A stretch of DNA of 64,000 nucleotides from Tetradesmus obliquus (taxonomy: Eukaryota > Chlorophyta > Chlorophyceae > Sphaeropleales > Scenedesmaceae): NCBI GenBank assembly GCA_030272155.1, contig CP126203.1, forward strand, positions 1,240,001-1,304,000, read 5' to 3'. The first letter of the stretch is position 1. The number at the start of each line of letters is the position of its first letter. A program made the position numbers and the translations under genes. The notes beneath the pieces are model-generated. The model made no database searches. It was given only the letters and a program-made list of their open reading frames with translations, and was not told the DNA's origin. This document shows positions 1 to 64,000 of the stretch, piece after piece.

Positions 1-432
1 CAACAGCAGCGCGCGCGCGGCACTACGCCGCTGTACATCTTCGACAACCCCAGTGTTCATGTCGGGCAGGATGCCGCAGAGCTCCTAGCTGCAGTTGGCA
101 TCAGCCCAGAGCAGGTGCTGCAAATTGCACCCTACTCCCCAGACTTCAACCAGCCCATTGAGCATGCATTCGGCAGCCTCAAGGCTAGCTTCCGCAACCA
201 TCTGTACAACACCTACCAGCTGACTGGTGCAGATGTATCACCGCGTGATCTGCAGCGGACGCTGCGTGACATATTCATGAACATCACACCTGCCTCTGTC
301 ATGGCTGATGCACTGAGGCTGCCAGATTTGTGGGATGTGGTGCGCAGCAGGCTGGACAGGGTGTTTGTATGCCGTGACAACAAGCAGCGCACGGGTACGG
401 CTGGCAACTGGCCTAGGGATGATCAGCGCTGA
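1..432 (+). CDS. DDE transposase, C-terminal part (unit 0)
   Basis: These are the last 143 codons of transposase exon 2; the gene begins before the window. The fragment holds the second catalytic Asp (the D of YIFDN) and the catalytic Glu (the E of PIEH) and ends at the TGA at 430-432. It is identical in translation to the complete copies. Confidence 0.9.
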   Translation, partial: QQQRARGTTPLYIFDNPSVHVGQDAAELLAAVGISPEQVLQIAPYSPDFNQPIEHAFGSLKASFRNHLYNTYQLTGADVSPRDLQRTLRDIFMNITPASVMADALRLPDLWDVVRSRLDRVFVCRDNKQRTGTAGNWPRDDQR

Positions 433-2523
433 GCACGCTGCTGCTGCTGCTGCTGCAGGGCTTAGAATGTATATGGCTGCTGGCTGCACTCTAGACAGCT
501 AGCAGCTGTCAGCAGGTCGTTGATTGACACTCCCTGCAAGCTCACCTTTCTGACAGCTCCTCTGCTGGTTGGGCTCCTGTGTGTGCGCACCGCACGGCGC
601 CGGCGATGTGCTGGTGCCATGCTGTAGCTGGGTGGTTATGTCTCTGTTTTCAACTGTATGCCAGCATGGACAGCCACAGGCATGATAAGTTGATAGATTG
701 TTATCTGATAATAATTGTCAGATGGTGTATTGGTGCATAGACTGGCCCAGAGTGAAAAGCGCGCGCGCGTGGCAAGGCAGTTCTGCCAGGGCAGCAGTGC
801 TGTTGATGGGCAGTTCACATGCAGGCGAGTTGAGCCAATGTGCGTGAATGATTGTACTTGTTACGGCTAAAATTAATTATTGTACGTGCTAACATGTGCT
901 TCATGCAGCTCCAGCTACTGAACCACACGTTACTTGTCTCAACGGTTGCCCTACCAAGCAGGATGCTTTGATGTTGCTGCACTCTTGGCATTGTAATAAC
1001 ATCTATTCAAGTATTTAATTGAGCTGACGCACGGCAGGAGAAAGCTGTGTTTGAGTCAGGTAATCCGTGACGGGGAAGTGCTGCCGAATCAGCCACTCTC
1101 GATGCAGACAGCTGTCACGCTGCAAACTTATCCTCATACATAACAGCTGATTCTTACATCTTACTGGGCCGAGAATTTTCTCCGGTGGGACGCCGGGCAG
1201 CCAGCCTGGTCACGGAGCCAGTGAGTCCAAGACACCTGTGCAGGCTATGCCAGCTCGATCGTGCTGCGGCAGCAACAGCAGACAATTCGGATTGCTTTTA
1301 AAACGTCTTTCAAGACAAGGCTGTGCTCTGAATGTGCTTTTGTGAATTTAGCAGCAGCACTGCATGACCACCAGGCTGCTGCTGCTGCTGTCTTGCCTGG
1401 CAAAGTGTGCATTCGAAAAACAGAGGCTACAGCAGGTGACAGCACCCTCCTCTGAGCTGCACTCTGCTGTCTGCTGCTGAATGTGCTGCTGGCCAGGCAG
1501 GTCCCAGCAATTGCAAACAACAGTAATGCAGGATTTGGGACAGCTGCACCACCAGCAGCAGTTGCAGCAGGCCTGCTATAACATAAAAAGGTGGGCAGGC
1601 ATTTCATCAACTTTGCCCAGAAACAGCAGCAGCAGGATTGCAATGCAGGCTGAGAACTGCTGCAGCAAAGGAAGATGTGCATTTTTGCCTTCAGTGGGGT
1701 AGGGTACGAACCTAGCATCCCAGATATGAGACAAAGCCACATAGCACACAAACAGAAAGCCATGCTGGCACAGCAACCTGCTGCTTGTGGTAGGTACAGC
1801 AAGGCACAGCTGCTGAACCTGCTGCCTTGGTTTGCTTGCATGTCAGCTGTCCTGCAGGCACCTCACCTGCTTGCAGCGCCCGCTCCAAACTGCTAGTTTT
1901 TTTCAGCTCCAGAATTCAGCGTGATCACACAAGATGAATGTCTGCAGGAGAGTGTGTGGACTGGCAGCACTCAACCAACTGTGCTCAACCACCCTAGCTG
2001 CACACGCGCAGCAGCTGCCTGTAATGCTGAAACGTTGATCGGTGATAAGCAACAAGATTAGCAGCAGCAGCACAGCGCACAACGTACAGGGCCAGACAGC
2101 AGACCGCAACAACAGCGGCAGGGCACTTGGCACACCACAGCTGCAGAGCCCGATCAGCCAGCAGGTGCTGCCCAGAAGTAGAAACGGTTACATAAATACA
2201 TATGTGCAGGCAGCAGCGCCCTATAGCAGCAGAAAGCAGCAGATAACAGACCCGCGAAAATTCAAAGAGTCGGGGCGCAGCAGGTGGTTTGCAAGCACTT
2301 TACTCAAGTTACACAGCACCCCATATAGTGGCTCAATTTGATTTAGATTCGTTGTTGAAAGTTGCATTTAATGAGTATGCTGCCTTTGCGCTACTTTCGT
2401 ACCAGTGCCTAGTGAAGGCTGGTCAAACTCCAGGTTGCTGCAAACATTAGGTTGACCTGACATGTTATTTCTGTTTGCACTGCTAGCAGAAGCACAGCTG
2501 ACTCCTGCATATGTTTTGAATCC
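433..2523. other. Non-coding tail and leader of the array unit
   Basis: Apart from nuclease exon 1 (546-620) I recognise no gene in this stretch. The same stretch recurs at 4740-6830, 9047-11137, 13354-15444, 17661-19751 and 21968-24058. It is less GC-rich than the genes and has short CTG/CAG clusters, an alternating GCGCGCGCGCG run near 764, a 17-bp imperfect palindrome at 705-721 and a TGTAA at 992-996 about 560 bp after the transposase stop. Open frames here (for example the - strand frame 1245-1841) have low-complexity, Cys/Ala/Ser-rich translations and no family resemblance. The region probably includes the nuclease promoter on the - strand and the transposase 3' end on the + strand; this is inferred from gene order only. 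Confidence 0.6.
546..620 (-). CDS. Nuclease-like gene, exon 1 only (unit 0)
   Basis: This is the 25-codon first exon of the antisense nuclease gene, read from ATG at 620 down to an AAG|GTGAGC donor after 546. Exon 2 lies outside the window to the left. See the complete copy at 3420-4927 for the model. Confidence 0.6.
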
Positions 2524-4739
2524 ATGGCTGCAGGGTGGCTGTCCATGGTGCGCAAGCACCCTTTGGGATGGGAGAGCAACCGCAAGTCAACGGGCGCGCG
2601 GGTGGCGGCGGTGGTGGCGGTGCTCACGATGCTAGCCATCGCCGGCAGTCCAAAGGGTGCGGCAGGCTATTACAGAGTACACTTTCCTAAGCATGCTGCT
2701 CAAATCAAACAGGACCTGAATTCCTTCTGCATGACCCACTACAAGAACTTCAAGCAGTATGGCACGGTGGCAACTCCCAAGCACAAGGGCAGACCCCCAA
2801 AAGTCCCAGATGACGTGGCATTAAAGGCCAGTGAAACATTCAAAGCTGGCAAGGTAGTCAAGGCCTACCCAAGTGCAGAAGCAAAGAAGAAAGTCGACGT
2901 GCATGTATGGTGGACATCAATCAAACTTGCTTGTCAGGAAAATGAGTACCTGGGTGGCCTATGCAGGAAGTACAACATCAGGCCCAAGCAACTGCTGAAG
3001 CGCATGAAAGCTGTTGACCCCAACCTGGTGCGCAGAAGAATAGATGTGAAGATGGACCTGACAGACAAGCAGAAAGACAGGAGAAAGGCTGCAGCAGAGA
3101 GGCTCTACAAGATGTTCCAGGATGAGCCAGACTTGCTGAGCAGAATTTATTTTGTTGATGAGTGCAAACTCTGGATGTCCAACCTAGCAGGCGGCGCCAT
3201 CAAGGTGTATTGCGATGCACATGATGCAAACGTACATGCTGTGCTACCATGCAAGTGGATGCGCAAGGGCCAGGACAACAAACCAGTCAAGCTACACTTT
3301 GTGTGCGCCGTCAACGCGGTGCACGGCGCTGTCTACTGCAAGTTCACCACCGGCACAACAGACAACATTGACCACGTTGGCAACCCCAACACACCATACT
3401 ATGTGAGTGTGTGCTGCTATTACTTAGATGCGCGCCATTGAAAGACATGCCAGCTGTTGCGTTCTGTGTACACACAACGTGGCAGTGCATCTCGCAGTGC
3501 CTCAGGGAAGGCGCGCTGCACACCGCGGCCTGCGCTGACCATAACAGCAGAGTAGCTTGGTGACAGCACAATGACACCACCCCCAGCAGCAAGCTGGAAA
3601 CCAGTCTCCAGGGAATCCTGCCAGTCACTTTCACATGTGCGCACCCGCAGCACACTGCCGCCTGCTGGCAGGAACTTGGCATACGCAGCAGCACAGAAGG
3701 CAACGTCGCGCTGCAACAGCTTCTCTGTGCTGTTGTCATACATACCAGTGTCATGGCATGTCCCATCTGCTTGAATCAGCACGCTGCGCTGCGCATGCAA
3801 GAAATCGACCCGGCCTCGCCACCACCCTACTGCCACTTGCGCGCACATGCTGTCACATATTCCCAACCTGTACAGCTTGCGCATCAGCTGCTCCTCACTT
3901 GCAGGCATGTTGCGTGCGCCTGTGCCACCCACTTTAGGCATCAAACATGCACACTGCTTGCACTCCAGAGCTGCTTCAGTTGCGGCAGCGCGCGGCTCGC
4001 AGAACTTGAAGTGCTGCACACCTGGCAGGCAGCCCGTCATGGCCCAGTACAGTGGCCGCTTGCGTATCCCCAAGCTGATGATCCTGGGCCTGCTTTTACC
4101 ATCTGCCTCAAGCCTGATGAATGGGCGTCCCTTTTCATCCACTTGCACATTTAGCTGCGCTGCTGCTAACAAGGCTTTCCGCTGCCAACCCGGCAAAACC
4201 TGCACCTGCAGTTGAAGAGGCAGAAGAAGAAGAAGAACGTGAAGGCCAAGAGCATGACACAGCTGGAGTTTGTCCACTGCATGAAGGAGCTTGCAGAGAA
4301 GGCTAACCAACAGCAGCGCGCGCGCGGCACTACGCCGCTGTACATCTTCGACAACCCCAGTGTTCATGTCGGGCAGGATGCCGCAGAGCTCCTAGCTGCA
4401 GTTGGCATCAGCCCAGAGCAGGTGCTGCAAATTGCACCCTACTCCCCAGACTTCAACCAGCCCATTGAGCATGCATTCGGCAGCCTCAAGGCTAGCTTCC
4501 GCAACCATCTGTACAACACCTACCAGCTGACTGGTGCAGATGTATCACCGCGTGATCTGCAGCGGACGCTGCGTGACATATTCATGAACATCACACCTGC
4601 CTCTGTCATGGCTGATGCACTGAGGCTGCCAGATTTGTGGGATGTGGTGCGCAGCAGGCTGGACAGGGTGTTTGTATGCCGTGACAACAAGCAGCGCACG
4701 GGTACGGCTGGCAACTGGCCTAGGGATGATCAGCGCTGA
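2524..4739 (+). CDS. Tc1/mariner/IS630-like DDE transposase (unit 1)
   Basis: A DDE-superfamily transposase that would cut and join the element's DNA in the nucleus. Exons are 2524-3402 and 4212-4739, joined in phase 0 (TAT|GTGAGT donor, CTGCAG|TTG acceptor), giving 468 aa. Reading through the intron hits a stop at 3439, and both exons are needed for the catalytic core, so splicing is required. Catalytic residues are D212 (FVDEC), D340 (IFDN) and E379 (PIEH). The spacing D340-E379 is 38 residues, with one extra Gln in the usual SPDFNPIEH motif. A basic GRPPK motif at 89-93 and helical segments to about 200 fit an N-terminal DNA-binding part. Residues 25-42 are oddly hydrophobic, so the true start could be further downstream. 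An in-frame TGA lies about 65 bp upstream of the ATG. The intron (809 bp) contains exon 2 of the antisense nuclease gene. Confidence 0.9.
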
Positions 4740-4927
4740 GCACGCTGCTGCTGCTGCTGCTGCAGGGCTTAGAATGTATATGGCTGCTGGCTGCACTCTA
4801 GACAGCTAGCAGCTGTCAGCAGGTCGTTGATTGACACTCCCTGCAAGCTCACCTTTCTGACAGCTCCTCTGCTGGTTGGGCTCCTGTGTGTGCGCACCGC
4901 ACGGCGCCGGCGATGTGCTGGTGCCAT
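3420..4927 (-). CDS. Putative PD-(D/E)XK nuclease, interlocked with the transposase (unit 1)
   Basis: A two-exon antisense gene. Exon 1 runs from 4927 to 4853 (25 codons, ATG in context CAGCATGG, in-frame TAA six codons upstream, very basic start MAPAHRRRRAVRTHR). Exon 2 runs from 4205 to 3420 and ends in tandem stops TAA TAG. They join in phase 0 (AAG|GTGAGC donor, CTGCAG|GTG acceptor) to give 286 aa. The exon 2 part contains RVDF, then QADGTCH ten residues on, then a Lys/Arg-containing helix and SVLRV. This order matches the core of DUF559/Vsr-like restriction-type nucleases (usually VDF...EVDG..H...RVLRV). The expected Glu is Gln here, so activity is uncertain. Upstream Cys residues (FCE...ECKQCAC) could bind zinc. 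The 647-bp intron contains all of transposase exon 2 in antisense. The basic N-terminus could be a nuclear signal. The fold is inferred from motif order only. Confidence 0.68.
4206..4211. promoter_or_regulatory. Shared bidirectional 3' splice site (CTGCAG)
   Basis: The hexamer fills exactly the gap between nuclease exon 2 and transposase exon 2. On the + strand it ends the transposase intron; on the - strand it ends the nuclease intron. The - strand pyrimidine tract (TTCTTCTTC...) is the reverse complement of the Lys codons of transposase residues 295-301. Equivalent sites are at 8513-8518, 12820-12825, 17127-17132, 21434-21439 and 25741-25746. Use on each strand is predicted, not shown. Confidence 0.65.
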
Positions 4928-6830
4928 GCTGTAGCTGGGTGGTTATGTCTCTGTTTTCAACTGTATGCCAGCATGGACAGCCACAGGCATGATAAGTTGA
5001 TAGATTGTTATCTGATAATAATTGTCAGATGGTGTATTGGTGCATAGACTGGCCCAGAGTGAAAAGCGCGCGCGCGTGGCAAGGCAGTTCTGCCAGGGCA
5101 GCAGTGCTGTTGATGGGCAGTTCACATGCAGGCGAGTTGAGCCAATGTGCGTGAATGATTGTACTTGTTACGGCTAAAATTAATTATTGTACGTGCTAAC
5201 ATGTGCTTCATGCAGCTCCAGCTACTGAACCACACGTTACTTGTCTCAACGGTTGCCCTACCAAGCAGGATGCTTTGATGTTGCTGCACTCTTGGCATTG
5301 TAATAACATCTATTCAAGTATTTAATTGAGCTGACGCACGGCAGGAGAAAGCTGTGTTTGAGTCAGGTAATCCGTGACGGGGAAGTGCTGCCGAATCAGC
5401 CACTCTCGATGCAGACAGCTGTCACGCTGCAAACTTATCCTCATACATAACAGCTGATTCTTACATCTTACTGGGCCGAGAATTTTCTCCGGTGGGACGC
5501 CGGGCAGCCAGCCTGGTCACGGAGCCAGTGAGTCCAAGACACCTGTGCAGGCTATGCCAGCTCGATCGTGCTGCGGCAGCAACAGCAGACAATTCGGATT
5601 GCTTTTAAAACGTCTTTCAAGACAAGGCTGTGCTCTGAATGTGCTTTTGTGAATTTAGCAGCAGCACTGCATGACCACCAGGCTGCTGCTGCTGCTGTCT
5701 TGCCTGGCAAAGTGTGCATTCGAAAAACAGAGGCTACAGCAGGTGACAGCACCCTCCTCTGAGCTGCACTCTGCTGTCTGCTGCTGAATGTGCTGCTGGC
5801 CAGGCAGGTCCCAGCAATTGCAAACAACAGTAATGCAGGATTTGGGACAGCTGCACCACCAGCAGCAGTTGCAGCAGGCCTGCTATAACATAAAAAGGTG
5901 GGCAGGCATTTCATCAACTTTGCCCAGAAACAGCAGCAGCAGGATTGCAATGCAGGCTGAGAACTGCTGCAGCAAAGGAAGATGTGCATTTTTGCCTTCA
6001 GTGGGGTAGGGTACGAACCTAGCATCCCAGATATGAGACAAAGCCACATAGCACACAAACAGAAAGCCATGCTGGCACAGCAACCTGCTGCTTGTGGTAG
6101 GTACAGCAAGGCACAGCTGCTGAACCTGCTGCCTTGGTTTGCTTGCATGTCAGCTGTCCTGCAGGCACCTCACCTGCTTGCAGCGCCCGCTCCAAACTGC
6201 TAGTTTTTTTCAGCTCCAGAATTCAGCGTGATCACACAAGATGAATGTCTGCAGGAGAGTGCGTGGACTGGCAGCACTCAACCAACTGTGCTCAACCACC
6301 CTAGCTGCACACGCGCAGCAGCTGCCTGTAATGCTGAAACGTTGATCGGTGATAAGCAACAAGATTAGCAGCAGCAGCACAGCGCACAACGTACAGGGCC
6401 AGACAGCAGACCGCAACAACAGCGGCAGGGCACTTGGCACACCACAGCTGCAGAGCCCGATCAGCCAGCAGGTGCTGCCCAGAAGTAGAAACGGTTACAT
6501 AAATACATATGTGCAGGCAGCAGCGCCCTATAGCAGCAGAAAGCAGCAGATAACAGACCCGCGAAAATTCAAAGAGTCGGGGCGCAGCAGGTGGTTTGCA
6601 AGCACTTTACTCAAGTTACACAGCACCCCATATAGTGGCTCAATTTGATTTAGATTCGTTGTTGAAAGTTGCATTTAATGAGTATGCTGCCTTTGCGCTA
6701 CTTTCGTACCAGTGCCTAGTGAAGGCTGGTCAAACTCCAGGTTGCTGCAAACATTAGGTTGACCTGACATGTTATTTCTGTTTGCACTGCTAGCAGAAGC
6801 ACAGCTGACTCCTGCATATGTTTTGAATCC

Positions 6831-9046
6831 ATGGCTGCAGGGTGGCTGTCCATGGTGCGCAAGCACCCTTTGGGATGGGAGAGCAACCGCAAGTCAACGG
6901 GCGCGCGGGTGGCGGCGGTGGTGGCGGTGCTCACGATGCTAGCCATCGCCGGCAGTCCAAAGGGTGCGGCAGGCTATTACAGAGTACACTTTCCTAAGCA
7001 TGCTGCTCAAATCAAACAGGACCTGAATTCCTTCTGCATGACCCACTACAAGAACTTCAAGCAGTATGGCACGGTGGCAACTCCCAAGCACAAGGGCAGA
7101 CCCCCAAAAGTCCCAGATGACGTGGCATTAAAGGCCAGTGAAACATTCAAAGCTGGCAAGGTAGTCAAGGCCTACCCAAGTGCAGAAGCAAAGAAGAAAG
7201 TCGACGTGCATGTATGGTGGACATCAATCAAACTTGCTTGTCAGGAAAATGAGTACCTGGGTGGCCTATGCAGGAAGTACAACATCAGGCCCAAGCAACT
7301 GCTGAAGCGCATGAAAGCTGTTGACCCCAACCTGGTGCGCAGAAGAATAGATGTGAAGATGGACCTGACAGACAAGCAGAAAGACAGGAGAAAGGCTGCA
7401 GCAGAGAGGCTCTACAAGATGTTCCAGGATGAGCCAGACTTGCTGAGCAGAATTTATTTTGTTGATGAGTGCAAACTCTGGATGTCCAACCTAGCAGGCG
7501 GCGCCATCAAGGTGTATTGCGATGCACATGATGCAAACGTACATGCTGTGCTACCATGCAAGTGGATGCGCAAGGGCCAGGACAACAAACCAGTCAAGCT
7601 ACACTTTGTGTGCGCCGTCAACGCGGTGCACGGCGCTGTCTACTGCAAGTTCACCACCGGCACAACAGACAACATTGACCACGTTGGCAACCCCAACACA
7701 CCATACTATGTGAGTGTGTGCTGCTATTACTTAGATGCGCGCCATTGAAAGACATGCCAGCTGTTGCGTTCTGTGTACACACAACGTGGCAGTGCATCTC
7801 GCAGTGCCTCAGGGAAGGCGCGCTGCACACCGCGGCCTGCGCTGACCATAACAGCAGAGTAGCTTGGTGACAGCACAATGACACCACCCCCAGCAGCAAG
7901 CTGGAAACCAGTCTCCAGGGAATCCTGCCAGTCACTTTCACATGTGCGCACCCGCAGCACACTGCCGCCTGCTGGCAGGAACTTGGCATACGCAGCAGCA
8001 CAGAAGGCAACGTCGCGCTGCAACAGCTTCTCTGTGCTGTTGTCATACATACCAGTGTCATGGCATGTCCCATCTGCTTGAATCAGCACGCTGCGCTGCG
8101 CATGCAAGAAATCGACCCGGCCTCGCCACCACCCTACTGCCACTTGCGCGCACATGCTGTCACATATTCCCAACCTGTACAGCTTGCGCATCAGCTGCTC
8201 CTCACTTGCAGGCATGTTGCGTGCGCCTGTGCCACCCACTTTAGGCATCAAACATGCACACTGCTTGCACTCCAGAGCTGCTTCAGTTGCGGCAGCGCGC
8301 GGCTCGCAGAACTTGAAGTGCTGCACACCTGGCAGGCAGCCCGTCATGGCCCAGTACAGTGGCCGCTTGCGTATCCCCAAGCTGATGATCCTGGGCCTGC
8401 TTTTACCATCTGCCTCAAGCCTGATGAATGGGCGTCCCTTTTCATCCACTTGCACATTTAGCTGCGCTGCTGCTAACAAGGCTTTCCGCTGCCAACCCGG
8501 CAAAACCTGCACCTGCAGTTGAAGAGGCAGAAGAAGAAGAAGAACGTGAAGGCCAAGAGCATGACACAGCTGGAGTTTGTCCACTGCATGAAGGAGCTTG
8601 CAGAGAAGGCTAACCAACAGCAGCGCGCGCGCGGCACTACGCCGCTGTACATCTTCGACAACCCCAGTGTTCATGTCGGGCAGGATGCCGCAGAGCTCCT
8701 AGCTGCAGTTGGCATCAGCCCAGAGCAGGTGCTGCAAATTGCACCCTACTCCCCAGACTTCAACCAGCCCATTGAGCATGCATTCGGCAGCCTCAAGGCT
8801 AGCTTCCGCAACCATCTGTACAACACCTACCAGCTGACTGGTGCAGATGTATCACCGCGTGATCTGCAGCGGACGCTGCGTGACATATTCATGAACATCA
8901 CACCTGCCTCTGTCATGGCTGATGCACTGAGGCTGCCAGATTTGTGGGATGTGGTGCGCAGCAGGCTGGACAGGGTGTTTGTATGCCGTGACAACAAGCA
9001 GCGCACGGGTACGGCTGGCAACTGGCCTAGGGATGATCAGCGCTGA
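6831..9046 (+). CDS. DDE transposase (unit 2)
   Basis: Exons 6831-7709 and 8519-9046, phase 0 junction. The translation (468 aa) is identical to that of the unit 1 copy, with the same DD38E residues and the same antisense gene in its intron. Confidence 0.9.
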
Positions 9047-9234
9047 GCACGCTGCTGCTGCTGCTGCTGCAGGGCTTAGAATGTATATGGCTGCTGGCTG
9101 CACTCTAGACAGCTAGCAGCTGTCAGCAGGTCGTTGATTGACACTCCCTGCAAGCTCACCTTTCTGACAGCTCCTCTGCTGGTTGGGCTCCTGTGTGTGC
9201 GCACCGCACGGCGCCGGCGATGTGCTGGTGCCAT
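7727..9234 (-). CDS. Putative PD-(D/E)XK nuclease (unit 2)
   Basis: Exon 1 9234-9160 and exon 2 8512-7727 on the - strand. Identical to the unit 1 copy as far as can be read. No stop or frameshift is present. Confidence 0.68.
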
Positions 9235-11137
9235 GCTGTAGCTGGGTGGTTATGTCTCTGTTTTCAACTGTATGCCAGCATGGACAGCCACAGGCATGAT
9301 AAGTTGATAGATTGTTATCTGATAATAATTGTCAGATGGTGTATTGGTGCATAGACTGGCCCAGAGTGAAAAGCGCGCGCGCGTGGCAAGGCAGTTCTGC
9401 CAGGGCAGCAGTGCTGTTGATGGGCAGTTCACATGCAGGCGAGTTGAGCCAATGTGCGTGAATGATTGTACTTGTTACGGCTAAAATTAATTATTGTACG
9501 TGCTAACATGTGCTTCATGCAGCTCCAGCTACTGAACCACACGTTACTTGTCTCAACGGTTGCCCTACCAAGCAGGATGCTTTGATGTTGCTGCACTCTT
9601 GGCATTGTAATAACATCTATTCAAGTATTTAATTGAGCTGACGCACGGCAGGAGAAAGCTGTGTTTGAGTCAGGTAATCCGTGACGGGGAAGTGCTGCCG
9701 AATCAGCCACTCTCGATGCAGACAGCTGTCACGCTGCAAACTTATCCTCATACATAACAGCTGATTCTTACATCTTACTGGGCCGAGAATTTTCTCCGGT
9801 GGGACGCCGGGCAGCCAGCCTGGTCACGGAGCCAGTGAGTCCAAGACACCTGTGCAGGCTATGCCAGCTCGATCGTGCTGCGGCAGCAACAGCAGACAAT
9901 TCGGATTGCTTTTAAAACGTCTTTCAAGACAAGGCTGTGCTCTGAATGTGCTTTTGTGAATTTAGCAGCAGCACTGCATGACCACCAGGCTGCTGCTGCT
10001 GCTGTCTTGCCTGGCAAAGTGTGCATTCGAAAAACAGAGGCTACAGCAGGTGACAGCACCCTCCTCTGAGCTGCACTCTGCTGTCTGCTGCTGAATGTGC
10101 TGCTGGCCAGGCAGGTCCCAGCAATTGCAAACAACAGTAATGCAGGATTTGGGACAGCTGCACCACCAGCAGCAGTTGCAGCAGGCCTGCTATAACATAA
10201 AAAGGTGGGCAGGCATTTCATCAACTTTGCCCAGAAACAGCAGCAGCAGGATTGCAATGCAGGCTGAGAACTGCTGCAGCAAAGGAAGATGTGCATTTTT
10301 GCCTTCAGTGGGGTAGGGTACGAACCTAGCATCCCAGATATGAGACAAAGCCACATAGCACACAAACAGAAAGCCATGCTGGCACAGCAACCTGCTGCTT
10401 GTGGTAGGTACAGCAAGGCACAGCTGCTGAACCTGCTGCCTTGGTTTGCTTGCATGTCAGCTGTCCTGCAGGCACCTCACCTGCTTGCAGCGCCCGCTCC
10501 AAACTGCTAGTTTTTTTCAGCTCCAGAATTCAGCGTGATCACACAAGATGAATGTCTGCAGGAGAGTGCGTGGACTGGCAGCACTCAACCAACTGTGCTC
10601 AACCACCCTAGCTGCACACGCGCAGCAGCTGCCTGTAATGCTGAAACGTTGATCGGTGATAAGCAACAAGATTAGCAGCAGCAGCACAGCGCACAACGTA
10701 CAGGGCCAGACAGCAGACCGCAACAACAGCGGCAGGGCACTTGGCACACCACAGCTGCAGAGCCCGATCAGCCAGCAGGTGCTGCCCAGAAGTAGAAACG
10801 GTTACATAAATACATATGTGCAGGCAGCAGCGCCCTATAGCAGCAGAAAGCAGCAGATAACAGACCCGCGAAAATTCAAAGAGTCGGGGCGCAGCAGGTG
10901 GTTTGCAAGCACTTTACTCAAGTTACACAGCACCCCATATAGTGGCTCAATTTGATTTAGATTCGTTGTTGAAAGTTGCATTTAATGAGTATGCTGCCTT
11001 TGCGCTACTTTCGTACCAGTGCCTAGTGAAGGCTGGTCAAACTCCAGGTTGCTGCAAACATTAGGTTGACCTGACATGTTATTTCTGTTTGCACTGCTAG
11101 CAGAAGCACAGCTGACTCCTGCATATGTTTTGAATCC

Positions 11138-13353
11138 ATGGCTGCAGGGTGGCTGTCCATGGTGCGCAAGCACCCTTTGGGATGGGAGAGCAACCGCAAG
11201 TCAACGGGCGCGCGGGTGGCGGCGGTGGTGGCGGTGCTCACGATGCTAGCCATCGCCGGCAGTCCAAAGGGTGCGGCAGGCTATTACAGAGTACACTTTC
11301 CTAAGCATGCTGCTCAAATCAAACAGGACCTGAATTCCTTCTGCATGACCCACTACAAGAACTTCAAGCAGTATGGCACGGTGGCAACTCCCAAGCACAA
11401 GGGCAGACCCCCAAAAGTCCCAGATGACGTGGCATTAAAGGCCAGTGAAACATTCAAAGCTGGCAAGGTAGTCAAGGCCTACCCAAGTGCAGAAGCAAAG
11501 AAGAAAGTCGACGTGCATGTATGGTGGACATCAATCAAACTTGCTTGTCAGGAAAATGAGTACCTGGGTGGCCTATGCAGGAAGTACAACATCAGGCCCA
11601 AGCAACTGCTGAAGCGCATGAAAGCTGTTGACCCCAACCTGGTGCGCAGAAGAATAGATGTGAAGATGGACCTGACAGACAAGCAGAAAGACAGGAGAAA
11701 GGCTGCAGCAGAGAGGCTCTACAAGATGTTCCAGGATGAGCCAGACTTGCTGAGCAGAATTTATTTTGTTGATGAGTGCAAACTCTGGATGTCCAACCTA
11801 GCAGGCGGCGCCATCAAGGTGTATTGCGATGCACATGATGCAAACGTACATGCTGTGCTACCATGCAAGTGGATGCGCAAGGGCCAGGACAACAAACCAG
11901 TCAAGCTACACTTTGTGTGCGCCGTCAACGCGGTGCACGGCGCTGTCTACTGCAAGTTCACCACCGGCACAACAGACAACATTGACCACGTTGGCAACCC
12001 CAACACACCATACTATGTGAGTGTGTGCTGCTATTACTTAGATGCGCGCCATTGAAAGACATGCCAGCTGTTGCGTTCTGTGTACACACAACGTGGCAGT
12101 GCATCTCGCAGTGCCTCAGGGAAGGCGCGCTGCACACCGCGGCCTGCGCTGACCATAACAGCAGAGTAGCTTGGTGACAGCACAATGACACCACCCCCAG
12201 CAGCAAGCTGGAAACCAGTCTCCAGGGAATCCTGCCAGTCACTTTCACATGTGCGCACCCGCAGCACACTGCCGCCTGCTGGCAGGAACTTGGCATACGC
12301 AGCAGCACAGAAGGCAACGTCGCGCTGCAACAGCTTCTCTGTGCTGTTGTCATACATACCAGTGTCATGGCATGTCCCATCTGCTTGAATCAGCACGCTG
12401 CGCTGCGCATGCAAGAAATCGACCCGGCCTCGCCACCACCCTACTGCCACTTGCGCGCACATGCTGTCACATATTCCCAACCTGTACAGCTTGCGCATCA
12501 GCTGCTCCTCACTTGCAGGCATGTTGCGTGCGCCTGTGCCACCCACTTTAGGCATCAAACATGCACACTGCTTGCACTCCAGAGCTGCTTCAGTTGCGGC
12601 AGCGCGCGGCTCGCAGAACTTGAAGTGCTGCACACCTGGCAGGCAGCCCGTCATGGCCCAGTACAGTGGCCGCTTGCGTATCCCCAAGCTGATGATCCTG
12701 GGCCTGCTTTTACCATCTGCCTCAAGCCTGATGAATGGGCGTCCCTTTTCATCCACTTGCACATTTAGCTGCGCTGCTGCTAACAAGGCTTTCCGCTGCC
12801 AACCCGGCAAAACCTGCACCTGCAGTTGAAGAGGCAGAAGAAGAAGAAGAACGTGAAGGCCAAGAGCATGACACAGCTGGAGTTTGTCCACTGCATGAAG
12901 GAGCTTGCAGAGAAGGCTAACCAACAGCAGCGCGCGCGCGGCACTACGCCGCTGTACATCTTCGACAACCCCAGTGTTCATGTCGGGCAGGATGCCGCAG
13001 AGCTCCTAGCTGCAGTTGGCATCAGCCCAGAGCAGGTGCTGCAAATTGCACCCTACTCCCCAGACTTCAACCAGCCCATTGAGCATGCATTCGGCAGCCT
13101 CAAGGCTAGCTTCCGCAACCATCTGTACAACACCTACCAGCTGACTGGTGCAGATGTATCACCGCGTGATCTGCAGCGGACGCTGCGTGACATATTCATG
13201 AACATCACACCTGCCTCTGTCATGGCTGATGCACTGAGGCTGCCAGATTTGTGGGATGTGGTGCGCAGCAGGCTGGACAGGGTGTTTGTATGCCGTGACA
13301 ACAAGCAGCGCACGGGTACGGCTGGCAACTGGCCTAGGGATGATCAGCGCTGA
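11138..13353 (+). CDS. DDE transposase (unit 3)
   Basis: Exons 11138-12016 and 12826-13353. Intact, 468 aa, same translation as unit 1. Confidence 0.9.
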
Positions 13354-13541
13354 GCACGCTGCTGCTGCTGCTGCTGCAGGGCTTAGAATGTATATGGCTG
13401 CTGGCTGCACTCTAGACAGCTAGCAGCTGTCAGCAGGTCGTTGATTGACACTCCCTGCAAGCTCACCTTTCTGACAGCTCCTCTGCTGGTTGGGCTCCTG
13501 TGTGTGCGCACCGCACGGCGCCGGCGATGTGCTGGTGCCAT
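12034..13541 (-). CDS. Putative PD-(D/E)XK nuclease (unit 3)
   Basis: Exon 1 13541-13467 and exon 2 12819-12034 on the - strand. Intact, 286 aa. Confidence 0.68.
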
Positions 13542-15444
13542 GCTGTAGCTGGGTGGTTATGTCTCTGTTTTCAACTGTATGCCAGCATGGACAGCCACAG
13601 GCATGATAAGTTGATAGATTGTTATCTGATAATAATTGTCAGATGGTGTATTGGTGCATAGACTGGCCCAGAGTGAAAAGCGCGCGCGCGTGGCAAGGCA
13701 GTTCTGCCAGGGCAGCAGTGCTGTTGATGGGCAGTTCACATGCAGGCGAGTTGAGCCAATGTGCGTGAATGATTGTACTTGTTACGGCTAAAATTAATTA
13801 TTGTACGTGCTAACATGTGCTTCATGCAGCTCCAGCTACTGAACCACACGTTACTTGTCTCAACGGTTGCCCTACCAAGCAGGATGCTTTGATGTTGCTG
13901 CACTCTTGGCATTGTAATAACATCTATTCAAGTATTTAATTGAGCTGACGCACGGCAGGAGAAAGCTGTGTTTGAGTCAGGTAATCCGTGACGGGGAAGT
14001 GCTGCCGAATCAGCCACTCTCGATGCAGACAGCTGTCACGCTGCAAACTTATCCTCATACATAACAGCTGATTCTTACATCTTACTGGGCCGAGAATTTT
14101 CTCCGGTGGGACGCCGGGCAGCCAGCCTGGTCACGGAGCCAGTGAGTCCAAGACACCTGTGCAGGCTATGCCAGCTCGATCGTGCTGCGGCAGCAACAGC
14201 AGACAATTCGGATTGCTTTTAAAACGTCTTTCAAGACAAGGCTGTGCTCTGAATGTGCTTTTGTGAATTTAGCAGCAGCACTGCATGACCACCAGGCTGC
14301 TGCTGCTGCTGTCTTGCCTGGCAAAGTGTGCATTCGAAAAACAGAGGCTACAGCAGGTGACAGCACCCTCCTCTGAGCTGCACTCTGCTGTCTGCTGCTG
14401 AATGTGCTGCTGGCCAGGCAGGTCCCAGCAATTGCAAACAACAGTAATGCAGGATTTGGGACAGCTGCACCACCAGCAGCAGTTGCAGCAGGCCTGCTAT
14501 AACATAAAAAGGTGGGCAGGCATTTCATCAACTTTGCCCAGAAACAGCAGCAGCAGGATTGCAATGCAGGCTGAGAACTGCTGCAGCAAAGGAAGATGTG
14601 CATTTTTGCCTTCAGTGGGGTAGGGTACGAACCTAGCATCCCAGATATGAGACAAAGCCACATAGCACACAAACAGAAAGCCATGCTGGCACAGCAACCT
14701 GCTGCTTGTGGTAGGTACAGCAAGGCACAGCTGCTGAACCTGCTGCCTTGGTTTGCTTGCATGTCAGCTGTCCTGCAGGCACCTCACCTGCTTGCAGCGC
14801 CCGCTCCAAACTGCTAGTTTTTTTCAGCTCCAGAATTCAGCGTGATCACACAAGATGAATGTCTGCAGGAGAGTGCGTGGACTGGCAGCACTCAACCAAC
14901 TGTGCTCAACCACCCTAGCTGCACACGCGCAGCAGCTGCCTGTAATGCTGAAACGTTGATCGGTGATAAGCAACAAGATTAGCAGCAGCAGCACAGCGCA
15001 CAACGTACAGGGCCAGACAGCAGACCGCAACAACAGCGGCAGGGCACTTGGCACACCACAGCTGCAGAGCCCGATCAGCCAGCAGGTGCTGCCCAGAAGT
15101 AGAAACGGTTACATAAATACATATGTGCAGGCAGCAGCGCCCTATAGCAGCAGAAAGCAGCAGATAACAGACCCGCGAAAATTCAAAGAGTCGGGGCGCA
15201 GCAGGTGGTTTGCAAGCACTTTACTCAAGTTACACAGCACCCCATATAGTGGCTCAATTTGATTTAGATTCGTTGTTGAAAGTTGCATTTAATGAGTATG
15301 CTGCCTTTGCGCTACTTTCGTACCAGTGCCTAGTGAAGGCTGGTCAAACTCCAGGTTGCTGCAAACATTAGGTTGACCTGACATGTTATTTCTGTTTGCA
15401 CTGCTAGCAGAAGCACAGCTGACTCCTGCATATGTTTTGAATCC

Positions 15445-17660
15445 ATGGCTGCAGGGTGGCTGTCCATGGTGCGCAAGCACCCTTTGGGATGGGAGAGCAA
15501 CCGCAAGTCAACGGGCGCGCGGGTGGCGGCGGTGGTGGCGGTGCTCACGATGCTAGCCATCGCCGGCAGTCCAAAGGGTGCGGCAGGCTATTACAGAGTA
15601 CACTTTCCTAAGCATGCTGCTCAAATCAAACAGGACCTGAATTCCTTCTGCATGACCCACTACAAGAACTTCAAGCAGTATGGCACGGTGGCAACTCCCA
15701 AGCACAAGGGCAGACCCCCAAAAGTCCCAGATGACGTGGCATTAAAGGCCAGTGAAACATTCAAAGCTGGCAAGGTAGTCAAGGCCTACCCAAGTGCAGA
15801 AGCAAAGAAGAAAGTCGACGTGCATGTATGGTGGACATCAATCAAACTTGCTTGTCAGGAAAATGAGTACCTGGGTGGCCTATGCAGGAAGTACAACATC
15901 AGGCCCAAGCAACTGCTGAAGCGCATGAAAGCTGTTGACCCCAACCTGGTGCGCAGAAGAATAGATGTGAAGATGGACCTGACAGACAAGCAGAAAGACA
16001 GGAGAAAGGCTGCAGCAGAGAGGCTCTACAAGATGTTCCAGGATGAGCCAGACTTGCTGAGCAGAATTTATTTTGTTGATGAGTGCAAACTCTGGATGTC
16101 CAACCTAGCAGGCGGCGCCATCAAGGTGTATTGCGATGCACATGATGCAAACGTACATGCTGTGCTACCATGCAAGTGGATGCGCAAGGGCCAGGACAAC
16201 AAACCAGTCAAGCTACACTTTGTGTGCGCCGTCAACGCGGTGCACGGCGCTGTCTACTGCAAGTTCACCACCGGCACAACAGACAACATTGACCACGTTG
16301 GCAACCCCAACACACCATACTATGTGAGTGTGTGCTGCTATTACTTAGATGCGCGCCATTGAAAGACATGCCAGCTGTTGCGTTCTGTGTACACACAACG
16401 TGGCAGTGCATCTCGCAGTGCCTCAGGGAAGGCGCGCTGCACACCGCGGCCTGCGCTGACCATAACAGCAGAGTAGCTTGGTGACAGCACAATGACACCA
16501 CCCCCAGCAGCAAGCTGGAAACCAGTCTCCAGGGAATCCTGCCAGTCACTTTCACATGTGCGCACCCGCAGCACACTGCCGCCTGCTGGCAGGAACTTGG
16601 CATACGCAGCAGCACAGAAGGCAACGTCGCGCTGCAACAGCTTCTCTGTGCTGTTGTCATACATACCAGTGTCATGGCATGTCCCATCTGCTTGAATCAG
16701 CACGCTGCGCTGCGCATGCAAGAAATCGACCCGGCCTCGCCACCACCCTACTGCCACTTGCGCGCACATGCTGTCACATATTCCCAACCTGTACAGCTTG
16801 CGCATCAGCTGCTCCTCACTTGCAGGCATGTTGCGTGCGCCTGTGCCACCCACTTTAGGCATCAAACATGCACACTGCTTGCACTCCAGAGCTGCTTCAG
16901 TTGCGGCAGCGCGCGGCTCGCAGAACTTGAAGTGCTGCACACCTGGCAGGCAGCCCGTCATGGCCCAGTACAGTGGCCGCTTGCGTATCCCCAAGCTGAT
17001 GATCCTGGGCCTGCTTTTACCATCTGCCTCAAGCCTGATGAATGGGCGTCCCTTTTCATCCACTTGCACATTTAGCTGCGCTGCTGCTAACAAGGCTTTC
17101 CGCTGCCAACCCGGCAAAACCTGCACCTGCAGTTGAAGAGGCAGAAGAAGAAGAAGAACGTGAAGGCCAAGAGCATGACACAGCTGGAGTTTGTCCACTG
17201 CATGAAGGAGCTTGCAGAGAAGGCTAACCAACAGCAGCGCGCGCGCGGCACTACGCCGCTGTACATCTTCGACAACCCCAGTGTTCATGTCGGGCAGGAT
17301 GCCGCAGAGCTCCTAGCTGCAGTTGGCATCAGCCCAGAGCAGGTGCTGCAAATTGCACCCTACTCCCCAGACTTCAACCAGCCCATTGAGCATGCATTCG
17401 GCAGCCTCAAGGCTAGCTTCCGCAACCATCTGTACAACACCTACCAGCTGACTGGTGCAGATGTATCACCGCGTGATCTGCAGCGGACGCTGCGTGACAT
17501 ATTCATGAACATCACACCTGCCTCTGTCATGGCTGATGCACTGAGGCTGCCAGATTTGTGGGATGTGGTGCGCAGCAGGCTGGACAGGGTGTTTGTATGC
17601 CGTGACAACAAGCAGCGCACGGGTACGGCTGGCAACTGGCCTAGGGATGATCAGCGCTGA
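15445..17660 (+). CDS. DDE transposase (unit 4)
   Basis: Exons 15445-16323 and 17133-17660. Intact, 468 aa, same translation as unit 1. Confidence 0.9.
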
Positions 17661-17848
17661 GCACGCTGCTGCTGCTGCTGCTGCAGGGCTTAGAATGTAT
17701 ATGGCTGCTGGCTGCACTCTAGACAGCTAGCAGCTGTCAGCAGGTCGTTGATTGACACTCCCTGCAAGCTCACCTTTCTGACAGCTCCTCTGCTGGTTGG
17801 GCTCCTGTGTGTGCGCACCGCACGGCGCCGGCGATGTGCTGGTGCCAT
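16341..17848 (-). CDS. Putative PD-(D/E)XK nuclease (unit 4)
   Basis: Exon 1 17848-17774 and exon 2 17126-16341 on the - strand. Intact, 286 aa. Confidence 0.68.
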
Positions 17849-19751
17849 GCTGTAGCTGGGTGGTTATGTCTCTGTTTTCAACTGTATGCCAGCATGGACA
17901 GCCACAGGCATGATAAGTTGATAGATTGTTATCTGATAATAATTGTCAGATGGTGTATTGGTGCATAGACTGGCCCAGAGTGAAAAGCGCGCGCGCGTGG
18001 CAAGGCAGTTCTGCCAGGGCAGCAGTGCTGTTGATGGGCAGTTCACATGCAGGCGAGTTGAGCCAATGTGCGTGAATGATTGTACTTGTTACGGCTAAAA
18101 TTAATTATTGTACGTGCTAACATGTGCTTCATGCAGCTCCAGCTACTGAACCACACGTTACTTGTCTCAACGGTTGCCCTACCAAGCAGGATGCTTTGAT
18201 GTTGCTGCACTCTTGGCATTGTAATAACATCTATTCAAGTATTTAATTGAGCTGACGCACGGCAGGAGAAAGCTGTGTTTGAGTCAGGTAATCCGTGACG
18301 GGGAAGTGCTGCCGAATCAGCCACTCTCGATGCAGACAGCTGTCACGCTGCAAACTTATCCTCATACATAACAGCTGATTCTTACATCTTACTGGGCCGA
18401 GAATTTTCTCCGGTGGGACGCCGGGCAGCCAGCCTGGTCACGGAGCCAGTGAGTCCAAGACACCTGTGCAGGCTATGCCAGCTCGATCGTGCTGCGGCAG
18501 CAACAGCAGACAATTCGGATTGCTTTTAAAACGTCTTTCAAGACAAGGCTGTGCTCTGAATGTGCTTTTGTGAATTTAGCAGCAGCACTGCATGACCACC
18601 AGGCTGCTGCTGCTGCTGTCTTGCCTGGCAAAGTGTGCATTCGAAAAACAGAGGCTACAGCAGGTGACAGCACCCTCCTCTGAGCTGCACTCTGCTGTCT
18701 GCTGCTGAATGTGCTGCTGGCCAGGCAGGTCCCAGCAATTGCAAACAACAGTAATGCAGGATTTGGGACAGCTGCACCACCAGCAGCAGTTGCAGCAGGC
18801 CTGCTATAACATAAAAAGGTGGGCAGGCATTTCATCAACTTTGCCCAGAAACAGCAGCAGCAGGATTGCAATGCAGGCTGAGAACTGCTGCAGCAAAGGA
18901 AGATGTGCATTTTTGCCTTCAGTGGGGTAGGGTACGAACCTAGCATCCCAGATATGAGACAAAGCCACATAGCACACAAACAGAAAGCCATGCTGGCACA
19001 GCAACCTGCTGCTTGTGGTAGGTACAGCAAGGCACAGCTGCTGAACCTGCTGCCTTGGTTTGCTTGCATGTCAGCTGTCCTGCAGGCACCTCACCTGCTT
19101 GCAGCGCCCGCTCCAAACTGCTAGTTTTTTTCAGCTCCAGAATTCAGCGTGATCACACAAGATGAATGTCTGCAGGAGAGTGCGTGGACTGGCAGCACTC
19201 AACCAACTGTGCTCAACCACCCTAGCTGCACACGCGCAGCAGCTGCCTGTAATGCTGAAACGTTGATCGGTGATAAGCAACAAGATTAGCAGCAGCAGCA
19301 CAGCGCACAACGTACAGGGCCAGACAGCAGACCGCAACAACAGCGGCAGGGCACTTGGCACACCACAGCTGCAGAGCCCGATCAGCCAGCAGGTGCTGCC
19401 CAGAAGTAGAAACGGTTACATAAATACATATGTGCAGGCAGCAGCGCCCTATAGCAGCAGAAAGCAGCAGATAACAGACCCGCGAAAATTCAAAGAGTCG
19501 GGGCGCAGCAGGTGGTTTGCAAGCACTTTACTCAAGTTACACAGCACCCCATATAGTGGCTCAATTTGATTTAGATTCGTTGTTGAAAGTTGCATTTAAT
19601 GAGTATGCTGCCTTTGCGCTACTTTCGTACCAGTGCCTAGTGAAGGCTGGTCAAACTCCAGGTTGCTGCAAACATTAGGTTGACCTGACATGTTATTTCT
19701 GTTTGCACTGCTAGCAGAAGCACAGCTGACTCCTGCATATGTTTTGAATCC

Positions 19752-21967
19752 ATGGCTGCAGGGTGGCTGTCCATGGTGCGCAAGCACCCTTTGGGATGGG
19801 AGAGCAACCGCAAGTCAACGGGCGCGCGGGTGGCGGCGGTGGTGGCGGTGCTCACGATGCTAGCCATCGCCGGCAGTCCAAAGGGTGCGGCAGGCTATTA
19901 CAGAGTACACTTTCCTAAGCATGCTGCTCAAATCAAACAGGACCTGAATTCCTTCTGCATGACCCACTACAAGAACTTCAAGCAGTATGGCACGGTGGCA
20001 ACTCCCAAGCACAAGGGCAGACCCCCAAAAGTCCCAGATGACGTGGCATTAAAGGCCAGTGAAACATTCAAAGCTGGCAAGGTAGTCAAGGCCTACCCAA
20101 GTGCAGAAGCAAAGAAGAAAGTCGACGTGCATGTATGGTGGACATCAATCAAACTTGCTTGTCAGGAAAATGAGTACCTGGGTGGCCTATGCAGGAAGTA
20201 CAACATCAGGCCCAAGCAACTGCTGAAGCGCATGAAAGCTGTTGACCCCAACCTGGTGCGCAGAAGAATAGATGTGAAGATGGACCTGACAGACAAGCAG
20301 AAAGACAGGAGAAAGGCTGCAGCAGAGAGGCTCTACAAGATGTTCCAGGATGAGCCAGACTTGCTGAGCAGAATTTATTTTGTTGATGAGTGCAAACTCT
20401 GGATGTCCAACCTAGCAGGCGGCGCCATCAAGGTGTATTGCGATGCACATGATGCAAACGTACATGCTGTGCTACCATGCAAGTGGATGCGCAAGGGCCA
20501 GGACAACAAACCAGTCAAGCTACACTTTGTGTGCGCCGTCAACGCGGTGCACGGCGCTGTCTACTGCAAGTTCACCACCGGCACAACAGACAACATTGAC
20601 CACGTTGGCAACCCCAACACACCATACTATGTGAGTGTGTGCTGCTATTACTTAGATGCGCGCCATTGAAAGACATGCCAGCTGTTGCGTTCTGTGTACA
20701 CACAACGTGGCAGTGCATCTCGCAGTGCCTCAGGGAAGGCGCGCTGCACACCGCGGCCTGCGCTGACCATAACAGCAGAGTAGCTTGGTGACAGCACAAT
20801 GACACCACCCCCAGCAGCAAGCTGGAAACCAGTCTCCAGGGAATCCTGCCAGTCACTTTCACATGTGCGCACCCGCAGCACACTGCCGCCTGCTGGCAGG
20901 AACTTGGCATACGCAGCAGCACAGAAGGCAACGTCGCGCTGCAACAGCTTCTCTGTGCTGTTGTCATACATACCAGTGTCATGGCATGTCCCATCTGCTT
21001 GAATCAGCACGCTGCGCTGCGCATGCAAGAAATCGACCCGGCCTCGCCACCACCCTACTGCCACTTGCGCGCACATGCTGTCACATATTCCCAACCTGTA
21101 CAGCTTGCGCATCAGCTGCTCCTCACTTGCAGGCATGTTGCGTGCGCCTGTGCCACCCACTTTAGGCATCAAACATGCACACTGCTTGCACTCCAGAGCT
21201 GCTTCAGTTGCGGCAGCGCGCGGCTCGCAGAACTTGAAGTGCTGCACACCTGGCAGGCAGCCCGTCATGGCCCAGTACAGTGGCCGCTTGCGTATCCCCA
21301 AGCTGATGATCCTGGGCCTGCTTTTACCATCTGCCTCAAGCCTGATGAATGGGCGTCCCTTTTCATCCACTTGCACATTTAGCTGCGCTGCTGCTAACAA
21401 GGCTTTCCGCTGCCAACCCGGCAAAACCTGCACCTGCAGTTGAAGAGGCAGAAGAAGAAGAAGAACGTGAAGGCCAAGAGCATGACACAGCTGGAGTTTG
21501 TCCACTGCATGAAGGAGCTTGCAGAGAAGGCTAACCAACAGCAGCGCGCGCGCGGCACTACGCCGCTGTACATCTTCGACAACCCCAGTGTTCATGTCGG
21601 GCAGGATGCCGCAGAGCTCCTAGCTGCAGTTGGCATCAGCCCAGAGCAGGTGCTGCAAATTGCACCCTACTCCCCAGACTTCAACCAGCCCATTGAGCAT
21701 GCATTCGGCAGCCTCAAGGCTAGCTTCCGCAACCATCTGTACAACACCTACCAGCTGACTGGTGCAGATGTATCACCGCGTGATCTGCAGCGGACGCTGC
21801 GTGACATATTCATGAACATCACACCTGCCTCTGTCATGGCTGATGCACTGAGGCTGCCAGATTTGTGGGATGTGGTGCGCAGCAGGCTGGACAGGGTGTT
21901 TGTATGCCGTGACAACAAGCAGCGCACGGGTACGGCTGGCAACTGGCCTAGGGATGATCAGCGCTGA
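19752..21967 (+). CDS. DDE transposase (unit 5)
   Basis: Exons 19752-20630 and 21440-21967. Intact, 468 aa, same translation as unit 1. Confidence 0.9.
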
Positions 21968-22155
21968 GCACGCTGCTGCTGCTGCTGCTGCAGGGCTTAG
22001 AATGTATATGGCTGCTGGCTGCACTCTAGACAGCTAGCAGCTGTCAGCAGGTCGTTGATTGACACTCCCTGCAAGCTCACCTTTCTGACAGCTCCTCTGC
22101 TGGTTGGGCTCCTGTGTGTGCGCACCGCACGGCGCCGGCGATGTGCTGGTGCCAT
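20648..22155 (-). CDS. Putative PD-(D/E)XK nuclease (unit 5)
   Basis: Exon 1 22155-22081 and exon 2 21433-20648 on the - strand. Intact, 286 aa. Confidence 0.68.
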
Positions 22156-24058
22156 GCTGTAGCTGGGTGGTTATGTCTCTGTTTTCAACTGTATGCCAGC
22201 ATGGACAGCCACAGGCATGATAAGTTGATAGATTGTTATCTGATAATAATTGTCAGATGGTGTATTGGTGCATAGACTGGCCCAGAGTGAAAAGCGCGCG
22301 CGCGTGGCAAGGCAGTTCTGCCAGGGCAGCAGTGCTGTTGATGGGCAGTTCACATGCAGGCGAGTTGAGCCAATGTGCGTGAATGATTGTACTTGTTACG
22401 GCTAAAATTAATTATTGTACGTGCTAACATGTGCTTCATGCAGCTCCAGCTACTGAACCACACGTTACTTGTCTCAACGGTTGCCCTACCAAGCAGGATG
22501 CTTTGATGTTGCTGCACTCTTGGCATTGTAATAACATCTATTCAAGTATTTAATTGAGCTGACGCACGGCAGGAGAAAGCTGTGTTTGAGTCAGGTAATC
22601 CGTGACGGGGAAGTGCTGCCGAATCAGCCACTCTCGATGCAGACAGCTGTCACGCTGCAAACTTATCCTCATACATAACAGCTGATTCTTACATCTTACT
22701 GGGCCGAGAATTTTCTCCGGTGGGACGCCGGGCAGCCAGCCTGGTCACGGAGCCAGTGAGTCCAAGACACCTGTGCAGGCTATGCCAGCTCGATCGTGCT
22801 GCGGCAGCAACAGCAGACAATTCGGATTGCTTTTAAAACGTCTTTCAAGACAAGGCTGTGCTCTGAATGTGCTTTTGTGAATTTAGCAGCAGCACTGCAT
22901 GACCACCAGGCTGCTGCTGCTGCTGTCTTGCCTGGCAAAGTGTGCATTCGAAAAACAGAGGCTACAGCAGGTGACAGCACCCTCCTCTGAGCTGCACTCT
23001 GCTGTCTGCTGCTGAATGTGCTGCTGGCCAGGCAGGTCCCAGCAATTGCAAACAACAGTAATGCAGGATTTGGGACAGCTGCACCACCAGCAGCAGTTGC
23101 AGCAGGCCTGCTATAACATAAAAAGGTGGGCAGGCATTTCATCAACTTTGCCCAGAAACAGCAGCAGCAGGATTGCAATGCAGGCTGAGAACTGCTGCAG
23201 CAAAGGAAGATGTGCATTTTTGCCTTCAGTGGGGTAGGGTACGAACCTAGCATCCCAGATATGAGACAAAGCCACATAGCACACAAACAGAAAGCCATGC
23301 TGGCACAGCAACCTGCTGCTTGTGGTAGGTACAGCAAGGCACAGCTGCTGAACCTGCTGCCTTGGTTTGCTTGCATGTCAGCTGTCCTGCAGGCACCTCA
23401 CCTGCTTGCAGCGCCCGCTCCAAACTGCTAGTTTTTTTCAGCTCCAGAATTCAGCGTGATCACACAAGATGAATGTCTGCAGGAGAGTGCGTGGACTGGC
23501 AGCACTCAACCAACTGTGCTCAACCACCCTAGCTGCACACGCGCAGCAGCTGCCTGTAATGCTGAAACGTTGATCGGTGATAAGCAACAAGATTAGCAGC
23601 AGCAGCACAGCGCACAACGTACAGGGCCAGACAGCAGACCGCAACAACAGCGGCAGGGCACTTGGCACACCACAGCTGCAGAGCCCGATCAGCCAGCAGG
23701 TGCTGCCCAGAAGTAGAAACGGTTACATAAATACATATGTGCAGGCAGCAGCGCCCTATAGCAGCAGAAAGCAGCAGATAACAGACCCGCGAAAATTCAA
23801 AGAGTCGGGGCGCAGCAGGTGGTTTGCAAGCACTTTACTCAAGTTACACAGCACCCCATATAGTGGCTCAATTTGATTTAGATTCGTTGTTGAAAGTTGC
23901 ATTTAATGAGTATGCTGCCTTTGCGCTACTTTCGTACCAGTGCCTAGTGAAGGCTGGTCAAACTCCAGGTTGCTGCAAACATTAGGTTGACCTGACATGT
24001 TATTTCTGTTTGCACTGCTAGCAGAAGCACAGCTGACTCCTGCATATGTTTTGAATCC

Positions 24059-26274
24059 ATGGCTGCAGGGTGGCTGTCCATGGTGCGCAAGCACCCTTTG
24101 GGATGGGAGAGCAACCGCAAGTCAACGGGCGCGCGGGTGGCGGCGGTGGTGGCGGTGCTCACGATGCTAGCCATCGCCGGCAGTCCAAAGGGTGCGGCAG
24201 GCTATTACAGAGTACACTTTCCTAAGCATGCTGCTCAAATCAAACAGGACCTGAATTCCTTCTGCATGACCCACTACAAGAACTTCAAGCAGTATGGCAC
24301 GGTGGCAACTCCCAAGCACAAGGGCAGACCCCCAAAAGTCCCAGATGACGTGGCATTAAAGGCCAGTGAAACATTCAAAGCTGGCAAGGTAGTCAAGGCC
24401 TACCCAAGTGCAGAAGCAAAGAAGAAAGTCGACGTGCATGTATGGTGGACATCAATCAAACTTGCTTGTCAGGAAAATGAGTACCTGGGTGGCCTATGCA
24501 GGAAGTACAACATCAGGCCCAAGCAACTGCTGAAGCGCATGAAAGCTGTTGACCCCAACCTGGTGCGCAGAAGAATAGATGTGAAGATGGACCTGACAGA
24601 CAAGCAGAAAGACAGGAGAAAGGCTGCAGCAGAGAGGCTCTACAAGATGTTCCAGGATGAGCCAGACTTGCTGAGCAGAATTTATTTTGTTGATGAGTGC
24701 AAACTCTGGATGTCCAACCTAGCAGGCGGCGCCATCAAGGTGTATTGCGATGCACATGATGCAAACGTACATGCTGTGCTACCATGCAAGTGGATGCGCA
24801 AGGGCCAGGACAACAAACCAGTCAAGCTACACTTTGTGTGCGCCGTCAACGCGGTGCACGGCGCTGTCTACTGCAAGTTCACCACCGGCACAACAGACAA
24901 CATTGACCACGTTGGCAACCCCAACACACCATACTATGTGAGTGTGTGCTGCTATTACTTAGATGCGCGCCATTGAAAGACATGCCAGCTGTTGCGTTCT
25001 GTGTACACACAACGTGGCAGTGCATCTCGCAGTGCCTCAGGGAAGGCGCGCTGCACACCGCGGCCTGCGCTGACCATAACAGCAGAGTAGCTTGGTGACA
25101 GCACAATGACACCACCCCCAGCAGCAAGCTGGAAACCAGTCTCCAGGGAATCCTGCCAGTCACTTTCACATGTGCGCACCCGCAGCACACTGCCGCCTGC
25201 TGGCAGGAACTTGGCATACGCAGCAGCACAGAAGGCAACGTCGCGCTGCAACAGCTTCTCTGTGCTGTTGTCATACATACCAGTGTCATGGCATGTCCCA
25301 TCTGCTTGAATCAGCACGCTGCGCTGCGCATGCAAGAAATCGACCCGGCCTCGCCACCACCCTACTGCCACTTGCGCGCACATGCTGTCACATATTCCCA
25401 ACCTGTACAGCTTGCGCATCAGCTGCTCCTCACTTGCAGGCATGTTGCGTGCGCCTGTGCCACCCACTTTAGGCATCAAACATGCACACTGCTTGCACTC
25501 CAGAGCTGCTTCAGTTGCGGCAGCGCGCGGCTCGCAGAACTTGAAGTGCTGCACACCTGGCAGGCAGCCCGTCATGGCCCAGTACAGTGGCCGCTTGCGT
25601 ATCCCCAAGCTGATGATCCTGGGCCTGCTTTTACCATCTGCCTCAAGCCTGATGAATGGGCGTCCCTTTTCATCCACTTGCACATTTAGCTGCGCTGCTG
25701 CTAACAAGGCTTTCCGCTGCCAACCCGGCAAAACCTGCACCTGCAGTTGAAGAGGCAGAAGAAGAAGAAGAACGTGAAGGCCAAGAGCATGACACAGCTG
25801 GAGTTTGTCCACTGCATGAAGGAGCTTGCAGAGAAGGCTAACCAACAGCAGCGCGCGCGCGGCACTACGCCGCTGTACATCTTCGACAACCCCAGTGTTC
25901 ATGTCGGGCAGGATGCCGCAGAGCTCCTAGCTGCAGTTGGCATCAGCCCAGAGCAGGTGCTGCAAATTGCACCCTACTCCCCAGACTTCAACCAGCCCAT
26001 TGAGCATGCATTCGGCAGCCTCAAGGCTAGCTTCCGCAACCATCTGTACAACACCTACCAGCTGACTGGTGCAGATGTATCACCGCGTGATCTGCAGCGG
26101 ACGCTGCGTGACATATTCATGAACATCACACCTGCCTCTGTCATGGCTGATGCACTGAGGCTGCCAGATTTGTGGGATGTGGTGCGCAGCAGGCTGGACA
26201 GGGTGTTTGTATGCCGTGACAACAAGCAGCGCACGGGTACGGCTGGCAACTGGCCTAGGGATGATCAGCGCTGA
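24059..26274 (+). CDS. DDE transposase (unit 6)
   Basis: Exons 24059-24937 and 25747-26274. Intact, 468 aa. This is the copy closest to the array border and the only one followed by single-copy DNA. Confidence 0.9.
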
Positions 26275-26462
26275 GCACGCTGCTGCTGCTGCTGCTGCAG
26301 GGCTTAGAATGTATATGGCTGCTGGCTGCACTCTAGACAGCTAGCAGCTGTCAGCAGGTCGTTGATTGACACTCCCTGCAAGCTCACCTTTCTGACAGCT
26401 CCTCTGCTGGTTGGGCTCCTGTGTGTGCGCACCGCACGGCGCCGGCGATGTGCTGGTGCCAT
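24955..26462 (-). CDS. Putative PD-(D/E)XK nuclease (unit 6)
   Basis: Exon 1 26462-26388 and exon 2 25740-24955 on the - strand. Intact, 286 aa. Confidence 0.68.
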
Positions 26463-28256
26463 GCTGTAGCTGGGTGGTTATGTCTCTGTTTTCAACTGTA
26501 TGCCAGCATGGACAGCCACAGGCATGATAAGTTGATAGATTGTTATCTGATAATAATTGTCAGATGGTGTATTGGTGCATAGACTGGCCCAGAGTGAAAA
26601 GCGCGCGCGCGTGGCAAGGCAGTTCTGCCAGGGCAGCAGTGCTGTTGATGGGCAGTTCACATGCAGGCGAGTTGAGCCAATGTGCGTGAATGATTGTACT
26701 TGTTACGGCTAAAATTAATTATTGTACGTGCTAACATGTGCTTCATGCAGCTCCAGCTACTGAACCACACGTTACTTGTCTCAACGGTTGCCCTACCAAG
26801 CAGGATGCTTTGATGTTGCTGCACTCTTGGCATTGTAATAACATCTATTCAAGTATTTAATTGAGCTGACGCACGGCAGGAGAAAGCTGTGTTTGAGTCA
26901 GGTAATCCGTGACGGGGAAGTGCTGCCGAATCAGCCACTCTCGATGCAGACAGCTGTCACGCTGCAAACTTATCCTCATACATAACAGCTGATTCTTACA
27001 TCTTACTGGGCCGAGAATTTTCTCCGGTGGGACGCCGGGCAGCCAGCCTGGTCACGGAGCCAGTGAGTCCAAGACACCTGTGCAGGCTATGCCAGCTCGA
27101 TCGTGCTGCGGCAGCAACAGCAGACAATTCGGATTGCTTTTAAAACGTCTTTCAAGACAAGGCTGTGCTCTGAATGTGCTTTTGTGAATTTAGCAGCAGC
27201 ACTGCATGACCACCAGGCTGCTGCTGCTGCTGTCTTGCCTGGCAAAGTGTGCATTCGAAAAACAGAGGCTACAGCAGGTGACAGCACCCTCCTCTGAGCT
27301 GCACTCTGCTGTCTGCTGCTGAATGTGCTGCTGGCCAGGCAGGTCCCAGCAATTGCAAACAACAGTAATGCAGGATTTGGGACAGCTGCACCACCAGCAG
27401 CAGTTGCAGCAGGCCTGCTATAACATAAAAAGGTGGGCAGGCATTTCATCAACTTTGCCCAGAAACAGCAGCAGCAGGATTGCAATGCAGGCTGAGAACT
27501 GCTGCAGCAAAGGAAGATGTGCATTTTTGCCTTCAGTGGGGTAGGGTACGAACCTAGCATCCCAGATATGAGACAAAGCCACATAGCACACAAACAGAAA
27601 GCCATGCTGGCACAGCAACCTGCTGCTTGTGGTAGGTACAGCAAGGCACAGCTGCTGAACCTGCTGCCTTGGTTTGCTTGCATGTCAGCTGTCCTGCAGG
27701 CACCTCACCTGCTTGCAGCGCCCGCTCCAAACTGCTAGTTTTTTTCAGCTCCAGAATTCAGCGTGATCACACAAGATGAATGTCTGCAGGAGAGTGCGTG
27801 GACTGGCAGCACTCAACCAACTGTGCTCAACCACCCTAGCTGCACACGCGCAGCAGCTGCCTGTAATGCTGAAACGTTGATCGGTGATAAGCAACAAGAT
27901 TAGCAGCAGCAGCACAGCGCACAACGTACAGGGCCAGACAGCAGACCGCAACAACAGCGGCAGGGCACTTGGCACACCACAGCTGCAGAGCCCGATCAGC
28001 CAGCAGGTGCTGCCCAGAAGTAGAAACGGTTACATAAATACATATGTGCAGGCAGCAGCGCCCTATAGCAGCAGAAAGCAGCAGATAACAGACCCGCGAA
28101 AATTCAAAGAGTCGGGGCGCAGCAGGTGGTTTGCAAGCACTTTACTCAAGTTACACAGCACCCCATATAGTGGCTCAATTTGATTTAGATTCGTTGTTGA
28201 AAGTTGCATTTAATGAGTATGCTGCCTTTGCGCTACTTTCGTACCAGTGCCTAGTG
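26463..28256. other. Non-coding tail of the last unit
   Basis: Same sequence as the tails between earlier units, stopping 109 bp before the place where the next transposase ATG would fall. No gene recognised. Confidence 0.6.
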
Positions 28257-28695
28257 TAAAGCAAGACCTCTTACGGATGACTGTGTGTACACGGTGCTCC
28301 GGGACTTGAGCCCGTGCACCGGGAATACAGCAACGCTCAATGCACTTGACAACCATTTTCCAATGCGGATGGAAATAGGTCTGCTGACCAACAGCAATAG
28401 CCCGCGACCGTAATTGCTCTTTCGACTGCCTTGACCCGGTATGCAGTCAGCCATTGCGTCTACGCACCTTCGTGCATCCTCAATCTTGTATCAAACCATC
28501 GGATGTCGAATGACAGAATGCGCAGTCCCAGCCCAGTGTCACTGCGATCACCCAGCTTGGCTGCTGCTGTTCACGCACAGACGGGCCGGAGATTTAGCCT
28601 TCATGTTAGCAGCTAGCGACGCTTTCGATCATCACAATCAAACCATTCTACTTGTCTGCATCTGTTCTGTGCAGGTACCTTGAAGCAGTACACCA
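28257..28695 (+). other. Single-copy DNA between the array and the first host gene
   Basis: These 439 bp must hold the promoter and 5' UTR of the gene starting at 28696, unless transcription starts inside the array. A TCTGTGCAG at 28668-28676 could be the acceptor of a 5'-UTR intron. No clear TATA box and no open frame with a recognisable product are seen. Confidence 0.5.
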
Positions 28696-38930
<10,235 letters not shown>

Positions 38931-41895
38931 GCAATTGAAATGAGGCTGTGGCGCTGAGGTGTTATTATGCTGAGCACTTGCTGTGGTGCCCACATGCTCA
39001 GCATTTGAAGTGAGACTGTCATGCCCAAATGCTGAGCATCTTGAATGACACGCTGTGGCGCCCCGAGGTGCCCAGGCACTGAGGATGAGAATGCGCAACT
39101 GACTGCTATGCGTCCGCAGGGTGAATCGTTTGGTGCAAATAGCGTAAAGTAACGCACGAACTTGCCTAGTATATGGTGGGGTGGTTGTCACCAGCATTAC
39201 GCGGCCGCTGTGGTTTCTGTTTCACGTTGTTTCTCCAACAACAGATGAGCAGCGTTGTCTGTGTCTGACTGTTTTGAGTCAGCTGCAGACGCCACGTTCA
39301 CAGTTTGAACGCACATGCAGTGGCTGCAGCCCATTTTATTTGCACCATTTGCGCGTATACTGTTATGATATGTACATATCACCAGATATGAAGAGTTCGG
39401 GCGTCTGAGCAACTGCCGCAGCAGGGCCTGAGTGGAAGGGCTTCATTCAATCTGTGCAGGATGATCGTCTGACATGTCACAGCAGCAGTGGCAGCCTTTG
39501 TGCATTTGCAGTACATGCCACTTTGATGGCTCAACCAAAAAGCGGCCCTGTCACTGTCAGGTCGAGCTTCAATCGATGTGTGGCAGCAGCGCTGGCAGCA
39601 TACCATGCTGATGGTTGCTCTGTTGCTGTCAGGTCCAGTATCATTTGATGTGTGGCAGCAGCCCCCGCACCAGTTGCACAAGTTTCAGTGCAGACGTTGA
39701 TGTTGGTTGCCCTACTGCTGTCTGAATGAGCTGCGCTGCACCGTGCTGTCGATTTGAGCCCCACCGCACCGCACCAGCTATGTTGCTCTGCTGTGGTGCA
39801 CCGTTTCCTTATTGTACTCGACTGCTTGCTGCCGTGTAGTGCGGTATGGTTGATGTCGTGCTGTGGTTGTGCTGTTGCGCACAGCCGCTCTGAATTCACC
39901 TGCATGATGAGCAGCAGTGACCACCGCGGCTGCTGCTGCCTGCCTGCACGTCGGGTTCCCTGCTGCATTCAGTGCTGTAAGGCTGATGTGTTGCGGTTGC
40001 GCGCAGCCGCTGTCAAGTCACCTGCATCAATGAGCAGCAGTGACTGCCGCGGCGGCTGCTGCCTGCCTGCATGTCAGGTTCATTGCTGCATCCAGTGCTG
40101 TAAGGCTGATGTGTTGCGGTTGCGCGCAGCCGCTGTCAATTCACCTGCATCATTGAGCAGTGACTGCCGCGGCGGCTGCTGCCTGCCTGCACGTCGGGTT
40201 CACTGCTGCATCCAGCAGGCGAGCTCCAGTCTAACGAGCATATTTAACAATGCGTCACATCGCACCTTGGAATCACTTTGTGCCTATATGTCAGTGTCTT
40301 CTTGACTGCAGCCGTCCTTGCATTCAGGCCCCAGCAAACAAAGCACGAGCACTGCAAATGCGGCTCGCTGCAGTCAGCTGCTGCGTTTGTTGCTGCAGCT
40401 GCGGCGCTGTTTGGCACGGAGTTGCATTGATGGTTGTATATACAGCACAGCCTTCCTGGTGCTGCTGCTGCTGCTACTGCTGTTGCAGCTGTTGCTGCTG
40501 TTTTTACTGTTCCTGCTGTTGCATTATGCCAGGTGTGTGACTCAGACCGCATCTATGGGCGCATGATGCGCAATGGCAGTCTCTATGAATGCACGACTGT
40601 TTGATCCTGCACGCTTGTATGGCTTGGTTCCCCCTGAGTGTTGGTGCCCTCAGCTGAAGCCTGGTCTCCCCGATGCTTTGTGTACATATTTGATTCGGCT
40701 CTGCAGCTTGTTTCCCTGCATTCCTGGATTCCAGCTTAACGGGAGCAGCATGATGTTTTGCGTTTTATGCGCAAACAGCACGGCCTGGCAGCTGCCAGGA
40801 AAGATGCATCCAGCAATCAGGTGGCGTCACTTGCTGCTGTGTGACACAATACACAGGGCGCCAGAACGCTGGCCATGCAGTGCCAAACAATACATTATGT
40901 TACGTTATGTTCAAACAATGGTCAACATATTTGGGCCTGGAATGTTACTCTGAAGAGTGTTACTAGCACGTTATTTACTGCGTGGGACCTGTTGGGGTTT
41001 GAGGAGAGGTTTGAGGCCTCCATGCATGGTCGTTCCGCTACTTATGAATTTGGTCTGAGTTCTATTGATTTGCATGTGCTGCGTATTCAAATGACAATGA
41101 ACATTGCCCTGAACATGCATGCCGTGACTGTTGTGGCGTCTGCCATTAGCTGCACTTGCCGTTGATGACATTACCGTGCTGCGGCTTCTTACTACCGTGT
41201 TAGAGTTACCAAATGTGCACATATGGTACGGGGTAGTGGTGTGTGCCGCGCTGCTGAGGCGCCAGGCAGTTAGGCCAATTGCACAGCCACTCTGCGCTTT
41301 TGTTTTTTCCGGCTGGTGTCGGGTACTGCAGATGCTGTCTGGTGTGGATGGCTGTTACTGCTGCACCATGCCATGGTGAAGCCTGGCTGCTGTTGACAGA
41401 GAGTTTGCATATGGCATGTAAGCATGTCAGTATGCGGTGCAGCCGTAACAGCAATCATTCACGCTGGTGAGATGAACGCCATGAACACATTCACGACGGG
41501 AACACAGCCCGTTTTTGAGCCAGTCATTGAACCGTCATGGTTCCAGTGAACATGCCGCAGTAGCAGTCAAAGTGACAGCGTCACTGTCAGGCTGACAGTC
41601 AAGGTAACTGTGTCCAGCCTAAGGGGCAGCTGCAGGGTGACCGAATCAAGTTTACAACTTTCTAAGCCCTTCAGCTCGTTGCTTGTGAGCAACCTAGCAC
41701 AGTGTGACCGGCTGTTGACAGCTGTAAACAGCAACATGCGAATCCAGCTGCCCCACCTCAGCAGTTGAGCCGTGTATCGCCAACGCGAGCTTATTCAACG
41801 AATATCTTCTTCCAAAAAGAACCGTCGCTGTCTGTATTTTGCTCTGACATCAGTTGGCACAGCGGGCGAGGCCGCACTTTTCGGAACCAGCAGGC
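38931..41895. other. Intergenic region with short tandem repeats
   Basis: No gene recognised. 38905-39060 repeats, imperfectly, the stop-codon region of the upstream gene (GTGGTGCCC, ATGCTGAGCA). Around 39550-39660 a segment ending GATGTGTGGCAGCAGC is present twice. 39890-40215 holds three copies of a unit of about 122 bp. The open frame 39754-40305 merely reads through this repeat. The last few hundred bases must contain the helicase promoter; no motif stands out. Confidence 0.6.
39890..40215 (+). repeat. Intergenic tandem repeat, about 122 bp, three copies
   Basis: CACCTGCAT followed by GAGCAG(CAG)TGAC occurs at 39897, 40019 and 40142, with similar sequence between. The period is close to that of the exon echoes although no exon is nearby. 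Confidence 0.8.
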
Positions 41896-43005
41896 ATGGC
41901 GGGCCTGCGCCCGTTCAGCGAGCTGAAATGCATCAGTAAGCAGACTTTAGAGGTTATAGATTCGCTGGGGTTTAAAACGGCTACGCCAGTGCAGGAGGCA
42001 ACCATCCCTCTCTTCTGCGGCAACAAGGACGTAGCAGTAGATGCTAGCACAGGCAGTGGCAAGACGCTGGCGTTTGTTATACCGGTAATAGAAAAGTTGA
42101 GGAGGCTGGATGAGAAGCTGAAGCCGCACCAAGTGAGACCAGTAGCGGACTAGGGCTATTACTGCTGCCAGCACTGCTGCTGCCGCTGCTGCTGCCAGCA
42201 TTGGCGCTGCTGCTGCTCATATTGCATCACCTAGTTGGCGGTGCTATATTTCAAACTGCTCACTTGCAGCAACAATTCACTTGCAAAGCTGTGCAGCTGG
42301 CAAGTGCAGCGACGCAGTCACACACATGTCTGCCATGCATACCTCTGGCCTGCCCATGCATCATGCTACACAGCAAAAGGACAATCCTGCAGGTTATATT
42401 GATGCATACATGCCTGTTGATTTCTGCACTGCTACCTGTTTTCATGAACGCCATCTCATGCTGTTGGCATTGCTCAATTGTGCCACCTCATGTGCTCTTC
42501 AGCTGGGTGCTGTCATCGTGTCACCCACACGCGAGCTGGCCAAGAAGAACATGCCGTTTGCTAATGTATCTTTTGGTGCGGTTGTGCCCTGATTGCCCTG
42601 CATCTGCTGCAGCTGGGTGCTGTCATCGTGTCACCCACACGCGAGCTGGCCAAGCAGATCCACGCAGTGGCAGCACCCTTTGTGGCCAGCGTGCCGTGGC
42701 TGTCATCACTGCTGCTGGTGGGAGGCACGTGAGTGTTAGGATTTGAAGATATGCCAGCAGCAGCAGCAGCACCAGAAGCAGTGGCGGCAGCAGCAGCATC
42801 AGTGGCGGTGCAGTTTGTGGCCAGCGTGCCCTGGCTGTCATCGCTGCTGCTGGTGGGAGGCACGTGAGTGTTTTTGGGTTAAGAATATCGCCGCAGCAGC
42901 AGCAGCAGCAGCAGCAGTGGCGGTGCAGTTTGTGGCCAGCGTGCCATGGCAGCCATCCCTGCTGCTGGTGCGAGGCACGTGGGTGTTATATTTGGCAGCG
43001 ACAGC

Positions 43006-43050
<45 letters not shown>

Positions 43051-43401
43051 GGCAGCACTTGTCGTGGCTAGCGTGCCGTGGCTGTCATCACTGCTGCTGG
43101 TGGGAGGCACGTGAGTGTTATCTTTGGCAGCGGCAGCTCCAGCAGGGGCAGCAGCAGCAGTTGAGGCGGCAGGACTCTTGGCCACTAGGCAGGAGCTATA
43201 GTACTGTTGTAGAAGCTGTTACATGCAGCTGCTTTGGACTTGTCAACAGGCAGCAGCAGCAGCAGCAGCAGCAGCGGCAGCAGCCAAGCCATTGCCACAG
43301 TAAGCAATAGTGACGGCTGGCAGCAGCTGCTTCCTTTTGTTGACCTTCTTCATTGACCTTGTTGGTGTTTGTTTTACTGCTGCTGCTGCTGCTGCTGCTG
43401 C

Positions 43402-43449
<48 letters not shown>

Positions 43450-44127
43450 AGTGACCCTGCCGAGGACGTTGCTGCCTTCAAAGCTGCTGGTGGCAACATT
43501 CTTGTGGGCACACCCGGGCGGCTGCATGACGTGATGAAGCGGCTAGGGACAGCGCTGGACACACGCAAATTGGAAGTGCTGGTGAGTTGAAATGTTTGTC
43601 TGTGTTGTTCCTGTGCTGCTGCTGCTACTGCCAGTTGTGGTGTGATGGTGTAAGTGAAGCACGTGCTGTGGTTAGTAGCTTAGCAGCTGGGTTGTCAGCA
43701 GTGGTGGCAACGTGCTTGTGGGCACACCCGGGCGGCTGCATGATGTATGAAGCGGCTAGGGACAGCGCTGAACACACAAGCTGGAAGTGCTGGTGAGCTT
43801 ACCCCTAAACCTTGCAGACTTGCTAGTCATGAAGCTTTGCTCAGCCAGCTGTGCAGTCTTGCCCAGGCAAACCTGCGGAGCTGCTGGCGAGCTGTGCTGT
43901 AACCTCTGCCCTGTGCTGCTTTGTGAGAGAGGATAGTTACTGTGGGTCCTGGCACCATCTTGGATGAGCCACAACAAGCTGAACACAAGGTCTGAGACCA
44001 GAAAAGGAGAGTGAGCACCGTAAAACACAATGCACACCCTTGAGGCACATCTCTCATTTTATGGTTCAAGCTGGTGCTGTCGGCTGTGAGGCTGTGGGGC
44101 CAGTGCCATGTGACATGTTGACTCACC

Positions 44128-44176
<49 letters not shown>

Positions 44177-44245
44177 AGGTGCTGGATGAAGCAGACCGGC
44201 TGCTGGACATGGGGTTCAGGGTGCAGCTGGGCATGGTGACTCACC

Positions 44246-44277
<32 letters not shown>

Positions 44278-46172
44278 ATTGCGGCCGCAGGTGTTGGACG
44301 AGGCAGATCGGCTGCTGGACATGGGGTTCAGGGTGCAGCTGGACGCCATCATGGCTCGCCTGCCCAAGCAGCGGCGCACTGGGCTGTTCAGCGCAACGCA
44401 GACGGTGAGTGAGACTGTGGGATATAGGAGTGGGTGCGGGCGTCAAGCAGCAGCAGCCACTGGCACTGGTTCTGGTCCTGGTGACAGCAGCCGCAGCAGG
44501 TACGCAGCCACATGAGCAGTAAGAGGAGCGGCAGAATGACATGAATGGTGGGGTCATGGGTGAAGCTGGACATCAAAAATTGGCTGTCTGCCTAAGCAGC
44601 GGCGAACGGGGCTGTTCAGCGCCACACAGCCAGTGAGGTTGTGTTTTGAGGCGGTTGCAGGGGAGACGGTTGAGCAGCAGCAGCTTGCGACTATGCTGGC
44701 GGCAGCAGCAAAGCAAGGCACTGATGTTGGGGCAAGGCTGGGAGGCGAGAGTAATTGCCACAGCAAACTGACAGTGACACAGCAGCAACAGCAGCAGCAG
44801 CAGCAATGCCAGCAGCAGAGTGTGTCTGCTGTGCTGATCAGCATATAGGCAAGTGCCTGCTTGTCACCTGCCGCCGCCGCTGCTGCTGCTGCCCTGCAGG
44901 AAGCGGTTGAGGCGCTTGCCCGCGCAGGCCTGCGGAACCCCGTCAAAGTGGCAGTAGCAGTCACAGCAGCGCCAGCAGCAGCAGCAGCAGCGGACAACAG
45001 CTTCGGCAAGAAGCGGAAGCGGCAGCAGGATGGGGAGCAGCAGCAGGGTGGCGCAGCAGCAGCAGCAGGCGGTGCAGCGCTAGAGCAGAAGACTCCTACC
45101 AGCTTGTCACTGGAGTACATCATGGTCAGCGTGGAACAGAAGCTGCCGCAGCTGGTGAGGAGGGTTCAGGTTTGAGCGTATTTCTTGTTTTTGTTGGTGG
45201 TGAGAGTGCTGTCTGTGTTCACTGCGCCGCTGACTTACATCATGGTCAGCGTGGAACAGAAGCTGCCGCAGCTGGTGAGGTTCAAGGTTCAGGGTGATGG
45301 GGTTAACCCTGTTGTTGGGGTGTTTCCTGGTTGCTAGTGGTGGGTGTGCTGTTAGCGTTCACATGTTCTGCTGTTGTGCAGCATGGTCAGCGTGGTGCTG
45401 TCGCAGCTCGTGACCTGCACCCTTATAAAAAGCTGTATGTCCCACTCATGCTTTACTTTATGCTGTGCCGCAGGTTGCATTTCTGGATGCGCACCGCGAC
45501 TCCAAGGTGATCGTGTACTTCCTGACCTGCGCCTGCGTCGAGCACCACGCACTGCTGCTGAAGCGGCTGCCGCAGCTGAAGGGCCTGCAGGTGCAGGCGC
45601 TGCACGGCAAGCTCAAGCAGGTGCGGCACTCTTGAGAATACATGCTATTCTGCAGTGCGATTCACAGTGCTGCAGTGATCATGAGCGATGGAAATTGGTA
45701 AACAGATGGCAGTGGCCCTAGCAGTGAAAGTTGCAGGCATGGCAGCATGCCTTGCAGTAGGCTAATTGGCCAGGGCGGTCCAGAGGGTGCTGCCACAGCT
45801 AGGGGGCTGCAGGTGCAGGCGCTGCACGGCAAGCTCAAGCAGGTGGTTTTGACATGTTGTTTAGACATCTAGTATCATGTGTGCAAAATGAGGCCGCAGA
45901 AGCCTAGAAGCAAGCACTCCAAGTAGTTACACTGATGGCAGGCGTGGGCATGGAAGCAACCATTATAGCCAATTGGTTGGCCTGGGATGTGCAGTGGTGA
46001 TTGCCGGCATTGAGAGAGCAGCACGCCTGAGCTTGCATGGCAACTGCTGCTGCTGCTGCTGCTGCTGCCGCCGCCGCAGCAGGTGGCGCGTGATGCCATG
46101 CGGTTCAGCGGGCCTCTCAGCGGCGTGCTGCTGTGCACGGTTCTCCTCTTCAGCAAACCCACAACACCTCAT

Positions 46173-46223
<51 letters not shown>

Positions 46224-48007
46224 AGGCGGCGCGCGAGGCCACACTCTCCAAGTACAGCGGCTTACCCAGCGGCGTCCTGCTGTGCACTGACGTGGCTGCG
46301 CGCGGCCTGGACATTCCGGATGTGTCTTGGATTGTGCAGTACGACCCGCCGCAGGTATGAGGGGGAACGCTTAGTGTTTCATTGATGCATACTGTGATAT
46401 GCTTGCTGGCTTAGTTTGTGACATGGCCTTGTGTGTGCACAGATGTGGCTGCGAGGGGGCTGGACATACGCGATGTGTGCTGGATCACTCAACATTTGCG
46501 CATTTGCTGCTGGTTGCATGCTGCTGCTGGTGCGGTTTCCTTCTACCTCGCAGGACCCTGCCACATTCGTGCACCGCGTGGGCCGCACCGCCCACATGGG
46601 CCGCAGCGGCTCAGCGCTGGCGCATGCCACACAGTGTTGTACCAGTGTGCACTATGCAAGTATGTCGCTGTTTCTGCTGCACACTGCTGATGCACAACTG
46701 ACATCTGTTCCTTGCCGTCCCTTTCTGCTCCGCTTGTGCAGGACCCTGCCGCATTCGTGCACCGCGTGGGGCGCACAGCACGCATGGGCCGCAGCGGATC
46801 AGCGCTGGCGCTGCTGCTGCCCAATGAGAGCAGCTATGTGGAGTTCCTGCGGCTGCGCAAGGTGCCCCTGGTTGAGGCGCAGCTGATGGAAGGTGAGGTT
46901 TATTCCAAGCTGCAGCCTATCTATCCTTGTGTATGTAGGCTGCTGCCCAATGAGAACAGCTATGTGGAGTTCCTGAGGCTGCGCAAGGTGCCGCTGGTAG
47001 AAGCGCAGCTCATGGAAGGTGAGCTTTTCGACAACGTTGCTGCATTTGGAGTTGAGGGATTGGGGCGCTGCTGCTGCCCAATGAGAGCAGCTATGTGAAG
47101 TTCATGCGGCTGCGCAAGGTGCCCCTGGTTGAGGCGCAGCTCATGGAAGGTGAGCTTTTCGACAACGTTGCTGCATTTGGAGTTGAGGGATTGGGGCGCT
47201 GCTGCTGCCCAATGAGAGCAGCTATGTGAAGTTCATGCGGCTGCGCAAGGTGCCCCTGGTTGAGGCGCAGCTGATGGAAGGTGAGGGTTTGGTACAACAG
47301 CGATGTGTTGCTGTGTCTGGAGTTTAGTTCGTCAAGTCGAGTGTAAGGGGCTGCTGCTGCTGCCCGTTGAGTGCTCCTACGTGGAGTCTTGGAGGCTGAG
47401 GCAAGTGCCGCTGGTTGAGGTGCAGCTGTTGCTTACGCTTCTGCTTGTTGCCGCTACAGGTGCTCCGGATGCCGCGCAGCTGGCTGCTCTGCTGCGAAAA
47501 GAGGCCGAGAGCGACATGGAGGTCCTGGAGAAGGCCACATTACAAATGCCATGCTTGGCTTCTGTCTGTTGCTGCTGCAGGTGCTCCGAATGCTGCTGTG
47601 GTTGCGGCCCTGCTGTGTAACGAAGCCGATAGCGTCCGTGAGGTCATGGAGAAGGCCATCTGCAATTTCTCAGTTGCGTTATTGTCCACGCCTGCCTTTT
47701 CTGCAGGTGCTGCAGACGCTGCCAAGCTGGCTGCGCTGCTGCGCAAGGAGGCCAGGGGCTACAGGGAGGTCATGGAGAAGGCCACATCACAAATGCCATG
47801 CTTGCGCTTCTGTCTGTTGCTGCTGCAGGTGCGCCTGACGCTGCTGAGCTGGCAGCGCTGCTGTGAAAAGAGGCGGAGTCAGACTGAGGAGTCATGGAGA
47901 AGGCCACATGCACATGTACCAATGCTGGACAACCTTGCATGCATGTTGGTTCAACTAGCTTACGGTGCCCGCACTGCTGCCTCTGCTGCCGCCGTCGTTG
48001 CCGCCGC

Positions 48008-48045
<38 letters not shown>

Positions 48046-49175
48046 CCACTGCAGGTGCTCCCGACGCCGCGGAGCTGGCAGCGCTGCTGCGAAAAGAGGC
48101 TGACAGCGACAGGGAGGTCATGGAGAAAGCCACAGTATTTCATACCCCTGTGTTTTTTGGTGCTGCAGGTGCGCCTGACGCTGCTGAGCTGTCAGCGTTG
48201 CTGCGCAAGGAAGCTGAGAGCGACCGGGAGGTCATGGAGAAGGCCACGCGCGCCTTTGTCAGCTTTGTGCGCGGCTACAAGGAGCACCACTGCAAGTTTG
48301 TGTTCAGGCTGCAGGTGCGACAGGCAGCAGGCGTTCGAAGTTGCAGAACTAGGCTGTCTTTTGTTGTTGTGTTGCCATGCTGCAGCCATTGCGTGCGGGC
48401 AGCAGCACCACTGCAAGTTCGTGTTCAGGCTACAGGTGTGGTGCTGTAAGGGTTGGTGTATACGTCAATCTCTACAACTGCTGTGCATGGCTGCTTGTTT
48501 TTGCCTGTTTGTGCCTGTCAGTTGTGTGCGCGGCTACAAGGAACACCACTGCAAGTTCGTGTTCAGGCGGCAGGTAGGGGGCGTAGTTGAGTGATGTTAA
48601 TGATGATGGTGGTGGTGCTGCTGGCGCAAATATCATCCCTGGTCATGCGGCTGTAAGGAGCACCACTGCAAGCTCGTGTTCAGCCTGCAGGTAGGTCGCG
48701 TAGTTGGGTAATGTGGTGGCTGTGCCTCTGCGTCTTTTGTATCGGCTACAAGGAGCACCACTGCAGGTTTGTGTCCAGGCTGGAGGTAGGGTGTGCGGTT
48801 GAGTGATAGTGTTGATGATGGTGGTGGTGCTGCTGTTGCAAATATCATCCCTGGTCATGCGGCTACAAGGAGCACCACTGCAGGTTTGTGTTCCGTCTAC
48901 AGGTGCGCTGCTGTACCCGGCTGCTTGTTCTCGCTTGTGTGTGCCTCTCTATTGTAGCGACTGCAAGGAGCACCATTGCAAGTTTGTGTTCAGGCTGCAG
49001 GTGCGGCAGGCACCGGGCGTGTTATCTGTGTCCTGGTTGTGCGTTGTTGCTGCTTGCTGTTTACGTCGGCGGTCAGGTGGCAGTGGGCGACGTCTGTTCT
49101 TTTGTTTCAGCCATGTTCTGAAAACTAGGGCCGCTAGGGCCGCTGGCCGTGTCGCTCGGGCTGCTGAAGCTGCTG

Positions 49176-49224
<49 letters not shown>

Positions 49225-49566
49225 GCAGCAGCTGCCGCTAGGGCCGCTGGCCGTGTCCCTAGGCCTGCTGAAGCTGCTGCTGCCGCCGCCGCTGCTGCTG
49301 CTGCTGCCGCCGCTGCTGCTGCTGCTTTGTAGGAGCTGCCGCTTGGGCCGCTGGCAGTGTCACTGGGCCTGCTGAAGCTGCTGCTTAAGCTACTGCTGCT
49401 GCTGAAGCTGCTGCTGCTGCTGCTGCTGCTGTGCAGGAGCTGCCGCTTGGGCCGCTGGCCGTGTCACTGGGCCTGCTGAAGCTGCTGCTGCTGCCGGTGC
49501 TGCTGCTGAAGCTGCTGCTGCTGCTGCCGCCGCTGCTGCTGCTGCCGCCGCTGCTGCTGCTGCCGC

Positions 49567-49600
<34 letters not shown>

Positions 49601-50739
49601 CAGGAGCTGCCGCTAGGGCCGCTGGCTGTGTCGCTAGGCCTGCTGAAGCTGCCGCGCATGCCAGAGGTGAAGAAGGGCTCAGCAGCCAATGCCCTGGATG
49701 CATTTACTCCTTCTGCTGTTGATCCAGACAGTGTGAAGTTCCAGGACAAGCAGCGGGAGAAGCAGCGGCAGCAGGTGGGTCTAGGGAGGACTATGGATGT
49801 AGTGTTTGCCTGCTTACGTGGCTGTGTGCCTGTTGTTACAAGGGAGAGGCTGGGCTGTGTCCGGTTAGTACCGCTGGTCACGGCCCAACTCTGCAAGTTC
49901 TGGAAGAAGAAGAGAAGAGATCTCGCCGAAGACGAACTGTTGGCAAGCTTTGCAGAGCTGGAAGCGAGACAGCGTTCGCAGAATGCGGGGTCAAGCTGGG
50001 AGAGGCTGGGTGGATGTGAGCGCGGGCGCCTTGCATGGCTGTGCATTGAACCCAACATTAACTGCTCTTGGGGCACACCAGGCCGCCTCAACTTCTGAAT
50101 GCATTGAGACATATTGAGAAACACAGAGCAGTGCTGACGCCAGCTGCTTGCTGCTGTATCTCACCAATTGCCCCTGCCTGCGGCAACCCGGCCACTGCCC
50201 TGCAGATGCTGAAGCAGAAGCAGCAGCAAGCAGCAGCAGCCGGCGGCAAGCAGCCGCAGAAGCAGAAGCAGCAGGCAGCAGCAGCAGGCGCGGAGCCTGG
50301 CGCGCGGCTCACAGCAGCAAAGCGGCGGCAGCTGCAGGCACGTGATGAGCTGGCAGAGTTACAGCATGATTACAGCATGTTACGAAAGCTCAAGAAGGGC
50401 AAGATCAGCGAGCATGCGTTTGATGTGGCGACAGGTCTGTCATCTGACTCGGGAGATGACGAGGATGATGTGGCAGCAGCAGCAGCAGCAGTAAAAGCAG
50501 GCGGCAGACGAGCAGTAGCAGCAGCTGCAGCAGCAGACAGTGGCTCGGAAGGGGGTGGCAGTGATGATGAGGGGGCAGAGCATGGGCAGCAGCTGCAGCA
50601 GCAGCAGGCGGCAAAGAAGCAGCAGAAGGGCGAGATGGTGCCGCCGGAGCGCTCGGTGGTGCACCGGCAGCAGCAGCTGCGCAAGCGCAAGAAGCGCCGG
50701 CAGCAGAAGCGGCAGGCTGCAGGGGCTGGGGCGAGTTGA
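41896..50739 (+). CDS. DEAD-box ATP-dependent RNA helicase, SPB4/DDX55/RH18 type
   Basis: A nucleolar RNA helicase; the SPB4/DDX55 family acts in 60S ribosomal subunit assembly. Exons: 41896-42132, 42613-42728, 43452-43581, 44291-44404, 44900-45154, 45474-45620, 46226-46354, 46742-46892, 48169-48314, 49604-49774, 50206-50739; all phases agree; 709 aa. Q motif around residues 25-37, motif I ASTGSGKT 50-57, PTREL 87-91, TPGRL 138-142, DEAD 164-167, SAT 195-197, TDVAARGLD 354-362, [10 protein letters not shown] 383-392. The C-terminal part carries the family signatures [24 protein letters not shown] and [10 protein letters not shown], which point to SPB4 rather than other DEAD-box types. The last 177 aa are Gln/Ala/Lys-rich with a basic tail. 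The ATG has a good context (GGCATGG). Nearly every exon has decayed partial copies beside it. No helicase motif is missing. Confidence 0.9.
42501..43115 (+). repeat. Echoes around helicase exon 2
   Basis: An acceptor-side echo (AG|CTGGGTGCTGTC) starts at 42503, 110 bp before the real exon at 42613. Donor-side echoes (GTGGCCAGCGTGCC...GGCAC|GTGAGTG) end at 42863, 42978 and 43110, against the real end at 42728. Spacing varies because CAG tracts of different length lie between them. Confidence 0.8.
43377..43451 (+). repeat. (CTG)n tract before helicase exon 3
   Basis: 24 triplets plus CAG, one CCG interruption, ending at the exon start at 43452. Confidence 0.9.
43700..44290 (+). repeat. Echo of helicase exon 3 end and of exon 4 start
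   Basis: 43708-43792 repeats the end of exon 3 with a small deletion that breaks the frame, then GTGAGC. 44130-44235 repeats the (CTG)n-CAG acceptor and the first roughly 55 bp of exon 4 including the DEAD codons. The real exon 4 starts 112 bp later at 44291. Confidence 0.8.
45155..45473 (+). repeat. Donor-side echoes of helicase exon 5
   Basis: Exon end GTCAGCGTGGAACAGAAGCT...CAGCTG|GTGAGG (45154) is repeated with ends at 45274 (120 bp on) and, degenerate, at 45411. A weaker echo of exon 6's end follows that exon at 45842. Confidence 0.75.
46030..46741 (+). repeat. Echoes of helicase exons 7 and 8
   Basis: 46083-46139 is a diverged acceptor-side copy of exon 7. 46439-46494 is a diverged copy of its TDVAARGLD part. 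46554-46625 is a copy of the start of exon 8, 188 bp before the real one. Several would code for helicase-like motifs with changed residues but lack a matching donor. Confidence 0.65.
46893..47285 (+). repeat. Donor-side echoes of helicase exon 8
   Basis: The exon 8 end (...GCGCAGCTGATGGAAG|GTGAG, 46892) is repeated with ends at 47018, 47149 and 47280. The last two copies are 131 bp apart and almost identical over the whole unit. A degenerate fifth copy lies near 47380-47430. Confidence 0.85.
47455..48168 (+). repeat. Acceptor-side echoes of helicase exon 9
   Basis: CAG|GTGCTCC(G/C)GA-type exon starts occur at 47460, 47581, 47707, 47829 and 48055 before the one taken as real at 48169. Each includes the conserved AALLRKEA...VMEKA coding part, and several keep an open frame for about 30 codons. 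Confidence 0.8.
48315..49000 (+). repeat. Donor-side echoes of helicase exon 9
   Basis: The exon end TACAAGGAGCACCACTGCAA...AG|GT recurs with ends at 48435, 48573, 48690, 48785, 48902 and 49000 after the real end at 48314. Spacing is 95-138 bp. Confidence 0.8.
49125..49603 (+). repeat. Acceptor-side echoes of helicase exon 10 within CTG-rich DNA
   Basis: GAGCTGCCGCT(T/A)GGGCCGCTGGC copies start near 49229, 49333 and 49437, 104 bp apart, with a more degenerate one near 49130. The real exon starts at 49604. Each echo passes into CTG/CCG repeats after about 50 bp. Confidence 0.8.
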
Positions 50740-51177
50740 TGCAGCATGGCCACTGTTACTCAAAAAACAGTTTAACATCCATGATGGCTTGTACTGCTGT
50801 ATGCTGTGAGTGGCGCTGCCAGCCTCGTGGGCATGGTATGCACCATGATGTAAAGAATTGGTAATGCAGCTCATACTCAAGGTGTGGCGGCAGATGTCAG
50901 CGCATAGTGCCGTACTGCCTGATGACAGCAGCATGTTGTTAGTTAGGGTTTGTGTTTGAATGAAAAACACACTGACGTTGACGTGTCTAGATGCTTGAGG
51001 GTTGGGTTCAACTGCAAGAGACTTACGAAACATATATTCGGCAGCGGCTTGCTTTTCAACATTGCAGGACGTGGACTGCACCTGATCACAAAGAGAACTG
51101 CCAAGGACTTTCGTAACCATGTACTGAAACTGCAAAGGATGAGCGCGCCAGTATAATCTTCAGCTGCTGGCATACAT
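50740..51177 (+). other. Short intergenic region between helicase and DUF1538 genes
   Basis: Contains the helicase 3' UTR and the promoter or 5' UTR of the next gene. No coding sequence recognised. An open frame at 50950-51156 (68 aa) has no recognisable family. Confidence 0.55.
50849..50853 (+). terminator. TGTAA poly(A) signal of the helicase gene
   Basis: TGTAA lies 110 bp after the stop codon. It is the usual polyadenylation signal of chlorophyte algae. Confidence 0.55.
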
Positions 51178-52636
51178 ATGACGCCAATGGAGGACGATTC
51201 AGTAGAGCAGCAGAAGCGGCCACCCTTGCTGCTCCGGGCGAAGCGGTCCGGCAACAGATGGATGCGACGCAAGGGCTGGGGCTTGCACAGTCGGCAGCTT
51301 GTATTTCATTATTTGCAGCTTATATGGGAGCAGCTGTCGGCCATGCTGCCCATAACCCTCCTGCAGGTAAATCAAGTTCGACACCCATTAGCCGTTGTTC
51401 ACAGCTCGATTCTCGCTACAAGGGCCTTGTTATCCAAGCATTAAATACATATTACATTCATCAAAATCCTGGTCCAACGGCGATCCGTGCTGCTGTCATG
51501 TGACTGTTGAAGAGCAGCAGGCAGCAGTGCTGTTTACATGCCTAAGCATGTGTGCTGTGAGTCATTTAGCCACTGCCTGTCCACGAGTCTGCATATAGTT
51601 GTCAGTCGTTTGCCGGTTTGCACTGTGCACAGCTTCAGCAGCACAAGGTGCATGCAGTCGAGCTTGCCATGCCAAGCAGCGCTGAACACCAGCATGTTGC
51701 ATGCCCTCCACACCAATCCCCAAGCATGTGCACACAGCAGAGCCCTTTCCATGTCTGCAGCAGTCTTGTTGGCACCTGCTGCAGCATTCTATCAGCTGCC
51801 ACGACATTGGTTGTCGCAGCAGCAGGCAGCCTGGTGGGGCTCCTTGCGTGTCTGAGCATGTCATTGTCCTGCCACAGGCACGCAGTCATTTTGTGCAGTT
51901 GATGCCACTCTCTGGCAACTGGTACTGCAGTTGTGCTGTGGAGCAGAACAGTTGAATCCTGCAAACACCAGCAGCTCTGTGATGATCAGAACGAGGCACT
52001 TGCAGGACGGCGCAGGCAACCGTTCGACTGTCCTGCAACTGGCGTACTGTTGTCCTGTCCTGCAAGTGTCTTCAATGTTGTCCAACGGACAGCTGGGACT
52101 GCAGTCGTCCTGTCCTGCCGTTTCATCAGCATTGCGTCCCCTTAACGATCTCTATCTGTCCTTCAAACGCTTCCTGCAACTGTCCTGCAACTTTCCTGCA
52201 AGGTGCTTGTGCTGGCGATCTTCTTCCACAAGTCCAGCAGCACGCCAGGCATCGATGCAGCAGGGCTGATGTCAGCAGTTGCAGGTGAGGCCTCTGGTTT
52301 TAGTTCTTCTGGTTCATCTGGCAATTAGTTCTTCTGGTTTATCTGGCAATTGAGATGATGTCTCCTCAGGCAGCTCTCAGGCAGCTGTCTTCACCTTATT
52401 GGCCTCATGTTGGCGCCTGACTTGGATTCCTGCTCAGTTATTTACTTCACAGTGCCAACGCAATGTAATGTATTAAATTCTATTGCAATGTGGCGTATGC
52501 AGGCCTGGTGCTGTTCCTGGAGGGGCTGCGGGTGGCGGTGATGCCCATGGCGCTGCTGGTGGGCAATCAGCTGCCACTCAAGCTGAAGCTGCCGTGGGTG
52601 CTGCTGGTGGCCTTCTGCCTGGGCGTGGTGAGCGGC

Positions 52637-52676
<40 letters not shown>

Positions 52677-53026
52677 TCATGCCTTGGGGTGTTGAGTGGC
52701 GTGCTCGAGTGTCTTATTTGGGCGTTGTGATCAGGCGTGGTAATTGACAGGAATCCTCCCTCAGTGGTGTTAGCACATGCCGCAGCAGCGGTGGTGGGGC
52801 AACATGCTGCTGACCAAGCTGAAGCTGCCTAGGGTGCTGCTGCTGGCATTCTGCCTGGGAATGGTGAGCGCAGCAGTTGTCAGCACGCGAATGGCGGCAT
52901 GAACAACAACGCCGTGGGTCGCACAGCAGCTGCAACAGTGCTGAATCATGCAGCAGCTTATTGACCCGCAGTCAGCAACATCATGTGCTGTTGCTGCTGC
53001 TGCTGCTGGCTGCGGCCACCGGCCGC

Positions 53027-53063
<37 letters not shown>

Positions 53064-53160
53064 TTTACACAGCTGGTATTATACACAGAGCCTGCTGTAG
53101 CGGCCATTTGGCCCCTGGCCAAGCTGGTTGACCCACAGTCAGCAAACTCACTGCTTCTTT

Positions 53161-53196
<36 letters not shown>

Positions 53197-55230
53197 AATG
53201 TATGCTGCAGCTTGTCACATATGCGGAGCCCGCCATAGCAGCCATCCGGCCCCTGGCCAAGCTTGTTGACCCCCAATCGGCCCCATACCTCTACTACATG
53301 ATGAATCAGCAGCAGGAGCTGCTGGTGCTAGCTATTGGTGTTGGTGTGGGCCTGGCGAGCGTGGTGGGCACGGTCAAGTTCCTGACCGGCGTCAGCATCA
53401 AGCCCTTCATTGCGGGCAGCCTGCTGCCCACAGTGGGACTGGCCTGCTACATGCAGTGGTGAGCACGGCAGAGCGGCGCATGCTGCTATTAATGCCGGAT
53501 CAGATATGAGCAGGGCTGGCATACTGTATGTGTGTTGGGCGATGTGGCTGTGGCTGAGCTGCCAGCAGCAGGAGCTTCTGCTGGTGCTGGCAATCAGACT
53601 CACTAATGCATGTGGTAAGCGCGGCAGAGGGACGCATGCTGCTGTGGTACTGCCAGATAAAAAGCCTGCACAGGGCTGGCGTGCTGTATGTGTGTTGATT
53701 TTCCTGTGGTGAGGTCCAGCAGCAGCAGGAGCTGCTGGTGCTGGCGATTGGTGTTGGCGTGGGCCTGGCGAGCGTGGTGGGCACGGTCAAGTTCCTGACA
53801 GGCATCAGCATCAAGCCCTTCATTTCGGGCAGCCTGCTGCCCACAGTGGGACTGGCCTGCTACATGCAGTGGTGAGTGTGCTGAGTATATCTTTGTGTTG
53901 GTGTGGCTGTTTCTATTGGCATTCGAGTTTGCATGTTTGAACAGCAGCGACACAACAGCAATTACTTTTTGTCGCAATCACCCATTGTGCCTGTGTGTGC
54001 CTCTGCTGCAGGGGCAACCCCAACCTGCGGCCCATCCTGGGAGTGGCTTGGGACTGCGGAGGCGTCACAACCGGGCCGGTGAGCGTCACTGCTGCTATCA
54101 TGTTACGTACTGTTGTCTACTGTGATCTGCGCGTGCCTGGCACAGTCTTGGTCTGAACAGCAAAGGTCACAGGCAGCGTGTAAGGCAAGCAACCCACCAG
54201 CTACTGCTGTCAGCCGGCTGCTGCTGCCTGCAAATCTAAACGCATGCGCATGAGTGCGCAGCTGATGATGCTGCAAATCTGAAACCGTGACCACGTTGTG
54301 TGCGCTACGTGTGTGGCAACCCTCCATGCGGTGACTATATAGCCGGGCGATGGATGACATCCTGCTGTCACCCATGCCAACCTGTTGACCATGCGCCCCT
54401 AACAAGCTGTACTCTGCTGTCGCTGCTGCCGCAGGTGGCCGTTCCTATCCTGTTGTCCCTGGGCGTGCTGCTGCATGTCCTCCTTTGTGCTGCCTTGTAT
54501 TGCATTGCACTGCGTGTCTGGCGTGCTGCTGATGGCATCCACTGTGCTGCTGATGGCATCCACTGTGCTGCTGATGGCATCCACTGTGCTGCTGATGGCA
54601 TCCACTGTGCTGCTGCTGCTGCCGCTGCTGCTGCAGGTGACTGTGCCCATCCTGCTGTCGCTGGGTGTGGGTGTCATGAAGGCGCAGCGGGAGCGAAAGC
54701 AGCTGCAGGCGGTGCTGGAAGATGCAGCAGTGCGGCAAGGTGAAGGTGAGGCTACACTCGACGCACTGCTTCCTTGTTGCAGCTGGTGTTAGGGCTGGTG
54801 CAAGTGATAGATGTGCACTGTGGCAGCTGCAGGCCGTGCTGGAAGATGCAGCAGTGCGGCAGGGCAAAGGTGAGCTTCAATTCAACACACTGCACTAGAT
54901 TCTTATTGCAGCAGCTGCAAGTGATAGATCTGCACTGTGGCGGCTGCAGCAGGTGCTGGAAGATGCAGCAGTGCGGCAGGGCGCAGGTGAGGCTGCACTT
55001 GACACACTGCATGGTATTCGTGTTGCAGCAGCTGCAAGTGATAGATGTGCACTGTGGCAGCTGCAGCTGGTGTTGGAAGATGCAGCGGGGCGACAGGCCA
55101 AGGTGCGCGCTCATCATTGATGGTTGCAGTCACACACACCACACGGTCGCTGCGGCAGCTGGCGAGAGAGGTTGTTGCGCGCAACGCAATACAGGCATGT
55201 TGAATATGCTGTTTCCTTGTGGCACTCACA

Positions 55231-55305
<75 letters not shown>

Positions 55306-56740
55306 AGGCAACACGTTGGAGGGCTTTGGCATTGTGACGCTGGCCTCGCTGCTGCCTGTGCTGGCAGTGGAGTTCATGGCCATCCTGACAGGAGCCATGT
55401 GAGTGGCTGGCTCTTCGAATTTTCCCAGGCTGGGGTCAATGCAGGTGCTTAGCATAGGGTCGGACATGTCGTTACTGTGTCTACCGGTGCTGGCAGTGGA
55501 GACCCATGGCCATCCTGACAGGAGCCATGTGAGTGTTTGGCTTGCAGTATAGGTTCCTAAAGCAGGTTCAAGCTGGAGTTCATGCAAAGGAGCTTGCAGC
55601 CTACGTTCATCTGCGATGCCAGCTATCACCTGGTTGTGGTCACATCCATGTTCACATCCATGTTCACATCCATGCCGACAGGAGCCATGCTCTGCTTGTG
55701 AAAGGACACAGGCTTGCAGGAATGCAAAGTGAAAGGACACAGGCTTGCAGGAATGCAAAGTGAAAGGACACAGGCTTGCAGGAATGCAAAGTGAAAGGCC
55801 ACAGGCTTGCAGGAATGCAAAGTGAAAGGCCACAGGCTTGCAGGAATGCAAAGTGAAAGGCCACAGGCTTGCAGGAATGCAAAGTGAAAGGCCACAGGCT
55901 TGCAGGAATGCAAAGTGAAAGGACACAGGCTTGCAGGAATGCAAAGTGAAAGGACACAGGTTTGCAGGAATGCAAAGTGAACGGACACAGGCTTGCAGGA
56001 ATGCAAATTGAAAGGACACAGGCTTGCAGGAATGCAAAGTGAAAGGACACAGGCCTGCAGGAATGCATTACATTACATTACATTACATGCTCCACTCAAC
56101 GAGGAATGCAAAGTGAAAGGACACAGGCTTGCAGGAATGCAAAGTGAAAGGCCACAGGCTTGCAGGAATGCAAAGTGAAAGGACACAGGCTTGCAGGAAT
56201 GCAAAGTGAACGGACACAGGCCTGCAGGAATGCAAATTGAATGGACACAGGCCTGCAGGAATGCAAATTGAATGGACACAGGCTTGCAGGAATGCAAAGT
56301 GAAAGGACACAGGCTTGCAGGAATGCAAAGTGAAAGGACACAGGCTTGCAGGAATGCAAAGTGAAAGGCCACAGGCTTGCAGGAATGCAAAGTGAAAGGC
56401 CACAGGCTTGCAGGAATGCAAAGTGAAAGGACACAGGCTTGCAGGAATGCAAAGTGAAAGGACACAGGCTTGCAGGAATGCAAAGTGAAAGGACACAGGC
56501 TTGCAGGAATGCAAAGTGCCGCTCTGCTGCTCAACACAATTAGACAAGCATACAATTGCGCCTGCAGATTCAGAATAGCAATAGGTTACTGCCACCATGC
56601 AGAGGCACTGGCTACATCTCACACAACACCAGCTTGCACTGGCTGTGTCACCAATGGCACGTGCCGCAGCGGCACGCATGTGTGTGTAACTGGATGCGTT
56701 CTGCTGCGCCACTGAGCCCCCTTCTGTTGCACCACATCGC

Positions 56741-56795
<55 letters not shown>

Positions 56796-57515
56796 AGCCT
56801 GCCGTACGAGTACGTGCTGGAGCAGGCATCGCTGGCAGCACAGAGGGCAGCCACAAAGCAGCCGGCAGCAGTAGACACGTGAGTGGCTGTCGGCGTTGAA
56901 CACCGTTCTGCAGTGAAGCTTTGTCAAGCAGTCAGGGCTTGCCAAGCCTGCGTATAAACAGTTGTAGGACAAACACTTTGCAGACTCACAATGCAGCAGG
57001 GTGCGGGTGGTTGAGGGCTGCAGCATTGCGCTGCTGCAGGCTACCATCCAGCAGGTGGAGGTGAGCAAGCTGGAACTACTCAGCCTGTTTATTGCAGCCG
57101 CTTTGCAGAAGCGAAATGCAGCATGCTGCTCACTCACATGTCTAGACGGGGCCCCGCCACCATGCGTGTGAGCAGGCCTCGCTGGCAGCACAGAGGGTGG
57201 CGACAGAGCAGCCTGCAGCAGTAGACACGTGAGTGGCTGACGCCTGTGAATCGACTAAATCAGCGGTCTCTTCTGCAGCAGGGCATGCCCTCCAGGCAGG
57301 GTTTGCCGAGCCTGAGTGTTGGTTGCCGTCCTGTGGACCTGCACCTGCGAGCCTGCGAGTGTGAGTGCTGGCGCCGCGGCCCTGGGCTGCAGCTGTGAGC
57401 AGTGACACGCATAACTTGCTGCCTCAGCAGCAATGGTCAGCAGCTTCTTGTTGGCAGTGACACCTGAGCATGGCTGCCGTCAGAGTTGTTGTCCCAGAAT
57501 TGCATCTCGTCCTTC

Positions 57516-57557
<42 letters not shown>

Positions 57558-58949
57558 TCCTGCTGCAGCTCCCCCATCAAGGAAGTGATGTTTGGAATCC
57601 GAGCCATCTTACCGCTGGTGGTTGCGCTGGTCACATGCGTCCTGCTGCTGCTGCCTGCAGGTCTCTCATCAAGGAAGTCATATAAGGTAGTGGTTTCTGG
57701 GATCCGCACCATCTCCCCTTTTGTGGTTGAGCTGAACCTGTTTGTCACGTGCCTGTCTGCTGCTGCTGCTGCTGCCCTGCTGTAGGTCTCCCATCAAAGA
57801 AGTAATATTTGGGATCCGAGCCATCTCACCACTGGTGGTTGCGCTGATCTTGCTCGTCACATGCGTGCTGAAGCAGCCACTTCCAGATAGTGGCTTCCTA
57901 GTAGACAATTCAGATTGGGAGGAAAGTGAAGATGAAGATGAAGATGTGTCACAAGAAGAGCAGGAGGGTGGTTCAGAACAGCAGGAGGGGGCAGGGGCTG
58001 AGAAGCAGTGGCGCGGCAGCAGCAGCGGCGGCGGCAGTGAGGGGGAGCTTGCGCGCGACAGCGGCTCGACGTCAACAGCAGCAGCGAAGGACGTTGAGTT
58101 GGCAGTGCAGGTGCGTGGCGTGTCTAGAAGCACAATGCTTTTTTATGTGCGCTGTAGAGTGCAGCAGGTAGAATACAGTGCATCCAGTGGCATATGTCAC
58201 ATATGATATGTGTAAATGTGCGCCTGTCAGATCTGCCCAGCATTGTCACTTTCAAATGCCAATGTGTCATGTTGCAGGTGGCACTGGCAGCTGACAAATA
58301 TGCTGCTAGGGACGCTGAACCGCTGCCAGCTGCAAGCAAAACTTCAGCAGCAGCAGCAGCAGCCAAGCCTGCAGCCGCAGTAGCGAGGATGCGCGAAGGC
58401 TTCAGCAGGCATGCAAAGCGTGGCAGCAGCAGCAGCAGCAGCAGCATCAAACAGCCTCCTATCCCTATGGTGGCTGCAGCAGTTGTGGCGGCAGCAGAAG
58501 GAGATGATCACGATTACTTTGAAGCACCTGCTGCTGCACCCAGCAACACAGGCGGGCTCGGCAGCAGAAAAGGCAGTCACAATAGCCTGCTGCAGCGGAT
58601 ATCCAACACGCTTGAGCGGGTGTACGGCGGGGGTGCGGCAAATGCAGCCGACTCAGCAGCAGCAGCAGCAGCAGCTAATGGCCAATCGCCAAGCAGCAGC
58701 AGCGGCTGCTGTGGGCTGTTGCGGCGCTACTCGAGCCTGATTGCTGCGCTGGTGATGTGCCAGGTCGGCATGATCCTGTTCAACATTGGTTTGACCTATG
58801 GCTTCACAGGTAAGCTTGGGTAGGCATAGCTGCAGCGCATGTTCTGTTGCAACTAACACTCCGCACGCTGCAAACAAAACATTACACAGTTGTGTAAGCA
58901 AAGAAAGTGCAAAGATTCACCAAAATATCACTCCACCCTGAACTCTGTT

Positions 58950-58986
<37 letters not shown>

Positions 58987-60346
58987 GTGCCCCGCAGCCC
59001 TGGGTGACATGACTGGCAGCACGCTGCCCACCTCCTTCCTGCCTGTCTACTATGCGCCAGGCAGCCCCGTCTACAGGTGGGTTGATGGCCACTGCATTTA
59101 CCATTCCATAGGCCGTCATACTCCACATTGTGCATTGTCTACTACGCACCAGGCGGCCCCTTCTACAGGTGGCTGCAAATTTTGTTTGTCTAATGGCAAC
59201 TGCAACGAACCAGACTCCGGACAACACCAGATAGTGCCACGCAATTGCTGCTCGTGCATCGTATTTGCGTACAGCTGTACCGCCTGTGTGACCGTGCACT
59301 GCTAGCTGTGCTTATGAGACCATTGTACACCTGACGTTGCTGCTTCTTGCTGCTTTGATGCGTCATGCAGCTTTGCTGGTGGTGTGGTGCTCACAATGGT
59401 GACTGTGTTCTTTCTGGCACTTCTCTTGCGTCTGCAGCTTTGCTGGTGGTGTGGCGCTCACCATGGTCACGGTGTTCCTGCTAGGTTTCCTGGCCACCAA
59501 GGCTGAGCCGGCACTGAATGTGCTGGGGCAGACAGTGGAGACGCTGTCAAACAGGTGAGAGGCTTGGGCCATGTTCTGTCTCCCACCAAGCGGCTGCAGA
59601 CAGGAACGCAGTACTACTGTGGTTGTTCAAGCACAGCAGCAGTACGTTCCGGTTGCCCTCGTGGCTTGTAGTAAATGCACCAGGAAGCTGCTGCGTAGTA
59701 CATTTATCAAGCCACAGTCCCTGTGGTGTGCTGACCTGTACCTCTGCCCTGTTATCGATGCCCATGCCTTGCGGAAAGTTGACAAAGAAGCTGGCGAGTG
59801 CACCTTTATGAGAGAGGATAGTTATATGAGCTATGACATGCTTCCACTGCCTTGATGGTCTCATGCACTGGCGTGATATCTTTTGCTGCTTGCAGGAAGT
59901 TCACCAAGAAGGCGCTGGTGTATGCAGTGTGTGCGCGCGTGGCAGTGGGCATGTGTGCAGGTGCGTGCAGCAGCACTAACTAGGTCCAGCCAGCTGCCGA
60001 TGAAACTCTCAGCTGTTCCTGCCTACACCACCAGACCTTTTTCAAGTGCTTCTGGCTGAGATGTGCTCAGCCTAATCCCTGTGAGGACGCCGATCCATGA
60101 CGCAGCAACAGCAGTGGTTAGCATGCAGCGTCCTGCATGGCCTGGCCCGCGCACCTCGTGGCGCATGCAAAGGAGCATTCTTGCGGCCGCCGTTGCTGCT
60201 GCTGTTGAGAGCGCTGCCGTCGAAGCCTCCAATTACTTCTTTTGGACTTTTCTGATTGCAACCTGTCGCAGGTGCCTCCAAGATCCTGTTCCAGCTGCCG
60301 CTGCTGTACTTCATCCTGGCCAAGTACACTATTACAAAGCAAGCCG

Positions 60347-60381
<35 letters not shown>

Positions 60382-60460
60382 ACTGCTGCAGGTGCCTCCA
60401 AGATTCTGCTCCAGCTGCCGCTGCTGTACTTCATCCTGGCCAAGTACACTGTTACAAAGC

Positions 60461-60491
<31 letters not shown>

Positions 60492-60572
60492 AGGCGCCTC
60501 CAAGATTCTGTTCCAGCTGCCGCTGCTGTACTTCATCCTGGCCAAGTACACTGTCACCAAGCATGCTGCTGC

Positions 60573-60613
<41 letters not shown>

Positions 60614-61054
60614 CAGGCGCCTCCAAGATTCTGTTCCAGCTGCCGCTGCTGTACTTCATCCTGGCCAAGTACACTGTGGCATGCATCCTCACAGCGGTGG
60701 CAAAGGAAGCAATCACAGCAGTAGCATGGGACTCTGCTGGCGTCACCACGGGGCCAGGTGGGCAGCAGGGGCTGTTGTGGTTGCTGTATGCTGCTGACTG
60801 CTTCACAATTGCCTGCATACTTGCGCTGGCAACAACCACAGCAGTAGTATGGGACTCTGCAGGAGTCACCACCGGGCCAGGTGAGGGTCAGTTTCATTGT
60901 AACATACATGCAGTGCACAAGTGGCACAGCGCCGTGGTTGTCGCGGTTCGCTTGCTCTTGCTTGCTGCGACCGCCACAGTGTCCGGCTGTCTGTCTCTGA
61001 AGCACCCTGCTCTCTGGCTGCGGCCGCTGCTGCTGCTGCGGCTGCTGCTGCTTG

Positions 61055-61087
<33 letters not shown>

Positions 61088-63930
61088 AGTGACTGTGCCG
61101 TTTGTGATGTCCATTGGAGTGGGCTTCAGCAAGGCGGTTGGCGCCGCAGAAGGCTTCGGTGAGTTTGCTAGACCTCTGCGGCAGCGCTGCAGTGATGGGT
61201 ACCCTACATCTAAGCCAGTCTAATGGTCGCATGCACTTTGGTCCTCCTGCCGGCTGAATGTGTGTTGTTGTTGCGCAACGCGTCGGAGGGCATGGCCAGC
61301 GCGGACCCATGGATGCAATCTTTGTGTTGTGCTGAAATTTAACTGTGACGCAACCTGATCTGTATGTGATCTGTGTGCCGCGCAGGCATGCTGACCATCA
61401 TGAGTGTGGCCCCAATCATCTCGGTGCTGCTGACCAATGTTCTCAAGATGTCTGTTTGTCACGTGTAGGCATGCTGACCATCATGTGTGTGTCCCGCAGG
61501 CATGCTGACCATCATGAGCGTGGCGCCAATCATCTCAGTGCTGCTGACCAGCCTGCTTGTGTGTCCCGCGTAGGCATGCTGACCAGCCTACATGTGTGTC
61601 CCCTGCACAACCTATGTATCCCTTGCAGACACGCATTGTTAACATGCACTTGTGTTACTTGCTCACACTATGCATTACCCGCAGGCATGCTGACCATTAT
61701 GAGTGTGGCCCCCATCATCTCCGTGCTGCTGACCAGCCTGCTGCGCAAGCCGGTCAAGCGCCATGCATGCTGACCATGGTGCATGTGTGTCCCCTGCTAT
61801 CAATGTGTGTCTTGCAGGCATGCTGACCATGGTGCATGTGTGTCCCCTGCGATCAATGTGTGTCCCGCAGGCATGCTGACCATCATGAGTGTGGCCCCAA
61901 TCATCTCGGTGCTGCTAACCAGCCTGCATGTGTGTCCCGCGCATGCATGCTGACCAGCCTGCATGTGTGTCCCCTGCACAACCCATGTATCCGTCGCAGG
62001 CATGCAAACTAACATGCACTTGTGCCCCCTGCCCAATTAACGCATTGTCTGCAGGCATGCTGACCATCATGAGCGTGGCTCCCATCATCTCCGTGCTGCT
62101 GACCAGCCTGCTGCGCAAGCCGGTCAAGCGCGCGGCAGTGGAGCTGGCGCGGCTGTCAAAGATGTCCCTGTCGCGCATGTCACGTCGCTCCAACACGTAC
62201 GTGGTTTGCAGGGGATTTCTTGTGCTTTAGATACTAATTGTCCTGCTGAGGTTGAACTCTTGTGGAGCTGGCGCGGCTGTCGAAGATGTCCCTGTCGCGC
62301 ATCTCCCGCCGGTCAAACACATACGTGGATTGCAGGTCTTTTTATCTTTGAAGATGTTCTTGAGCCGAGGTTACAGTTTTGTGGCGCTGGCACGGCTGTC
62401 CAAGATGTCCCTGTCGCGCGTGTCGCGCTGCTCCAACACGTACGTGGTTTGCAGGGGTGTTCTTCTTTGACATTCTTTTGTTTGTCCACCTTGTTGTGGT
62501 CTGAGATATGTTGTTTGCCGCTGAGGTTGCATGATTTGTGCAAGCTGGCGAGGCTGTCCAATTTGTCGCTCCCTCGCATGTCACGCCGCTCCAATACATG
62601 AGCAGCAGCGCTTGCCATGCCTGCTTTGCTGTGTGTGTCGCCGCCATGCGTGGTGGGAACCGGTGGGACGTGACGCGCTATCGCAGCGAAGACCAAACAC
62701 ATGTGCTGACACGGCTCATATGTCTCGTTTTCAACCCGCCACCTGTGCTGTCAGCCAGCAGTCAAAGAATCGCTGTCATTGACTTTGCTGCTGCACTAGC
62801 AAAGTAACCCAGCATGCTTAATCACCATTTGTGATGTGGCACCGCACTTGCTCTGCAGTATCACCACCGCGTACAGCAATGCTGGCGAGTCAACTAGCAG
62901 TCAAATGGACACTTTACTGATTCAAATGCTGGCAAAGATCCAAAACTGCTCATTATCAACAATCTGTGCTGCTGCACCACACTTGCTGTGCAGTATCACC
63001 ACCGCGTACAGCAATGCTGGCGAGTCAACTAGCAGTCAGAGGGACACTTTTACTGATTTAAATGCTGGCAAAGACCCAAAACTGCTCATTATCAACAATC
63101 TGTGCTGCTGCACCACACTTGCTGTGCAGTATCACCACCGCGTACAGCAATGCTGGCGAGTCAACCAGCAAAGAACAAACAGACAATGTCATTGACTTTG
63201 CTGCTGAGCTGGCAAAGTAACCCAACATGCTTACTCACCATATCCGCACCGCACTTGCTGTGCAGTATCACCACCGTGTACAGCAATGCTGGCGAGTCAA
63301 CCAGCAGTCAAAGAGACACTGTCATTGACTTTGCTGCTGAGCTGGCAAAGAACCCCAACTGGAGCCCCAGCCTAGGCAGGGCTTCACCTGGCCTTGAAAG
63401 CGTTGCGGCTGCATCAGGGGGACAGCTGGCGCGTGTGTCACGCGGCATGTCACGCACATCAAGGTGAGAGCACTGCTTGCAAGTGTTGAAGTGAGTCTGC
63501 CACTCACGCTACTCCTGGTGTACGTGGGGGTTCACCTCTGGTGGTACTTGCTGCTGGGAGTCACGCTGTAGCAATCTTGTGAAAAGTCGTGGTTAACGTG
63601 CGGGTCCAACATTGTCAGGCTCTTTGTGCCACAGCAGAGTAAGCATGCCGCCAACACGAGCCAGCTTGATATCAAAGCACAGCACAGTGCTTTGTGCCTT
63701 GCCACTCGTTTGGACAATGAACGATGCTCGTTGGCGCCTTGCATGCTGTGTGCAGGCCGCTGCAGCCGATTGGAGAGCACCCAGCGGAGCGATCAGCAGC
63801 AGCTGCAGCAGCCTCCGGGGAGTCAGCAGGCATCAGCAGGCTGGCTGTAGCATCCATGCCGCTGATGAGCTACAGCAGCCGGCAAGCAAGGGAAGCAGCG
63901 CAGGATGGCAGCAGCAGCAATGCGCAGTAG
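51178..63930 (+). CDS. DUF1538-type polytopic membrane protein, two homologous halves
   Basis: An integral membrane protein of the DUF1538 family; function unknown, transport is only a guess. Exons: 51178-51366, 52203-52284, 52503-52627, 53211-53458, 54012-54078, 54637-54745, 55308-55398, 56798-56878, 57786-58110, 58278-58809, 58998-59076, 59438-59554, 59896-59960, 60617-60757, 61090-61158, 62055-62196, 63266-63463, 63756-63930; phases agree; about 944 aa. The halves match each other: AEPAI/AEPAL, then WDCGGVTTGPVTVP (about 228-241) and WDSAGVTTGPVTVP (about 741-754), then GFGIVTL/GFGMLTI. Between them lies a soluble linker (about 365-590) with an acidic Glu/Asp stretch and Ala/Gln/Ser-rich runs. 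The C-terminal 170 aa are also soluble and Ser/Arg-rich. The start is weak: the N-terminus before LIWEQL may be incomplete or a transit peptide. A candidate extra exon at 57000-57060 does not fit the phase. Confidence 0.78.
52628..53210 (+). repeat. Echoes around the third and fourth DUF1538 exons
   Basis: 52801-52863 repeats the end of the third exon (AAGCTGAAGCTGCC...GG.ATG|GTGAGC). 53050-53150 repeats the start of the fourth exon in diverged form (acagagcctgct...AAGCTGGTTGACCC). A (CAG)n and a (CTG)n cluster lie nearby. Confidence 0.7.
53720..53871 (+). repeat. Intact partial duplicate of the fourth DUF1538 exon
   Basis: These 152 bp duplicate the last 152 bp of the exon ending at 53458, with two amino-acid changes (V to I, A to S). 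They keep an open frame, an AG acceptor and a GTGAGT donor in the right phases. This copy could act as an alternative exon. Confidence 0.75.
54528..54612 (+). repeat. 21-bp tandem repeat, four copies
   Basis: GTGCTGCTGATGGCATCCACT is repeated four times inside an echo of the following exon, just before its (CTG)n acceptor tract. Confidence 0.9.
54746..55105 (+). repeat. Donor-side echoes of the sixth DUF1538 exon
   Basis: The exon end CTGGAAGATGCAGCAGTGCG...AG|GTGAG (54745) is echoed with ends at 54869, 54986 and 55102, about 117-124 bp apart. Confidence 0.8.
55233..55307 (+). repeat. (CTG)24-CAG tract at a 3' splice site
   Basis: Pure CTG run ending in CAG at the exon start at 55308. Confidence 0.95.
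55690..56518 (+). repeat. 31-bp minisatellite, about 25 copies, in an intron
   Basis: The unit GTGAAAGGACACAGGCTTGC plus AGGAATGCAAA is repeated about 12 times up to 56065 and about 13 times from 56106, separated by about 40 bp that include (CATTA)n. Variants alternate between GGACAC and GGCCAC. Each unit has an inverted repeat TTGCA-GGAA-TGCAA. Because 31 is not a multiple of 3, long false open frames arise on both strands. Confidence 0.95.
56744..56797 (+). repeat. (CTG)17-CAG tract at a 3' splice site
   Basis: CTG run ending in CAG at the exon start at 56798. Confidence 0.95.
57140..57785 (+). repeat. Echoes of the eighth and ninth DUF1538 exons
   Basis: 57170-57228 repeats the end of the eighth exon with its GTGAGT donor. 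The start of the ninth exon (TC.CCCATCAA.GAAGT) is echoed after CTGCAG at about 57567 and 57661 before the real start at 57786. The second echo meets a stop after eight codons. Confidence 0.75.
59100..59437 (+). repeat. Echoes of the eleventh and twelfth DUF1538 exons
   Basis: 59135-59166 repeats the end of the eleventh exon (GTCTACTACGCACCAGGC...CTACAG|GTGG). 59370-59420 repeats the start of the twelfth (CAG|CTTTGCTGGTGGTGTGG). Both are diverged. Confidence 0.7.
60260..60616 (+). repeat. Three acceptor-side duplicates of the fourteenth DUF1538 exon
   Basis: GCAG|G(T/C)GCCTCCAAGAT(C/T)CTG exon starts at 60272, 60392 and 60494 each keep about 60-70 bp of exon nearly unchanged up to AAGTACAC(T), then enter (CTG)n. 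The real exon starts at 60617 and alone continues to the WDSAGVTTGP codons. A donor-side echo of that end lies at 60800-60880. Confidence 0.85.
61380..62054 (+). repeat. About nine acceptor-side echoes of the sixteenth DUF1538 exon
   Basis: AG|GCATGCTGACCATCATGAG-type exon starts occur at 61386, 61469, 61500, 61574, 61685, 61818 and 61871, with shorter ones near 61768 and 61945, before the real one at 62055. Spacing is irregular (31-133 bp). The copy at 61685 keeps the frame as far as CCGGTCAAGCGC. Confidence 0.8.
62197..62610 (+). repeat. Donor-side echoes of the sixteenth DUF1538 exon
   Basis: GGCGCGGCTGTC(A/G)AAGATGTC...CAACAC exon ends occur at 62196 (real), 62320, 62439 and near 62598. 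The second has lost its GT donor. Confidence 0.8.
62830..63265 (+). repeat. Acceptor-side echoes of the seventeenth DUF1538 exon
   Basis: GCAG|TATCACCACCG exon starts occur at 62859, 62994 and 63130 before the real start at 63266; intervals are 135, 136 and 136 bp. Echoes include about 50 bp of exon (AGCAATGCTGGCGAGTCAAC). Confidence 0.85.
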
Positions 63931-64000
63931 CTACGGTCATATTCAATGTGCTGTCCTGGCGTCAGCTGGTCAGGTGTGGCAGGAGGTGGGGAGGGTTGAA
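63931..64000 (+). other. Start of the 3' flank of the DUF1538 gene
   Basis: Only 70 bp before the window ends. No poly(A) signal is visible. Confidence 0.5.

Follow-up and report, generated by a model that had tools for sequence, protein, structure and literature searches.

The closest described counterparts of the element analysed here are the KolobokP elements, composite-like DNA transposons reported from animals (Kojima and Bao 2022, PMC9587614), for which an endonuclease encoded on the complementary strand has been proposed to induce unequal crossing-over (PMC9587614). According to the accessible text of that paper, KolobokP and the present element, a core E between direct repeats S, both have direct terminal repeats with inverted ends of their own (an LTDR-INT-LTDR arrangement), and both occur with solo repeats, shared-repeat multimers flanked by target duplications, and repeat-less core-core junctions (PMC9587614). 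Both also combine a DDE transposase with a nuclease on the complementary strand, the nuclease here being a predicted one (PMC9587614). The same text also reveals differences. The transposase is of the Kolobok type in KolobokP and of the DDE_3 type here; the nuclease is a His-Me finger enzyme encoded downstream of the transposase in KolobokP, whereas here it is weakly DUF559-like and lies inside the transposase intron; repeats measure about 450 or 660 bp there and 723 bp here; target duplications are 3-5 bp there and 3 bp here; and core-core junctions have lost 3-4 bp in KolobokP but carry 3-4 added bases here (PMC9587614). Interlocked genes are not described for KolobokP in the accessible text of PMC9587614. 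Because its two enzymes are not those that define KolobokP, the present element appears to work like KolobokP without being one, and the combination of a DDE_3-type transposase with a weakly DUF559-like nuclease makes an origin independent of KolobokP likely.

Another DDE transposon with an accessory nuclease is ISL2EU. KolobokE likewise carries an accessory nuclease, in that case a lambda-exonuclease-like PD-(D/E)XK enzyme (named in PMC9587614). Both pair a DDE transposase with a nuclease, as the present element does; the transposase families differ, and interlocking is not described for either in the source text available. With the IS630-Tc1-mariner group (Tc1/mariner, pogo, Zator, Sailor) the element probably has the DDE_3 domain in common (PMC7386202, PMC8533490), as well as a D-E spacing of 38 and footprints of the C(A/T)G type (PMC7386202, PMC8533490, PMC8151067); CAG is the footprint of Sleeping Beauty (PMC8151067). 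Unlike that group, as the available portions of these sources present it, the element has long direct repeats and a second gene on the other strand. A search of the open-licence literature by title and start of abstract returned no account of this element, no DDE_3 composite and no interlocked genes within a transposon.

The window, by which we mean the whole 64-kb stretch of DNA that was analysed, corresponds to C13:1240001-1304000; the genome searched comprises 104.66 Mb in 17 contigs. At its left the window contains the end of a tandem array that spans approximately C13:1051470-1268256, with the following features.

1..28256, + strand: right-hand part of the C13 tandem array, period 4307 bp, head-to-tail, one mismatch between successive units
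2415..5998, + strand: core E, 3584 bp, the first complete core in the window
5999..6721, + strand: S direct repeat, 723 bp, with its own inverted ends; also at 1692-2414 and then every 4307 bp to 28256
28257..28259, no strand: right copy of the target duplication TAA, the left copy of which is 217 kb away, in locus L049

The element, S-E-S, is the core E between direct 723-bp S repeats, within the 4307-bp tandem unit. Its boundaries were set from array ends, single copies and junctions that lack S. A total of 136 nuclease matches were scored among 379 candidates in the genome. Sixty are identical (51 on C13 and 9 on C10), more matches at 97% identity are found on C4 and C14, with one that contains a stop on C6, and a single match at 90% (L046) is also on C6. 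A second family in the same genome, family 2, is present on several contigs; its nuclease is 59-60% identical to that of the window's family and its transposase about 68% (67-69% in exon 1). Homologous S and E occur in the same arrangement in both families, and S and E have thus diverged together. Over 25 bp the inverted ends of S match almost perfectly in family 2; those of the window's family are imperfect. The ends of E next to S (2415-2419 and 5994-5998) are also inverted repeats, GCCTT/AAGGC and GTCT/AGAC in the two families, so that S-less E-E junctions are near-palindromic. A 16-bp inverted pair (2535-2550 and 4969-4984) was rejected as the element end, since the ends are fixed by insertion boundaries. 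A 205-aa antisense ORF (5552-6169) was likewise rejected as a third conserved gene; it overlaps S, and its alignment looked non-coding by eye. Near the right end of E, a TATA-like sequence (CATAAAAAGG, window 5889-5898) is kept in both families. It stands upstream of a transposase gene only in arrays, at a distance of roughly 0.2 kb if S is absent, and might be a junction promoter. One family-2 S (L045, C16:221001-231000, at about 2914-3336) is interrupted by approximately 420 bp of unrelated sequence. Elsewhere in the window there is a tandem repeat with a period of 31 bp (55543-56660), and neither Rfam matches nor tRNA genes were found within the 64 kb.

The initial annotation had read this DNA as part of a mobile element. 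That reading is partly supported, and it is extended here by the S-E-S arrangement, solo S copies, footprints and a bidirectional splice acceptor, none of which it had included. Every one of the 15 insertions read on both sides, four of them solo S copies and the other 11 elements or arrays, has matching 3-bp target duplications. These are TAA (the C13 array, 217 kb apart), ATG, ACA, AAA and TAC for the window's family and its 97% relative; AAA, TGT, CCG, GCT, AAT and GTA for family 2; and AAA, TCT, ACC and GCA for the solo S copies. Because the duplications match at both ends of an array, each array either grew from one insertion or inserted as a multimer. The varied duplications at 15 of 15 sites differ from the TA duplication of Tc1/mariner; some pogo/Fot elements have TAA. 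Zator has a 3-bp target duplication. A 21-base pattern from the S end occurs at 94 places in the genome, most of them in arrays; judged by position, about nine look like solo S copies, four of which were read.

Some units are about 720 bp shorter, with S missing and E adjoining E. Ten such S-less junctions, of which four belong to family 2 and six to the window's family and which may not all be separate events, have CTG (8), CAG (1) or CATG (1) between the two E ends. In the genome-wide nuclease match set, the start of E was located in 29 of 30 loci, and among the scored copies the short spacing accounts for 6/46 on C13, 21/37 on C4, 9/23 on C12, 0/8 on C10 and 1/11 for family 2 on C14. With S-less junctions this common in some arrays, as on C4, nothing seems to restore S reliably; for the same reason, targeting of the S-less junction by the nuclease was judged unlikely. 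The converse of these E-E junctions is seen in the C4 array (L053, C4:221201-225500), where one S directly follows another in the same orientation and neither E nor any spacer separates them. On C13, a single S-E-S has been flipped where it stands: on either side its S joins the adjacent E end to the base. A transposase that works on the ends of S would be expected to leave such traces as missing S, footprints and in-place inversion. Another inverted segment of the array lies at C13:1221000-1238000 (L066, L067), with a breakpoint inside E and transposase exon 1 truncated.

Two genes on opposite strands are predicted within E, each with a single intron, as follows.

2524..3402, + strand: transposase exon 1, 293 codons, frame open, donor GTGAGT
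3403..4211, + strand: transposase intron, GT...AG, phase 0, with antisense nuclease exon 2 inside
3420..4205, - strand: nuclease exon 2, 261 codons and stop
4206..4211, both strands: CTGCAG palindrome, predicted 3' splice site of both genes
4206..4852, - strand: nuclease intron, GT...AG, phase 0, with opposite-strand transposase exon 2 inside
4212..4739, + strand: transposase exon 2, 175 codons and stop, carrying D340 and E379 (spliced-protein numbering)
4853..4927, - strand: nuclease exon 1, 25 codons including the ATG, 75 nt

The initial annotation had described four exons alternating in strand and separated by gaps of 17, 6 and 113 bp. We re-derived the same coordinates, strands and frames, and again found GT/AG at all splice sites, phase-0 joins and frames open to their stops. 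The mutual nesting that it had reported also stands: nuclease exon 2 is wholly within the transposase intron, and transposase exon 2 is wholly within the nuclease intron. The 6-bp gap is the palindrome CTGCAG, the predicted acceptor on each strand. With splice sites marked by slashes, the transposase donor is TACTAT/GTGAGT and its acceptor CACCTGCAG/TTGAAG, while the nuclease donor on the - strand is GTCAGAAAG/GTGAGC and its acceptor TTCAACTGCAG/GTGCAG. The - strand acceptor is preceded by a pyrimidine-rich tract, which on the + strand encodes the Lys-rich beginning of transposase exon 2; the family-2 tract is altered, has lost 9 bp and by eye is still pyrimidine-rich. The coding exons of the two genes have zero overlap; once spliced, the two mRNAs would thus lack complementarity in their coding portions. 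Before splicing, the transcripts would share at least 3420-4739, and the UTRs may overlap.

Family 2 shows the same order of transposase exon 1, antisense nuclease exon 2 and transposase exon 2. Common to both families are the transposase donor, the nuclease ATG and donor, and the CTGCAG acceptor on both strands, and nuclease exon 1 is 75 nt ungapped in each. The two expectations attached to the initial annotation, that related elements would keep the exon order and would maintain the antisense frame, thus hold within this genome, the frame being open in all three lineages examined. In the DNA of the loci examined, all 61 of 61 transposase exon pairs enclose an antisense nuclease exon; most of these pairs are near-identical, so they represent about three independent lineages (the window's family, L046 and family 2). 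In the region of exon 2, the nuclease frame is the sole stop-free frame of six in each of these three lineages. A genome-wide search with a 28-base pattern around the common acceptor found 269 places at up to two mismatches and 0 with a backwards control; as the pattern was drawn from both families, the 269 counts copies and not conservation. Between families, pN/pS is 0.207/0.444 for transposase exon 1 (z ~6.3), 0.191/0.405 for transposase exon 2 (z ~4.4), 0.243/0.402 for nuclease exon 2 (z ~4.0) and 0.292/0.397 for nuclease exon 1 (z 0.81, not significant, its 25 codons being too short), where the z values depend on an assumed share of synonymous sites. Differences between the families in nuclease exon 1 are evenly spread over codon positions. 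Omega is about 0.51 for the nuclease versus 0.36-0.38 for the transposase, the nuclease being the less constrained. These values point to purifying selection on both genes, nuclease exon 1 alone not reaching significance. The sequence architecture and its conservation between families within this one genome are established; from the splice sites and frames we infer that both genes are transcribed and that splicing follows the exons listed.

The decayed copy L046 (C6:5539001-5542700) has lost the beginning of transposase exon 1, and the reading frame of exon 2 is interrupted. The nuclease frame of this copy is open, with 90% identity to that of the window's family, and L046 keeps the nuclease ATG, the 75-nt exon 1 and the donor, as GGCTCACCT. 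Synonymous divergence from the window's family is 0.09 in nuclease exon 2, 0.15 in transposase exon 2, 0.39 in nuclease exon 1 and 0.52 in transposase exon 1, which suggests, in this one case, a conversion-like tract centred on the nuclease, as homing would predict. Two family-2 copies show a synonymous change of 0 in the nuclease, whereas their transposase exons reach 0.037 and 0.076; between the window's family and the 97% relative there is no such contrast (0.016, 0.016 and 0.017).

The transposase matches the Pfam family DDE_3 marginally, with 28.9 bits in the window's family (cut-off 28.6) and 22.7 bits in family 2, and in 3 of 3 members there was only one further Pfam match, at chance level. 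The spacing of D340 and E379 is 38, within the Tc1/mariner range of 34-41; D212, in exon 1, would on our reading of the sequence be a catalytic residue. By eye, the C/DxxH signature of Kolobok is absent between D340 and E379. A genome-wide search with the DDE_3 profile found five other places (C17:1097277, C17:1106553, C6:5907559, C6:1613270 and C15:771093) and none of the element's copies; at two of these five (L051 and L052) there was no match to nuclease exon 2 at E up to 1. For the second protein the only Pfam match is DUF559, in 7 of 7 members and below the cut-off, with E values ranging from 0.057 to 0.23 and bit scores of 13.7 and 11.8 against a curated cut-off of 20.6. The genome-wide search with DUF559 gave no match at E up to 1, the element's own copies included. 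None of the 7 nuclease members matched a His-Me finger nuclease in Pfam. PHROGs returned unrelated matches of like strength (E values of 0.048 and 0.066), NCBIfam gave no match, PDB gave chance-level matches only, and a single-sequence AlphaFold model had a pLDDT of 38 and was unusable. Two motifs, GR(V/I)DF and LIQADGxCHD, are kept in 7 of 7 members; the invariant residues cluster there, within the stretch that matches DUF559. The DUF559/Vsr-like core motif is of the kind VDF ... ExDGxxH, and LIQADGxCHD has Q where that motif usually has E. The second protein, which we take to be a Vsr/DUF559-like nuclease of the PD-(D/E)XK type, is a probable endonuclease that would cut DNA. Searches of viral and prokaryotic contig collections with short peptide patterns found no relatives outside this genome. 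The initial annotation's inference of a two-gene element expressed from opposite transcripts gains strength from family 2, in which exon order, splice sites and frames persist, and is weakened by the nuclease being a probable one only.

We consider it rather probable that the locus is an autonomous composite-like S-E-S transposon with interlocked genes, whose nuclease probably drives array growth. The two strands of core E would code for different proteins, one for a DDE_3-type transposase and the opposite one for a probable endonuclease of the PD-(D/E)XK type, with the single intron of each gene holding an exon of the other and the CTGCAG palindrome acting as acceptor for both. The transposase would act on the inverted ends of S; in doing so it would transfer the complete S-E-S, cut out S by itself with CTG, CAG or CATG left behind, and flip S-E-S where it lies. 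Arrays would grow from single insertions via recombination between S repeats, and, in line with the proposal made for KolobokP, the nuclease would most likely promote this growth through cuts within the element. By this analogy we infer that nuclease cuts, as opposed to ordinary unequal crossing-over, may drive the growth of the arrays.

The nuclease could instead have a single exon and lie antisense within the transposase intron, with its ATG in the complement of transposase exon 2, and the two genes would then be nested but not mutually interlocked. The unspliced nuclease frame is indeed open upstream of the acceptor, to 4391, and contains a single Met in the 97% relative and in the window's family (54 codons upstream in the latter) and two in L046. 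However, all five family-2 copies lack an in-frame ATG in this antisense extension before its stop, so that nuclease exon 1 looks necessary and splicing from exon 1 is favoured. As the ATG, length and donor of exon 1 are also kept in both families, we regard a one-exon nuclease as unlikely. Nuclease exon 1 is the weak part of the interlocked reading, its case being made by the kept ATG, length and donor together with the alternative ATG missing from family 2. A further reading takes the antisense frame as a functionless by-product, leaving a one-gene transposon whose arrays are ordinary satellite-like expansions. The higher omega of the nuclease and its sub-threshold family assignment would suit such a reading, which nevertheless seems very unlikely to us given that the nuclease frame alone is stop-free in three lineages with pN below pS, that the invariant residues cluster in GR(V/I)DF and LIQADGxCHD, and that the frame is open in L046 even though the transposase there is truncated and broken.

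The composite might also be opportunistic, E being a separate element or cargo that S, an independent small transposon, flanks by chance. Solo S copies do have their own inverted ends and 3-bp duplications, and S alone goes missing in arrays with transposon-like footprints. The homologous S and E of the two families are nonetheless arranged in the same way, and the E ends on either side of an S within an array are inverted, not duplicated; chance flanking is therefore quite unlikely in our estimation, and S is more probably the evolved end of the element.

More tentatively, paired-end transposons that carry an amplification nuclease may have originated a second time, independently, in this element, with both genes tied by one bidirectional splice acceptor. 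Since one acceptor serves both genes, we propose that their transcripts compete and that neither gene is easily lost without harming the other. If so, the interlocking would couple cut-and-paste mobility to array amplification, and an architecture reported, in the accessible text of PMC9587614, from one animal lineage would have evolved again with unrelated enzymes. Such re-evolution would suggest that direct repeats together with a nuclease are a stable strategy. The palindromic acceptor would also offer a clean model of opposite-strand genes whose spliced coding exons do not overlap, though 3420-4739 would be transcribed both ways, and the origin of long, homogeneous tandem arrays would become testable in a chromosome-scale eukaryotic assembly.
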